From Actinocorallia herbida (GTDB taxonomy: Bacteria; Actinomycetota; Actinomycetes; Streptosporangiales; Streptosporangiaceae): DNA of 64,000 nt. The position numbers and the translations under genes are program-made. The notes beneath the pieces are model-generated. The model was not told the origin of the DNA and ran no database searches. It saw only the letters and a program-made list of their open reading frames with translations. The stretch spans positions 4,898,001-4,962,000 of the forward strand of contig NZ_RJKE01000001.1 of NCBI RefSeq assembly GCF_003751225.1, written 5' to 3'. Of the stretch, positions 1 through 64,000 are shown in pieces (position 1 is the stretch's first letter; each line of letters begins with the position of its first letter).

Positions 1-90
1 CATCCAGTAGAACGGGAACAGGGTCAGCACGACGGCGACGAAGAGGACGGCCCAGGCCGCCCGCCGGCCGATCTTCAATCCGGAGAACAT
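1..90 (-). CDS. Sugar ABC transporter permease, MalG type (N-terminus only)
   Basis: This is the first 30 codons of a gene that leaves the window at its left edge. The visible residues are a short basic N-terminus (MFSGLKIGRR) followed by a hydrophobic segment ending FPFYWM. That is the typical start of the second, MalG/LacG-type inner-membrane permease of a carbohydrate ABC importer. The ATG is 12 bases downstream of the stop of the MalF-type permease, and AAGGAG at 98-103 serves as ribosome binding site, so the two are co-translated. The family call rests mainly on this pairing because so little sequence is present. Confidence 0.75.
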   Translation of the reverse strand, partial: MFSGLKIGRRAAWAVLFVAVVLTLFPFYWM

Positions 91-102
91 CGAGCGGCTC
101 CT

Positions 103-1044
103 TTAGCCCAGGTCCGAGCGGGACGCGCGCAGCATCCGCATCTGCAAGGCCGTCAGCAGGCCGAGGATGACCACGAGGACCATCGCCACAGCCGCGGCGT
201 AGCCCATGTGGAAGTAGGTGAACGCCTGTTGGTAGATGTAGTAGTAGATGACGCGGGTCTCGGGGATCGGCGCCTTGCCGCCGTAGACGACCGCGACGGT
301 GTCGAAGATCTGGAACGAGCCGATCATCGAGACCACCAGCACCAGCGCGAGGATCGGCCGCAGCAGCGGCAGCGTGATCGACCGGAACTTGCGCAGCTCG
401 CCCGCGCCGTCGATCGACGCGCTCTCGTACAGGTGCTCGGGGATCTGGAGCATCCCGGCGTAGAGCAGCAGCGAGGTGTACCCGGTGTAGGCCCAGCTGT
501 TGACCAGCGCGACCAGCGGCATCGCCCACGCGGGCGAGTTGAAGGACAGCGTCGTGTCCAGGCCCGCCGACCCGAGCAGGTGGTTGACGAATCCGAGGTC
601 GGGGTCCAGCAGCCACGCCCACAGCAGGCCGACCGTCACGTTCGGCACGAGCCAGGGCACCAGCAGCCCGGCCCGCAGCACGACCGACCGCGTCAGCCGG
701 TGCATCAGCGTCGCCAGCCCGAGCGCCAGCACGGTCTGCGAGGCGATGTTGACCACGACGTAGTAGCCGGTCACCTTCAGCGCGTTCCAGAACTGCGCGT
801 CGTCGATGAGGTGCTCGTAGTTGTCGGCGCCCACGTAGGACGGGTCGTTGAGCAGGCTGTAGTCGGTGAGCGAGTACCAGACACCGCGTACCGTCGGATA
901 GGCGTAGAACACGAGGAACCCGAGGATCACCGGCGCCAGGAACAGCCACCCGACGCGCCGGTCGTCCCGCGCCCTGCCCTTCTCCGCCACCCGGCCGACC
1001 CGCCGCTTCACCCCGGAACCGAACCGCGTTCCCGCCACCTGCAT
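103..1044 (-). CDS. Sugar ABC transporter permease, MalF/UgpA type
   Basis: This 313-residue inner-membrane permease belongs to the binding-protein-dependent transport family used for sugar uptake. After a basic cytoplasmic N-terminus it has about six membrane segments, the first at residues 32-50 (WLFLAPVILGFLVFYAYP). The EAA loop that docks to the ATPase is at residues 207-226 (ESASIDGAGELRKFRSITLP). The reading frame is open much further upstream, but the ATG at 1044 is chosen because GAAGGAGT precedes it and the protein then has the usual family length. It is followed by a MalG-type permease. No solute-binding protein or ATPase is visible, so these lie beyond the window or elsewhere. Proximity to the amino-sugar operon suggests galactoside or amino-sugar import, which is inference. 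Confidence 0.9.
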   Translation of the reverse strand: MQVAGTRFGSGVKRRVGRVAEKGRARDDRRVGWLFLAPVILGFLVFYAYPTVRGVWYSLTDYSLLNDPSYVGADNYEHLIDDAQFWNALKVTGYYVVVNIASQTVLALGLATLMHRLTRSVVLRAGLLVPWLVPNVTVGLLWAWLLDPDLGFVNHLLGSAGLDTTLSFNSPAWAMPLVALVNSWAYTGYTSLLLYAGMLQIPEHLYESASIDGAGELRKFRSITLPLLRPILALVLVVSMIGSFQIFDTVAVVYGGKAPIPETRVIYYYIYQQAFTYFHMGYAAAVAMVLVVILGLLTALQMRMLRASRSDLG

Positions 1045-1100
1045 GCGCCCACTCCTTCTCGGTGGCCGTGCGCCGTGTCCCACGACACACCCAACGGACA

Positions 1101-1131
1101 ATAATGATGTGGCACAGCGGAAATTTGTCAA
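1101..1131 (-). promoter_or_regulatory. Candidate sigma-70-type promoter for the sugar permease genes
   Basis: On the minus strand there is a perfect TTGACA (1131-1126) and, 19 bases on, CATTAT (1106-1101); TCATTA with an 18-base gap is an alternative reading. It lies in an unusually A+T-rich patch about 57 bases before the permease ATG at 1044. The position suggests the transporter genes have their own promoter, separate from the catabolic operon to the right. Confidence 0.5.
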
Positions 1132-1741
1132 GAGCGCATCATATTTATCCGCCGAATTCACCCGGACGCCGTCGCGGTACCGACACGGTACGCGCCCGGA
1201 TCGCGGCGGCGTCAGGGGCACCGGGGCGGCTCCGCCGTCCGGCGGGTCCGCGATCTTGCGGGGCCCTCCGGGAGGCGTCCACGGTCGCCCGCCATGACGC
1301 AAGGCGGAGTGGAGATCACCGCGGAGCCGGTGCGGGAGCCGGTGCGGGAGCAGTGTCCCGAGCCGGCCGACCGTCCGGTGCGGTTCGGGGCGCGGGGCTC
1401 GGATGGTCAGAGGTGGCGGCTCGGCGACGACCTGGCCGTCCGGCTGCCGTGGGCGACGCCCCCACCGGACGTCTCGGCTGCGGCGCCTGCACCACCCACC
1501 CGACCCCGCCTCCGCGCCCGTGGCCGGGCCGCCCTCCGCGCCCTCACCGCCCTCCTCATCGGCCACGCCGGCCTCCACGCCCATCCCGGCGGCAAACCCA
1601 CCCGGACCCGCCCCGCCCCGCCCAGACCGCCCTCCACCACCTCACCACCCGCCCCGCCTGAGCGGGCGCCGGACTCCCTCTCCACACATCCGCGGCACCC
1701 CCGTGGTCGCGGACCTCCGCCCCGGCGGCCTCAGCGATCCG
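1132..1741. other. Gene-poor stretch, no supportable gene
   Basis: No gene could be recognised in these 610 bases. Open frames exist on both strands, but their translations are low-complexity Pro/Arg/Ala runs without motifs, and none has a convincing ribosome binding site. The left part is A+T-rich around 1120-1160, as expected upstream of the permease promoter. A short 12-base tandem repeat (GAGCCGGTGCGG, two copies plus a fragment) occurs at about 1324-1352. The right end runs into a relic of a TPR protein. Confidence 0.5.
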
Positions 1742-1909
1742 GGAAGCACGGTGCGGATCGGGTTCGAGCGGTCGGGGGCGCTGACCGACCTGAACGATTC
1801 GGTCGACGTCCACCGGCAGGCCGTTGCGGCCGATCCCGCCGACGACCCCGACCGGCCCAGCGGACTCGGCGATGACGAGGCGGGCTCAGCGGCTCCGTGC
1901 CGGCCCTAA
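1742..1909 (+). pseudogene. Relic of a TPR/CHAT-type repeat protein
   Basis: One frame reads a 55-residue stretch ending at TAA 1907-1909. It contains FERSGALTDLNDSVDVHRQA followed by VAADPADDPDRPSGLGD. This matches the repeat unit common in actinobacterial TPR proteins that often carry a CHAT domain (YERTGDLADLDEAI... followed by TP..HPDR...LG). Only one repeat is left, with no start codon, ribosome binding site or continuation, so it looks like a decayed fragment. The match is from memory of the repeat consensus and was not tested by alignment. Confidence 0.4.
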
Positions 1910-1947
1910 GATCGCCGTTCCAGTGGGAACGGAAACGGAGCGGAAAA

Positions 1948-2484
1948 ATGAGAGTCGGGATTTCTGGGACGCATGGAACCGGGAAGACGACGTTGGCCGA
2001 GGGGCTCTGCGAGCGGCTGCCCCGTCATGTGATGGCGGAGGAGCCCTACTACCTGCTCGAGGAAGAAGGGTACGACTTCGGGTTTCCGCCCTCGCTGGAG
2101 GACTACCGGGCGCTGCTGGAGTGCTCGGTGCGGAGCCTGGCTTCACCGGAGGACGGGATCGTGTTCGACCGGACACCGGTGGACTACCTGGCCTATATGG
2201 CGGCGATCGGCGCGGATCCCGTGAACGGAGTCGGCGGCGAAGCGCTCCGCACGGCTCTCATGAGCCTTGATCTGCTCGTCATCACGGTGATCACCCCCGA
2301 AACGGAACGGACCCTGCCGCCGCCGGAGATGCCCGCGCTCCGCTCCCGGATGAACGAGGCGCTGCTGGACCTGATCAGCGCCGACCCGTTCGACGTCTGG
2401 GCGGACCTGCCCATCCTGGAACTCGACGGCCCCCTCGGCACACGGCCGGCGACGGTACTCGCCGCGCTGGAACAGCTCCGGTGA
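1948..2484 (+). CDS. AAA/NadR-like P-loop NTPase of unknown substrate
   Basis: This 178-residue protein starts directly with a Walker A loop, GTHGTGKT at residues 7-14, in the MRVGISGTHGTGKTTLAEGL context typical of small ATP-binding kinase-like proteins (AAA_28/NadR group). A plausible Walker B or base region is the hydrophobic strand GIVFDRTPVDYLAYM near residues 69-83, where FDR is characteristic of nucleotide and metabolite kinases. It is likely soluble and cytoplasmic. The ATG has GGAG at 1937-1940 upstream. It stands alone on the plus strand, convergent with the DeoR gene, so context gives no hint of substrate. NTPase is secure; kinase is inference. Confidence 0.8.
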   Translation: MRVGISGTHGTGKTTLAEGLCERLPRHVMAEEPYYLLEEEGYDFGFPPSLEDYRALLECSVRSLASPEDGIVFDRTPVDYLAYMAAIGADPVNGVGGEALRTALMSLDLLVITVITPETERTLPPPEMPALRSRMNEALLDLISADPFDVWADLPILELDGPLGTRPATVLAALEQLR

Positions 2485-2621
2485 GACGAGCCGTGTCCTC
2501 GACCTGCGTTGATCTCGTGACTTCGTCTCCGGTGACTCCTACGCGTCCGGCTCCGGCATCCGTCGAGGAGTTCCGCGAAGCGCGACCTGCGGGAACACGA
2601 CCCACGGTCACCACCATCGCC

Positions 2622-2649
2622 CACGGCTCCTTCGGGGGCCGGGGCCGTG
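2622..2649. terminator. UUCG-loop hairpin between convergent genes
   Basis: CGGCTCC and GGGGCCG flank a TTCG tetraloop (2624-2641), giving a 7-bp stem with one G-U pair. The outer repeats CACGGC (2622-2627) and GCCGTG (2644-2649) give an alternative longer fold. It lies 138 bases after the P-loop gene and 35 bases after the DeoR gene, and could end transcription from both sides. There is no T tract, as is usual in such GC-rich genomes. Confidence 0.5.
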
Positions 2650-2683
2650 TTCGGGAGCGGACGGGCGGGTCGGGGGCGGCCTG

Positions 2684-3445
2684 TCAGGCGACGTGGACCT
2701 GGACGCCGGCGGCACGGAGGCGGTCCAGTTCGGCGGGGTCGGCGGTCGCGTCGGTGACCAGGATGTGGAGTTCGGCGGTCTCGGCGATGCGGGAGAACGC
2801 GCGGACCTTGATCTTGGAGCCGTCGGCGAGGACGACGACGCGGCGGGCGGCGGCGATCAGGTGGTGGTCGGTCTGGGCCTCGACCTCGTCGTGAGTGGTG
2901 ATGCCGACGATGGCGTCGACGCCGTCCACGCCGAGGAACGCGACGTCCAGGCTGATGCCCGACAGGGCGCGGTCGGCGATCGGGCCGACGAGCTCGTAGG
3001 ACTCCGGGCGTACTCGGCCGCCCGTCACCACGAGCTCGATCGACGGCCGCACGGCGAGGTCGCCGGCGATGTTCAGGGCGTTGGTGACGACCGTGAGCGG
3101 CCTGCCGAGCGCGGCGAGGCGGCGGGCCAGCTCGGTGGTGGTGGTGCCGCCGTTCAGCCCGATGGTGTGCACCTCGTCGGTGACCAGCGCGACCGCGGCG
3201 GCGGCGATCCTGGCCTTCTCCTCGTCGTGGCGGCCCGCACGGTAGCGGACCGGCAGCTCATAGGTGACGCCCGCGCCCACGGCGCCGCCGTGCGTGCGCT
3301 TGAGCAGCTGCTGGTCCTCCAGGGTCTGGAGGTCGCGCCGGATCGACGCGGGGGACGCCCCCAGCTCCGTGCACAGGCCGGTGACGGTCACCGAGCCGTG
3401 CGCGGCGAGCCGATCGAGGATGAAAGCGAGCCGTTCTTGACGCAT
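2684..3445 (-). CDS. DeoR-family transcriptional repressor of the amino-sugar operon
   Basis: A 253-residue DeoR/GlpR-type regulator. The N-terminal helix-turn-helix spans about residues 5-55 and has the family signature ASPASIRRDLQTLE followed by HGGA. The C-terminal half is the sugar-phosphate-sensing fold, with IGLNGGTTTTELARRL near residue 94 and the FLGVDGVD motif near 169. Regulators of this family sense phosphorylated sugars and repress catabolic operons. The gene starts 42 bases after the stop of the PfkB kinase on the same strand, so it is probably the last gene of that operon, an AgaR-like arrangement. The candidate operator repeats at 8141-8184 are its likely target. Confidence 0.92.
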   Translation of the reverse strand: MRQERLAFILDRLAAHGSVTVTGLCTELGASPASIRRDLQTLEDQQLLKRTHGGAVGAGVTYELPVRYRAGRHDEEKARIAAAAVALVTDEVHTIGLNGGTTTTELARRLAALGRPLTVVTNALNIAGDLAVRPSIELVVTGGRVRPESYELVGPIADRALSGISLDVAFLGVDGVDAIVGITTHDEVEAQTDHHLIAAARRVVVLADGSKIKVRAFSRIAETAELHILVTDATADPAELDRLRAAGVQVHVA

Positions 3446-3487
3446 TCGCTCACTATAGAACGGCCGACCTGATCGAATGACGACACA

Positions 3488-4333
3488 TCATGCGCGTATC
3501 AGGGAATCCACCTCCGCTCGCGTCGGCTGCGCGGCGGTCCCGCCCGGCGCCCGGGTGGACAGGGCGCCGCAGGCGCAGCCGAGGCGCATCGCGTACTCCA
3601 GGTCGCCCGTGTCCAGCCAGCCGGCGAGGAAGCCGGCGTCGAAGCTGTCGCCCGCGCCCACGGTGTCGACCGGGGTGACCGGGGGCGACGGCACCGAGGT
3701 TCCGGAGGGCAGGGCGAGCGCGCCCCGGGCGCCGCGCTTCACCACGGTCGTGCCGGGGAAGCGCGGCAGCGACGCCGCTTCCGCCTCGTTCGGCAGGAGG
3801 ACGTCGACGACGTCGGGCAGGCCCTCGGCGAGCTCCCAGCGGCCGGAGGGGTCGTGGTTGGTGTCCAGGGAGGTGCTGCCGGGGAAGCGGCGGAACAGGC
3901 CCACGACGTCCAGCACGGGCTGGAGGAAGTACGACGCGGCGTGCGCGTGGCGCGCCTCGGGGAGTTCCGCCGCGGTGAAGTGCGGCAGGCAGCCGGGCGC
4001 GGTGAGGATGGCCCGGTCGCCGTCCGGCCGGTTCAGGCAGACGGTGAGCGCGGTCGGCAGCTCGGGATGCCGGACCACGCCGGAGACGTCCACCCCCGCC
4101 GCGCGCAGGACGTCGAGGACGAAGTCGCCCGCGGCGTCGCGGCCGACCATCGAGACCAGCGCGGTGTCCAGGCCCAGCCGGGCCGCGCCGTGCGCGACGA
4201 TCGCCGCCGAGCCGCCGAGCGCGAGGACGCCGTCGGACACGAGCGTCTCGGCCTGCCCGAAGGGGGGTGTCTCGGGCGCGCCGAACAGCAGAACGTCGGG
4301 ATTGGTGTCGCCGACCACCACGAGATCCCTCAT
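3488..4333 (-). CDS. PfkB/ribokinase-family sugar kinase
   Basis: This 281-residue kinase transfers phosphate from ATP to a sugar. The first PfkB signature is near residues 38-55 (LALGGSAAIVAHGAARLG). The second, with the catalytic base, is DTVGAGDSFDAGFLAGWL near residues 236-253. Its start overlaps the stop of the GH4 gene by four bases (ATGA at 4330-4333), so translation is coupled. ABC import and GH4 cleavage deliver unphosphorylated sugar, and the operon already has a phosphofructokinase-type enzyme. This protein is therefore a candidate galactosamine/N-acetylgalactosamine (AgaK-like) or galactose kinase. Substrate is inferred from context only. Confidence 0.88.
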   Translation of the reverse strand: MRDLVVVGDTNPDVLLFGAPETPPFGQAETLVSDGVLALGGSAAIVAHGAARLGLDTALVSMVGRDAAGDFVLDVLRAAGVDVSGVVRHPELPTALTVCLNRPDGDRAILTAPGCLPHFTAAELPEARHAHAASYFLQPVLDVVGLFRRFPGSTSLDTNHDPSGRWELAEGLPDVVDVLLPNEAEAASLPRFPGTTVVKRGARGALALPSGTSVPSPPVTPVDTVGAGDSFDAGFLAGWLDTGDLEYAMRLGCACGALSTRAPGGTAAQPTRAEVDSLIRA

Positions 4334-5628
4334 CGCAGGGCCTCCGGCAGCAGGTCGCGGTGGGCGCCCAGCATCGCGTCGCACAGGGCGGTGATCTCCT
4401 CGACGGTGAGCGCGGCCGCCGTGGCCGGATCGCACAGGAGCGCGTGCCGGACGTGGTCGCGATCGCCCTTCACGGCGGCCTGGACCACCAGGTCCACCAC
4501 GCCGAGGAAGCTCCGGTTGAGCGCGGCGAGCTGCGGCGGCAGCGCGCCCACGTGGTGCGGGCGGACGCCCGTGCGGTCGGCGGTCGCGGGCACCTCCACG
4601 GCCGCGCCGTCGGGCAGATCGGCGATCAGGCCGGTGTTGGCGGTGGTCACCTGGAGGACGCGGGGGGTGCCCGTGACGAGCGAGTGCACGATCTGCGGCG
4701 CGTACTCCACCGCGCCCTCCTGCTCCCCCGGGCCCGGGTCCTCCCCCGCCGCCAGCCGATCGCGCACGCGCTCGTACTCGGCGAGGTTCTCCGCCGAGAT
4801 CCGCGCATAATCGCGCACCGGAATGCGCAACCTCTCGATCTCTCCGGCATGACGCAGGTACCAGGGGACGTACTCGGCGGAGTGCTCGGACGTCTCCGTC
4901 GGATAGAAGCCCAACCGCCGGTACATGTCCACCCTGACCCTTCGGGCGAGCTGCGGATCGGCCTCGATCGCGGCGTCCAGCAGGGGGTAGAGCGAGCGGC
5001 CTTCCCGTTCCCAGCGCAGGATCCAGGCCTGGTGGTTGACGCCCGCCGACACGAAGTCCACCTCCTCGTGCGGCACGCCGACGAGGTCGCACAGGCCCCG
5101 CACCGTCCAGTACACCGAGTGGCACAGGCCGACGGCCCGCACGTCCGGCGCGACCGCGGCCAGGTACTGGAGGTTCATGGCCATCGGGTTGGTGTAGTTC
5201 AGCAGCCACGCGCGCGGGCAGACCGCCCTGACGTCGGCGGCCAGGCCGTCCAGCAGCGGGAACGTGCGCAGCGCGCGAAAGACGCCGCCGACGCCGAGGG
5301 TGTCGCCGATGGTCTGGCGCAGACCGTGGGCCCGCGGGACGTCGAGGTCGGTCAGGGTGGCCGCGTGCCCGCCGACCGCGACCAGGTTCACGACGAAGTC
5401 GGCGCCCTCCAGCGCGGCCCTTCGGTCCGGGTGCGCGGTGACGACCGGGCGCGCGCCGAGCCGCTCGGCGGTCAGCCGGGCCAGGGACTCGGCGACGGCG
5501 AGGCGCTCGGGATCGATGTCGTGCAGGGCCAGGTGGAGGCCGTCGAGTTCGGGGAAGGACAGCAGGTCGTGGATCAGCTGCCGGGTGAACACCACCGACC
5601 CGGCGCCGACGAAGGCGACGCGGATCAT
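4330..5628 (-). CDS. Glycoside hydrolase family 4 (NAD- and metal-dependent glycosidase)
   Basis: A 432-residue GH4 enzyme, the family that cleaves glycosides by transient NAD-dependent oxidation at C3. The N-terminal Rossmann motif is VAFVGAGSVVFTRQ (residues 4-17). The expected metal-binding Cys is C169 in GLCHS and the His is H199 in GVNHQAW. NYTNPMAMN at 144-152 is the usual sugar-binding stretch. Family members include alpha-galactosidase MelA, alpha-glucosidases and 6-phospho-glycosidases. Residues that discriminate phosphorylated from free substrates were not resolved here. In this operon an alpha-galactoside or alpha-galactosaminide is the simplest substrate guess. It overlaps both neighbours by 4 bp. 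Confidence 0.9.
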   Translation of the reverse strand: MIRVAFVGAGSVVFTRQLIHDLLSFPELDGLHLALHDIDPERLAVAESLARLTAERLGARPVVTAHPDRRAALEGADFVVNLVAVGGHAATLTDLDVPRAHGLRQTIGDTLGVGGVFRALRTFPLLDGLAADVRAVCPRAWLLNYTNPMAMNLQYLAAVAPDVRAVGLCHSVYWTVRGLCDLVGVPHEEVDFVSAGVNHQAWILRWEREGRSLYPLLDAAIEADPQLARRVRVDMYRRLGFYPTETSEHSAEYVPWYLRHAGEIERLRIPVRDYARISAENLAEYERVRDRLAAGEDPGPGEQEGAVEYAPQIVHSLVTGTPRVLQVTTANTGLIADLPDGAAVEVPATADRTGVRPHHVGALPPQLAALNRSFLGVVDLVVQAAVKGDRDHVRHALLCDPATAAALTVEEITALCDAMLGAHRDLLPEALR

Positions 5629-6407
5629 CGGGCCTCCAGGACGTGGATGAGGCGGGTGACCTCGGCGGCGACGGCGTCCCGGCCCGCGCCGAGGTACTTG
5701 CGGGTGTCCACCAGGTCAGGGGCCGCCGCGAGCCGCGCCCGGACGGCCGCGGTGAACACCTTGTTGAGCTGCGTGGCGATGTTGATCTTGTGCATGCCGC
5801 GGCGGACGGCCTCCGCGAGGTCCGCGTCGGGCACGCCCGAGGAGCCGTGCAGGACCAGCGGCACCGGGACCGCCGTGTGCAGCTTCGCGATGAGGGCGAA
5901 GTCGAGTTCGGCGTCGCGGGTGAGCATCGCGTGGGAGGAGCCCACGGCCACGGCCAGCGCGTCCACGCCCGTGGCCGCGACGTATTCGGCGGCCTCCACG
6001 GGATCGGTGCGGACACCGGGCGCGTGCACGCCGTCCTTGCCGCCCACCTCGCCGAGTTCGGCCTCCACCCGGACGCCCGAAGCGTGGCATTCGCGCACGA
6101 TCGCGGCGGTGCGGGCGACGTTCTCGGCGTGCGGCAGCGCGGAGGCGTCGAACATCACCGAGCCGAACCCGAGCGCGACCGCCTCGCGGACGAGCGCCTC
6201 GTCCGTCGCGTGGTCGAGATGGACGGTCACCTCGACGCGGGCGGCGTCGGCGAGCGTCAGCAGGGCGCGGCCGAGCGGGGCGAGCGCGCCGTGGTAGCGC
6301 ACCGCGTTCTCGCTGAGCTGGAGCACCACAGGGCTGCCCGCGGCCTCCGCGCCCTGGACGATCGCCTCGGCGTGCTCCAGTTGGATGGCGTTGAACGCCG
6401 CGATCAT
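5625..6407 (-). CDS. Class II ketose-bisphosphate aldolase (GatY/KbaY type), N-terminally short
   Basis: A 260-residue zinc-dependent aldolase, probably splitting tagatose-1,6-bisphosphate or fructose-1,6-bisphosphate into dihydroxyacetone phosphate and glyceraldehyde 3-phosphate. Landmarks are the catalytic Asp and zinc His in HLDHATD (D65, H66), the EAELG motif near residue 115, SSHAML (H159), HGSSG (H187) and NIATQLN near 209. The protein opens at MIAAFNAIQLEHAEAI, where homologues normally have some 15-25 residues before the AFN strand. The start is nevertheless well supported by GAAGGAG just upstream and by the 4-bp overlap with the preceding kinase gene. It pairs with the kinase as the lower half of a tagatose-6-phosphate route. 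Confidence 0.9.
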   Translation of the reverse strand: MIAAFNAIQLEHAEAIVQGAEAAGSPVVLQLSENAVRYHGALAPLGRALLTLADAARVEVTVHLDHATDEALVREAVALGFGSVMFDASALPHAENVARTAAIVRECHASGVRVEAELGEVGGKDGVHAPGVRTDPVEAAEYVAATGVDALAVAVGSSHAMLTRDAELDFALIAKLHTAVPVPLVLHGSSGVPDADLAEAVRRGMHKINIATQLNKVFTAAVRARLAAAPDLVDTRKYLGAGRDAVAAEVTRLIHVLEAR

Positions 6408-7273
6408 TCGTGCTCCTTCGGGAGGGGGGTCGGCCGGATCTCGGCGGCCGTGTACCGGTCGGCGTCGAAGTCGCCCGCGACGGGCGCGGCCACCGCGGCG
6501 GCCGACAGCGCCACGGCGTCGGCGACGAGCTCGGGCCAGGGGGTGCCGCGGCGCAGGCCGCGGGCGAACGCGGCGACGGCGGCGTCGCCCGCGCCGGTCG
6601 GGTTGCCGTGCGTCTCGGGCGGGGTCGCGCGCCAGCCGCCGTCGGCGAGATGGACCGCCAGGCCGCGCGGCCCGTCGGACACGGCCACCGCCTGGGCGCC
6701 GAGCGCGCGGAGCTGGGCGGGGGTGCGGCCGGTGGCGCGCAGCTCCTGCGCGTTCGGCTTGACCAGGGCGGGCCGGGCCGGGAGGCCGTGCAGCAGGGCG
6801 GGGCCGTCGGCGTCCAGGATGACGGGGGCGTCGGCGGCCTCGATGAGGCGGGCGTAGGCGTCGTCGGGCAGGCCGGGCGGAAGCGAGCCGGACAGGACGA
6901 CGACGTCGGCGCGCAGCGTGCGGAAGCGCGTGAGGAACGCCTGCCACTCGGGCTCGGTGACGAGGGGGCCCGGCTCGTTGAAGAGGGTGGCTTCGGCGTC
7001 GAGGACGGTCAGCGTGCACCGGGTCTCGCCGCCGATCTGCACGAACGCGGACGGCACGGGCAGATCGGCCAGGAACGCCGCGCCCGTCGCGCCGCCCGCG
7101 AAGCCGGTGGCCAGCACCTCCTCGCCCAGCGCGGCCAGGACGCGCGCGACGTTGACGCCCTTGCCGCCCGCGCGCCTCCGGGGAGGCCCGACCCGGTGCA
7201 CGGCCCCGGGCACCAGCCGGTCGACGGGATAGGTGACGTCGAGCGCGGCGTTCAGCGTGACGGTCAGGATCAC
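6404..7273 (-). CDS. 1-phosphofructokinase / tagatose-6-phosphate kinase family
   Basis: A 289-residue hexose-phosphate kinase of the FruK/LacC/PfkB branch. It begins VILTVTLNAALDVTY, the hallmark N-terminal strand of this branch. RRRAGGKGVNVARVLAALG is at about residues 32-50, VVLSGSLPPGLP near 130, and the catalytic GNPTGAGDAAVAAFARGL near 228-245. The start is a GTG (7273) overlapping the stop of the SIS gene (GTGA). With the downstream GatY-type aldolase, the predicted reaction is phosphorylation of tagatose-6-phosphate to tagatose-1,6-bisphosphate. A fructose-1-phosphate role is possible but less likely because no fructose PTS is present. Confidence 0.88.
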   Translation of the reverse strand: MILTVTLNAALDVTYPVDRLVPGAVHRVGPPRRRAGGKGVNVARVLAALGEEVLATGFAGGATGAAFLADLPVPSAFVQIGGETRCTLTVLDAEATLFNEPGPLVTEPEWQAFLTRFRTLRADVVVLSGSLPPGLPDDAYARLIEAADAPVILDADGPALLHGLPARPALVKPNAQELRATGRTPAQLRALGAQAVAVSDGPRGLAVHLADGGWRATPPETHGNPTGAGDAAVAAFARGLRRGTPWPELVADAVALSAAAVAAPVAGDFDADRYTAAEIRPTPLPKEHE

Positions 7274-8127
7274 CTGAGGATCACCGAGCGGGTCAGATGC
7301 CGGGGCGCGTCGGGGTCGAGACCGCGGCCCTCGGCCAGCGCGACCGCGAGCCGGTGCACCAGCACCAGGTCGGCCATCGGATCGCGGTCGTGCTCGACCC
7401 ACCGGCCGCCGGTCGCCTCGACCTGCTCCCGCAGGCCGTCCGGCCCGGGGCCCAGCGACCACACGGCCGACCGCTCGTCGGTGATCGCGATCGGCCCATG
7501 CCGGAACTCGGCCGCCGGGTACGCCTCGGTCCAGCTCAGCGACGCCTCGCGCATCTTCAGCGCCGCCTCGGCCGCCAGCCCGTTCGTCCAGCCCCGGCCG
7601 AGGAACGTGAACTGGGTCCGGTCCAGCGCGGGGATCTCGACGGCCAGCGCCTCCTCGGCGTCCGCGATCGCGGCCGTCAGATCCTCGCCCAGGCTCGCCC
7701 GGAACAGCGCCAGCGCGGTCGTCGCGAACCGCGTCTGCACCACCGACCGCTCATCGGCGAAGTCCAGCACGACGACCTGGTCGGCCGCCCCCATGATCGG
7801 CGTCTCCGGATCCGCGGTGACGGCGACCGTGGGCGCCTCCACCCGCGCGAGCACGTCAAGGACCTCGGTCGTGGTCCCCGACCGCGTCAGCGCGACGACC
7901 CGGTCGTACCGCCGCCCCACCGGAAACTCCGACCCGGCGAACGCGTCCGTCTCCCCCTGCCCCGCCGCCTCCCGCAGCGCGGCATACGCCTGCCCGACGA
8001 ACCACGAGGTCCCGCACCCCACCACGGCGACCCGCTCCCCCGGCTCCGGCAGCCCCCCGGCCCCGACCTCGCCCACCCGCCGCCAGCACTCCGGCTGCGA
8101 CCTGATCTCCGCCTCAACGTGAAACAC
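7270..8127 (-). CDS. SIS-domain sugar isomerase/deaminase (AgaS/GlmS-like)
   Basis: A 285-residue protein with two sugar-isomerase (SIS) folds. VAVVGCGTSWFVGQAY near residue 31 and ALTRSGTTTEVLDVL near residue 75 are phosphosugar-binding elements of the first SIS domain. FLGRGWTNGLAAEAALKMREA and AAEFRHGPIA mark the second. The family includes AgaS, which converts galactosamine-6-phosphate to tagatose-6-phosphate plus ammonia, and that fits the kinase and aldolase downstream. It is the first gene of the operon. The start is one of two adjacent GTG codons (8130 or 8127); 8127 is chosen because it lies 8 bases from GGAGG (8140-8136). A deacetylase (AgaA) is not seen in the window. Confidence 0.85.
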   Translation of the reverse strand: MFHVEAEIRSQPECWRRVGEVGAGGLPEPGERVAVVGCGTSWFVGQAYAALREAAGQGETDAFAGSEFPVGRRYDRVVALTRSGTTTEVLDVLARVEAPTVAVTADPETPIMGAADQVVVLDFADERSVVQTRFATTALALFRASLGEDLTAAIADAEEALAVEIPALDRTQFTFLGRGWTNGLAAEAALKMREASLSWTEAYPAAEFRHGPIAITDERSAVWSLGPGPDGLREQVEATGGRWVEHDRDPMADLVLVHRLAVALAEGRGLDPDAPRHLTRSVILR

Positions 8128-8140
8128 CACATCAACCTCC

Positions 8141-8184
8141 GTGCTCGAATATGAGCACTTTCTAGCACAATCAAGCAAAATCAA
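8141..8184. promoter_or_regulatory. Candidate DeoR operator region: palindrome plus three 10-base tandem half-sites
   Basis: A perfect palindrome, GTGCTC-N6-GAGCAC, occupies 8141-8158, immediately before the ribosome binding site of the SIS gene. Read on the minus strand, three consecutive 10-base units follow: TTGATTTTGC (8184-8175), TTGATTGTGC (8174-8165) and TAGAAAGTGC (8164-8155). One helical turn separates each. Tandem half-sites in a leading promoter are the usual DeoR-family arrangement, and the operon encodes its own DeoR protein. Assignment to that regulator is inference. Confidence 0.5.
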
Positions 8185-8250
8185 CCAGCCAGCGGAGACC
8201 CCGCGCGGGGCTCCACCGTTCAGGTCGTCCCGCCGTAGGGTTCGGCTCCG

Positions 8251-8610
8251 TCAGGGGTTTCGGCTGAGGAAGCCGGCCAAGACGGGCAGGTGGCTGTGCT
8301 CGATCTCCTTCGTCGAGGTCAGCAGCACCACCGGTCCGGACCGCGTGAGCTCACGCAGCCGAGCCACCGCGCCGCCCCGGGCCGGGCAGTCCAGCTCCGC
8401 CAGGTAGCGCCGTCCGAACTCCTCTTCGCGCTCAGGCGCGTGGCCGTACCACCGCCGCAGCTCGTTGGAAGGCGCGACGTCCTTCAACCACTCGTCCCAA
8501 GGCGCCTCCGCCTTGGCGACCCCCCGCGGCCAGAGCCGGTCCACCAGCACCCGAGTACCCCGCACCCCGCTCAGATCCTCGTAGACCCGGCGCATCCCGA
8601 TCTCCACCAT
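8251..8610 (-). CDS. DUF488 family protein
   Basis: This 119-residue protein carries the DUF488 signature TRVLVDRLWPRGVAKAEAPWDEWLK near residues 19-43. Further family features are ELRRWYGHAPE, and LLTSTKEIEHSH near the C-terminus. DUF488 proteins are small cytoplasmic proteins without an agreed biochemical role. The ATG at 8610 is preferred because it gives the family's usual short strand before RVYEDL; an ATG at 8595 with GGAG six bases before it is a realistic alternative. The gene stands alone between the amino-sugar operon and the AbfB gene. Confidence 0.85.
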   Translation of the reverse strand: MVEIGMRRVYEDLSGVRGTRVLVDRLWPRGVAKAEAPWDEWLKDVAPSNELRRWYGHAPEREEEFGRRYLAELDCPARGGAVARLRELTRSGPVVLLTSTKEIEHSHLPVLAGFLSRNP

Positions 8611-8824
8611 CGCCCCCCCCACGAAGGCCCGGCCCTTCCCACCTGCCTTCCCCCGCTGGGGACGGTGTCAACGTGGGAAGCCAGGCTTCGGCAGACCATG
8701 GTGAAGTTCTGCGCGGACGCCTTCGCGAGACCGGAGAGGGATGGGCATCCGACCTGAGGGTAGAAATAAGAATGTAGTGCATGCGTCGCTTCGTGCAAGC
8801 TCTAAAGAGATCGGGGGGTGCGGC

Positions 8825-9301
8825 ATGGGAACATCCTTTCAGTCCTTCAACTTTCCGGACAGGTTCATTCGGCACGCAAATTTCCAAGGGGAACTGACAC
8901 CCATCGCCAGCGAACTCGACCGCCATGACGCGACCTTCGCCATCGTGCGCGGTCTCGCCGACCCGGATCTCATCTCCATCCAATCCCGCAACTTCCCCAT
9001 CCACTACCTGCGCCACCAGGGGTTCCGCATCAGACTCCACGAGGGCCCGGTGGGCGCCCTCGGCGTTCCCCCTCCGGAGACTGACGAGATGAAGCTCATG
9101 CGGAAGGACGCCACGTTCGAAATGGTGCCCGGACTGGCCGATCCAGCCAGCGCGTCGTTCCGCTCATTCAATTTTCCCGACCGGTTCCTCCGGCACAGGG
9201 ATTTCCACCTCTTCCTCGATCCCGTCAACGACGAGCTGAGCCGCAAGGACGCGACCTTCAAAGTCGTCGATGGATTCATCCCGGATGACCCGATCCACTG
9301 A
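8825..9301 (+). CDS. Free-standing AbfB (arabinofuranosidase B-type) beta-trefoil protein
   Basis: The 158 residues consist almost entirely of AbfB sugar-binding repeats. The motif (F/Y)(I/L)RH recurs at residues 14-17, 61-64 and 121-124, and DATF at 35-38, 95-98 and 142-145, as expected for the three lobes of a beta-trefoil. In CBM42-type domains these motifs bind arabinofuranose side chains. There is no catalytic domain, signal peptide or membrane segment, which is odd for a polysaccharide-binding module. The ATG is preceded by GGGGGG; the frame extends upstream to 8741 but lacks a binding site there. The role is unknown: a lectin-like protein or the detached module of an enzyme. Confidence 0.8.
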   Translation: MGTSFQSFNFPDRFIRHANFQGELTPIASELDRHDATFAIVRGLADPDLISIQSRNFPIHYLRHQGFRIRLHEGPVGALGVPPPETDEMKLMRKDATFEMVPGLADPASASFRSFNFPDRFLRHRDFHLFLDPVNDELSRKDATFKVVDGFIPDDPIH

Positions 9302-9453
9302 CGCCGACCATGGCTCCTCGGCCCACGTTCGACATGAGCGCGGGACAAGTCATCTCTGAGAGCTTTGGCCGCGCTCCGATCGAAGTCCACGGCGAACGGG
9401 AGAACTCTTACGGAGATGTGCCCGCGGTGCGAGGGCGAGAAGGGCCCGTGTTC

Positions 9454-10125
9454 TCAGACCGTGCGGAGGACGGAGACGACGATGCCGAGGATGGAGGCGT
9501 TGTCGCCGTCGATCGGGTCGTAGGCTGGGTTGCGGGGTTCGAGGAGGACATGGCCGTCGCGGCGGCGGTAGACCTTGACGGTGGCCTCGCCGTCGATCAT
9601 GGCGGCGACGATCTGGCCCGAGTGGGCCTCCTGCTGCTGGCGGACGACGACCATGTCGCCGTCGCAGATGGCCGCGTCGATCATCGAGTCGCCGCGCACG
9701 CGCAGGGCGAACACCGTGCCGCGGCCGGTGAGTCCGCGGGGCAGCCGCAGGGCGTCCTCGACGTGCTCGTCGGCCGTGATGGGGACGCCCGCCGCGATGT
9801 CGCCGACCACCGGCACGGCCACCGCGTCGTCCCCCGGCCCCGCGGCGCGGGCCCCGGGCAGGAACGCCCGCACGTCGATCGGGCGCGCCACGGCCGTGCC
9901 GCGCCGCAGGAAGCCCTTCTCCTCCAGGCTCACGAGATGCTTCGACACCGACGACGAGGACCGCAGCCCCACCGCGTCGCCGATCTGCCGGGTGCTCGGC
10001 GCGTAACCGTGCCGGGTCACCCAGTCCCGGATCACGACCAGGATCCGCTGCTGCCGCGCCGGCAGGGCTGCCGCGTTCAGGTCCTCGAACCCGTCAAGAT
10101 CGTCGTAGCTCACCGCCCGAAGCAT
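9454..10125 (-). CDS. lexA: LexA repressor of the SOS response
   Basis: A 223-residue LexA. The winged-helix DNA-binding domain covers about residues 20-82 (LPARQQRILVVIRDW; GYAPSTRQIGDAVGL; SLEEKGFLRR). The self-cleavage site is Ala112-Gly113 in VVGDIAAGVPI. The S24-peptidase catalytic dyad is Ser147 (GDSMID) and Lys184 (EATVKVY). It represses DNA-damage genes until RecA filaments trigger autocleavage. The ATG at 10125 gives the normal family length, although its ribosome binding site is weak and the frame is open further upstream. No actinobacterial SOS box (GAAC-N4-GTTC) is visible in the 86 bases upstream, so autoregulation is not evident. Confidence 0.93.
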   Translation of the reverse strand: MLRAVSYDDLDGFEDLNAAALPARQQRILVVIRDWVTRHGYAPSTRQIGDAVGLRSSSSVSKHLVSLEEKGFLRRGTAVARPIDVRAFLPGARAAGPGDDAVAVPVVGDIAAGVPITADEHVEDALRLPRGLTGRGTVFALRVRGDSMIDAAICDGDMVVVRQQQEAHSGQIVAAMIDGEATVKVYRRRDGHVLLEPRNPAYDPIDGDNASILGIVVSVLRTV

Positions 10126-10211
10126 AGCCCCAGGCGGCAGGTCGGGCGGCCTCGTCGGGCCGACGCCCGGGTCCCATGACCTGCGCTGATCCGACGGGAC
10201 CACGTTCCCCG

Positions 10212-11033
10212 TCAGGCAGGCGGGCGGATGATGCGTCCGCTCCGGCTGAGGACCTTCGGGGCGCCGGGGGACGGAGTCCTTCGTCGGGTCTCCAGGCTCG
10301 AGGTGGGAATGAGCACGAAGATCGCGTTCTGGGTACCGGTGAGCGCGACGGCGGGACCATGGACGGGGTCGTCGAATTCGACGATGCGGTGGGCGCCCAG
10401 GTCTTCGGCGCGGCGTGCCCATTCCATCAAGTCGGGGACCGCGAACTGGACGATCCAGGCGGACAAGCCCTCACCGGGGACGTCCGGGGGAATGGGCGCC
10501 ATGCTCGCGACCGGCCGGCCCTCGACGGTCCAGAGGGTCTGGTCGCCTTCACCCACCCTGCCCCAGCCGAAGACCCGGGGGTAGAAGTCCTTCGCGCCTT
10601 CGACATCGCGGGTGACCAGTTCGGTCCACCCCCAGGTGCAGTCCCGCCCGGAGACCTCCGCCCCGTACCGGCCGTGCGGCTCCCAGCCCATGAAGTGGAC
10701 CCGCTCACGATCGATGTAGCCGCCGAGAACGCCGTGGTCCTCCAACGGAACGGGCTCCAGCACGACCTTGCCCCCGGCGTCCTCGACGAGCGAGTTCAGC
10801 GACCGGATGTCCTCGACCGCGAAGTACACCGTCCAGGACGCCGACCCGCCGGACACCGGCTCAGGCCAGATCCCCGCCACGGCCTCGCCCTCCAGTGTGA
10901 AGACCGGGTAGCCCGACTCCAGCCGGGAGACCTCCCACCCGAAAAGCCCCCGGTAAAATCGCGCAGCCTCATCGATGTCCTCCGCGCTCAACTCCACCCA
11001 GCACGGAGACCCGAGCGGATACCGCTGCTCCAT
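10212..11033 (-). CDS. VOC-superfamily (glyoxalase/bleomycin-resistance fold) protein
   Basis: A 273-residue protein of two tandem VOC domains. The first opens with SPCWVELSAEDIDEAARFYR and GLFGWEV (residues 9-35). The second opens with TWGWTELVTRDVEGAKDFYP near residue 132. The pattern C/W-x-E-L ... A..FY..LFGW is diagnostic of the actinobacterial glyoxalase-like hydroxylase group. Members act as lyases, dioxygenases or binding proteins, and the reaction here cannot be named. The C-terminus has about 30 extra basic residues. The ATG at 11033 matches homologous starts, but GGAGGT sits only one base before it, so 11066 is an alternative. Confidence 0.85.
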   Translation of the reverse strand: MEQRYPLGSPCWVELSAEDIDEAARFYRGLFGWEVSRLESGYPVFTLEGEAVAGIWPEPVSGGSASWTVYFAVEDIRSLNSLVEDAGGKVVLEPVPLEDHGVLGGYIDRERVHFMGWEPHGRYGAEVSGRDCTWGWTELVTRDVEGAKDFYPRVFGWGRVGEGDQTLWTVEGRPVASMAPIPPDVPGEGLSAWIVQFAVPDLMEWARRAEDLGAHRIVEFDDPVHGPAVALTGTQNAIFVLIPTSSLETRRRTPSPGAPKVLSRSGRIIRPPA

Positions 11034-11404
11034 ACCTCCATGCTCGCCCTCCCCGCCCGCCACCGACATCCCGAACAAAGATCTTTACCTGCACTTATTG
11101 ATCTCTTCGCCTTTCCTTGCCCTCGTGGCCGACCTCGAAACTGTCGGAGGACCGCGCCGACGATCGCGGGTCGTTCGTGAGCGCCTGGGTGCGCGTCGTC
11201 CGAACGGCCTCGGCCTGGGAAGTCCGGGCCCGGGCCTCTCCCGGCCGCAGGGTCGCAGGCTGTGGACGGCGGCGCGGAACCGGCGGGGCTGCGGGGCCGT
11301 TCCGGGCTGTGGTGATCCGGTAATCTTGCGGGCGTGGCACTGCCGACCAGGAACGGGCTCAGGTGACCAGGGCAGACGGAGCCGGACCGCCGGGGGTGGC
11401 GGAC
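11034..11404. other. Intergenic stretch with no recognised gene
   Basis: These 371 bases separate the divergent VOC and GntR genes and presumably hold both promoters. Short open frames on each strand translate into Arg/Ala/Pro-rich sequence without motifs. No clear palindrome resembling the GntR operator at 22124-22138 was found here. Confidence 0.5.
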
Positions 11405-12061
11405 ATGTCGCTCCCCGAGCAGATCTACCAGCGGTTGCGCGAGCAGATCATCTCCGGGGAGCTGCGGCCGGGTCAGCGCCTGATCGAGCGCGAGCTGTCC
11501 GAGGCGCTCCAGGTGTCGCGGGTGCCGCTGCGCACGGCGCTGCCCCAGCTCGAGACCGACGGTTTCATCGACCTCCTGCCGCGCCGGGGCGCGGTCGTGA
11601 CCCAGCTGACCCTCCGGGACGTGGCGGAGGTGTTCGACGTGTGGGAGGCGCTGGAGGTCCTCGCCACGCGCCTGGCCGCCCAGAGGATGGCCGCGAACCC
11701 CGCCGACGAGGGGCTGCGCGCGCTCGCCGAGAGCATCGACACGGCACGTGAGGCGGCGCGGGCGGGCGACCGGGCCGCCGCGGAGCGGGCGACGAGCGCG
11801 TTCCACGGGCTGGTGCTGGATCTGGCGGGACACCGGCTGCTGGAGCGGGTGATGCGGTCGCTGAGCGGACGCCGCGAGTGGCTGACGCGGATGACCGGCA
11901 AGCAGACCGAAGAGGAGTTCGAGGAGCACGACCGGCTCTTCCGGGCGATCGCGCAGGGCCAGGTGGAGGTCGCGGGGGCGCTGGCGCTGGCGCACGTGGC
12001 CCGGATCAGGGAGCAGGCGATGACCGAGCTGGCCGGGGTGCTGCCGCCGGACGCGGACTGA
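11405..12061 (+). CDS. GntR-family (FadR/FCD subgroup) transcriptional regulator, copy 1
   Basis: A 218-residue regulator. Its N-terminal winged helix (about residues 3-65) has the GntR signature LREQIISGELRPGQRLIERE followed by VSRVPLRTALPQLETDGFI. The C-terminal all-helical FCD ligand domain has the usual His-bearing segments FHGLVLD, EEHDRLFRAI and LALAHV. It is a close paralogue of the regulator at 22155-22835; the two bracket the oligopeptide-type transport operon, and this copy is convergent with its last gene. The ATG at 11405 is preferred for its GGGGG element; a GTG at 11363 in the same frame would add 14 residues. Confidence 0.9.
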   Translation: MSLPEQIYQRLREQIISGELRPGQRLIERELSEALQVSRVPLRTALPQLETDGFIDLLPRRGAVVTQLTLRDVAEVFDVWEALEVLATRLAAQRMAANPADEGLRALAESIDTAREAARAGDRAAAERATSAFHGLVLDLAGHRLLERVMRSLSGRREWLTRMTGKQTEEEFEEHDRLFRAIAQGQVEVAGALALAHVARIREQAMTELAGVLPPDAD

Positions 12062-12063
12062 GC

Positions 12064-12094
12064 CCCCGGCCCCCGGCGTAGCCGGAGGCCGGGG
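12064..12094. terminator. Strong bidirectional hairpin terminator
   Basis: Positions 12064-12077 pair with 12081-12094 over 14 positions with a single mismatch and a 3-base loop (GTA). The stem is almost pure G+C. It lies 3 bases after the GntR stop and 11 bases after the stop of the M24-fold gene, exactly between two convergent genes. It has no T tract, as is usual for GC-rich actinobacterial hairpin terminators. Confidence 0.8.
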
Positions 12095-12104
12095 TGCGAA
12101 GCGG

Positions 12105-13325
12105 TCAGGCGTCGACGACGACGAGCCTGTTCGGGAGGGTGTTGAGCTCCTCGTAGCCGTCCTCGGTGAGCAGGACGGTGCCGCCCAGGCAGACGCGCTT
12201 GCCCTCGTACAGGGCGTTGGCCTCGAACGCGAACGCGACGCCGGGCACGAGTGTGAAGTCGCCGTCGCGGGCCACGACCGGGGGCAGGGACGGCAGGTGC
12301 GCGAGACCCGGGTCGTGTTCGGTGCCCTCGTGGGTCTTGCCGTTGAAGATGACGGGGGAGACGGTCTGGACGAGCGGCCCGGTGTTCCAGACCTTCGCGC
12401 GGGTGAGCGGCTCGTGCATGATGTCGCACAGGTCGGCGAAGCTCATGCCGGCGCGCAGCGCGCCGAGCCCGGCGTGGTGGGACTCCAGGACGATCTCCTC
12501 CAGCCGCCGGAACTCCTTGGCGGGTTCGCCGATGCTGACGTCGATCTGCTGCTGGGTCTCGAATCCGCCGTAGAAGGCGAAGATCTCCGAGGCGATGGTG
12601 TCACCGCGCCGGAGCGTGCGCGGCGCGCCGCCCATCGTCATCCATTCCGGCTGGCCCCAGGCGAACCGGCTCGGCCCGCTGCGCTCCAGGATGTACGGGC
12701 CGCGGAAGGGGCTGCCGCCCCCGGCGAGGATCGCGCCCACGGCACCCGCGACGGGCAGGCTCTCCAGGGCTCCGGGCTTGCACGCGGCGATGTAGGCGGC
12801 GCAGGCGTCCTCGCCGAGTTGCGCGGACTTGCGGATCATGTCCCGTTCCTCGGGGCTCTTGACCACCGTGATGATCTCGAACTCCGCCGACACGTCGACC
12901 CAGGTGACGTCGGGCAGCGCGGTGAGCACGCCCTGCCAGACCGAGTGGGGGATGCTGCCGGCGTAGATGCCGACCTGGCGGCTGCTCAGCCCGACGACGC
13001 CGACGGCGCCGCGGGTGACACCGCGTTCGGCCAGGACGTCGGGCAGTTTCGCGCCGACGCGGAAGTCGGCGATCCACCGCTGCCGGTCCCGGCCGGGCTC
13101 GTCGAACCGCTGGAGCGGGAACCTGCCGAGCAGGTGGACCGGGTCGTCCTGCGGGGTGAGGACGACGGTGCCGCCGGCCTCCCCCGCGACGTACTGGTCG
13201 AGCGGGTCGCGCTGCCCGCCGAAGACGACGAGGGCGTCGAGGCCGTGGTCGGCCATGAGCGCGCGCAGCGCCGCCCAGCGGCGGTCGCGCTCGGCCAGGG
13301 ACAGGGTGGGGAACCAGGTGCTCAT
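12105..13325 (-). CDS. M24-family (creatinase/prolidase fold) protein with degenerate metal site
   Basis: A 406-residue protein with a creatinase-type N-terminal domain (WAALRALMADHGLDALVVFG) and a C-terminal pita-bread fold. The M24 landmarks are displaced. Where peptidases have two Asp ligands (xxIDxGxxxxGYxxDxTRT) this protein reads ASEIFAFYGGFETQQQIDV, with Glu and Gln instead. The last ligand Glu (RxEDTVLVT) is replaced in LGGTVLLTEDG. The Glu in FAFEANAL remains. This resembles creatinase, an M24 enzyme that works without metal, so a non-peptidase amidinohydrolase, lyase or similar role is more likely than Xaa-Pro peptidase. It is the last gene of the transport operon and overlaps the upstream TIM-barrel gene by four bases. 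Confidence 0.85.
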   Translation of the reverse strand: MSTWFPTLSLAERDRRWAALRALMADHGLDALVVFGGQRDPLDQYVAGEAGGTVVLTPQDDPVHLLGRFPLQRFDEPGRDRQRWIADFRVGAKLPDVLAERGVTRGAVGVVGLSSRQVGIYAGSIPHSVWQGVLTALPDVTWVDVSAEFEIITVVKSPEERDMIRKSAQLGEDACAAYIAACKPGALESLPVAGAVGAILAGGGSPFRGPYILERSGPSRFAWGQPEWMTMGGAPRTLRRGDTIASEIFAFYGGFETQQQIDVSIGEPAKEFRRLEEIVLESHHAGLGALRAGMSFADLCDIMHEPLTRAKVWNTGPLVQTVSPVIFNGKTHEGTEHDPGLAHLPSLPPVVARDGDFTLVPGVAFAFEANALYEGKRVCLGGTVLLTEDGYEELNTLPNRLVVVDA

Positions 13326-14371
13326 ACGGTGACCTCCAGGTCGGCCGATCGGGTGGACAGCACGGCGCGCAGGTGCGCGGCGCTCTGGGTGATGAAGGCG
13401 AGGGAGTCCCCGGGCCCGCACGGCGCGCGCAGCGCGGCGAGCCCGGGGGCCTCCCCGGCGGCGGCGCGGTCCTCGTAGCCGCGGGTGAGCCGCAGGACCT
13501 CGGCGAGCTCGGCGACGGTCAGGTCGGGGTGGCCTTCCTGCCAGAGCGGGTCGTGCAGGAACAGCGGCATCTCGGCGCGGCCGCCGACGATGCCCTCGAT
13601 CGACAGGGTCGCCTCGGCGGGCAGGTGCGCGAGGAGGGCGGGCCAGTCGATGACGCCCTGCCCGCAGGGGGCGAGGAACCTGCCGACGCCGTCGTCGGTG
13701 AACATCGGGGCGACGTCGCGGACGTGGCTCTGCCGCACGTAGGGGCCGACGCGCGCGGCGGCGGCGACGGGGTCCTCGGCGCGGACGAACACGTTGGCGG
13801 TGTCGAAGGTGATGCCGAAGGCGTCGGGTCCCGCGTCCTCGACGAGCCGGACCGCCTCGAAGCTGGTGATCTCCTCGTGGGTCTCCAGGTTGAGGTGGAC
13901 GCCGAGGTCGCGCAACAGGGGCGCGAGCCGGTCGAGGACCTTGGCGGTGGCGGCGAGCTGGCCGGCCCAGGCGACGTCGTCGCGGAACCGGTCGCAGGCG
14001 CGCAGGCCGGGCAGCCGGAACTGGTAGTTGGCGGTCGCGGTCCACAGTTCGGTGACGCCGGCCCCGGCGCAGGCGCGGATGAGGCGTTCCAGGCCGCGCA
14101 GGTAGTCGCCGTCGCCGAGGTCGCGGACGCGGGGCGCTTCGGGCGCGGCGAACGGGTTGACCTTCGCGGTGCCGACCTCGACGTACAGGCCGAGGTCGTG
14201 GCCGAGCGCGACGGCGTCCCGCATCTCGCCGGGGTCCAGCGTGGGGCTGAGCTCGTAGGGCGAGCGGAAGAACGCCCCTTCGAGGCCGAGCGCGGCGATC
14301 TCGCGCAGCGTCCACGCGGCGCCGTTCTCGGCCGCGCCGGGGAACTTGCTGGTGTCGGTGCCGATCCTCAC
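13322..14371 (-). CDS. Xylose-isomerase-like TIM-barrel protein (sugar isomerase/epimerase superfamily), copy B
   Basis: A 349-residue AP-endonuclease-2/sugar-isomerase-type TIM barrel. Likely metal ligands are E163 (LNLETHEE), D190 (ITFDTAN), H216 (QSHVRD) and E259 (LSIEG), the standard Glu-Asp-His-Glu set. It is the same length as, and strongly similar to, the protein at 15783-16832, so the pair arose by duplication around the FAD oxidase gene. The start is a GTG at 14371 overlapping the oxidase stop (GTGA), with GGAGGG upstream. Such proteins isomerise, epimerise or eliminate from sugars and sugar acids. The substrate here is unknown. Confidence 0.85.
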   Translation of the reverse strand: MRIGTDTSKFPGAAENGAAWTLREIAALGLEGAFFRSPYELSPTLDPGEMRDAVALGHDLGLYVEVGTAKVNPFAAPEAPRVRDLGDGDYLRGLERLIRACAGAGVTELWTATANYQFRLPGLRACDRFRDDVAWAGQLAATAKVLDRLAPLLRDLGVHLNLETHEEITSFEAVRLVEDAGPDAFGITFDTANVFVRAEDPVAAAARVGPYVRQSHVRDVAPMFTDDGVGRFLAPCGQGVIDWPALLAHLPAEATLSIEGIVGGRAEMPLFLHDPLWQEGHPDLTVAELAEVLRLTRGYEDRAAAGEAPGLAALRAPCGPGDSLAFITQSAAHLRAVLSTRSADLEVTV

Positions 14372-15786
14372 GCGGCACCCTCCGGCGCGAGGTCGACGAG
14401 GCCGCGGTGGAAGACGTTGCGCGGGTCGTAGGCCCGCTTGACCGCGACGAGCCTGTCGTACTTGTCCCCGTAGACCGCGCGGGCGGCGTCGGCGTCGCCC
14501 TGGACGCTGGCGAAGTTGACGTAGGTGCCGCCCTGGTGGGGGGCGAGGGCGTCGGCGAATCCCCGGGCCCAGTCCAGGAGCGGGGGCTTCTCTTCGGCGA
14601 ACTCGAAGTCGGCTCCGATGTTGGCGCTGAACGGCATGAAGTGGGAGCCGGCGGCGGTGGCCTCCCGGTCGCGGCGGGCCATGGCGCCGCCGCCGCCGAT
14701 GACCTCGAACGGGCACATCACCTGGTGGGCGATGTTCGCGTGCGCCTGGAGCGAGCGGCCGGGGTAGCGGTCGGCCCAGTCGATGGCCAGGTCGATGACG
14801 TCGTCGGACAGCGCCTCCAGGAAGACGTGCTTCCAGTAATGGCCGACTCCGTAGCGGAACTCGTCGTCGGTGGCGTGCTGGAGGGTCACGTGCGGGATCG
14901 TCCGCAGGCTCCGGTAGACCGGCTCGGCCTGGGCGAACATCGGCGCGGTGACGGCCTCCTCCTCGGCCGGGTCGCCGTAGAAGACCGTCGCGACGGACAG
15001 GATCTCGGTCTCGCGGTGCGCGGTCGGCACCTGCGACCAGTAGGCGGGGCACTTGTAGAGGCGCGCGTAGGTGGAGACGTTGTCGGGAGCGGTGACGGAC
15101 CAGTCGCGGAAGAACCGGAGCACCTTCGCGCGGTCGTCGGTGGCGAACAGGGCGATGCGGACGGTCGCCTCGCCGGGCAGGGGCACGTACCGGAAGGTGA
15201 ACGAGGTGGCGACGCCGTAGTTGTGGCCCGCGCCGCGCAGCGCCCAGAACAGGTCGGGGTGCTCGGTCTCACTGACGCGCAGGATCCGCCCGTCGGCGAC
15301 GACGACGGTCGCGGCGACCAGGTGGTCGACGGTCATCCCGTACATGCGGGACAGGTAGCCCGCGCCACCGCCGAGGGTCAGCCCGGCGACGCCGGTGTGC
15401 GAGACGACCCCGGCGGGGACGGCGACGCCCAGGTCGGCGGCGGGCCGGTCGACGTCGCCCCAGCGGCAGCCCGCCCCGACGGTGACGGTCCCGGCCTCGG
15501 TGTCGAACAGGACGTCCTTCATCGGCCCGGTGTCGAGCAGGACGGCCCCGTCGATGACGCTGGTGCCGGCCAGGTTGTGGCCGCCGCCGCGGACGGTGAT
15601 CTCGAAGCCGTGGCCGACGGCCCAGGTGAGGGCTTGGGAGACGTCGTCGGCGTCGCGGCACTTGACGATGGCGGCGGGCCTCCGGTCGACGTCGGCGTTC
15701 CAGACGCGGCGTTCCAGGTCGTAGCCGGTCTCGCCGGGCAGGATCACCCTGCAGGTGACGGCGGCGCTCAGGTCTTCGATGCTCAT
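14368..15786 (-). CDS. FAD-linked oxidase, berberine-bridge-enzyme (VAO) type
   Basis: A 472-residue flavoprotein oxidase. The FAD domain has TVRGGGHNLAGTSV near residues 63-77, whose His is the usual site of covalent 8-alpha-histidyl FAD. GVAGLTLGGGAGYLSR near 131-146 follows. The C-terminal BBE motif is YVNFASVQGD ... YGDKYDRLVAVKRAYDPRNVF. The second covalent anchor, a Cys seen in bicovalent members, is not evident in the glycine-rich loop. Members oxidise alcohols, sugars or alkaloids with O2. No signal peptide is present, so it acts in the cytoplasm on imported substrate. It sits between two TIM-barrel genes and overlaps each by 4 bp. Confidence 0.9.
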   Translation of the reverse strand: MSIEDLSAAVTCRVILPGETGYDLERRVWNADVDRRPAAIVKCRDADDVSQALTWAVGHGFEITVRGGGHNLAGTSVIDGAVLLDTGPMKDVLFDTEAGTVTVGAGCRWGDVDRPAADLGVAVPAGVVSHTGVAGLTLGGGAGYLSRMYGMTVDHLVAATVVVADGRILRVSETEHPDLFWALRGAGHNYGVATSFTFRYVPLPGEATVRIALFATDDRAKVLRFFRDWSVTAPDNVSTYARLYKCPAYWSQVPTAHRETEILSVATVFYGDPAEEEAVTAPMFAQAEPVYRSLRTIPHVTLQHATDDEFRYGVGHYWKHVFLEALSDDVIDLAIDWADRYPGRSLQAHANIAHQVMCPFEVIGGGGAMARRDREATAAGSHFMPFSANIGADFEFAEEKPPLLDWARGFADALAPHQGGTYVNFASVQGDADAARAVYGDKYDRLVAVKRAYDPRNVFHRGLVDLAPEGAA

Positions 15787-16832
15787 GGGCGGGTCTCCCT
15801 CTCGGTCAGGACGGTGCGGAGATGGGCGGCGCAGGCCGCGGTGAATCCGGCGAAGGTCGGCTGCGTCCCGTGGCGCAGCTCTTCCAGGCCGGGACGGCCG
15901 GACGCCTCGTAGACGCGGGTGAGGCGGAAGAGCCCGGCGAGTTCGGCGACGGTCAGGTCGGGGTGGCCGGCCCGCCAGGCGTCGTCGTAGGGGTGGAGGG
16001 TCATCTCGGCGCGCAGGCCGCCGATCGCCTCGATGGTGAGGTTGCGGACGGGAGCGCGGTCGGCGAGTTCGCCGAGCAGGAGCGCCCAGTCGATGACGCC
16101 CTCACCGCAGGGCGCGAGGAAGCGGCTGATGCCGTCGGCGGTGAAGCACAGGGCGGCGTCGCGCAGCTGGGTGGAGCGGACGTAGGGGGCGACGCGGCGG
16201 ACGGCGGCCATCGGGTCCTCACCGCGGACCGCGACGTTCGCGGAGTCGAAGCAGATCCCCAGGACGTCGGGCCCGACGTCCTCGACGAGCCGGACGAGCT
16301 CGAACGTGGTGATCTCCTCGTGCGTCTCCAGGTTGAGGTGCACACCGGTGTCGCGCAGGACGGGCGCGAGCCGGTGCAGCAGCGCGGCGGTGGCGGCGAG
16401 CTGGTCGGGCCAGGGCGCCTCGGCGCGGAACCGGTCGGTGGCGTGCAGGCCGCGGTAGCGGGGCTTGAAGCCGCCGGTGGCGGTCCACAGCTCGGTGACG
16501 CCCATCTCGGCGGCGGCCAGGACGAGGCGGCGCATCCCTTCCAGGTAGCCGCCCTCCCCCAGCGCGCGGATATGGGGGTACTCGGCGGTCATGTACGGGT
16601 TGACCTTGCCGACGCCGAGCTCCAGGTACAGATCGAGCTCGCGGGCGAGCTCGGCGGCGTCGGCGAGGAGGGCCCGGTCGAGGGTGGGCGAGACCTCGTA
16701 GAGGGTGCGGACGTTGACGCCCTCCAACCCGGCCTCCTTGGTCTGGCGCAGCGCGTCGAAGAGGTCCTTCCACGGAGGCGGCCCGTAGGTCGCCTCCAGC
16801 TTGATGTCCTGGCCGATCCGGAACCCGGTCAT
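15783..16832 (-). CDS. Xylose-isomerase-like TIM-barrel protein, copy A
   Basis: A 349-residue paralogue of the protein at 13322-14371. Ligand positions read E169 (LNLETHEE), D196 (ICFDSAN), Q222 (STQLRD) and E268 (LTIEA), so the third ligand is Gln where copy B has His. Gln is tolerated in some sugar isomerases, but the difference suggests the two copies have distinct reactions or that they form a heteromer. The ATG at 16832 has GGAAGGAG upstream and overlaps the stop of the ABC ATPase gene. The FAD oxidase follows immediately, which suggests an oxidise-then-isomerise or oxidise-then-cleave pathway. Confidence 0.85.
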   Translation of the reverse strand: MTGFRIGQDIKLEATYGPPPWKDLFDALRQTKEAGLEGVNVRTLYEVSPTLDRALLADAAELARELDLYLELGVGKVNPYMTAEYPHIRALGEGGYLEGMRRLVLAAAEMGVTELWTATGGFKPRYRGLHATDRFRAEAPWPDQLAATAALLHRLAPVLRDTGVHLNLETHEEITTFELVRLVEDVGPDVLGICFDSANVAVRGEDPMAAVRRVAPYVRSTQLRDAALCFTADGISRFLAPCGEGVIDWALLLGELADRAPVRNLTIEAIGGLRAEMTLHPYDDAWRAGHPDLTVAELAGLFRLTRVYEASGRPGLEELRHGTQPTFAGFTAACAAHLRTVLTERETRP

Positions 16833-17632
16833 GTGCTGCTCCTTCCGGCGGCCCGTCGCGCGCGTTCCGCCGCCGGGTCGGGCAGCGGGATGGCGGCGAG
16901 CAGCGCCTGGGTATAGGGGTGGGCGGGCGCGCCGTAGATCTGGTCGCGGTCGCCGGTCTCGGCGACGCGCCCCTGGTCGAGGACGACGAGCCGTTCGCAC
17001 AGCTGCCGGACGACGGCGAGGTCGTGCGCGATGAACAGCACCGACAGGCCGAGCCGCTCGCGCATGTCCTGGAGCAGGTTGATCACCTGTGCCTGGACCG
17101 ACACGTCGAGGGCCGAGACGGGCTCGTCGCAGATGAGGACGCGGGGTGCGACGGCCAGCGCGCGGGCGATGGCGATCCGCTGGCGCTGCCCGCCGGAGAA
17201 CGAGCGGGGGTGGCGGCGCAGGTCGGCGGCGGACAGGCCGACCAGCTCCAGCACCTCCACGACACGATCACGGCGGCCGGCGCGGCCGGTGGCGAGCCGG
17301 TGCACCAGCAGCCCTTCGCCGACGATCTCCTCGACGGTCATGCGGGGGCTGAGGCTGCTGTACGGGTCCTGGAAGACCATCTGGACCTCCCGCCGGAACC
17401 GCCGCATCTCCGCGCCGCGCGCGGTGCGGACGTCGACGCCGTCGTAGACGACGCGGCCCGCGTCCGGCTCGGTCAGCCCGACGACGCACCGGACGGTGGT
17501 GGACTTGCCCGATCCCGACTCGCCGACCAGGCCGAGCACCTCGCCCTCGCGCAGGGCGAAGGACACGTCCTGGACGGCGGGGGTCCCGCCGAAGGTCTTG
17601 GTCAGGCCCGTCACCTCGAGCAGGCCGCTCAC
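16829..17632 (-). CDS. Oligopeptide-type ABC transporter ATPase, DppF/OppF-like
   Basis: A 267-residue cytoplasmic ATPase. Walker A is GESGSGKST near residues 37-45, the Q loop MVFQDPYSSLSPRMTV, the signature SFSGGQRQRIAIARAL and Walker B VLICDEPVSALD. SPRMTV and the HPYTQALLAAIP ending are typical of the OppF branch. The chosen start is a GTG at 17632 that overlaps the stop of the DppD-like gene; an in-frame ATG at 17650 is an alternative. It powers uptake together with the DppD-like ATPase, two permeases and one lipoprotein encoded upstream. Confidence 0.92.
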   Translation of the reverse strand: MSGLLEVTGLTKTFGGTPAVQDVSFALREGEVLGLVGESGSGKSTTVRCVVGLTEPDAGRVVYDGVDVRTARGAEMRRFRREVQMVFQDPYSSLSPRMTVEEIVGEGLLVHRLATGRAGRRDRVVEVLELVGLSAADLRRHPRSFSGGQRQRIAIARALAVAPRVLICDEPVSALDVSVQAQVINLLQDMRERLGLSVLFIAHDLAVVRQLCERLVVLDQGRVAETGDRDQIYGAPAHPYTQALLAAIPLPDPAAERARRAAGRSST

Positions 17633-18564
17633 GACGTCACCAGGTGACATGCCACCTGTCCCTTCAGCTCCGGCACCCGCTCTGCGCAGACGGCCTCGGC
17701 GCGGTGGCACCGGGGGTGGAAGGCGCAGCCTGACGGCAGCGCCTTGGGTGTGGCGGGGACGCCGCCGATCACGTCGAGCCGCCGGCCCGGGTCCCGGTCG
17801 ACGCGCGGCACGGAGGCGAGCAGCGCCCGCCCGTAGGGGTGGCGGGGCCCCGCGTAGAAGGCGTCGACGTCGCCGACCTCGACGAGCCGTCCCGCGTACA
17901 TGACCGCGACGCGGTCGGCGAAGCCCGCGACGATGCCGAGGTCGTGGGTGATGAGCAGGACGGCCAGGCGCAGGTCGCGGGAGAACTCCTCGATGAGGGA
18001 GAGGACCTGCTCCTGCACGCGGACGTCGAGCGCGGTCGTCGGCTCGTCGGCGATGAGGACGCTCGGCTGGGCGATGAGGGCGGCGGCGAGGACGACGCGC
18101 TGGCGCATCCCGCCGGAGAACTCGTGCGGGTAGGCGTCGGCGCGTTCCGCGGCGCGCGGCACGCCGAGCCGGTCGAGCATCTCGATCGCCTCACGGCGGG
18201 CCGCCCGCTTGGGCACCCCCCTGATCCGCAGCGGCTCGGCGACCTGGACGCCGACGGGCAGCACCGGGTTGAGCGCGGTCAGCGGATCCTGCATGACCAT
18301 GGAGATGCCGCCTCCGCGAACGCCCTGCATCTGCCGTTCGGTGAGGCCGAGGAGCTCCCGTCCGGCGAGGCGGACGCTGCCGCCGAGCCGCAGCCCGTCG
18401 TCCAAGCGCATGACGGCGCGGGCGGCGACGGACTTGCCCGAACCGGACTCGCCCACGAGCGCGACCCGTTCGCCGGCGCGGAGCGCGAGGTCGAGGCGGT
18501 GGACGAGGCGGGTCCCGTCCGGCAGGCTCACGGTGAGGCCCGCGACGTCGAGCAGGGGGGTCAT
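17629..18564 (-). CDS. Oligopeptide-type ABC transporter ATPase, DppD/OppD-like
   Basis: A 311-residue ATPase with Walker A GESGSGKSV (near residues 38-46), MVMQDPLTALNP, signature EFSGGMRQRVVLAAAL and Walker B VLIADEPTTALDV. The C-terminus has the oligopeptide/dipeptide extension ALPSGCAFHPRCHRAEAVC, whose cysteines bind an iron-sulfur cluster in some homologues. It is coupled by 4-bp overlaps to the DppC-like permease upstream and the DppF-like ATPase downstream. Confidence 0.92.
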   Translation of the reverse strand: MTPLLDVAGLTVSLPDGTRLVHRLDLALRAGERVALVGESGSGKSVAARAVMRLDDGLRLGGSVRLAGRELLGLTERQMQGVRGGGISMVMQDPLTALNPVLPVGVQVAEPLRIRGVPKRAARREAIEMLDRLGVPRAAERADAYPHEFSGGMRQRVVLAAALIAQPSVLIADEPTTALDVRVQEQVLSLIEEFSRDLRLAVLLITHDLGIVAGFADRVAVMYAGRLVEVGDVDAFYAGPRHPYGRALLASVPRVDRDPGRRLDVIGGVPATPKALPSGCAFHPRCHRAEAVCAERVPELKGQVACHLVTS

Positions 18565-19421
18565 CGGCGCTCCCGCAGGGTCGGGTCGAGGTGGACGCGC
18601 AGCGCGTCGCCGGCGAGGCCGAACGCGACGGCGGCGAGGGTGATGGCCATGCCCGGGGCGGCGGCGACCCACCAGGCGGTGGTGACGACGGCCCGGCCGT
18701 CGGCGATCATCGCGCCCCAGTCGGGGCTGGTCGGGGGCGGTCCGACGCCGAGGAAGGCGAGGCCGGACATGAGCATGATCACGGTGGCGACGCCGAGGGC
18801 GGCCTGCACGTACAGGTCGTCCAGGGAGTTGGGCAGGATGTGCCTGGCCATCAGCCGGGTCCGTGACACGCCGAGGACGCGGGCGCTGTCGACGTGGGTG
18901 GCGGTCATGGTCTGGCGCATGACGCCGCGGACGAGGCGAGCGTAGGCGGGCCACATCGCCGAGGCCATCGCGATGACGGTCGAGCGCAGCCCGGAGCCGA
19001 GGGCGGCGGCGATGCCGAGGGCGAGGACCATGCTCGGCAGCGACAGGAACACGTCGCAGACCCGCATGATGGCCGCGTCCAGCCAGCGGGGGGCCAGCGC
19101 GGCGGCCGCGGCGACGGCCGTCCCGGTGACCGCGGCGAGCGCGACCACCGACAGCGACGACAGGAGGGTGAGGCGGGTCCCGGCCAGCAGCCGGGACAGG
19201 ACGTCCCTGCCGGAGGAGTCGGTGCCGAGCCAGTGCGCGCCGCCGGGCGGCTGGAGGGTCCGCGCCATGTCGACCTGGTAGGGGTCGTGAGGGGCGATCC
19301 AGGGCCCGATGACGGCGAGCACGGCGAAGACCAGCACCAGGGCGAAGGTCAGCTCGTCGACGAGCGGCATCCGGGCGGGCCGCCGTAGGCGGGGCGGGCG
19401 AAGTGCGGCGATGACGGTCAT
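18561..19421 (-). CDS. Oligopeptide-type ABC transporter permease, DppC/OppC-like
   Basis: A 286-residue inner-membrane permease. Family features are the periplasmic entry GPWIAPHDPYQVD, then HWLGTDSSGRDVLSRLLAG near residues 65-83. The EAA-type loop is ARVLGVSRTRLMARHILPN and the C-terminal motif LAFLGVGPPPTSPDWGAMIADG. Five to six membrane segments are visible. It is coupled to the DppB-like permease (ATGA at 19418-19421). It forms the transmembrane channel with DppB. Confidence 0.93.
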   Translation of the reverse strand: MTVIAALRPPRLRRPARMPLVDELTFALVLVFAVLAVIGPWIAPHDPYQVDMARTLQPPGGAHWLGTDSSGRDVLSRLLAGTRLTLLSSLSVVALAAVTGTAVAAAAALAPRWLDAAIMRVCDVFLSLPSMVLALGIAAALGSGLRSTVIAMASAMWPAYARLVRGVMRQTMTATHVDSARVLGVSRTRLMARHILPNSLDDLYVQAALGVATVIMLMSGLAFLGVGPPPTSPDWGAMIADGRAVVTTAWWVAAAPGMAITLAAVAFGLAGDALRVHLDPTLRERR

Positions 19422-20425
19422 GCGTCGGCCCTCACTCGGGGGTCGAGCCAGAGCTGGCAGAGGTCGACCAGCAGGTTGGCGAAGACGAACACGACGCCGA
19501 TGACCAGGACGGTGCCGAGGACGGCGAAAGTGTCCTGGGAGGTCACGGCGGTCGACAGGTAGGTGCCGAGGCCCGTCAGCCCGAACACCGACTCCACCAG
19601 GAGCGCGGCGCCGAGCATCCACCCGAACTGGAGGCCGACGATCGTCAGCGTCGGGGTGAGCGCCGAGCGCAGCGCGTGCCGGACGACGACGCGGGCGGTC
19701 GAGCCGCCCTTGGCGCGGGCGAACACGACGTAGTCGGAGGCCAGTGTGCCCATGAGGGTCGAGCGGACGCCGCGGGCGACGGTCGCCAGGAACGGCGCGG
19801 ACAGGGCGATGGCCGGGAGGATCAGGTGCGCGACGGCGTTGCCGAATCCCGCGGTGTTCCCGGCCAGCAGCGCGTCGACCGTGGCGAACCCGGTGACGAC
19901 GGGCGAGTCCATCCCGTAGTCGAGGCGGCCGGAGATCGGCAGCAGCCCGAGCCGCGTACCGACGAGGTACTGGAGCATGAGGCCGAGCCAGAAGACGGGG
20001 ACGCCGCCGCCGAGCACGACGATGACCCGGATCGCGGTGTCGGCGGCGCGGCCCTGCCGGACCGCGGCGACGACGCCGAGCGGCACCGCGACGCACAGGT
20101 TCACCAGCATGGTGAGCAGGACGAGTTCGAGCGTGGGCGGCAGGACGTCGGCCAGGTCGGCGGTGATCGGCTGGAAGGTGACGACGGAGGTGCCGAGGTC
20201 GCCGTGCAGGAGCCGGCCGAGGTAGCCCAGGTACTGCTCCAGGATCGGCAGATCGAGGCCGAGCCGCTGCCGGGCCGCCTCGACCTGCTCGGGCGTGGCG
20301 GTGCGGCCTGCGGCGATCCGGGCGGGATCGCCGGGGATCACCTGCATGAGGAAGAAGATGACGGTGGCTATGCCCCAGACGGAGAGGGCCGTCTGGGGCA
20401 GCCGCCGGAGAAGGAAGCGGCTCAT
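19418..20425 (-). CDS. Oligopeptide-type ABC transporter permease, DppB/OppB-like
   Basis: A 335-residue permease with the DppB hallmark N-terminus (RFLLRRLPQTALSVWGIATV; FFLMQVIPGDPA), LGLDLPILEQYLGYLGRLLHGDLG near residues 54-77, and the EAA-type loop DYVVFARAKGGSTARVVVRHALR. It has six membrane segments. The gene starts 6 bases after the stop of the solute-binding lipoprotein gene. The substrates of this permease class include peptides, opines, sugars and metal chelates, so the family name does not prove a peptide substrate. Confidence 0.93.
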   Translation of the reverse strand: MSRFLLRRLPQTALSVWGIATVIFFLMQVIPGDPARIAAGRTATPEQVEAARQRLGLDLPILEQYLGYLGRLLHGDLGTSVVTFQPITADLADVLPPTLELVLLTMLVNLCVAVPLGVVAAVRQGRAADTAIRVIVVLGGGVPVFWLGLMLQYLVGTRLGLLPISGRLDYGMDSPVVTGFATVDALLAGNTAGFGNAVAHLILPAIALSAPFLATVARGVRSTLMGTLASDYVVFARAKGGSTARVVVRHALRSALTPTLTIVGLQFGWMLGAALLVESVFGLTGLGTYLSTAVTSQDTFAVLGTVLVIGVVFVFANLLVDLCQLWLDPRVRADA

Positions 20426-20431
20426 GTCGGC

Positions 20432-21976
20432 TCAGTCCAGGGTGAACGCGGCGGCGTCGTTGAGGATGTGGGTCGGGGTGTAGGCGATGCCGCCGACCTC
20501 GCTGCGGTGCACGAACCGGATCTGGGACGAGGCGATGTTCACCGACACCGCGTCGTCGTCGATGATCTCCTGGATGTCCTTGTCGATGGCGCAGGCCTTC
20601 TCCGGGTCGGGTTCCTTGAGCGCCTTGTCGAGTAGGGCGTCGACCTTCGGGTTCGCGTAGGAGCCGTAGTTGGAGCCGGTGCCGACGAAACCGGACTCGT
20701 AGACGCGGTAGAGCATCGCCGTCGGGTCTGGGTAGAGCGGGAAGTCGTACATCAGGCCGAGCTGCGGCGCCTCGCCCTTGGTCGAGAGCGACTTGATGAA
20801 CTCGGGGTAGGTGACGGACTTGAGCTTCAGGTCGATGCCGATGTCGCGCAGGTTCGACTGCAAAAGGGTGGCGGCCGCGGCGTGCTCGGGGATGACGGGC
20901 TGGTAGCTCAGCGTCAGGGACAGGTCCTTGACGCCCGCTTCGGCGAGCAGGCTCTTGGCCTCGGCGACGTTCTGGACGGAGTCGGGCCGCTCCAGGCCGC
21001 ACGCGACGGTCTTGGCCAGGGGCCCGTTGGCCAGGACGCCGGAGCCCTTGAGGATGCCGTCCAGGTGGCCCTGGTAGTCGTAGGCGAGGCGGATGGCCTT
21101 GCGGACGCGGATGTCGGCGGTGGGGCCTTCGGAGTTGTCGAAGAAGACGTACAGCTGGAGAGGGCTGGGCACCGGCGTGGTGGTGAAGCCCGGGGCGCCT
21201 TCGAAGGTGGCGATGTCGGTCTGGTTCATCCCGTAGCCGACGTCGATGGAACCGCTGCGCAGCTCGTCCCGGATCGTCGCGCTTTCGCCCATGTACCGGT
21301 AGACGAGGGTGCCGGCGTCGCCGCGGGACGGGTCGAAGTAGCCGTCGAACTTCGTGAACTCGATCTGCTGACCGGACGCGTACGACGACATCGCGTACGC
21401 GCCCGACCCGGCCTCGTGGGTGGCCAGCCAGGACTGGCCGTGGTCGGTGCCGGCGTTGGCCTCGACCAGCTTGGCGTTCAGGACGTAGACGCGGCTGAGC
21501 GCCCCGGCGAACGAGGAGTTCGGCTTCTTCAGCCTGATCGTGAGGTGCGTGGCGTCGGCGGCCTCGGCCGAGGCGTAGTCGGCGATGAGCGAGGCGGTGC
21601 CGAGGCCGAGCTCGGCGGTGCGGTCCAGGGTGTAGACGACGTCGTCGGCGGTGAGCGGGCTCCCGTCGTGGAACTTCACGTCCGAGCGCAGGGTCAGGTC
21701 GATGGAGGTGGCGTCGGCGGAGACCTTCCACTCGGTCGCCAACAGCGGGACGAGCCGGTCCTCGCGGTCGTAGCCGAGGATCGTGTCGTAGGCCGGTGCG
21801 GCGGTGAAGTCCGTCTGGACGTCGGAGGCGAGCAGCGGATCGAGGGTCTGCGGCTTGGCGGACGTCCCGACGATCAGGGTGTCCGTGCGGGCGGAGGCGG
21901 GGGCTGAGCCGCCGCCGCAGGCGGTGAGCGCGAGGGCGAGCGCCGCGACGGGCAGGACGTGCAGAGAGCGGTGCAT
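20432..21976 (-). CDS. Solute-binding lipoprotein, family 5 (DppA/OppA-like)
   Basis: A 514-residue extracytoplasmic receptor. The signal peptide MHRSLHVLPVAALALALTAC ends in a lipobox (LTAC, Cys20), so the mature protein is anchored to the membrane by lipid. SBP_bac_5 features include PQTLDPLLASD, VKFHDGSPLTADDVVYTLDR near residues 112-131, and RVRKAIRLAYD. It is the first gene of the nine-gene operon. The ATG at 21976 directly precedes a classical signal sequence; the open frame extends 14 codons upstream. Its ligand is unknown and is probably the compound degraded by the TIM-barrel, FAD and M24-fold enzymes. Confidence 0.93.
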   Translation of the reverse strand: MHRSLHVLPVAALALALTACGGGSAPASARTDTLIVGTSAKPQTLDPLLASDVQTDFTAAPAYDTILGYDREDRLVPLLATEWKVSADATSIDLTLRSDVKFHDGSPLTADDVVYTLDRTAELGLGTASLIADYASAEAADATHLTIRLKKPNSSFAGALSRVYVLNAKLVEANAGTDHGQSWLATHEAGSGAYAMSSYASGQQIEFTKFDGYFDPSRGDAGTLVYRYMGESATIRDELRSGSIDVGYGMNQTDIATFEGAPGFTTTPVPSPLQLYVFFDNSEGPTADIRVRKAIRLAYDYQGHLDGILKGSGVLANGPLAKTVACGLERPDSVQNVAEAKSLLAEAGVKDLSLTLSYQPVIPEHAAAATLLQSNLRDIGIDLKLKSVTYPEFIKSLSTKGEAPQLGLMYDFPLYPDPTAMLYRVYESGFVGTGSNYGSYANPKVDALLDKALKEPDPEKACAIDKDIQEIIDDDAVSVNIASSQIRFVHRSEVGGIAYTPTHILNDAAAFTLD

Positions 21977-22007
21977 GTGGTGCTCCCGAGGGGGGCTGGA
22001 AACGAGC

Positions 22008-22020
22008 TTGGTATACAAAG
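22008..22020. promoter_or_regulatory. Candidate GntR operator 1
   Basis: TTGGTATACAAAG, read on the minus strand as CTTTGTATACCAA, is a near-palindrome 32 bases upstream of the binding-lipoprotein ATG. It shares the core TTTGTAT-N-(A/C)CAA with operator 2. The dyad size and the TTGTAT...ACAA type fit FadR/FCD-subgroup GntR sites, and the two sites sit in the same divergent intergenic region. Confidence 0.55.
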
Positions 22021-22123
22021 TTCCAAGCTCGCGGGTCGATCCCGTATCGCGCTTGTAACGAATCTGTTTCCTGACCTGGGGTTTTGGAGGGCGTCTAGCT
22101 TCAGGGGCATCGGGCTGGTTTAG

Positions 22124-22138
22124 TTTTGTATTACAAAG
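22124..22138. promoter_or_regulatory. Candidate GntR operator 2
   Basis: TTTTGTATTACAAAG is an almost perfect dyad (CTTTGTAATACAAAA on the other strand), ending 16 bases before the TTG start of the GntR gene. Its similarity to operator 1 suggests that this regulator controls both its own gene and the divergent transport/catabolic operon. Confidence 0.55.
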
Positions 22139-22154
22139 TGAGAATGGAGAGCCC

Positions 22155-22835
22155 TTGTCCGTCCTCGATGACCTCAGGGACCAGTCGTTGTCGGAGCGCG
22201 TCTACGCCTGGTTGCGGGAGCAGATACTCAACGGCAGGTTCGCCCCCGGGCAGCGGCTGATCGAACGCGAGCTCGCCGAGCTCATGCAGGTCTCCCGCGT
22301 CCCCCTGCGCGAGGCCCTGCCCCTGCTGGAGAACGACGGGTTCGTCAAGCTGCTGCCCCGGCGCGGCGCCGTGGTCACCCAGCCGACGCTCCGCGACATC
22401 GACGAGCTGTTCGACGTCCGCGAGAGCCTGGAGGTCCTCGCCGCGCGGCTGGCCGCCCGGCGCGCCGCCGCCGATCCCGGGGCGCCCGACGTCCTGGCCC
22501 TGGCCGACTGCATCCAGCGCGCCCGGCGCGCCCTGGCCGACGGCGACGACGCCACGGCCGCCGCCGCGAACGTCGCCTTCCACCGGCAGATCGTCAAGGC
22601 CTCCGGGCACCTCCTCCTGCACGACCTCATGCAGCCGCTCGACGGCCGGATGGAGTGGCTGTTCCGGATGACCGGAGACCGCGACCTCACCCTCCAGTGC
22701 GCCGAGCACGAACAGCTCTACGAGGCGCTCCGCACGGGCAACGTCGACCTGGCCGGCTCCCTGGCCTTCGTCCACGTCGCCTCCGGCCGGGCACCGTCCC
22801 TCCGCACCCTCCTCGGCGTCCTGCCCCCGTCCTGA
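22155..22835 (+). CDS. GntR-family (FadR/FCD subgroup) transcriptional regulator, copy 2
   Basis: A 226-residue regulator with a winged helix at about residues 12-78 (WLREQILNGRFAPGQRLIER; VSRVPLREALPLLENDGFV). The FCD ligand domain carries the usual His residues (FHRQIVK, AEHEQLYEAL, FVHV). The start is a TTG with GGAGA five bases upstream; no ATG is available in frame. It is divergent from the lipoprotein gene and flanked by candidate operators, so it is the likely local repressor of the nine-gene operon. It is clearly paralogous to the regulator at 11405-12061. Confidence 0.92.
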   Translation: MSVLDDLRDQSLSERVYAWLREQILNGRFAPGQRLIERELAELMQVSRVPLREALPLLENDGFVKLLPRRGAVVTQPTLRDIDELFDVRESLEVLAARLAARRAAADPGAPDVLALADCIQRARRALADGDDATAAAANVAFHRQIVKASGHLLLHDLMQPLDGRMEWLFRMTGDRDLTLQCAEHEQLYEALRTGNVDLAGSLAFVHVASGRAPSLRTLLGVLPPS

Positions 22836-22914
22836 CCAGCGCGTGCCCGGCCGGTGGGACCGGTGGCGGCAGGTCGCCGGGCTGGGCGATCATGGGGGCG
22901 GGAAGGGAGCCGGC

Positions 22915-24294
22915 GTGCTGAACGGGCTGGACGCGGTCGCGTGGGAGGACCTGGAGGGGGCCTACGGGCCTGCGGGCGAGGTTCCGGGGCTGCTGCGGCG
23001 GGTCGCCGAAGGGGGTGAGGACGGGTGGGAGGCGCTCGGGGCGTTGCGGGGGACGATCCTGCACCAGGGGTCGGTGTGCTCGGCGACCGGACCGGCGGTC
23101 CCGTTCCTCGGGGCGCTGCTCGACGGCCGCGAGCCGACCTCTGGCGTGCTGTGGCTGCTGGGCGACATGGCCGACATCGTGGACCCGTCCGTCGCGTCGC
23201 TCGCGGAGGTCCGCGCGGCGGTGAGCGGGCTCGCCGACCGGATCCTGCCGCTGCTGGACCATCCCGAGGCCCTCGTGCGCGGCCTCGCCGCCTACGCGCT
23301 GGCCAAGTGCCCCGGACGGGCGGACGAGTCCGTCCCGGCGCTCCGCGCCCGTCTGCGCGGCGAGGACGATCCGACGGCCGTGGGGAACCTCCTCATCGCC
23401 GAGGCCGTCCTGTCCCGGGGCGACGACCTGATCCGGGAGGCACTGGGGGATGAGCGCCCGGCGATCCGGGGCGCCGCGGCGCTCGCGGCGGCCCTCGCGT
23501 GCCAGGAGCGGACCGTCCTCGCCTCGGGTCCGGGCCCCGCCTGGCCGGGCGACCCGGCCGCCGCCGCGGTGAAGGACTGCTTCGCCGGCGGCGATCCGTG
23601 GCTGGACCGGGGCGACGTCGACGACGTCCCGATGAACCTCGGCTACCCGTGGGGCTGGGATCCGGTCGACGACCTGGTCGAGAACATCCCCCAAGAGGCC
23701 GTACCCGACATCGTCGCGGCCCTGCTCGCCTCGTCCTCGGCACCCGTCCGGCGAGCCGCCCTGGCCGCCGCCCACGGCGCCTTCCACGCGGACGGCCCCG
23801 ACCGCCTGCCTTCCCCGCACCGGGAACGTCTCGCCCGCAACGTCGCGAGCGCCCTCACCGACCCCCGCCCGGCACTGCGCCTGGCCGCCGTGCACGCCCT
23901 GATCCCGGCGGGCGCCTCCGCCGCCGGCGCCGCCGATGCCCTCGCCGCCCTCGCCCCGCAAGAGCCCGCCGCGATCACCGTCCTGGCCGCGTTGGCCGAC
24001 CCGCGCTGGCACGCCCCGGCCGTCGCCCACCTGACCGCCGGCACCGCCCACCCGACCCTGGCCGCCGACCTGGCGGCACACGCCATCCCCCTCGACCCGC
24101 TGCTCCTCGCCTCCGTCCACACCCGCCTGGCGACCCTCCCCGACGACGCCCCCTTCGACCCCGACGCCCACCTCACCGCCCTACGCGAAGGCCGCCGCCC
24201 CGCCTTCCCGCACTCCCACGCGACCGAACGACGCGCCCTGAACGGGCTTCTGGCTTCCTGGGGTCTCCCGTCCCCGGAGTCCCCCGCCCGCTGA
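22915..24294 (+). CDS. HEAT-repeat protein of unknown function
   Basis: A 459-residue, Ala/Leu-rich all-helical protein. It has several HEAT-like units of the form LDHPEALVRGLAAYALAKC, LGDERPAIRGAAALAAALA, SSSAPVRRAALAAAHGAF and LTDPRPALRLAAVHALI. No catalytic motif, signal peptide or membrane segment is visible. Repeat proteins of this size are common in actinomycetes, sometimes near regulatory or toxin loci, but nothing here fixes a role. The GTG at 22915 is chosen for GGAAGGGAG upstream; the frame is open to 22843. Confidence 0.75.
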   Translation: MLNGLDAVAWEDLEGAYGPAGEVPGLLRRVAEGGEDGWEALGALRGTILHQGSVCSATGPAVPFLGALLDGREPTSGVLWLLGDMADIVDPSVASLAEVRAAVSGLADRILPLLDHPEALVRGLAAYALAKCPGRADESVPALRARLRGEDDPTAVGNLLIAEAVLSRGDDLIREALGDERPAIRGAAALAAALACQERTVLASGPGPAWPGDPAAAAVKDCFAGGDPWLDRGDVDDVPMNLGYPWGWDPVDDLVENIPQEAVPDIVAALLASSSAPVRRAALAAAHGAFHADGPDRLPSPHRERLARNVASALTDPRPALRLAAVHALIPAGASAAGAADALAALAPQEPAAITVLAALADPRWHAPAVAHLTAGTAHPTLAADLAAHAIPLDPLLLASVHTRLATLPDDAPFDPDAHLTALREGRRPAFPHSHATERRALNGLLASWGLPSPESPAR

Positions 24295-24390
24295 GCGTCC
24301 CGCAGGGCAGCAAGGATGTGCCGGGGTCCCACCCCAACGACGACGAGACCGGCTCAGTCGGTGCGGATGTGAGGCAGGTCACTGTTGAGG

Positions 24391-24408
24391 TTGACCCTTG
24401 GTCAGGGT
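24391..24408. promoter_or_regulatory. Possible regulatory dyad upstream of the serine hydrolase gene
   Basis: TTGACC at 24391-24396 could be a -35 element. It overlaps an inverted repeat ACCCT-N5-AGGGT (24394-24408). A dyad next to the -35 hexamer is where MerR regulators bind, and a MerR gene follows the hydrolase. The arms are only 5 bases and no convincing -10 is seen, so this is weak. Confidence 0.25.
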
Positions 24409-24464
24409 GGAGGGTCGGCGCAGCGGCAAGGTGCCGCGCAGGACAGGGTCGAAAGGGGTTCGCC

Positions 24465-25625
24465 ATGACGAAGGTTTCCGAGCAGGGCAAGAGCGTCGAT
24501 GTTTCCGAGGTCGCCGTGGGCGGTGGGCGGGGGCGTGCGGGGTTGCGGAAGGTGATGGAGGGGATCGTCGAGGCCGGGTTCATGGGGATTTCGGTGCGGG
24601 TGTGCGATGAGCGGGGTGAGTGGGTCGGTGGGGCCGGGACGGCGGAGCTGGGCGTAGGCGTGGCGCCGTCGGCGGACGGGCATGTCCGGATCGGCAGCAA
24701 CACCAAGACGTTCGTCGCGACGCTGGTGCTGCGACTGGTGGCGGAGGGCAGGGTCGGGCTGGACGTCCCGGTAAGCGAGTACCTGCCCGAGTTCGGGGTG
24801 GACGGGCGGGTCACGGTGCGGATGCTGCTGCAGCACACCAGCGGGTTGTTCAACTTCACCGGTGAGGTCAACGACGACGGGACGATCGTGCCGGGGATCC
24901 CGATCCCCTACGGCGCCGCGGGCGGGGCGTGGGTCGGTGACCGGTTCAAGGTCCACCGGCCGCAGGACCTGGTGGAGCTGGCGTTGTCGAAGCCGGCGCG
25001 GTTCGAGCCGGGGACGGGCTGGAGCTACTCCAACACCAACTACGTGCTGGCCAGGCTGCTGGTCGAGGAGGTCACCGGCCGGCCGCTGGCCGCGGAGATG
25101 CGGCGGCTGATCCTGGAGCCGCTCGGGCTGACGGGCACCATCGTGCCGGACGCTTCCCCGGAGATCCCCGAGCCGCACGCCCACGCCTACTACCGGTACG
25201 AGGACGCCGGCGAGCAGAGGACGGTCGACATCACCCGCCAGAACCCGTCCTGGATCTCCAGCGGCGGCGACATGATCTCCACCACCCGGGACCTCCACAC
25301 GTTCTTCGCCGCGCTGCTGGGCGGCAGGCTGCTGCCGGCGCCGCTGCTGGCCGAGATGTGCGCCCCGCACCCGACGGGCATCCCGAACATGGACTACGGC
25401 CTGGGCGTTTTCGTGCTGACCACGGACGACGGCGGCACCCTGATCTCCCACAACGGCGCCGCGGTGGGCCACGCGGCGCTGATGTACGGCACGCCCGGCG
25501 GCGGCAGGACCCTGACCGCGGCGCTGAACTGCGTGGACGACGCCGAGCTGTCCATCGCCGCGGCGTTCCAGGACGCCCAGCGGAGACTCGTCGCCGAGGT
25601 GTTCCACGACGGGCCGGGCGAGTAG
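24465..25625 (+). CDS. Serine hydrolase, beta-lactamase / DD-carboxypeptidase (class C) fold
   Basis: A 386-residue protein with all three class C serine-hydrolase motifs: SxxK at S78-NT-K81, YSN at 188-190 and HNG at 329-331. Relatives include esterases, DD-peptidases and aminohydrolases, so the substrate is open. No signal peptide or membrane anchor is visible at the N-terminus (MTKVSEQGKSVDVSEV). That is unusual for a cell-wall-directed enzyme and favours an intracellular esterase or amidase. The ATG has AAAGGGG upstream. The MerR gene follows 33 bases after the stop, so the two probably form one transcript. Confidence 0.88.
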   Translation: MTKVSEQGKSVDVSEVAVGGGRGRAGLRKVMEGIVEAGFMGISVRVCDERGEWVGGAGTAELGVGVAPSADGHVRIGSNTKTFVATLVLRLVAEGRVGLDVPVSEYLPEFGVDGRVTVRMLLQHTSGLFNFTGEVNDDGTIVPGIPIPYGAAGGAWVGDRFKVHRPQDLVELALSKPARFEPGTGWSYSNTNYVLARLLVEEVTGRPLAAEMRRLILEPLGLTGTIVPDASPEIPEPHAHAYYRYEDAGEQRTVDITRQNPSWISSGGDMISTTRDLHTFFAALLGGRLLPAPLLAEMCAPHPTGIPNMDYGLGVFVLTTDDGGTLISHNGAAVGHAALMYGTPGGGRTLTAALNCVDDAELSIAAAFQDAQRRLVAEVFHDGPGE

Positions 25626-25658
25626 CCGCCGGGGCCCGGCACGAGGCAGGATGAGCGG

Positions 25659-26444
25659 ATGCAGGAAGGGGTCACGATCGGGCAGGCGGCGGCGTTCGTC
25701 GGCGTCACGGTGAAGACGGTGCGGCATTACCACAGGCTCGGCCTGGTCGAGGAGCCGGACCGCGACGCCTCCGGGTACCGGCGGTACGGATCGGCCGATC
25801 TGCTGCGGCTGGTGCAGGCCAGGACGCTGGCCGCCGCCGGGGTGCCGCTCGCCGGGATCAGGCCCCTGCTCGACGCCGAGGCCGAGCCGTTCGCCGCCGC
25901 CCTCGCGGACGTCGAACGGCAGCTCACCGCCCGGATCGAGGAGCTGATCGCGCGGCGCGACACGCTGCACCGGCTCGCCGACGGCGACCGGGCGCTGCTG
26001 CCCGACCGGGCCGTCGCGCTGCTCGCGCGGATGCCCGGCCTGGGCTTCCCCGCGGCGGAGGTGGCGGCCACCAGGGAGGGCTGGGTGCTGGCCAGGGCAC
26101 TGGTCCCGGAAGGCTTCGACGACTACCTCGCCCAGTTCGAGCACGCGCTCGAGGACACCCGGCTCGTCGCCTTGGCCAGACGCGTCGCCGAGGCCGCGAC
26201 CTGGGAACCTGACGACCCCCGGCTCGCCGAACTCGCCACCGCGGCGGCCGACCGCTACCTCGCCGACCCCGCGCTGCTGAAGACCGTGACCGGCCTCCAG
26301 GCCCGCACCGAGGCCGCGACCCGGTACACGCTCATCGCCCGGCACGGCGAAGCACGGACACCGGCCGCGGTGCGGCTGACGGAGCTCTTCGAGAGCAGGC
26401 TCCGCGCCGCCGGTGTCCGAATTCCCAGACCGGATCCGCGTTGA
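25659..26444 (+). CDS. MerR-family transcriptional regulator
   Basis: A 261-residue MerR protein. The N-terminal domain has the classical order: TIGQAAAFVGVTVKTVRHYHRLGL (about residues 6-29), then GYRRYGSADLLRLVQARTL, then a long dimerisation helix. The 170-residue C-terminal part is helical and lacks the metal-binding Cys of metalloregulators, so it probably senses an organic ligand. It follows the serine hydrolase gene and may regulate it. Confidence 0.9.
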   Translation: MQEGVTIGQAAAFVGVTVKTVRHYHRLGLVEEPDRDASGYRRYGSADLLRLVQARTLAAAGVPLAGIRPLLDAEAEPFAAALADVERQLTARIEELIARRDTLHRLADGDRALLPDRAVALLARMPGLGFPAAEVAATREGWVLARALVPEGFDDYLAQFEHALEDTRLVALARRVAEAATWEPDDPRLAELATAAADRYLADPALLKTVTGLQARTEAATRYTLIARHGEARTPAAVRLTELFESRLRAAGVRIPRPDPR

Positions 26445-26534
26445 CCGCACGTATGTCGGCGAAGCCCTGGATCGTCCGGGTGCGCTGAGTAAACTTGCCG
26501 ATTCCGAGCCCCCCTAGACCCACCGAGGACCGCC

Positions 26535-27860
26535 ATGAACAGGCGCGCGTGCGTGCTGGCCGTGACAGGGTGTGCGCTCCTGGTGGCGCTCGTCGCGGTG
26601 CTCCTGCCCCGGTATCGAGCGGAGTCGGCGCAGGTCGAACCCGTCGCGGGCTCCGCGGCCGCCGAGTTCCTGCATCCCGGGGTGGGCGTGAACCGGCAGC
26701 GTCTGGACAAAGTGCGCAAGAACTTGAAGAAGGAACCTTTCAAGTCGGCCTATGCGAAGCTCCGCAAGGATCCGCTGACGAAGCCGGGGCGGATCCCGCA
26801 TCCGTTCGAGCGGATCCTGTGCCTGCCGAACGGGGAGGTGACCGGCGACGCGGGCTGCAAGAACGAGCGGAACGATTCGCTGGCCGCCTACGGTGACGCG
26901 CTGATCTGGTACCTGAGCCGGAACAAGTCCTATCTGCGCGCCGCCGAAAGGATTCTGGACGCCTATTCGGCGAAGGTGCAGACGCATGTGGGCGACGGCG
27001 GGCCGCACGACGCCGACGCCCCGCTCCAGGCCGCCTGGACGGGGATCAATTTCACCAAGGCCGCCGAGATCATCCGGTATTCGCAGCCGAAGGGGAAGAA
27101 GTGGCAGGGCGCCTCCCGGTTCGGCGCCATGCTGCGGCGCGCCTACGTGCCCTTCGTCAAGAGCGGAACGCAGAAGGGGATGAACGGCAACTGGGATCTG
27201 GCCTCCGCGGACGCCACGATCGGCATGGCCGTCTATCTCAACGATCACGCCCTTTACAAAAAGGCGATCAAACTGCTCCACGACCGGGTGCCCGCCTACT
27301 TCTACCTGGTGGGCGACGACAACGGCAGCGGTTACCCCTGGCCGCCGGTGGACGGTTCCTGGGGCCTCAACCGGTCCTGGTACATGTGCCCCGAGATTCC
27401 CGACGGCGATCCCGACGACCAGCTGATCCTGGTCCCCGGCGCGCTCACGCCCTCCGAGTGCCCGGCTCCCGAGAAGTACCGGGGCGCCTATATGTCGGGG
27501 CAGACCCAGGAGACGTGCCGGGATCTGAAGCATCCCAGCTACGGCATCGACTCGGCCCTGGAGACCGCGGTGACGGCACGCATCCAGGGCGACCGGGCAC
27601 AGTTCTCCTGGCTCAAGAAGCGACTGACCGCCGCGATGGAATTCCATGCCCGCTACACGGTGAAGCCGTCGCCACGGCAGCTCTGCGGTGGGCGCGCGTT
27701 CCAGGACCGCATGCTTCCCGGCGCGCTCGAGATCGGATACACCCAGTACCACAAGTCCGTCGCGCTCCCGAACACGCGGAAGGTCCTGCTGAAACAGCGC
27801 AAAGAGCGCCAGGCGAACGAGTTCGTCGCCTGGGAGACCCTCGTCTGGGGAACTCCCTAG
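26535..27860 (+). CDS. Secreted or membrane-anchored alginate-lyase-fold protein
   Basis: A 441-residue protein with an N-terminal hydrophobic segment at residues 5-24 (ACVLAVTGCALLVALVAVLL), acting as signal or anchor. The rest resembles the alginate lyase (PL5-like, alpha/alpha-barrel) domain: HPGVGVNRQRLDKVR, DALIWYLSRNKSYLRAAERI, AWTGINFTKAAEIIRY and the diagnostic NGNWDLASADATIGMAVYLND near residues 217-237. Paired cysteines (ILCLP...DAGC; MCP...SEC...ETC) suggest disulfides outside the cell. The likely activity is beta-elimination on a uronate polysaccharide. Alginate itself is unproven because actinomycete members often act on other polymers. Confidence 0.7.
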   Translation: MNRRACVLAVTGCALLVALVAVLLPRYRAESAQVEPVAGSAAAEFLHPGVGVNRQRLDKVRKNLKKEPFKSAYAKLRKDPLTKPGRIPHPFERILCLPNGEVTGDAGCKNERNDSLAAYGDALIWYLSRNKSYLRAAERILDAYSAKVQTHVGDGGPHDADAPLQAAWTGINFTKAAEIIRYSQPKGKKWQGASRFGAMLRRAYVPFVKSGTQKGMNGNWDLASADATIGMAVYLNDHALYKKAIKLLHDRVPAYFYLVGDDNGSGYPWPPVDGSWGLNRSWYMCPEIPDGDPDDQLILVPGALTPSECPAPEKYRGAYMSGQTQETCRDLKHPSYGIDSALETAVTARIQGDRAQFSWLKKRLTAAMEFHARYTVKPSPRQLCGGRAFQDRMLPGALEIGYTQYHKSVALPNTRKVLLKQRKERQANEFVAWETLVWGTP

Positions 27861-27872
27861 TGCTTCGAAGAC

Positions 27873-29000
27873 TCAGCCCAGTTCGTCATCGGCGAGGTGA
27901 AGGAGGACGTTGATCAGGCGCGCCCTGAGGGGAAGATCCTCGGCGAGGCAGGCCGGGGTTCTGACGTCCCAGGTGGTGGTCTGGAGTGCGAGGTCCTGGG
28001 CGCGGGGCTCGTCCTGGGCGATGAGCGCCAGGGCGAGGTCCAGGGTGGGGCTCGGCCCGTCCAGCTCGGCGCGGAACTCGGTGAACCGCCCGAGGTGCGG
28101 CACCGCCGCCGACGGGTCGAGCGTGGCCAGCAGGAGCAACCGGGCCCTGTGGGCCTGCGGCGCCCGCTCCCACAGGGTCAGCAGGTCGGGGACCGCCTCG
28201 GCGACGGCACGCGTCGTCAGTGCCCCCGGGCCGTTACCGTCGGCCTCGCAGAGCGCCCAGGTGTTCTGGGCGGCGATGTACAGAAGGTCCCGAAGGAGTT
28301 CGAGGCGGCGTTCCGGCAGGAGACTCGGCGAGAGCGCGAGTTGCACCAGGAACGGGATGGTGCGCCCCGTCGCCGGGTACACGGTGTCCTGGTGCACGAT
28401 GGCGCTGAAGTACTCGTACGCGGCGTCCGACCAGCCCTCGTCGTTGGCGGCCAGCGCCCGGAGGATCTCGGGCGTGTCGTCCGCGGAGCCGTAGGCGTGG
28501 TCGAGGGCCGACCAGTCGACGTCGTCCAGTCCGGTGAGCGCGATCGGCTCGCCCTCGCCCGACGGAGACGGGGGTCCGTGGTCCAGCAGCCGGGCGACCA
28601 CGGCGCTCCGGGCTCGGGGCGGAGTGTGTGCGAAGGACGCCAGGCGGAGCTCCCGCACCTCCTCGGTCGTCCGGTCGACGAGCAACCCGTCGAGTGAGCC
28701 GAGTTCCGGCGGGCTCGGGTGGCGGACTCCATAGGCGTCCTTCAACCGCTCGACGAACCGGCGCTCCTCGGCCGTCCACCACTCGACGTCGTCATCGGGG
28801 TAGGGTCCGTCGTCCCACGCCAGGACGCGCCAGCCCTGTTCGTCGCCCCAGCGGCCGCGGTAGGCGCAGGGGGCGAGCAGGACCTGGGTGTAGCCCCGCT
28901 CGATGAAGACGTCCGCGAGGCGGCGGGCGGTCGGCTCGTCCGCGACCGCGATGTCGGCGGCCGCGCTCCAGCGCCCGAGGACCTGAGCAAGTTCCGCCAT
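27873..29000 (-). CDS. Unrecognised helical protein
   Basis: A 375-residue soluble protein not assigned to a family. The N-terminal third mixes strands and helices (FIERGYTQVLLAPCAYRGRWGD; GWRVLAWDDG). The C-terminal two thirds is leucine-rich and helical, with possible HEAT-like character (FLVQLALSPSLLPERRLELLRDLL; ARLLLLATLDPSAAVPHLGR). No signal peptide, membrane segment or catalytic motif is evident. Coding is supported by GC3 bias and a long uninterrupted frame. It is convergent with the alginate-lyase-like gene (12 bases between stops) and starts 11 bases after the TetR stop on the same strand. Confidence 0.7.
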   Translation of the reverse strand: MAELAQVLGRWSAAADIAVADEPTARRLADVFIERGYTQVLLAPCAYRGRWGDEQGWRVLAWDDGPYPDDDVEWWTAEERRFVERLKDAYGVRHPSPPELGSLDGLLVDRTTEEVRELRLASFAHTPPRARSAVVARLLDHGPPSPSGEGEPIALTGLDDVDWSALDHAYGSADDTPEILRALAANDEGWSDAAYEYFSAIVHQDTVYPATGRTIPFLVQLALSPSLLPERRLELLRDLLYIAAQNTWALCEADGNGPGALTTRAVAEAVPDLLTLWERAPQAHRARLLLLATLDPSAAVPHLGRFTEFRAELDGPSPTLDLALALIAQDEPRAQDLALQTTTWDVRTPACLAEDLPLRARLINVLLHLADDELG

Positions 29001-29011
29001 GTCGCGACATC

Positions 29012-29587
29012 TTAGACCGCGGCCGGTCCGGGGGTGGGGCTGATTCCTTCGACGGCGAGGTGGAACAGGCGCTCGGCCTGGGAGGCGGGGTCCCCGTGGT
29101 GTTCGGTGGCCAGCGCGATGCCGACGGCGAGGGTGAGCAGGTCGTGGAAGGTGACGTCCGGCTTGACCGCTCCGTCGGCGATCGCCTGCCGGAGCAAGGG
29201 CGTGCCCGCCGCCTCGAGCGCGTTGCCGCAGGAGTGCGACGCGGGCGCGTCGGTGGGGGGCTCATAGGTGAGGAACTCGGCGAGCCCGCGGGCCGAGACG
29301 GAATAGGCGACGAGGTCACGGAGCCAGTCCAGGAGCGCGGCGCGGCTGTCGCCGGCCTCGCCCAGGCGGCGGGCGCGCTCGCACAGGTTCCCGATCCGCT
29401 CCTGGAAGACGGCGTCGAGCAGGGCCCGGCGGGTGGGGAAGTGACGGCGCACGGTGGCGGAACCGACGCCGACGACGCGGGCGATCTGCTCCAGGGACGC
29501 ATCGGCTCCGTGCGCGGCCACCTCGGCCTCGGCCGCGGCGAGGATCCGCTCGCGGTTGCGGCGGGCGTCCGAACGCTGACCGGTCAT
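29012..29587 (-). CDS. TetR-family repressor
   Basis: A 191-residue TetR regulator. The helix-turn-helix covers about residues 8-55: ARRNRERILAAAEAEVAAHG, then SLEQIARVVGVGSATVRRHF. The ligand domain (residues 60-191) is helical and resembles the group controlling short-chain reductases. The ATG at 29587 has AAGGAG upstream. It is divergent from the NmrA-type oxidoreductase gene, with two copies of a palindromic operator between them, so it very likely represses both genes. Confidence 0.93.
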   Translation of the reverse strand: MTGQRSDARRNRERILAAAEAEVAAHGADASLEQIARVVGVGSATVRRHFPTRRALLDAVFQERIGNLCERARRLGEAGDSRAALLDWLRDLVAYSVSARGLAEFLTYEPPTDAPASHSCGNALEAAGTPLLRQAIADGAVKPDVTFHDLLTLAVGIALATEHHGDPASQAERLFHLAVEGISPTPGPAAV

Positions 29588-29604
29588 ATCTCGCTCTCCT
29601 TGCA

Positions 29605-29621
29605 AAACGGCGGGCCCCGCC
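29605..29621. promoter_or_regulatory. TetR operator copy 1
   Basis: AAACGGCGGGCCCCGCC is a 17-base direct copy of the left part of the larger palindrome at 29632-29666, and contains the dyad GGCGGG-C-CCCGCC. Its centre (29615) lies 34 bases, about three helical turns, from the centre of copy 2, which places both sites on one DNA face. It is close to the TetR start codon, suiting autorepression. Confidence 0.7.
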
Positions 29622-29631
29622 ATATCGTAGC

Positions 29632-29666
29632 GGAAGCTAAACGGCGGGCCCCGCCGTTTAGCTTCC
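29632..29666. promoter_or_regulatory. TetR operator copy 2, 35-base perfect palindrome
   Basis: The left arm GGAAGCTAAACGGCGGG (29632-29648) is repeated exactly as its reverse complement at 29650-29666 around a single central C (29649). The core TAAACGGCGGG-C-CCCGCCGTTTA resembles TetR-family sites. It ends 22 bases before the ATG of the NmrA-type gene and overlaps the likely promoter. The outer arms (GGAAGC...GCTTCC) are missing from copy 1, so copy 2 should be the stronger site. Confidence 0.8.
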
Positions 29667-29688
29667 CATCCATGAGGAGCAAGAAATC

Positions 29689-30588
29689 ATGACCACTGCC
29701 ACCGCACCCGTCCTGGTCACGGGGTCCACCGGCCGTCAAGGCGGCGCCACCGCCCGTGCGCTCCTGGCCGCCGGCACGCCCGTGCGCGCACTCGTCCGTT
29801 ACCCGGACTCCGCGCCGGCCCGGGCCGTCGAGGCCCTGGGCGCGGAACTGGTGAAGGCCGACCTTTCCGACCGGGCCTCCCTGGACGCGGCCGTCGAGGG
29901 GGTCCGCGCGGTGTTCTCGGTGCAGATGCCGCCGATGACCGAGACCAGCGTCGACCACGCGGCGGAGCTGGCGCAGGCCGTCAACCTCGCCGACGCCGCG
30001 GTGGCGGCCGGCGTGCGGCACTTCGTGCAGTCCTCGACGAGCGGGGTCGGCGAGCACACCCGGGCCCCCGGCTGGGCGGAAGGCCGCTGGGCCGCGATGG
30101 AGGGCTACTTCACCACCAAGCAGGCGATCATCGACAAGGTGCGGAGCACGGGCTTCGAGCGGTGGACGATCATCAAGCCCGCGTTCTTCATGGACAACCT
30201 CCCCCAGCTCGCCCCCAACGGACCCCGCGGCGGCCTGCTGACGGTCCTGCAGCCGGACACCCGGCTGGCGCTGGTGGCGACCGAGGACATCGGCGCGGCC
30301 GCCGCGCACGCGATCGCCGACCCCGACCGTTTCCACGAGGTGGAGCTGGAACTGGCCGGCGAGCTGCTCAGCCTGACCCAGATCGCGCGGACCCTGTCCA
30401 CGGCGTGGGGCGTGCCGGTCTCCGCCCCGTCCATGACCCTTGAGGAGGCCCTCGCAGCGGGCATGCCCGCCTGGGGCGCCGGACACGCATGGACCAACGC
30501 CGTCCTCCAGCCCGCCCGCCCCGAATTCGCCCAGGCGCTCGGCATCCCGGTCACCACCTTCGCCGACTGGACCCGCACCCACTTGTAG
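29689..30588 (+). CDS. NmrA-type NAD(P)-binding oxidoreductase/sensor
   Basis: A 299-residue atypical short-chain dehydrogenase of the NmrA/NAD(P)-binding group. The nucleotide loop is GSTGRQG at residues 12-18. The next strand VRALVRYPD and ADLSDRASLDAAVEGV are typical of the family. FVQSSTSGV near residue 107 and YFTTKQAI near 140 occupy the usual active-site segments, but a clean Tyr-x3-Lys is absent (YFTTK is the nearest), as often in NmrA proteins. It may be a quinone- or redox-responsive reductase or a redox sensor. GAGGAG precedes the ATG. It is controlled by the divergent TetR gene. Confidence 0.88.
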   Translation: MTTATAPVLVTGSTGRQGGATARALLAAGTPVRALVRYPDSAPARAVEALGAELVKADLSDRASLDAAVEGVRAVFSVQMPPMTETSVDHAAELAQAVNLADAAVAAGVRHFVQSSTSGVGEHTRAPGWAEGRWAAMEGYFTTKQAIIDKVRSTGFERWTIIKPAFFMDNLPQLAPNGPRGGLLTVLQPDTRLALVATEDIGAAAAHAIADPDRFHEVELELAGELLSLTQIARTLSTAWGVPVSAPSMTLEEALAAGMPAWGAGHAWTNAVLQPARPEFAQALGIPVTTFADWTRTHL

Positions 30589-30633
30589 GCCATGACCCTC
30601 TGAGCCGGCACCCCGGACCTCTAGGGTGCGGGG

Positions 30634-31167
30634 ATGAAGATGATCAGTAAGGCCGCGGTGCTGAGCGCGGCCTCACTCGTCGCCGGCGGCGCGCTGCTGT
30701 ACCGGTCGGCGACCGTCTCCGACGGACTGCTGACCCTGGCGCTGGTCCTGGCCCTCTTCGCGGGCGTGTCGCTGGTGGTCGCGGTGACGGTCGTGCGCGC
30801 GCTCCGCGCCGGGCCGCAGGCGATCTGGCTGGCCCTGCCCGTGCTGATCCTGGCGGCGAGCTTCGCGACGACGGACTCGGATCTGCCGGAACGGGTCCTG
30901 CTCAGCGCGATCGACGACGACCTTCGCAGGATCGCCGAGAGCGGCGAGCCGGGCAGGGCCGGGCTCTACAAGATCGAGGAGCCGATGCGGGAGGGCACCG
31001 CGGTCCTCCTCCAGGTCGCCGGCACGGGTTTCATCTTCGCCCACGCCGGATTCATCTACGCGCCGGACGGCCCCGGCACCATCCCGCCCCTCGGCGAGGG
31101 CTTCGAGAGCCTGGACTACGAACACATATCCGGCCCCTGGTACGAGTACTACGTGGTGGAGAGCTGA
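30634..31167 (+). CDS. Small membrane protein of unknown function
   Basis: A 177-residue protein with three hydrophobic segments in its first half: residues 8-22 (VLSAASLVAGGALLY), about 31-54 (LLTLALVLALFAGVSLVVAVTVVR) and about 61-75 (AIWLALPVLILAASF). The C-terminal 100 residues are soluble and end in an aromatic-rich tail (GPWYEYYVVES). No family was recognised. It follows the NmrA gene by 45 bases, with a small GC hairpin (GCACCC ... GGGTGC, 30608-30629) just before its ATG, and may be weakly co-transcribed. Confidence 0.65.
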   Translation: MKMISKAAVLSAASLVAGGALLYRSATVSDGLLTLALVLALFAGVSLVVAVTVVRALRAGPQAIWLALPVLILAASFATTDSDLPERVLLSAIDDDLRRIAESGEPGRAGLYKIEEPMREGTAVLLQVAGTGFIFAHAGFIYAPDGPGTIPPLGEGFESLDYEHISGPWYEYYVVES

Positions 31168-31189
31168 CCATCACCCCACTCTGAGCGCG

Positions 31190-31951
31190 TCAGCCGGGGT
31201 GGCCGATCCAGCGTTCCTCCGGGGGAAGGAGCAGTACCTCAAGCGCACGGGCGCAGGCCAGAGCGCGGGTGACGAACCAGGCGAGCCGGGCGGTGGTGAT
31301 GACCGCGGGCGTGGCGCGGACGGCGAGGGCGTACCGGGCGTGGCCGAGGCAGTCCAGGACGGGGACGGCCAGGGTTCGCACGCCGGCCTGCGATTCGCCG
31401 TCGTTCACGGCGTAGCCGTCCTCGCGGGCCTGGGCCAGTTCCTCCCGGAGTTCCGCGGGGTCGACGATCGTGCGGTCGGTCAGCGCGGGCAGCGGTCCCA
31501 GTTCGGTGAGGTCGCTCGGGCGCGACCAGGCCAGCAGGACCTTGCCCAGCGCCGTCGAGTGCAGCGGCCGACGCAGCCCGAGGCCGGTGTCCGGGCGGAC
31601 GGAGTCGCCGACCAGGATGAGCACCTCCCGTTCCGAGCGCAGGGCGAGGTCGACGGTGGCCGAGGTGGCCCTGGCGAGCGCGGCGAGTTCCGGCCCGGCC
31701 CGGTGCAGTCCGCGCTGGTGGAAGCTCAGCTGGCCCAGCTCGGCCACCGACGGGCCGAGCCGGTAGCGGGCGCCCGCGGCGTCCTGTTCGAGGAAGCCCG
31801 CCGTGGCCAGCGAACGCGCCAGCCGGTGCGCGGTCGAGGTCGTCAGTTCCAGGCGCCGCGCCAGGTCCGAGACGCCGAGCGTCGGCCCGCTGTCGCGGAA
31901 CGCGCGCAGCACCGCCAGGGCCCGGTCGACGGACTGTGTTCCCTGCGTCAT
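31190..31951 (-). CDS. IclR-family transcriptional regulator of the organosulfur operon
   Basis: A 253-residue IclR protein. The winged helix is at residues 5-65 (QSVDRALAVLRAF; LGVSDLARRLELTTSTAHRL; ARSLATAGFLEQD). The C-terminal effector domain has the familiar LRRPLHSTALGKVLLAW and DGYAVNDGESQAGVRTLAVPV. Regulators of this family respond to small aromatic or organic acids. The gene is divergent from the seven-gene organosulfur operon, with 65 bases between start codons, so it is the obvious local regulator. The effector is unknown. Confidence 0.9.
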   Translation of the reverse strand: MTQGTQSVDRALAVLRAFRDSGPTLGVSDLARRLELTTSTAHRLARSLATAGFLEQDAAGARYRLGPSVAELGQLSFHQRGLHRAGPELAALARATSATVDLALRSEREVLILVGDSVRPDTGLGLRRPLHSTALGKVLLAWSRPSDLTELGPLPALTDRTIVDPAELREELAQAREDGYAVNDGESQAGVRTLAVPVLDCLGHARYALAVRATPAVITTARLAWFVTRALACARALEVLLLPPEERWIGHPG

Positions 31952-31972
31952 CGTGCACCTTCCCGTATCGCG

Positions 31973-32001
31973 GGACTAAACTTGTCCTACCTGAATGGTA
32001 G
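31973..32001. promoter_or_regulatory. Candidate IclR operator dyads
   Basis: Two adjacent inverted repeats lie in the 65-base divergent region: GGAC-N7-GTCC (31973-31987) and CTACC-N5-GGTAG (31987-32001), with centres about 14 bases apart. The plus-strand gene starts at 32017. Short paired dyads in the overlapping promoter are what an IclR tetramer would be expected to use. Assignment is inferred from position. Confidence 0.4.
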
Positions 32002-32016
32002 TGATTATCTCTCGGC

Positions 32017-32988
32017 ATGGCTCCACCGATCCTCTGGTTCACCCGCTGTCCGGTCCCCACCGCGACGGGAATCGCCGCTGACCTGGGCTGGCTCTCCGCC
32101 GAGTTCGCCCCCGACGGGATCGCCGTCCGGTCCCTCCAGGACGGCGTCTCCCCCGACGAGGCCGAGACCCACTACACGCACGCTCTCACCGGGCTCTTCC
32201 GCGAGGGCGGCAACGTTCCCGCCCTGTGGGCCAGGGCGCGCGGCGAGCGCACGCGACTGCTCGGGCTCACCTGGATCGAGGAACGCCAGGCGATCCTGAC
32301 CCGGCGCGGCGAGCCCGTCACGTCCCTGGACGGGCTGCGCCTCGCCGTGCCCCGCCGCGACATCTCCATCGACTTCTGGCGGGCGATGGCGCTGCACGGC
32401 TTCGCCGGGGCCCTCCGCGCCGACGGCCGCGACCTGGCCGACGCCGTGCTCGTCGAGGTCGAGGCCGCCAAGGACGCGCCCCAGTGGGAGGCCGAGCTGA
32501 CGGCCCTGGCGAAAGGCGAGGTCGACGCGGTCTATGTCAAGGGGGCGCTGGCCGTCGAGGCGGCGCTCCGGCACGACGCCGACGTCGCCGTCGACCTCGA
32601 CGCGCTGCCGGACCGCCGGGCCCGGATCAACAACGGCACCCCGCGGCCGATCACCGTCCACCAGACCCTCCTGGACGAGCGGCCCGAACTCGTCGTCCGG
32701 TTCCTCGCGGTGCTGCTGCGCGCCGCCGACTGGGCCGCGCGTGAGCCCACTGAGCTCCGCCGGATCCTGTCCGCCGAGACGGGCGCGGGCGGCGACGCCG
32801 TCGCCCGCGCCTACGTCCACCAGCCCCTCCACCCCGACCTCTCGGACGAACGACTCGGCCTGCTCGCCGAACAGGAGCGCTTCCTGCGGGCGCACGGCTT
32901 CCTCGAAACAGCAGTCGACGTCCACGCCTGGGCCGACCCGGCACCCCTGACCGCCGCACGTGAACTGATCAACAAGGAGACCCCATGA
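32017..32988 (+). CDS. DszB-like desulfinase (periplasmic-binding-protein-fold enzyme)
   Basis: A 323-residue cytoplasmic protein of the SsuA/NMT1 fold without signal peptide, resembling the sulfinate desulfinase DszB. The DszB nucleophile motif CPVPxA is conserved as C11 in FTRCPVPTATG. The catalytic His and Arg, spaced ten apart in DszB, are matched by H52 and R62 in THYTHALTGLFREGGNVPAL. RTRLLGLTWIEERQAILTR also mirrors the family. Comparison is to DszB as remembered (Cys27, His60, Arg70). DszB releases sulfite from an aromatic sulfinate. It is the first gene of the operon, coupled to the binding lipoprotein. No ribosome binding site precedes the ATG, so a leaderless transcript is possible. 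Confidence 0.75.
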   Translation: MAPPILWFTRCPVPTATGIAADLGWLSAEFAPDGIAVRSLQDGVSPDEAETHYTHALTGLFREGGNVPALWARARGERTRLLGLTWIEERQAILTRRGEPVTSLDGLRLAVPRRDISIDFWRAMALHGFAGALRADGRDLADAVLVEVEAAKDAPQWEAELTALAKGEVDAVYVKGALAVEAALRHDADVAVDLDALPDRRARINNGTPRPITVHQTLLDERPELVVRFLAVLLRAADWAAREPTELRRILSAETGAGGDAVARAYVHQPLHPDLSDERLGLLAEQERFLRAHGFLETAVDVHAWADPAPLTAARELINKETP

Positions 32989-33965
32989 AGCCCCTCGTTC
33001 TGCTGGCGGCCGGACTCACCGCGCTGCTCGGCCTCACCGCGTGCGGCGGCGGCTCCGACGACGGCGCGCAGTCGTCGGGGAGCATCACGATCCGCATCCC
33101 CGACCCGGGCAACACCGGCCCGCTGGCCGTCGGGAAGAAGGACGGCACGCTCGCCGCCGCGCTCGCCGAGGTGAACGCCAAGGTGGAATGGGCCGGCGAG
33201 TTCGGCCCGTTCGCACCGGCCGCGCAGGCGATCAACGCGGGGTCGCTCGACATAGCGACGGGCTCGATCACCTCCGGGATCGGGGCGCTGGCCGTCAAGC
33301 CCACCTTCAAGATCTTCGCGGTGCAGCCGCCCGCGGCCGGAGAGGGCATCCTCGTCAAGGCGGACTCCGCGATCACCTCGGTCGCGGACCTCGCCGGGCG
33401 CTCCGTCGCCGTCAACCAGGGCGGCACGGGCGAGTACCTGCTGCTCAAGGCGCTGCAGAAGAACAACGTGCCGGTCGACAAGGTCAAGCGCGTCTACCTG
33501 CCGCCCACCGACTCCCCCGCCGCGTTCAACTCCGGACAGGTCGACGCCTGGGCCACCTGGAACAGCTACTCCGCGCCCGCGATCGCCAACGCCGGCGGAA
33601 AACTGCTGGTCGACGGCGCCGCGATCGACTCCGACAACTACACGATCTACGTGGTCGCCGACGCCTTCCACAGCGCGCACCCCGAGGTGGTGAAGGTCCT
33701 CACGAACTACCTGCACGACGGGTCCGTCAAGCAGCAGGCCGACCCGGCCCCGTTCGTGAACGTCAACACCGAGGCCGGGCCGCAGGCCGTCACCGGGAAG
33801 CTGAAGGACGTCACGCTCGGCTTCCTCAAGGGCACCGAACCGGTCAGGCCGGTCACCGCCGACGACGTCGCGCGGTTCGCGGAGGTCTCTCGGTTCTTCA
33901 CCGACCAGAAGGTCATCAAGCAGCCGGTGGACGTGGGCGCGCACACGCTGGTCGGACTGTCATGA
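32985..33965 (+). CDS. Sulfonate/organosulfur-binding lipoprotein (SsuA/TauA-like)
   Basis: A 326-residue receptor. The signal peptide ends in the lipobox LTAC (Cys20), so the protein is lipid-anchored outside the membrane. It is an NMT1/SsuA-type binding protein, with FGPFAPAAQAINAGSLDIATGS, ITSVADLAGRSVAVNQGGTGEYLLLKAL near residues 125-152 and SGQVDAWATWNSYSAPAI near 185-202. It hands substrate to the permease and ATPase encoded next. ATGA overlaps at both ends show tight coupling. The sulfonate class is inferred from the monooxygenases in the operon. Confidence 0.9.
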   Translation: MKPLVLLAAGLTALLGLTACGGGSDDGAQSSGSITIRIPDPGNTGPLAVGKKDGTLAAALAEVNAKVEWAGEFGPFAPAAQAINAGSLDIATGSITSGIGALAVKPTFKIFAVQPPAAGEGILVKADSAITSVADLAGRSVAVNQGGTGEYLLLKALQKNNVPVDKVKRVYLPPTDSPAAFNSGQVDAWATWNSYSAPAIANAGGKLLVDGAAIDSDNYTIYVVADAFHSAHPEVVKVLTNYLHDGSVKQQADPAPFVNVNTEAGPQAVTGKLKDVTLGFLKGTEPVRPVTADDVARFAEVSRFFTDQKVIKQPVDVGAHTLVGLS

Positions 33966-34804
33966 CGACGACCACGACCAAGACCGCGCCCGGGATCGCG
34001 GGCCTGGTCGCCCCCGATCCGCCGAAGGCGCGCACCAGGCGTCCCGGCCTGTCCCTGGCGCTGCGGACCCTCGGGCCGATCGCCCTGTTCGCCCTCTGGT
34101 GGACCGGGTCCGCGCGCGGCTGGATCCGGCCCGACGTGCTCGCCTCGCCGGGCGACGTCGGCGGCGCGTTCGGTGAGCTGTGGGGCGACGGCCAGCTCCA
34201 GGACGCGCTGCGCGTCTCGCTGACCCGGGCCGGGCTCGGCCTCTCCCTCGGCATCTCGGCGGGCCTGGTGCTCGGGGTGATCAGCGGGCTGACCCGGCTC
34301 GGCGAGGAACTCGTCGACTCCTCGGTGCAGATGCTGCGGGCGGTCCCGTTCCTGTCGCTGGTGCCGCTGTTCATCGTCTGGTTCGGCATCGACGAGTCCT
34401 CGAAGATCCTGCTGATCGCGGTCGCCGTGTCGTTCCCGACCTACGTCAACGTGCACAGCGGCGTCCGCAACGTCGACCGCAAGGTCGTCGAGGCGGCCCG
34501 GACGTTCGGGCTGAGCGGGCCGCGCCTGGTCTTCGAGGTGATCCTCCCGGGCGCGCTGTCCTCGATCCTCGCGGGCGCCCGGCTGGCGCTGACGATCAGC
34601 GTGATCGCGCTGATCGCGGCCGAGGAGATCAACGCGACGGCGGGGCTCGGCCACCTGATGAACCAGGCGCTCAACTACGTGCGCACCGACATCCTCGTCG
34701 TCTGCATCATCCTGTACGCGGTGCTCGGCCTCACCGCGGACCTGCTGGTCCGCCTGGTCGAGCGGCTCATCATGCCGTGGCGGCGTCAGGTGGCGGTCCG
34801 ATGA
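33962..34804 (+). CDS. ABC transporter permease, SsuC type
   Basis: A 280-residue inner-membrane permease of the SsuC/TauC/NrtB group. After a 30-residue charged N-terminus it has about six membrane helices starting at LALRTLGPIALFALWW (residues 31-46). Family motifs are RAVPFLSLVPLFIVWFGI near 121-138 and the EAA loop EAARTFGLSGPRLVFEVILPGAL near 178-200. AAEEINATAGLGHLMNQA near 221-238 is typical of alkanesulfonate permeases. It overlaps the lipoprotein and ATPase genes by 4 bp each. Confidence 0.92.
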   Translation: MTTTTTKTAPGIAGLVAPDPPKARTRRPGLSLALRTLGPIALFALWWTGSARGWIRPDVLASPGDVGGAFGELWGDGQLQDALRVSLTRAGLGLSLGISAGLVLGVISGLTRLGEELVDSSVQMLRAVPFLSLVPLFIVWFGIDESSKILLIAVAVSFPTYVNVHSGVRNVDRKVVEAARTFGLSGPRLVFEVILPGALSSILAGARLALTISVIALIAAEEINATAGLGHLMNQALNYVRTDILVVCIILYAVLGLTADLLVRLVERLIMPWRRQVAVR

Positions 34805-35505
34805 GCCGGGCGGTGGAGGTCCGCGGCGTCCGGCGGGTGTTCGACGGACGGGCCGTCCTCGACGGCGTCGACCTCGACGTCCCGCAGGGCGAGTTCGTCG
34901 CGCTGCTCGGCGCGAGCGGCACCGGGAAGACCACCCTGCTGCGGATCCTGGCCGGGCTGGAACGCACCGACGGCGGCACCGTCCTGGTCCCGCCGGAACG
35001 TACCGTCGTGTTCCAGGAACCGCGCCTCGTGCCGTCCAAGCGGGTGCTCGGGAACGTCGTCATCGGCCAGCCGCGCGGCGCGCGCGGACGGGGACTCGAA
35101 GCGCTCGCCGAGGTCGGGCTCGAACGGCACGCCAGGTCCTGGCCCGCCACACTGTCCGGCGGCGAGGCGCAGCGGGTCGCGCTCGCCAGGGCGCTGGTGC
35201 GCGAGCCGCGCCTGCTGCTGCTCGACGAGCCGTTCGCCGCGCTCGACGCGCTGACCCGGCTCCAGATGCAGGACCTGATCGGCGCGCTCGTCCGGCGGCA
35301 CCGGCCCGCCGTCCTGCTGGTCACCCACGACGTCGACGAGGCCGTCCGGCTCGCCGACCGGGTCCTCGTCCTGCGGGACGGACGGTTGATCACCGACCGG
35401 CGGGTCGAGCCGTCCGGTGAGCACGACGTCGCGGAACTGCGCGCCGACCTGCTCGCCGACCTCGGCGTCGCCGGGGCGCCCGTACGAAAGGACGTCTCCC
35501 TGTGA
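34801..35505 (+). CDS. ABC transporter ATPase, SsuB type
   Basis: A 234-residue ATPase for the sulfonate-type importer. Walker A is GASGTGKT (residues 37-44), the Q loop VVFQEPRLVPSKRVLGNV (69-86), the signature TLSGGEAQR (117-125), Walker B LLLLDEP (138-144) and the switch His in LLVTHDVDEA. QEPRLVPS is typical of the SsuB/TauB branch. It is coupled by GTGA to the downstream luciferase-family gene. Confidence 0.93.
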   Translation: MSRAVEVRGVRRVFDGRAVLDGVDLDVPQGEFVALLGASGTGKTTLLRILAGLERTDGGTVLVPPERTVVFQEPRLVPSKRVLGNVVIGQPRGARGRGLEALAEVGLERHARSWPATLSGGEAQRVALARALVREPRLLLLDEPFAALDALTRLQMQDLIGALVRRHRPAVLLVTHDVDEAVRLADRVLVLRDGRLITDRRVEPSGEHDVAELRADLLADLGVAGAPVRKDVSL

Positions 35506-36332
35506 GCCGCGCCGAAATCCATGTGCTGGCGCCGACGCGCTTCGCGGACCGTCCTGACCTGCCCGGGTTCGTGACGGACGTCCGCCCGGCCCGGCGGGAC
35601 CCGGTCGGGCGGGCCGCCAAGGCCGCCGACCTCGCGGGACTGGCCGGGCTGGTCGTGCCGTTCGATCCCGAGGGCGTCGAGTCGCTGGTCTCGGCCGCCG
35701 GGGCACTGCGCGCGACCCGCCACGCCCGGGTCACCGCCGAGTTCCACCCCGCCGTCACCACGCCCGTCTACGCCGCGAAGCTGTCGGCCTCGCTCCAGCG
35801 GTTCTCCGCGGGACGGCTCGACTGGAAGATCGCCGTCGACCTGGACCGCGACGTCGCCCGCGCCCAGGGCGACTTCCTCGAAGGCCCCGACCGGTACCGG
35901 CGGGCCGCGGAGTTCCTGACGATCGCCAAGGGCGTCTGGCACGCCCCGTCCTTCGACTTCGAGGGCGAGTTCTACCAGGTGCTCGCCGGCGGGCTCAGAT
36001 TCCCCGCCTCTCCCGGCCCGTTCCCGCGCGTGTACCTTTCCGGCTCGTCGCCGGAGGCGCTCCGGCTGTCCGCCGAACACGCCGACGTCCACGTCCTCGA
36101 CACCGCGGACCAGGAGATCCCCGACCTTCCGGGCGTCACGCTCGGCCTGCGGCTGAGGCTCGCGGACGTCGACACGACCGCCGCCACGATCCGCGAACAG
36201 GTCGACCGGGGCGTCGGCGTCTTCCTGATCGACGCCGAGCCGCTGCCCGACGCCGCCTATCTCCTCGGCGAGTCCCTGATCCCCCGGCTCGCCCGGCTCG
36301 CCCGGCAAGACAAGGAGACCGTCCGTGGTTGA
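35502..36332 (+). CDS. Short luciferase-like (LLM) protein, probably a degenerate flavin monooxygenase subunit
   Basis: A 276-residue TIM-barrel protein homologous to the SsuD-like enzyme encoded next. Shared segments are SLQRFSAGRLDWKIAV, RYRRAAEFLTIAKGVWHAP, FDFEGEFYQVLAGGLRF and VYLSGSSPEALRLSAEHAD. It is about 90 residues shorter. Where SsuD-like enzymes read FNIISGG (flavin-phosphate region) it has WKIAVDLDRDVA, so FMN binding may be altered or lost. A non-catalytic partner, like the beta subunit of bacterial luciferase, is a reasonable idea. The start is GTG (GTGA overlap with the ATPase gene), and its 3' end overlaps the next gene by 8 bases. Confidence 0.75.
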   Translation: MSRAEIHVLAPTRFADRPDLPGFVTDVRPARRDPVGRAAKAADLAGLAGLVVPFDPEGVESLVSAAGALRATRHARVTAEFHPAVTTPVYAAKLSASLQRFSAGRLDWKIAVDLDRDVARAQGDFLEGPDRYRRAAEFLTIAKGVWHAPSFDFEGEFYQVLAGGLRFPASPGPFPRVYLSGSSPEALRLSAEHADVHVLDTADQEIPDLPGVTLGLRLRLADVDTTAATIREQVDRGVGVFLIDAEPLPDAAYLLGESLIPRLARLARQDKETVRG

Positions 36333-37428
36333 CCTCTACTGGCGCCTGCACATGGAGGGCGACCAGACCTCGCTACGCCACCGCGTCAACAGCCGGGGCG
36401 GCTTCGCCCCGGACGCGCCGGGCCGGATCGCGCCGGGCGTCCGCGACGGAGCGCCCGACGGGTTCGGCCACCTGGACTACCTCGCCGAGGTGGCCCTCGC
36501 GACCGAGGACGCCGGGCTGGTCGGCGGCCTGATGCCGTCGTTCCCGCACACCGACGACCCGTGGGCGGCCGCCGCGTCGCTGGCCGCCGAGACGTCCGCC
36601 TACCGGTTCATGATCGCGTTCCAGCCCGGGTTCCTGCACCCCGTCCAGGCCGCGCGGATGACCGCGACGCTCCAGCGCGCCACCGGCGGGCGGGTCGTCT
36701 TCAACATCATCTCCGGCGGGGGCGGGCCGCCGCAGCTCTGGTGGGGCGACAAGGTCGACCACGACGACCGCTACGACCGGACCTCGGAGTTCCTGGACGT
36801 CCTCAAGGGCGTGTGGCACGGCCCGTTCGACCACAAAGGCCGCTTCTACCAGGTCGAGAACGCCGGGCTGCCCGACTGGCTGCGCGGCCAGCCTTTCCCG
36901 GAGATCTTCTTCTCCGGCTCCTCCCCCGCCGCGATCGCCGCCGCGGGACGGCACGCCGACCACTACCTGTCCTGGCTCGAGCCGTTCGAGGCGCTGGCCG
37001 AGAAGTTCGCGCTGGTCCGCGCGCACAGCGAGACCCCGCCGAAGTTCGCCGTCCGCGTCGACGTCCTGGCCCGTGAGACCGAGGACGAGGCGTGGGAGGA
37101 GATCCGTCAGGGCTGGGCCGCCCGCCCGGCGCGCGCGGCCGAGCACGGCGACTCCGTCGGCGTCCGGCGCGGCAGATCCTTCCTCGACGGCGCGGGCGAC
37201 GGCTTCCGCGACCGCGAGGTCCAGCCCAACGTGTGGGGCGGCTTCAGCGAACTGCGCGACGGCCCCGCGTTCGGCCTCGTCGGCTCCTACGCCCAGGTCG
37301 CGGCCCGGCTCGACGAACTCCTCGCGCTCGGCGTCGACGCCCTCATCCTCGCGGGGATGCCCCATCTGGAAGAAGCCCGCCGGATCGGCGCGCACGTACT
37401 GCCCCTCCTGAAAGGACCCCTGTCATGA
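36325..37428 (+). CDS. FMNH2-dependent alkanesulfonate-type monooxygenase (SsuD-like)
   Basis: A 367-residue luciferase-family monooxygenase close in length and motifs to SsuD. Features are GLVGGLMPSFPHTDDPW near residues 52-68, FMIAFQPGFLHPVQAARM (93-110), GRVVFNIISGGGGPPQLWWGD (120-140), RYDRTSEFLDVLKGVWHGPF (146-165) and FFSGSSPAAIAAAGRHADHYLSW. SsuD enzymes use FMNH2 and O2 to release sulfite from sulfonates. A dedicated flavin reductase (SsuE) is not seen in the window. The start is a GTG with AAGGAG upstream. With the DszB-like gene, it suggests C-S bond cleavage at more than one oxidation state of sulfur. Confidence 0.88.
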   Translation: MVDLYWRLHMEGDQTSLRHRVNSRGGFAPDAPGRIAPGVRDGAPDGFGHLDYLAEVALATEDAGLVGGLMPSFPHTDDPWAAAASLAAETSAYRFMIAFQPGFLHPVQAARMTATLQRATGGRVVFNIISGGGGPPQLWWGDKVDHDDRYDRTSEFLDVLKGVWHGPFDHKGRFYQVENAGLPDWLRGQPFPEIFFSGSSPAAIAAAGRHADHYLSWLEPFEALAEKFALVRAHSETPPKFAVRVDVLARETEDEAWEEIRQGWAARPARAAEHGDSVGVRRGRSFLDGAGDGFRDREVQPNVWGGFSELRDGPAFGLVGSYAQVAARLDELLALGVDALILAGMPHLEEARRIGAHVLPLLKGPLS

Positions 37429-38309
37429 CCGTCCGCGTCGGATACTTCCCGCAGAACAACTCCCTCTGGGTGCTGCGCCACCTCGGGATCCTGGAGCGCA
37501 CCATCCCCGACGTCGAGTGGGTGAACCTGCGCGACCTTCCGTCCGGCGAACGCGTCGACCCCACGCGGGGGCTGCCGTCGGTGCACAGCGACCACCTCTT
37601 CGACGGCGGCTACGACTTCATCGGCACCGGCTCCACCCCGCCGGTCACCGCCCAGAGCCTCGGCCGCGACATCGTCTACGTCGCGATCTCCGGACCGCGG
37701 ATCGAGAACGGACGCCTCGTCGTCAAGGCCGGCTCCGGCATCCGGGACGTCGCCGACCTGAAGGGCCGCAAGGTCGCGCTCGGCCACGGCTCCTGGCAGA
37801 CGACGCTGCTGCTGCTCGCCCTGGAGAAGGCCGGGCTGGGCTGGAGGGACATCGTCCCCGTCGACGTCTACGACGACGCCGCGCAGCGGTTCCTGTCCGG
37901 CGAGGTCGACGCCTGGGTCGGCTCCTACCCCTACCTGACCGAGGTCGAGGCGCAGACCGAGGTCCGCACCCTGATCGAGACCGACGGCCTGTTCAGCCAC
38001 CGCTCCCTGTGGTTCACCCGCCGCGACTTCGCCACCGACCACCCCGCGGAACTCGCCGCGATCGTCGCCGCCCTCCAGGAGGCCGACGCCTGGACCGCCG
38101 CCCACCCGCGCGAGGCCGCCGCCTTCTTCGCCGCCTCCGACGGCCGCGACCTGGACGCCTGGGAACACGCCCTCCGCACCCGCCCCTGGGGCCTCCTCCC
38201 CATCACCCCCGACTTCGTCGCCGAACAACAACACGCCGCCGACCTCTTCCACGCCAACGCCCTGATCCCTCACCCCATCCGCGTCTCCAACGCCCTCCTC
38301 CCCACCTGA
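37425..38309 (+). CDS. SsuA-like substrate-binding-fold protein without signal peptide
   Basis: A 294-residue protein of the NMT1/SsuA fold: RVGYFPQNNSLWVLRHLGIL at the N-terminus, GYDFIGTGSTPPVTAQ near residues 62-77, DLKGRKVALGHGSWQTTLLLLAL near 112-134, and SGEVDAWVGSYPYLTEVE. It begins directly with the first beta strand, with no signal peptide or lipobox, so it should be cytoplasmic. Such proteins can be enzymes, as DszB and the THI5-type proteins show. The DszB Cys is absent (YFPQNN at that place). It is the last gene of the operon, coupled by ATGA. Confidence 0.8.
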   Translation: MTVRVGYFPQNNSLWVLRHLGILERTIPDVEWVNLRDLPSGERVDPTRGLPSVHSDHLFDGGYDFIGTGSTPPVTAQSLGRDIVYVAISGPRIENGRLVVKAGSGIRDVADLKGRKVALGHGSWQTTLLLLALEKAGLGWRDIVPVDVYDDAAQRFLSGEVDAWVGSYPYLTEVEAQTEVRTLIETDGLFSHRSLWFTRRDFATDHPAELAAIVAALQEADAWTAAHPREAAAFFAASDGRDLDAWEHALRTRPWGLLPITPDFVAEQQHAADLFHANALIPHPIRVSNALLPT

Positions 38310-38338
38310 CCCACCCCGCAGCGCACTCCGACGGCGGC

Positions 38339-38436
38339 CCCGAGCGGATCGGTCGATGGCTGCTGGAAGGCCGAGTCGGCGCGGGCGTCGTCCACCGGGA
38401 CCTCGAACCCGACAACGTCCCGATCGATCACGGAAC
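38339..38436 (+). pseudogene. Relic of a Ser/Thr protein kinase gene
   Basis: One frame reads PERIGRWLLEGRVGAGVVHR followed by DLEPDNVPIDHG. The first half matches the glycine-rich loop opening of bacterial Hanks-type kinases (IGRYRLLGRLGAG) and the second the catalytic loop (VHRDLKPxNVLID). In a real kinase these are about 100 residues apart; here they are fused with everything between deleted. There is no start, no continuation and no ribosome binding site. It is a decayed fragment lying between two convergent operons. Confidence 0.6.
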
Positions 38437-38467
38437 ACCTGCCCGGGCTCGGTCACCCCGGGCGGGT
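38437..38467. terminator. Hairpin terminator between convergent organosulfur operons
   Basis: ACCTGCCCGGG (38437-38447) pairs with CCCGGGCGGGT (38457-38467): an 11-bp stem with one G-U pair and a 9-base loop. It is 9 bases from the stop of the TPR gene and about 130 bases after the plus-strand operon. It can serve both directions. Confidence 0.65.
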
Positions 38468-38475
38468 GTCCCGGG

Positions 38476-38985
38476 TCAGGTGGTCGGGCCCGGGGAGGTG
38501 GGGCGTTTGGTGGTGTCTTGGTGGGCTATGGCTTCGGCTATCTGGTCCAGGGCGGTGCGGAGCATGGTGCCGTAGGCGTCGTTGGGGAGGGTCGGGGCGT
38601 GGGTTCGGGCGGCGGTGAGGTGGTGGGTGGCGGCGGTGAAGGAGCCTAGGCGGCGGTAGTCGTCGGCGAGGTTGAGGTGGAGGGACGGGTAGAAGGCGGC
38701 GATCTGGAGGGTGGCGTGGTGTTCCTGGACGCGGTGGTCGGTGAGGGCGTCGGCGGCGTCGAGGGCTCGGATGTCCCAGGCCAGGGCCTGGGCGGGGTCT
38801 TCGTAGAGGTCGGCCAGGTAGTGGGCGAGTGAGCAACGGTGCAGCGGGTCGCCGGTGGGGCCGATCGCGGACCAGAGGGCCAGGAGTTCGCGGCGGGCGG
38901 CGGCGGTGTCTCCGGCGTGTCCTTCGGCGACGGCTCGGCCGATGGCTTCCATGGTCGGGTCGGGGTCGGTGGAAGGGGTGGTCAT
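38476..38985 (-). CDS. Small TPR-like protein of unknown function
   Basis: A 169-residue helical protein with TPR-like pairs: AIGRAVAEGHAGDTAAARRE, then LHRCSLAHYLADLYEDPAQA and LHLNLADDYRRLGSFTAATH followed by HLTAARTHA. Proteins of this size and pattern are frequent in actinomycetes and their role is unknown. No signal peptide or membrane segment is present. The ATG at 38985 follows a GGGGAA element. It lies downstream of the second SsuC-type permease on the same strand, with a 136-base gap, so co-transcription is uncertain. Confidence 0.7.
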   Translation of the reverse strand: MTTPSTDPDPTMEAIGRAVAEGHAGDTAAARRELLALWSAIGPTGDPLHRCSLAHYLADLYEDPAQALAWDIRALDAADALTDHRVQEHHATLQIAAFYPSLHLNLADDYRRLGSFTAATHHLTAARTHAPTLPNDAYGTMLRTALDQIAEAIAHQDTTKRPTSPGPTT

Positions 38986-39121
38986 CAGAGTGTTCCCCGT
39001 CGTCTCTGCTCGGGCGGAGTGGAACCGCGCCGGGTCGGTCCGGCGCTCCGCCATCGTCGAGCTTCGACCGACTTGAAGGTCAAGCCCGTGAGCGCGCCCC
39101 TTGTCGCCGAGACGGACGCCC

Positions 39122-39856
39122 TCAGACGGGAAGGCGGCGTTCCAGGAGGCCCAGGGCCGCGTCGGTGAGCTTGCCCAGGACGGCCAGGAGGAGGATCGCC
39201 AGGAGGAGGACGTCGGTGCGGCCGGTGTTCTGGCTGTCGACGAGGAGGAAGCCGAGACCCGCGGCGGAGGCGATGAGTTCGGCTGCGACCAGGAAGAGCC
39301 ACGCCTGGGCCAGGCCGAGGCGCAGGCCGGCGAAGGCGGCGGGGGCGATGCTCGGCAGGAGGATGCGGCCCAGCAGGGTGGGGCCGTGCAGGCCGTAGGC
39401 GCGGCCCACTTCGAGCAGGTGCGCGTCGGCGTGGGCGAGGGCCGCCGAGACCGTCGTGTAGACGGGGAAGAAGGCGCCGATCGCGACCAGCGTGATCTTG
39501 GGGCCTTCACCGATGCCGAGCCACAGGACCAGCAGCGGGACCCACGCCAGCGACGGCACGGCCCGCACTGCGGCGATGGTGGGCGCGGCCAGCTCGCGCA
39601 CCGGCTTCACCATGCCGACGAGCGCGCCGAGCGCCAGTGCCGCGGCGGTGCCGAGGACGAATCCGATGAGGACCCGCCGGCCGCTGACCGCGAGATGTTC
39701 CCAGAGCTCGCCGCGGCGGATCAGCTCCGCCGCCGCGTCGACCAGGTCGGACGGCGGGGGAAGCTGCTCCCTGCCGTACAGGCCGGTCGTCACCGCCACC
39801 TGCCAGAGGACGAGCAGGACGAACGGGACGACCAGCCCCTTGACGGGCACTCTCAC
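39122..39856 (-). CDS. ABC transporter permease, SsuC type, second system
   Basis: A 244-residue permease starting with VRVPVKGLVVPFVLLVLWQ. It has about six membrane helices, RAVPSLAWVPLLVLWLGIGE (about residues 94-113), the EAA loop EVGRAYGLHGPTLLGRILLPS and AAELIASAAGLGFLLVDSQ near 194-212, all SsuC/TauC features. The start is a GTG at 39856 overlapping the stop of the binding lipoprotein gene. It is a distinct system from the permease at 33962-34804, being shorter at the N-terminus and clearly divergent. Confidence 0.9.
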   Translation of the reverse strand: MRVPVKGLVVPFVLLVLWQVAVTTGLYGREQLPPPSDLVDAAAELIRRGELWEHLAVSGRRVLIGFVLGTAAALALGALVGMVKPVRELAAPTIAAVRAVPSLAWVPLLVLWLGIGEGPKITLVAIGAFFPVYTTVSAALAHADAHLLEVGRAYGLHGPTLLGRILLPSIAPAAFAGLRLGLAQAWLFLVAAELIASAAGLGFLLVDSQNTGRTDVLLLAILLLAVLGKLTDAALGLLERRLPV

Positions 39857-40815
39857 GAAGCGTCGGCCTTCTGCGCGAACTGCGGGTCGAAGAGGGTGTC
39901 CAGTGCCGTCTTGGCCGAGGACTCGTCCTTCACCTGGCCCTCGTCGACCAGGACGGGCAGGATCCGCTCCAGCACGGTGCGCTGCGCGGCACCGGGAACC
40001 GGGCTGACGGTGAGGTCGGTGCGCTCGGTCAGCACGACCTTCGCCACGTCGGGCGTGACACCGGATTCCTTGGCGAGGAGCGCGACGGCCGCGTCGGGGT
40101 TGGCGGTGATCCACTCGCGCGCCTTCTCATAGGCGTCCACCACCTTCTGGGCGAGGTCCGGGTGGTCCTCGATGAAGTCCTCCCTGGCGTTCAGGAACCC
40201 GTAGGAGGTGAACCCGGTGTTGCGGTAGAAGAGCTTCGACCCGGAGTCCACCTCGGACTTCGCCATGATCGGGTCGAGTCCCGACCAGGCCTCGACGTCG
40301 CCGCGCTTCAAGGCGGCCTCTCCGTCGCCGTGCTGCAGATTGACGACCTCGACGTCGGTGCCGGACAGCCCCGCCTCGTGGAGCGACTGCAGGAGGAAGA
40401 AGTAGGGGTCGGTCCCCTTGGTCGCGGCGATCTTCTTGCCCTTGAGCTGGGCGACGGACGTGATCGAGGAGTCCTTCCCGGTGACCAGGGCGGTCCACTC
40501 CGGGTGGCTGTAGATCTCGATCGCCTTGATGGGCGTCCCGTTGGCGCGCGCCTGGAGCGCCGCCGCGCCCGCGGTCGATCCGACGTCGACGGTGCCCGCC
40601 CGCAGGTTCTCGTTGGCCTTGTTGCTGCCGGCCGACAGCACCCACGTGACGTCGAGGCCGTCCTTCTCCAGCCAGCCCTGCTCGCGGATGACGAGGCTCG
40701 CGGGGTTGTAGTAGGCGTAGTCGAGCTTGACCTCGGGCTTGCCGTCCTCCTCCGCGGAGGAGCAGCCCGCGGCGAGGAGGGCGACTGCGGCGAGGGCGGC
40801 GGCCGTTCTGATCAT
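39853..40815 (-). CDS. Organosulfur/nitrate-type binding lipoprotein (SsuA/TauA-like), second system
   Basis: A 320-residue receptor. The signal peptide ends in the lipobox AAGC (Cys18), followed by an acidic SSAEED linker. SsuA-type features are LDYAYYNPASLVIREQGWLE, NENLRAGTVDVGSTAGAAALQA near residues 68-89, VAQLKGKKIAATKGTDPYFFLLQSL and DVEAWSGLDPIMAKSE. It is coupled by ATGA to the ATPase gene and by GTGA to the permease gene. Ligand is unknown; a sulfonate is inferred from the adjacent island. Confidence 0.9.
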   Translation of the reverse strand: MIRTAAALAAVALLAAGCSSAEEDGKPEVKLDYAYYNPASLVIREQGWLEKDGLDVTWVLSAGSNKANENLRAGTVDVGSTAGAAALQARANGTPIKAIEIYSHPEWTALVTGKDSSITSVAQLKGKKIAATKGTDPYFFLLQSLHEAGLSGTDVEVVNLQHGDGEAALKRGDVEAWSGLDPIMAKSEVDSGSKLFYRNTGFTSYGFLNAREDFIEDHPDLAQKVVDAYEKAREWITANPDAAVALLAKESGVTPDVAKVVLTERTDLTVSPVPGAAQRTVLERILPVLVDEGQVKDESSAKTALDTLFDPQFAQKADAS

Positions 40816-41603
40816 CGGGCTGGCTCCTGTTCGTGGGGGTGATGGCTGGGGACGCCCAGCTGTTCGAGGAGTTCGGCGCTGAGCGCGGCCAGGGCGGGGC
40901 CGCCCCGGTCGCGCGGACGGGGTTCGCGGATCTCGGTCACGGAGTGGATGACCGCGCCGCCGGACTCGGTCCTGAGCAGGACGATCCGGTCGGCGAGGTG
41001 CAGGGCCTCGCCGACGTCGTGGGTGACCATGACGACGGTGCTGGCGCCGCGCACCTCGTCGAGCAGGTCCTGCATGCGCAGTCTGGTGAGGGCGTCGAGC
41101 GCCGCGAAGGGCTCGTCGAGCAGCAGGACGCCGGGGTCGCGCGCCAGCGCGCGGGCCAGCGCGACCCGCTGGGCCATGCCGCCGGACACCTGCCGGGGCC
41201 GGTGCCGGTGGAACTCGGCGAGCCCGACGAGGTCGAGCCAGCGCTCGGCGTCCGCGCGGTCGCGGCCCTTGGGCAGGCCGAGGGCGACGTTGCCGGCGAG
41301 GTCGCGCCAGGGCAGCAGCCGCGGCTCCTGGAAGACGATGGCGGTGCGCCGATCGACGCCCTCGACGCCCCTGCCGTCCAGGAGCACCTGCCCTTCGGAC
41401 GGTGTGTCAAGGCCGGAGATCAGCCGGAGCAGCGTCGACTTGCCGCAGCCGGACGGCCCGAGCAGCGCGACGATCTCGCCGGGCGCGATCTCCAGGTCGA
41501 TGGAGTCCAGCACCGCGTGCGGCCCGCCCTTGCCCACGCCGGGGAAGCTCCGCCCGACGCCGCGCAGGCTCACCGCCGCAGGAACGACAGCCACACCATC
41601 CAC
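40812..41603 (-). CDS. ABC transporter ATPase, SsuB type, second system
   Basis: A 263-residue ATPase with Walker A GPSGCGKST (about residues 48-56), Q loop IVFQEPRLLPWRDLAGNV, signature QVSGGMAQRVALARAL, Walker B VLLLDEPFAALD and switch VVMVTHDVGEAL. QEPRLLPWRD is diagnostic of the sulfonate/nitrate/taurine branch. The start is a GTG at 41603, the first gene of a three-gene minus-strand operon. The upstream patch around 41615-41640 is A+T-rich and probably holds the promoter. Confidence 0.92.
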   Translation of the reverse strand: MDGVAVVPAAVSLRGVGRSFPGVGKGGPHAVLDSIDLEIAPGEIVALLGPSGCGKSTLLRLISGLDTPSEGQVLLDGRGVEGVDRRTAIVFQEPRLLPWRDLAGNVALGLPKGRDRADAERWLDLVGLAEFHRHRPRQVSGGMAQRVALARALARDPGVLLLDEPFAALDALTRLRMQDLLDEVRGASTVVMVTHDVGEALHLADRIVLLRTESGGAVIHSVTEIREPRPRDRGGPALAALSAELLEQLGVPSHHPHEQEPAR

Positions 41604-41767
41604 CCCATTCCCGGTTAAGACGGTCTAAAAAGTAGCCTATGCGCCCGCTTACCACCATGACGGACTTTTCGATCCCCCTCCAGCCCAACCCTTGAACCCG
41701 CCGCCCGCCGCGCTCGGCCACCGGTTCGGGGCCCGGCTCCGGCGCGTGGCTCGGCCCGCGGGCCCGG

Positions 41768-42673
41768 TCAGAGGTACCTGACGCCGGTCAGTTCCTCGGC
41801 CGCCGCCCAGAGCCGCGCGCCGACGGCCGGGTCGGCCGCTTCCCGGCCGAGCCGGGCCTCGGTGACCCGCCCCCGGGTCTCCCAGAGTCCGGCCGGCCCG
41901 AAGAACTGGCCTCCGCGCACATCGGGCTCGGTCGCGGCGCGCAACTGCGGCAGCGCGCCCTGCTCTACCGGCTGGGTGACCAGAAGGCCGAACCGTGCGA
42001 TCAATTGCCCGAGGCGGCCGCGGTGCTCCCAGGCACGCGGAGTCAGGTTGGTGCGGGTGAGGCCGGGGTGGGCCAGCGTGCTGACGATCGGCGATCCGGC
42101 GGCGCGCAGACGGCGGTTCAGCTCGACGCCGAAGATCGTGGTGGCGAGCTTGGACCTGCCGTAGGCGGGGGCGGCCCGGTAGCCGCGCTCGAACATCAGG
42201 TCGGCGAAGTCGAGGTGCGCGTTCTTGTGGGTGATCGAGCTGAGGCTGACGACTCGGGATTCCCGCGCCGCGGCCAGGTTGCCGAGCAGCAGGCCGGTCA
42301 GCGCGAAGTGGCCCAGCATGTTGGTGCCGAGGTGTAGCTCGAAGCCGTCGGCGGTGGTGCGGCGCGGCCCGAGCAGGACCGCGCCCGCGTTGTTGACCAG
42401 CAGATCGATCGCCGGGTGGTCGGCCGTGAGGCTCGCGGCGAACGCGCGTACCGAGTCGAGGGAGGCCAGGTCCAGCTCCCGTACCTCGACGTCGCCGCCG
42501 ATCCGGCGGGCCGCCTCCCGACCGGCGGAGGTGTCGCGGACGGCGAGGACGACCCGGGCGCCGTGCCGGGCCAGCTCGGTCGCGGTGACCAGGCCGAGGC
42601 CCGAGTTCGCGCCGGTCACGACGGCGGTCCGGCCGCTCTGGTCGGGGATGCGGTCCGCGGTACGGGTGATCAT
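41768..42673 (-). CDS. Short-chain dehydrogenase/reductase (SDR), retinol-dehydrogenase-like
   Basis: A 301-residue classical SDR. The nucleotide motif TGANSGLG is at residues 20-27, NNAG at 94-97, the catalytic Ser in SLSSIT near 145, and YGRSK with Tyr171 and Lys175. The N-terminus and the PGLTRTNL segment resemble the RDH/WW-domain oxidoreductase group. It should reduce or oxidise a carbonyl/alcohol with NAD(P)(H). It is divergent from the XRE regulator, a pairing common in actinomycetes. No pathway partner is visible. Confidence 0.92.
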   Translation of the reverse strand: MITRTADRIPDQSGRTAVVTGANSGLGLVTATELARHGARVVLAVRDTSAGREAARRIGGDVEVRELDLASLDSVRAFAASLTADHPAIDLLVNNAGAVLLGPRRTTADGFELHLGTNMLGHFALTGLLLGNLAAARESRVVSLSSITHKNAHLDFADLMFERGYRAAPAYGRSKLATTIFGVELNRRLRAAGSPIVSTLAHPGLTRTNLTPRAWEHRGRLGQLIARFGLLVTQPVEQGALPQLRAATEPDVRGGQFFGPAGLWETRGRVTEARLGREAADPAVGARLWAAAEELTGVRYL

Positions 42674-42769
42674 CCGTGGCTCCTAGGGAAGTCGGTGTGG
42701 CCGCCGACGTTAGGCGCGGGCCGGGCGGGCTCGGTCGCTCCAGGTCGCCTAGGACTGCCGGACCTACCT

Positions 42770-42786
42770 TGCGCACCCGGTGCGCA
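42770..42786. promoter_or_regulatory. Palindromic operator in the SDR/XRE divergent promoter
   Basis: TGCGCACC-C-GGTGCGCA is a perfect 8-base-arm palindrome around a single C. It lies 14 bases before the XRE ATG and 96 bases from the SDR start. Its position suggests autorepression by the XRE protein and control of the SDR gene. Confidence 0.55.
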
Positions 42787-42800
42787 GGCACACTTGCGGC

Positions 42801-43661
42801 ATGACCCATCCGTACGCCCGCGAACTCGGTGATTTCCTACGCGCCCGGCGCGGCAGGCTGCGCCCGCGCGACGTCGGCCTGGAGCCGGGCGGCCGGCGCA
42901 AGGTCACCGGGCTGCGGCGCGAGGAGCTGGCCCTGCTGGCCGGGCTGAGCACCGACTACTATCAGCGGATGGAGCAGGGCAGGCCGGTCCGTCCGTCCGA
43001 CGACGTCCTCGACGCGCTCGCCGCCGCACTCGTCCTCGACGACGACGAACGCCGGCACCTGTTCACCCTCGCCCACGCCGCCCGGCGCCCGGTGCCCGAC
43101 CGGGTGGACCACGGTCCGGAGCGGGTGCCGGACGGCACCCGGCGGCTGCTGCGGGTGATGGGCACCCCGGCGGTCGTGCTCGGCCGGCACCTCGACCTGC
43201 TCGCCTGGAACCCGATGGCGGAGGCGCTGCTCGGCGACCCGGGCGCCCGCCCGCCCCACCGGCTGAACATGCTCCTGCTGATGTTCGACGACACCCTGAC
43301 CGGCGAGCGGAACTGCCCGGACTGGGAACGGCAGACCCTGGACTACATCGGCATGATGCGCGCCGCCGTCGCCACCGACCCCACCCATCCACGCGCCACC
43401 GCCATCGTCGGCGAACTGAGCATCCGCAGCGCCGAGTTCCGCCGGCTGTGGGCCCGCCACGACGTACGCGCGTCGGTCAGCGGCACCAAGACCTTCCGGA
43501 TCCCCGAGGTCGGCGACGTCACCCTGGACTGGGACACCTATCCACTGCCCGGCAACCCCGGTCCCGTCATGCTGGTCTACACCGCCGAGCCGGACAGCCC
43601 CGACGCCGACCGGCTCCAGCTCCTGGCGTCCCTGCACGCGACCCGCGCCCGGGGCCGGTGA
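42801..43661 (+). CDS. XRE-family regulator with MmyB-like ligand-binding domain
   Basis: A 286-residue regulator. The N-terminal helix-turn-helix has the pattern ELGDFLRARRGRLRPRDVGL, RKVTGLRREELALLAGLSTD and YYQRMEQGRPVRPSDDVLDA (residues 8-72). The C-terminal domain (about 105-270) is the MmyB-like fold: VLGRHLDLLAWNPMAEALLGD, DWERQTLDYIGMMRAAVATD and LWARHDVRASVSGTKTFRIPEVG. This family typically controls an adjacent, divergent reductase gene, as here. The ATG at 42801 is chosen to match family starts; the frame is open for seven more codons. Confidence 0.92.
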   Translation: MTHPYARELGDFLRARRGRLRPRDVGLEPGGRRKVTGLRREELALLAGLSTDYYQRMEQGRPVRPSDDVLDALAAALVLDDDERRHLFTLAHAARRPVPDRVDHGPERVPDGTRRLLRVMGTPAVVLGRHLDLLAWNPMAEALLGDPGARPPHRLNMLLLMFDDTLTGERNCPDWERQTLDYIGMMRAAVATDPTHPRATAIVGELSIRSAEFRRLWARHDVRASVSGTKTFRIPEVGDVTLDWDTYPLPGNPGPVMLVYTAEPDSPDADRLQLLASLHATRARGR

Positions 43662-43708
43662 GCCCCGCTCGGGCACCCGCGCCGCATCGCCTACGAGCTC
43701 CCGGCCGA

Positions 43709-43741
43709 CCGGTCCGCGGCCCGTCTCGGCTCGCGGACCGG
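43709..43741. terminator. Hairpin terminator between convergent genes
   Basis: CCGGTCCGCG (43709-43718) and CGCGGACCGG (43732-43741) are perfect 10-base inverted repeats around a 13-base loop. The hairpin lies 48 bases after the XRE stop and 8 bases after the stop of the convergent three-helix-bundle gene. Confidence 0.65.
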
Positions 43742-43749
43742 ATTCGTCC

Positions 43750-43956
43750 TCAGGGCGTCTTCAGTTCCTGGCGGGCGTAGCGCTCGACGAGGACGGGGAC
43801 GAAGTCCCGGATCGGGCGGCCGTCGTAGCCGTGGTGGATCGCGGTGACGGTCTGGATCACCTCGTCACGCGGATGGGCGTCGGCGAAGATCCTGGTGAGA
43901 CGGTCTTTCACGGCCTCCATCGCCTTGTCTTCCCGTTCTTCGGTGTCCACGCTCAT
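43750..43956 (-). CDS. Three-helix-bundle dimerisation-type small protein
   Basis: A 68-residue acidic protein. The segment VKDRLTRIFADAHPRDEVIQ, followed by TVTAIHHGYDGRPIRDFVPV and LVERYARQEL, matches the small actinobacterial three-helix-bundle proteins often annotated as a dimerisation domain. Their role is unknown. It has no signal peptide or membrane segment. The ATG at 43956 is preferred over the longer frame because homologous proteins start just before the first helix; the ribosome binding site (GGCAGG) is moderate. Confidence 0.7.
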   Translation of the reverse strand: MSVDTEEREDKAMEAVKDRLTRIFADAHPRDEVIQTVTAIHHGYDGRPIRDFVPVLVERYARQELKTP

Positions 43957-44008
43957 GGCTGCCTGCCGTTCGGGGCGTTCAACGGATCTCCGGTGTGCTC
44001 TGGCCACG

Positions 44009-44767
44009 TCACTGATGACCCGTGGCGACGGGGACCAAACCCTCGGCGAGATGAACTCTGGCGGTGCCGGTGAACGCCGGGGCGCCTACCTCCGGCCGCT
44101 CGGGCGCCGAGGCGTCCGTCCGGTCGTCGGAGGCCGCGGCCCGCCCGGGAAGGGCGCCCTTCCCGGTGGCGGCCGCGGCGGCGGACGCGGTCGTCGGCAC
44201 GCAGACCGAGGAGACGGTGACGCTCGCGGGCGCCGTGCCGGACTGCGCGAAGACCCCCTGCCAGAGGCGCCCCGATGACTGGAAGGACTGGAGGAGCAGC
44301 GGGGCGGACCCGGTGAAGGCGCCGCCCACCAGGATCGCGCCGGACGGGCACGCGCCGCCGAAGGCGATGGCCGAACCCGTCGTCGGCACGGTCACCGCCG
44401 CGCCCGGCACCTGGAAGGAGTCGCCGACGAACCCCGGTGCTCCGCGTTCGCCCTTGGGCCCCTGCGGGCCGGCGGGGCCCTGCGGACCGGTCGACCCATT
44501 GGTGCCGTTCTGCCCGGCCTGGCCGTCGGTGCCGTCCGCGCCGTCAGCGCCATCCGCTCCGTCCGTTCCGTCGGCGCCCGGGATGCCCCTGGCCCCCCGG
44601 GGCCCCTTCTTGGAGCAGCGCGTCTTCACGAGCACGACGCGGTTCTTGTGCCCGGCCTTCTTGACCTTCATCCGCTTGTAGCAACTGCCGTGCCCGCCCG
44701 AGGCAGCCGCGGGAACGGCGAGCAGCACGGTGAGTACCAGCGACATCAGACAGGCCAGCGGACGCAT
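44009..44767 (-). CDS. Secreted collagen-like triple-helix repeat protein
   Basis: A 252-residue exported protein. A signal peptide (MRPLACLMSLVLTVLLAVPAAASG) is followed by a basic region with Cys pairs (GSCYKRMKVKKAG; KTRCSKKG). Residues 51-108 or so are 19 uninterrupted Gly-X-Y triplets, from GPRGARGIPGADGTDGAD through GPQGPAGPQGPKGERGAPG, the signature of a bacterial collagen triple helix. The C-terminal globular part has a hydrophobic, Ser/Gly-rich pattern with Cys (GGACPSG; SSVCVP) and probably trimerises or adheres. Such proteins are surface or spore-coat components. The start is set by the signal peptide. Confidence 0.85.
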   Translation of the reverse strand: MRPLACLMSLVLTVLLAVPAAASGGHGSCYKRMKVKKAGHKNRVVLVKTRCSKKGPRGARGIPGADGTDGADGADGADGTDGQAGQNGTNGSTGPQGPAGPQGPKGERGAPGFVGDSFQVPGAAVTVPTTGSAIAFGGACPSGAILVGGAFTGSAPLLLQSFQSSGRLWQGVFAQSGTAPASVTVSSVCVPTTASAAAAATGKGALPGRAAASDDRTDASAPERPEVGAPAFTGTARVHLAEGLVPVATGHQ

Positions 44768-44959
44768 CGGCGAAGTTCTCCCCACTTCTCTCTCCCCCCG
44801 CTCACCGGTCACGGCGGCCGGGATCGGCGACGGGGGCCGACAGGGGTGTGCCCACCCGCCGATCCGCGGTACGCCAAGCCCGAGTCGAAGATCGGCAACG
44901 CGCGGACCCACCGCCCGGCCCGGCCCGATGGCGGCTCCGATGCAGCCCTTCTACGGGGG

Positions 44960-45520
44960 TCATCGGTGGGGCCGGGTGGTGGGCTGGAGGTAGCCGGCCG
45001 CTACCAGGGCGGCGAGGGCCAGGTCGGTGTCGGTCAGCCGGCCCGTGAGCACGTAGGGCACGAAGTCGTCGATCGGCATGAGGATCGGCTCGATGAACTC
45101 TCCCGGGTCGAGCCGCGGCTCGCCCGCCCGTGCGCAGCCGCGGGCGACGACGGCGTGCCGCCGCTGGGTGGCGTAGGAGGCCAGGTAGGTCTGCATGACG
45201 AGGTCGGCGGAGGCGGCCGTGTAGCCGGTCTCCTCCCGCAGTTCCCGCAGTGCCGCGTCGACGACGTCCTCGCCGTCTTCGACGAGCCCGCCCGGCAGCT
45301 CCAGGAGGACCGCGCCCGGACCCGGCCGGAACTGCCGCGCCAGGACGACCTGCTCGTCATCGGTCAGCGCGAGCGCCGCGACCGAGGAGCCGCCCAGCAG
45401 GATGTCCCAGGTGTCCGTGCGGCCGTCCGGGTACCGGTAGAGCCGGGAGACGACCTTCAGATATCCCGCCGGAGCGCCTTCGGAGAGCGGCCGCCACCTG
45501 AGGTTCTCATCTGTGCTCAC
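44960..45520 (-). CDS. NUDIX hydrolase, ADP-ribose/NDP-sugar pyrophosphatase type
   Basis: A 186-residue NUDIX protein. The full box GX5EX7REUXEEXGU is present at residues 78-100 (GLVEDGE, then seven residues, then RELREETGY). The preceding LLELPGG and the N-terminal YPDGRTDTWDILLGG strand resemble ADP-ribose and sugar-nucleotide pyrophosphatases. It is a cytoplasmic, magnesium-dependent diphosphate hydrolase. The start is a GTG at 45520 placed directly against GGAGG, which is too close for normal initiation, so a leaderless message is possible and the start is tentative. Confidence 0.9.
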   Translation of the reverse strand: MSTDENLRWRPLSEGAPAGYLKVVSRLYRYPDGRTDTWDILLGGSSVAALALTDDEQVVLARQFRPGPGAVLLELPGGLVEDGEDVVDAALRELREETGYTAASADLVMQTYLASYATQRRHAVVARGCARAGEPRLDPGEFIEPILMPIDDFVPYVLTGRLTDTDLALAALVAAGYLQPTTRPHR

Positions 45521-45665
45521 CCTCCGCAGCCTAATGAGCGAACCCGGCGACCGGGGATGACGCGAACCGCAGGGGGCGGGGCTTAAGAGGGGTTATAGGG
45601 CGTTGTTAGGGGGTGGAACTAGGGTGCGACGGAGAAGCTGAATTTCGTGCGCCTTGGGGGTTCGA

Positions 45666-48600
45666 ATGTCTGAAGAGGATAAGTTTCGCGAATATCTTCG
45701 GCGGGCGACCACCGACCTCTATCACGCGCGCGAGCGGGTGCGGGAATTGGAGTCGGCGCGGTCCGAGGCGATCGCGATCGTGGGGATCGGGTGCAGGTAT
45801 CCCGGTGGGGTGGGGTCGGCGCGGGAGCTGTGGGAGCTGGTCGCCGACGGGCGGGACGCCGTTTCGGAGTTTCCCGCGGACCGGGGATGGGACGTCGATT
45901 CGCTGTACGATCCCGATCCCGAGAAAGCGCATAAGAGTTATACGAGGTACGGCGGTTTCCTGCACGAGGCCGCGGATTTCGACGCAGAATTCTTCGGTGT
46001 CCCGCCGCGTGAGGCGCTTTCGATGGATCCGCAGCAGCGGCTTCTGCTGGAAACGGCGTGGGAGGCGGTGGAGAACGCCGGGATCGATCCCGGGGAGCTG
46101 CGCGGAAGCCCCGTCGGGGTGTTCGCCGGGGTGATGTACCACGACTACGGCGGGCGGGTCCTGCGGGCGCCGGCCGAGGTCGAGGGGTATCTCGGGCAGG
46201 GGAGCGCGGGGAGTGTCGCGTCCGGGCGCGTCTCGCACGCGTTCGGGTTCCAGGGGCCCGCGGTGACGATCGACACCGCGTGCTCGTCGTCGCTCGTGGC
46301 GCTCCATATCGCGGCGCAGGCGCTTCGCGCGGGTGAGTGCACGATGGCGCTGGCGGGCGGGGTCACCGTGATGGCGACGCCCTCGGTGTTCCTGGAGTTC
46401 AGCCGGCAGCGCGGGCTCTCGCCGGACGGCCGCTGCAAGTCGTTCGCGGCCGCGGCCGACGGCACCGGGTGGGGCGAGGGCGTCGGCCTCCTCCTGCTCG
46501 AACGCCTCTCGGACGCCGAACGGCTCGGGCACCCGGTGCTCGCGGTCGTGAAGGGTTCCGCGATCAACCAGGACGGGACGACGACGCAGCTGTCGGCGCC
46601 GAACGGCCCCGCCCAGCAGCGGGTGATCGAACTGGCGCTCGCGAGCGCGGGGCTCGCCGCCGACGAGGTCGACGCGGTCGAGGCGCACGGGACGGGCACC
46701 ACGCTGGGCGACCCGATCGAGGCGCAGGCGCTGCTCTCGGCCTACGGCAGGCAGCGCCCGGCGGCACGGCCCCTGTACCTCGGCTCGGTCAAGTCCAACC
46801 TCGGGCACACCCAGGCCGCCGCGGGCGTCGCGGGCGTCATCAAGATGGTCCAGGCGATGCGGCACGGCACCCTGCCGAAGACGCTGCACGTGGACCGGCC
46901 CTCCCCCCACGTCGACTGGGACGGCGGCGGAGTCGCGCTGCTCACCGAGGCGCGGCAGTGGCCGGAGACCGGGCGGCCGCGCCGCGCGGCGGTGTCGTCG
47001 TTCGGGATCAGCGGGACCAACGCGCACGTGATCCTCGAACAGGCCCCCGAGCGGCAGCCGGCCGAGCCCCCCGGCGGTGCGGTCGCGCTGCCGCTGTCGG
47101 CGCGCACCCCGCAGGCGCTGCGCGACGCCGCGGCCCGGCTGGCCGCGCATGTGGCCGCGCATCCGCGGGCCACCCCCGCGCTGCTCGCGGCGCCGCTGGC
47201 GGCCCGTGCCCTGTTCGAGCGGCGCGCCGTCGTCGTGGCGGACGGCGGCGACCGGGCGACGCTCGCCGAGAGCCTGTCCGCGCTCTCCGCCGGAACGGCC
47301 GCGCCGCAGGTGGTGACCGGCATTCCGCGCGAAGGCGAAGTGGTGTTCCTGTTCAGTGGTCAGGGCAGCCAGTTCCCCGGGATGGGCCGCGACCTCCACA
47401 CCACCTACCCCGCCTTCGCGGACGCCTTCGACGCCGTCTGCGAAGCGTTCTCGCCCCACCTGGAACGACCGCTCAAGGACGTCGTCTTCGGCGACGACCC
47501 CCTCATCAACGACACCGCCTACGCCCAACCCGCCCTCTTCGCCCTCCAAGTGGCACTGTTCCGGCTGCTCGCCCACCACGGCGTACACCCCGACCACCTT
47601 CTCGGCCACTCCATCGGCGAACTCACCGCCGCGCACCTCGCCGGACTCTGGACGCTCGAGGACGCCGCACGACTCATCGCCGCACGAGGACGCCTCATGA
47701 GCACCCTGCCCACCGGAGGCGGCATGCTCACCGTCCAGGCGAACGAGACGGAACTGACCCCGTACCTGGACGGCGCCGACGTCGAGATCGCCGGCGTCAA
47801 CTCGCCGCTCGCGACCGCCGTCAGCGGTCCCCTCGATGCGCTGGACGCGCTCGCGGAACGGCTCGCCGAGCAGGGCGTCGAGGCGCGCCGCCTGGTCGTC
47901 GGCCACGCCTTCCACTCGGCCCTCATGGAACCCATGCTCACCGAATTCCACAAGACCGCCGCGAACCTCACCTACCACCCCACCCACCTGCCCGTCGTCT
48001 CCAACCTCACCGGCCGCACCGCCACCCACGAACAGCTCACCGACCCCTCCTACTGGACGGCCCAGATCCGCGGCACCGTCCGCTTCCACGACGGACTCAC
48101 CCACCTCGACACCCAACACACCCCCACCCTCTACCTCGAACTCGGACCCCGCCCCACCCTCAGCACCCTCGTCCACCAGAGCCTCGACGACGCCGCGCCG
48201 GCCCTGCCCGTCCTGGACCACCGGCGGCCGGACTGCGCCGCGTTCCTGCGCGCGCTGGCCCACGCCCACACCGGCACCCGCGCGCGCGTCGTCTGGCCGC
48301 CCGCCGCCGCCGAGCCGGTGGAGCCGCCGCCGGGCTACCCGTTCCAGCGGACCCGCTTCTGGCTCGACGCGCCCGCGGGCGACGCCGCGAGCCTGGGCCT
48401 CGTCCCGGCCGGGCACCCGCTGCTCGCGGCCGAGGCGCTCCTCCCCGACGGCCGCTGGCAGGCGACCGGAAGGATCGGCCTGGAGTCCCGCCCGTGGCTC
48501 GCCGACCACGCCGTCCACGGCACTCCGCTGCTGCCCGGCACCGCCCTGCTCGACCTGGCCCTGCACGCCGGAGAGGCGACGGGATGCCCGGCCGTGGACG

Positions 48601-51600
48601 AGCTGATCCTCCAGGCTCCGCTGGTCCTGGCGTCCCCGCGCACCCTCTATCTGGCGGTCGAACCGGCCGACGACGAGGGCCGCCGCGCCTTCGCCGTGCA
48701 CTCGAGGCCCGGAGACGACCCTGCCGGCTGGGTGACGCACGCGACCGGCACCCTCGCCCCGGAGACCACCGAGGTGCCCCTCCCGGACGCCGCGGCCGGA
48801 GACCCGGCCGACCTGTCCGGCCTGTACGAACGGCTGGAGGCGGCCGGTTACGGCTATGGTCCGGCCTTCCGCAACCTGCACGGCCTGCACCGCGCCGGCA
48901 CCGCGCTGCGCGCCGAGGTCCGGCTGGGCGCGGACACCCCCGTCCAGAACCACGGCCTTCACCCGGCCCTCCTCGACGCCGCCCTGCACGCCCTCGCCGT
49001 CGACGGACTCGGCGAGGGCGCCCTCGGCCTTCCCTTCTCCTGGCGCGGGGTCCGGCTGCACGCGACCGGTGCCGACGCGCTCCAGGTCACCCTGACGCCG
49101 CTGCGGCCGGACGCCGTCGCGCTCCACGCGGCGGACCCGAAGGGGGAGCCGGTCCTGACGGTCGAGGAACTGGTCGTCCGCCCGCTGACGGGCGAGCTCG
49201 CCGTCTCCGCGCCCGCCAGACCCGAGGTGCCCGACCTGTTCCACCTGGCGTGGATCCCTGCGCCGGAGTCCGAGCCGCGGCAGCTCGCGGGCGCGGCGTT
49301 CCTCGGGGCGCCGCCGGACGACACCGGGGCGGCCGTGCACGCGGACTTCGCGGAGCTGGCGGCGGAGCTCGGCGACCACCGGCCGCCCGCCGAGGTGGTC
49401 GCGCTGCCCTCGCTGACGGAAGCGGCCTGCGCGCACAGCGCCGACGGCTGCGGCTGCCCCGCGTCGGTGACCGCCGCGGCCGAGGCCCTGCTGCGCCTGC
49501 TCCAGGACTGGACGGCCGACGAGCGCTTCGCCGCCTCCACGCTCACCGTCGTCACCCGCCGGGCGCAGACCCTTCCGGACGACGGGGAACGACCGCCGTC
49601 GCTGACCCAGGCGGCACTGTGGGGCCTGGTCCGCAGCGCGCAGAGCGAACACCCGGACCGCTTCCGGATCGTGGACGTCGCGGCCGTCGAACCGGGCCCG
49701 CTGCTGCGGGCGGTGGCCGTGGCGGCCGCGCTGCACGAGCCGCAGATCGCGCTGCGGGGCACGACGGTCTTCCAGGCGCGGCTGGCCGACAGCCGCGAGA
49801 CGTTCCTGGTCCCGCCCGCCGACACGGGCTGGCAGCTGATGACGACGAGCCGCACGGGATCGCTCGACGACATCGTCCTGGCCCCGACGGACCTGCACGA
49901 CCGTCCGCTGGAGCCGGACGAGATCCGCATCCGCACCCGCGCGGCGGGCCTGAACTTCCGCGACGTCCTCGTCGCGCTCGGCATGGTCAAGGCGCTGGCG
50001 CCGATCGGCGGCGAGGAGGCCGGCGAGGTCACCGAGGTCGGCTCCGACGTGACGACGCTGCGCCCCGGCGACCGCGTCACGGGCCTGTTCTCCCAGGGCG
50101 GCATCGGCCCGGTCGCGACGACGGACCACCGGCTGGTGATGAAGGTCCCCGACGACTGGACGTGGGCACAGGCCGCCACCGTCCCCGTCGCCTTCCTGAC
50201 CGCCTGGCACGGACTCATCACCCTCGGCGGCCTCAAAAAAGGCCAGAAGATCCTCATCCACACCGCCACGGGCGGCGTCGGACAGGCCGCACTCCAGATC
50301 GCACGACACTTCCAAGCCGAGATCTACGCGACCGCGAGCCCCCACAAGTGGCCCGTGCTCCACGAGCGCGGACTGGACCACCACCACATCGCCAACAGCC
50401 GCACGACCAACTACGAGCACCACTTCCGCAAGACCGCGCCGCACGGCTTCGACATCGTCCTCAACAGCCTCGCGGGCGCGCACATCGACGCAAGCCTCCG
50501 CCTCCTCAAGCCCGGCGGCCACTTCATCGAGATGGGCAAGACCGACATCCGGACCCCCGAACAGCTCACCGGGCATCCCGACATCGACTACCAGCCCTTC
50601 GACCTCATCACGACCGGAACCGACCATCTCCACCGGCTGAACCAGACCGTCCACCGGCACCTCATGGCCGGCGACCTCACCCCCCTCCCCCACACGGCGC
50701 ACCCCATCACCCACGCCCGCGCCGCCATCCGCGTCCTCACCCGCGCCGACCACATCGGCAAGATCACCCTCACCCTCGACCCGCCGACCACCCACCGCGC
50801 AGCGCTCATCACCGGCGGCACCGGCACCCTCGGCGCCCTCGTCGCCGAGCACCTGGCCGTCGAGCACGGCGCCCGGCGTCTCGTGCTGGTCAGCCGACGC
50901 GGCCCGGACGCCCCCGGCGCCGACGCGCTCAGGGAGCGGCTGGAAGCGCTCGGCGCGCACGTGACCATCGCCGCCTGCGACACCGCCGACCCCGAAGCAC
51001 TCGCCGCCCTCCTCGCCACCATCCCCGAGGAGCACCCGCTCACCACGGTCGTCCACGCCGCGGGTGTCCTGCGCGACGCGCCGCTGCACGGACAGAGCCC
51101 GGCGCACCTCGCCGCGGCGTTCCGTCCGAAGGTCGACGCCGCCTGGAACCTCCACCAGCAGACGAGCCACCTCGACCTCGAAGCGTTCGTCCTGTTCTCC
51201 TCGGCGGCGGGAACCCTCGGCAACCCTGGACAGGCCAACTACGCAGCCGCCAACACCTACCTCGACGCCCTCGCCCACCACCGGCAGGCGCACGGCCTCC
51301 CTGCCACCTCCATCGCCTGGGGCCTGTGGGAGAACACCAGCGGCATGACCGCGGGCCTGACCGACACCGACCGCACCCGACTCCGCCGCTCCGGCATCCT
51401 CCCCCTCACCGACCGACACGGCCTGGCCCTCCTCGACGCGGCACTCGCCCTCGGGCGGCCGCACGCGGTCGCCACTCCGATCACCTCGGAGGCGGCCGCC
51501 GGGAACCCGTCCCCGCTCCTGCGCGGCCTCGCCCCGCAGGCCCGCCGAACGGCCGCGGCGGGCGGCCGGGCAGGGCTGCCCGGCCGGGACGGCGACCTCG

Positions 51601-52100
51601 TGGCCGAGCTGGCCGGGCTGACCGCGGACCAGCAGCGCAAGCGGCTGCTCGCCCTCGTCCAGGGGCAGGCCGCGGCCGTGCTCGGGCATCCCGCGCCGCA
51701 GGCCATCGTCCCGGACCGCCCGTTCAAGGAGCTCGGCTTCGACTCCCTCACCGCCGTCGAGCTCCGCAACCGGCTCGCCGGCGCCACCGGGTTGCGGCTC
51801 CCGCCGAGCCTGATCTTCGACCACCCCAGCCCGACCGCGCTCGCCGCGCAGCTGCTCGGCAGGCTCGCGCCGCCGGTGGCCGGCTCGGTGCCCGCGATCC
51901 TCTCCGGCCTGGAGGCCCTGGAGACCGCCCTCGCCGAGGTGCCCGACGACGACGCGGACCGGGCCGCCGTCACCGCCCGGCTCGAGGTGCTGCTGTCCCG
52001 CTGGACCGGGACCGGCACCACCGCCGCTGACGGCGATCTCTCCGCCGCGACCGACGACGACCTCTTCGACGTCATCGAGAACGAGCTCGGAATCTCCTGA
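45666..52100 (+). CDS. Type I modular polyketide synthase, one fully reducing module (KS-AT-DH-ER-KR-ACP)
   Basis: A 2144-residue PKS. An N-terminal docking helix (about 1-35) is followed by KS (catalytic C206, H341, H381) and AT (S649 in GHSIGE; HAFH at 747-750, the malonyl-CoA type). DH has H948 in HxxxGxxxxP and D1104 in HPALLD. ER has TGGVGQ near 1535 and V1441 after GM. KR has TGGTGTLG near 1716 and Y1859, with L-x-D (VLRD) of B type. ACP has S2027 in GFDSL, and an acidic C-terminal docking tail follows. One extension adds malonate and reduces it fully. The docking helix means it accepts a chain from another protein. GGGGG precedes the ATG. Confidence 0.95.
50122..50332 (+). repeat. 211-bp perfect repeat in the module 1 ER (copy 1)
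   Basis: This tract of the ER coding region is identical, base for base by eye, to 56573-56783 in module 2. A second tract, 50514-50609, is identical to 56965-57060. Flanking ER sequence differs by silent and coding changes, so the identity is not simply functional constraint; recent gene conversion or module duplication is the likely cause. Confidence 0.9.
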
Positions 52101-52122
52101 CCCCTTCACCGGAGGAATGCAG

Positions 52123-64000
<11,878 letters not shown>

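What the first reader, a model, noticed from the sequence alone, without database searches (positions are those of the whole stretch)
45666..64000. Predicted product segment and missing loading module
Domain reading gives malonyl fully reduced, then methylmalonyl fully reduced with predicted 2R methyl (Val after GM in the ER), then methylmalonyl with KR and DH only. Protein 1 starts with a docking helix, so a loading or earlier module must be encoded elsewhere even though upstream genes here are unrelated. The cluster edge, no pathway regulator, and a gene order that may not follow chain order make the product hard to guess.
Basis: partly seen in the sequence, partly recalled or inferred. Interest (0 to 1): 0.5.

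Follow-up and report, generated by a model that had tools for sequence, protein, structure and literature searches.

The report
Assembly line for decalin tetramate antibiotic
The genes at the end of this window are the middle and end of a bacterial assembly line whose start lies just past the window edge, and together they most likely build a small two-ring molecule attached to a glycine-derived tetramic acid, a class that includes known antibiotics; the exact product was not met in our searches of the open literature.

Summary
The missing loading module is found: 7 kb past the edge lies PKS3 (6,424 aa) with a decarboxylating KSQ loading module, three extension modules, no N-terminal docking domain and a C-terminal tail. 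Docking ends give the order PKS3 - PKS1 - PKS2, so gene order does not follow chain order. No thioesterase was found. Instead there are a degenerate last KR, a glycine-coding C-A-PCP NRPS and a Dieckmann cyclase like NcmC, hence a 3-acyl tetramic acid. Programming predicts diene / four-carbon tether / alpha-methyl-enoyl, the layout for an intramolecular Diels-Alder reaction to a decalin. A flavoprotein of the cluster groups with the known flavin [4+2] cyclases (98/96), not with the hydroxylases sampled. "No pathway regulator" is wrong: SARP and LAL-type LuxR genes lie past the edge. The cluster (45.7-102.8 kb) is whole in one related genome and nearly so in Streptomyces xylophagus. Verdict: new member of a known kind, predicted core C21H31NO3; decalin formation and the flavoprotein's role are inferred.

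The parts
45666..52100 (+). PKS1: N-dock, KS-AT(malonyl)-DH-ER-KR-ACP, C-terminal tail; extension module 4 of the predicted chain
45672..45755 (+). N-terminal docking domain of PKS1 (PF08990)
   Evidence: residues 7-34
51852..52097 (+). C-terminal tail of PKS1 after the ACP, read as docking domain
   Evidence: docking role inferred
52117..64000 (+). PKS2, part inside the window; runs on to 67899 in continued numbering. N-dock; module 5 mmal DH-ER-KR, module 6 mmal DH-KR, module 7 malonyl with degenerate KR; short C-terminus, no TE
52126..52212 (+). N-terminal docking domain of PKS2 (PF08990)
   Evidence: residues 4-32
52222..58302 (+). PKS2 module 5 (approximate limits): KS-AT(mmal)-DH-ER-KR-ACP
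58369..63426 (+). PKS2 module 6 (approximate limits): KS-AT(mmal)-DH-KR-ACP; gives the predicted dienophile
63493..64000 (+). Start of PKS2 module 7 (KS), cut by the window edge. The rest of the cluster lies past the edge and is listed with continued numbering in the Full report section: FAD enzyme, methyltransferase, SnoaL, PKS3, SARP, NRPS, Dieckmann cyclase, 100-aa protein, SDR, TetR, MFS, LLM, LAL

Best explanation
The window ends inside a modular PKS-NRPS cluster of 15 genes. Chain growth starts on PKS3 (KSQ decarboxylates malonyl to an acetyl starter; modules 1-3), passes by docking domains to PKS1 (module 4) and PKS2 (modules 5-7). The last module cannot reduce, so a beta-keto chain is handed to the one-module NRPS, which adds glycine, and the Dieckmann cyclase releases it as a 3-acyl tetramic acid. 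Predicted acyl chain: CH3CH2CH(CH3)-CH=CH-CH=CH-(CH2)3-CH(CH3)-CH=C(CH3)-CO-. The diene (modules 2-3) and the alpha-methyl-enoyl dienophile (module 6) are joined by four saturated carbons (modules 4-5), so an intramolecular [4+2] reaction gives a decalin bearing a sec-butyl group, probably catalysed by the flavoprotein. Core C21H31NO3, [M+H]+ 346.2377; with N-methylation 360.2533. Shown: genes, domains, motifs, conserved programming, homologies, tree. Inferred: chain order, substrate choice, decalin, the enzyme for each tailoring step.
For: PKS3 carries the only KSQ of the three proteins and no PF08990 docking domain at E 0.001; PKS1 and PKS2 both have one. From the last ACP motif to the end PKS1 has 122 aa, PKS3 119, PKS2 54, so PKS2 alone lacks a C-terminal docking tail; only the order PKS3-PKS1-PKS2 uses every end. 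Last KR: the catalytic Tyr and Asn stretch (NYAAAN in the active KR) is gone and the Ser loop is rebuilt in 4 of 4 genomes aligned. A domain code DILQLGVI equals the one reported for the glycine NRPS of nocamycin (PMC5466765, passages). Dieckmann cyclase: NcmC 6e6t E 1.1e-42 over query residues 3-267, nucleophile Cys aligned. By motif, AT class and KR/DH/ER content agree in G265 for 7 of 7 extension modules; the three modules of S. xylophagus PKS3 agree too. Flavoprotein: groups with ChlE3, PyrE3, TedJ and Tmn9, support 98/96, apart from FlsO1, PgaE, 4k2x and 4k5r; AU tests against three placings with the oxygenases p 0.049, 0.020, 0.020. The gene set is shared: 15 of 15 genes in G265, 14 of 15 in S. 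xylophagus (its contig ends in PKS2), 10 of 15 on two cut contigs of G237; of 17 flanking ORFs only two ABC ATPases had matches, at 30-37%. Formula.
Against: No chemistry was tested. The flavoprotein lacks two of the five residues that PMC13273814 (passages) calls universally conserved in decalin-forming cyclases: position 32 is Asp (Glu in two of the four orthologs) and 97 is Gln in all four; but in my alignment TedJ, a proven Diels-Alderase, also has Asp and Gln there. By plain score FlsO1, grouped by me with the hydroxylases, is its best PDB hit (300.5 bits; ChlE3 295.8, PyrE3 278.4); Pfam calls its C-terminus aromatic-ring hydroxylase. One AU test is borderline (0.0487), the branch is long (0.84) and only 22 sequences were used. 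The module 6 DH has an altered first motif, and in G265 its second motif was not matched; the module 3 DH reads LLPA instead of LLPG (also in relatives), and its second motif was not matched in S. xylophagus: either double bond could be missing. In S. xylophagus the loading AT gave no HAFH-type match. In the last KR the aligner still finds a Ser near the old Ser place in 3 of 4 sequences. Docking-pair compatibility was read from presence and absence, not from a residue code.
Confidence: 0.72

Rival explanations
1. The product is a linear or otherwise cyclised 3-acyl glycine tetramate. No Diels-Alder reaction takes place and the flavoprotein is an ordinary monooxygenase acting on the chain or the ring.
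For: Best PDB hit by score is FlsO1; the NCBIfam hits shown (25 of 64) are monooxygenases and other FAD enzymes, all below cut-off; Pfam FAD_binding_3 and Rng_hyd_C, over cut-off; Gln at position 97 as in the oxygenases, Asp at 32; DH motifs of modules 3 and 6 are not textbook.
Against: Tree places it with the [4+2] cyclases at 98/96 and tests against the oxygenase placings give p 0.049, 0.020, 0.020. Diene, four-carbon tether and enoyl are programmed alike in G265.
Confidence: 0.17
2. A decalin is formed, but not by the flavoprotein: the SnoaL/NTF2 protein, the 100-aa all-beta protein or the methyltransferase-like protein does it, or it is spontaneous, and the flavoprotein oxidises.
For: These genes are conserved in G265 and S. 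xylophagus; the small protein models as a barrel with weak matches to fatty-acid-binding and avidin-like barrels. NTF2-fold and methyltransferase-fold [4+2] cyclases exist (IdmH, SpnF; recalled, no call).
Against: No chain named IdmH, AbyU or PyrI4 appears for the NTF2 or small protein in the PDB sequence searches at E up to 1 or 10; the small-protein family is common outside such clusters (37 of 341 genomes); the barrel model is of middling confidence (pLDDT 72.8); the methyltransferase matches N-methyltransferases.
Confidence: 0.2
3. PKS1 takes its chain from another PKS in the genome and PKS3 belongs to a different product.
For: The genome has 10 further modular-type KS domains in three other loci (2.417-2.440, 4.728-4.742, 9.417 Mb).
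Against: PKS1, PKS2 and PKS3 stay together in the same order in G265, and PKS2 with PKS3 in S. xylophagus; docking ends leave one consistent order.
Confidence: 0.03
4. The NRPS, Dieckmann cyclase and SARP on the opposite strand make a separate product and PKS2 is released otherwise.
For: They are on the strand opposite to the PKS genes, and G019 has the same trio in what may be another setting.
Against: No thioesterase was found in PKS2 and its last KR is degenerate, as a tetramate needs; the trio sits next to PKS3 in S. xylophagus and G265 as well.
Confidence: 0.04

Closest known systems
Nocamycin / tirandamycin tetramate clusters (NcmA-NcmB-NcmC, Trd)
   Same: Modular type I PKS, one-module glycine NRPS with code DILQLGVI (nocamycin), NcmC/TrdC-type Dieckmann cyclase
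   Different: Nocamycin carries a bicyclic ketal unit and its cluster includes P450 genes (passages); here no P450 was recognised among the 15 genes and the PKS programming fits a decalin
Lydicamycin cluster (Streptomyces sp. TP-A0598)
   Same: Bacterial modular PKS + glycine NRPS giving a tetramic acid with an octalin (PMC4572681, passages)
   Different: 17 PKS modules, guanidinobutyryl starter and a P450 there; 7 extension modules and acetyl starter here; no gene was assigned to octalin formation in the passages seen
PyrE3 / ChlE3 / TedJ flavin-dependent [4+2] cyclases
   Same: Sequence family, grouping in the tree, His at position 74
   Different: 39-42% identity; Asp/Gln at positions 32/97 (TedJ too); no second, spiro-forming cyclase (PyrI4 type) recognised in this cluster
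BE-54476-A/B (actinomycete decalin glycine tetramates)
   Same: Decalin attached to an unsubstituted (glycine-type) tetramic acid (PMC10771470, passages)
   Different: BE-54476-A is C20H29NO5 with hydroxyl, methoxyl, ethyl and cis-decalin; predicted core here is C21H31NO3 with sec-butyl; no gene cluster for it was seen in the passages
Equisetin-type fungal 3-decalinoyltetramic acids
   Same: Same bond layout: diene, four-carbon tether, alpha-methyl-enoyl tetramate (recalled)
   Different: Fungal PKS-NRPS with a lipocalin-like Diels-Alderase (PMC9701702, start of abstract); unrelated enzymes

Membership tests
Bacterial modular PKS-NRPS acyl-tetramate (NcmC/TrdC type) | Modular PKS whose last module leaves a beta-keto group | tested here: met
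   Module 7 has no DH/ER and a KR without the catalytic Tyr/Asn stretch in 4 of 4 genomes aligned; inactivity itself is inferred
Bacterial modular PKS-NRPS acyl-tetramate (NcmC/TrdC type) | One NRPS module C-A-PCP loading an amino acid | tested here: met
   Pfam C, A, PCP; code DILQLGVI as in nocamycin; code read by eye against recalled GrsA positions
Bacterial modular PKS-NRPS acyl-tetramate (NcmC/TrdC type) | Discrete Dieckmann cyclase with Cys nucleophile | tested here: met
   NcmC E 1.1e-42, Cys aligned; chain 6e6u has Ser at the same place
Bacterial modular PKS-NRPS acyl-tetramate (NcmC/TrdC type) | Tetramic acid product | not testable with these tools
   needs LC-MS/NMR
3-Decalinoyltetramic acid pathway | Programmed diene, four-carbon saturated tether, activated dienophile | tested here: met
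   Modules 2-3 DH-KR, 4-5 DH-ER-KR, 6 DH-KR mmal, same domain content in G265; activity of each domain inferred, two DH motifs unusual
Flavin-dependent decalin [4+2] cyclase (PyrE3 family) | Groups with characterised cyclases rather than hydroxylases | tested here: met
   98/96; AU p 0.049, 0.020, 0.020; 22 sequences, long branch, one test borderline
Flavin-dependent decalin [4+2] cyclase (PyrE3 family) | Glu32 and His97 (ChlE3 numbering), reported as universally conserved | tested here: not met
   Asp32 in 2 of 4 orthologs and Gln97 in 4 of 4; TedJ (8r1r) also has Asp/Gln in my alignment
Flavin-dependent decalin [4+2] cyclase (PyrE3 family) | His74 contacting the ketone beside the tetramate or tetronate | tested here: met
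   His in 4 of 4 orthologs; but also in FlsO1 and PgaE, so weak
Flavin-dependent decalin [4+2] cyclase (PyrE3 family) | Catalysis of the [4+2] reaction without redox change | not testable with these tools
   needs purified enzyme and substrate

The most novel reading that the evidence does not exclude
The cluster makes a so far undescribed sec-butyl decalin glycine tetramate, using a separate lineage of flavin-dependent Diels-Alderase that is sister to the characterised ones sampled and works on a tetramate with only one [4+2] step; the NTF2 and small barrel proteins assist or set the stereochemistry.
Probability: 0.45. Interest if true: 0.6.

Novelty: new member of a known kind. Interest (0 to 1): 0.45.

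Why it matters
It turns an apparently product-less cluster edge into a concrete, testable structure and mass. Decalin tetramates include antibacterial compounds and are said to come mainly from filamentous fungi (PMC10470909, start of abstract); for the bacterial lydicamycin no gene was assigned to the octalin in the passages read. A compact 15-gene cluster, whole in two genomes (this one and G265), with a flavoprotein that groups with, but outside, the known Diels-Alderases would let one ask what turns a hydroxylase fold into a Diels-Alderase.

Tried and rejected
Missing loading module in another locus: not needed, PKS3 supplies it. Thioesterase release and macrolide: no thioesterase family at E 0.001 in the pieces of PKS1, PKS2 and PKS3 scanned. 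The 1229-aa ORF at 91198-94887 first looked longer than the NRPS; its first 205 residues are a wrong-frame read over the Dieckmann cyclase gene; likewise the first part of the 392-aa SDR ORF covers the 100-aa gene. Residue signature as the test of the flavoprotein: dropped as inconclusive because TedJ breaks it too. SnoaL as an IdmH relative: no chain so named in the PDB sequence searches, single sequence or profile. Small protein: no PDB sequence match of note (best E 0.19), no Pfam or NCBIfam match; AbyU/PyrI4 did not appear among the 50 rows shown of each structure comparison, which does not exclude kinship. Known product: nine paper searches showed no paper that I recognised as describing this cluster or this C21H31NO3 compound; only open-licence papers are held, I saw listings and, of eight papers, passages, and no whole text. 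Streptomyces xylophagus: 4 papers name it; by title and start of abstract none concerns a tetramate.

Full report
Check of the observation. The window is part of a 9.8-Mb single-contig genome, G000:C1 4898001-4962000. Pfam gives KS, AT, DH, ER, KR and ACP in PKS1, and in PKS2 one fully reducing module, one DH-KR module and a third module. PF08990 docking domains stand at the start of both proteins.

What lies beyond the edge. A KS search of the whole genome found 33 matches; I count 18 of them as modular PKS ketosynthases by score and frame length, eight in this locus. I fetched 70 kb past the edge and read the genes. PKS2 ends at 67899 with a third module. PKS3, 71036-90310, has only two residues before the EPIAIVG start of its first KS, whose active site reads VDTGQSSS (KSQ), followed by a malonyl-type AT and an ACP, then three modules. 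This is the missing loading module.

Genes past the edge, in continued window numbering (window base 64000 = C1 4962000): PKS2 to 67899 +; FAD enzyme 67916-69388 +, 490 aa; SAM methyltransferase 69497-70351 +; SnoaL/NTF2 protein 70374-70853 -; PKS3 71036-90310 +; SARP 90434-91201 -; NRPS C-A-PCP 91198-94272 -, 1024 aa; Dieckmann cyclase 94269-95087 -, 272 aa; 100-aa protein 95305-95607 +; SDR 95607-96401 +; TetR 96442-97044 +; MFS 97080-98636 +; LLM monooxygenase 98836-99897 +; LAL-type LuxR 100061-102808 +.

Chain order. PKS3 has no N-terminal docking domain at E 0.001, PKS1 and PKS2 have one. PKS1 and PKS3 have 122 and 119 residues from the last ACP motif to the end; PKS2 has 54. Only PKS3 - PKS1 - PKS2 uses all ends. 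This is inference from presence and absence; no residue code for docking pairs was tested.

Release. No TE was found in PKS2. Its last KR has lost the stretch that holds the catalytic Tyr and Asn (NYAAAN in the active KR of module 6) in this genome, S. xylophagus, G265 and G237 (4 of 4 aligned); the Ser loop is rebuilt (FSS to APLT) though the aligner places a Ser nearby in 3 of 4. Opposite in strand lie a SARP, an NRPS C-A-PCP and a 272-aa protein whose only good PDB match is the Dieckmann cyclase NcmC (E 1.1e-42, Cys aligned) and which has no Pfam match. The A-domain code, read by eye against recalled reference positions, is DILQLGVI(WK); the nocamycin paper reports DILQLGVI for its glycine NRPS (PMC5466765, passages). 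So the product should be a 3-acyl tetramic acid from glycine.

Product. Starter acetyl; modules: 1 mmal fully reduced, 2 and 3 malonyl DH-KR, 4 malonyl fully reduced, 5 mmal fully reduced (2R by the recalled ER rule), 6 mmal DH-KR, 7 malonyl unreduced. Arithmetic gives C21H31NO3, [M+H]+ 346.2377; N-methyl 360.2533. Diene and dienophile are separated by four saturated carbons, the layout that closes to a decalin. By motif search the same AT classes and reductive domains are found in 7 of 7 extension modules of G265 and in the three modules of S. xylophagus PKS3. Misses of that search: the loading AT of S. xylophagus gave no HAFH-type match; the second DH motif was not matched in G265 module 6 and S. 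xylophagus module 3, and the ER stereo motif not in G265 module 5. Non-standard first DH motifs (module 6 HAVHATPLLP; module 3 LLPA) are a reservation; G265 shares both and S. xylophagus the second.

The flavoprotein. Pfam FAD_binding_3 and Rng_hyd_C. PDB matches are FlsO1 300.5 bits, ChlE3 295.8, Tmn9 (6ui5) 292.9, PgaE 290.9, PyrE3 278.4, so scores do not decide. A 22-row tree puts the four cluster orthologs with ChlE3, PyrE3, TedJ (PDB 8R1R by PMC12380092, passages), Tmn9 and one G265 paralog, support 98/96, apart from FlsO1, PgaE, 4k2x and 4k5r. Forcing it with oxygenases gives AU p 0.0487 (PgaE/FlsO1), 0.0204 (4k2x) and 0.0199 (4k5r). Against: two of five residues called universal in PMC13273814 (passages) differ (Asp or Glu at 32, Gln at 97), though TedJ has Asp and Gln as well. 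I therefore call it a candidate that probably works like these cyclases, not a filed member of the PyrE3/ChlE3 group.

Other genes. Methyltransferase: NCBIfam daptide_MTase 188.3 bits, cut-off 175, best PDB hit PCZA361.24 (that this is the glycopeptide N-methyltransferase MtfA is recalled); N-methylation here is a guess. SnoaL/NTF2 protein: nearest PDB is PA3332. 100-aa protein: model mean pLDDT 72.8, all-beta; weak barrel matches, best Foldseek E 5.9e-4 to a designed barrel, VIA Z 12.2 to Cap15; a fold, not a function. SDR, TetR, MFS exporter, MupA/Atu3671 LLM monooxygenase and LAL-type LuxR follow.

Distribution and borders. A scan of named genomes with the Dieckmann cyclase returned one locus, Streptomyces xylophagus NRRL B-12029, 85%. 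In the window's family 26 of 341 genomes, this one counted, have a match; the next two are at 76% and 74%, then 52%. tblastn of the 15 cluster proteins: 15 of 15 in G265; 14 of 15 in S. xylophagus (its contig ends inside PKS2; hits of PKS1 there are to PKS3 and were not counted); 10 of 15 in G237, on one stretch and one 3.5-kb contig, both cut; 6 of 15 in the 19.9 kb of G019 that I fetched. Of 17 flanking ORFs (10 upstream, 7 downstream) two, both ABC ATPases, had matches at E 1e-5, at 30-37%. Upstream this test rests on G265 alone (23 kb); downstream on G265 (49 kb) and shorter stretches of the others. The cluster therefore runs from PKS1 to the LAL gene, 45.7 to 102.8 kb.

Literature. Closest bacterial decalin or octalin glycine tetramates seen are lydicamycin (PMC4572681, passages) and BE-54476-A/B (PMC10771470, passages); neither has this module set or formula in what I saw. 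No paper on this cluster was recognised in nine searches of the open library (listed under tried and rejected).

Verdict. Observation confirmed; interpretation partly supported. A new member of the bacterial PKS-NRPS acyl-tetramate kind, with a plausible decalin and a flavoprotein worth testing.

Noticed in passing
window 46719-46793 (-) and 53173-53247 (-): Two Rfam hits to ASpks (RF01782, 59.3 and 60.3 bits, gathering 52), antisense to the C-terminal half of the KS domains of PKS1 and PKS2; probably the family model recognises conserved KS coding sequence.
   Followed up: no
window 44009-44911 (-): ORF with a collagen-like Gly-X-Y stretch after a possible signal peptide, just upstream of PKS1.
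   Followed up: partly
window 32985-41603: Two NMT1/THI5-type substrate-binding proteins, an ABC ATPase and a luciferase-like monooxygenase, looking like a sulfonate or related uptake and oxidation region.
   Followed up: no
G000:C1 2416983-2440153, 4728159-4742363, 9416953-9417702: Three other modular PKS loci in the genome with 6, 3 and 1 KS domains.
   Followed up: no
L057 (G265:C5:180607-182001): A flavoprotein of another locus falls inside the known [4+2] cyclase group in the tree; that genome may have a second such pathway.
   Followed up: no
L074 (G019:C8:187000-206900): A more distant cluster with Dieckmann cyclase, NRPS, SARP, LLM monooxygenase, LAL regulator and methyltransferase (39-72% identity); no PKS match in the stretch fetched.
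   Followed up: partly
region 95305-95607 (past the window edge), loci L077-L086: The 100-aa all-beta protein belongs to a family found in 37 of 341 genomes of the bacterial family, outside the cluster mostly at 29-44% identity, with no Pfam, NCBIfam or good PDB sequence match; its role is unknown.
   Followed up: partly
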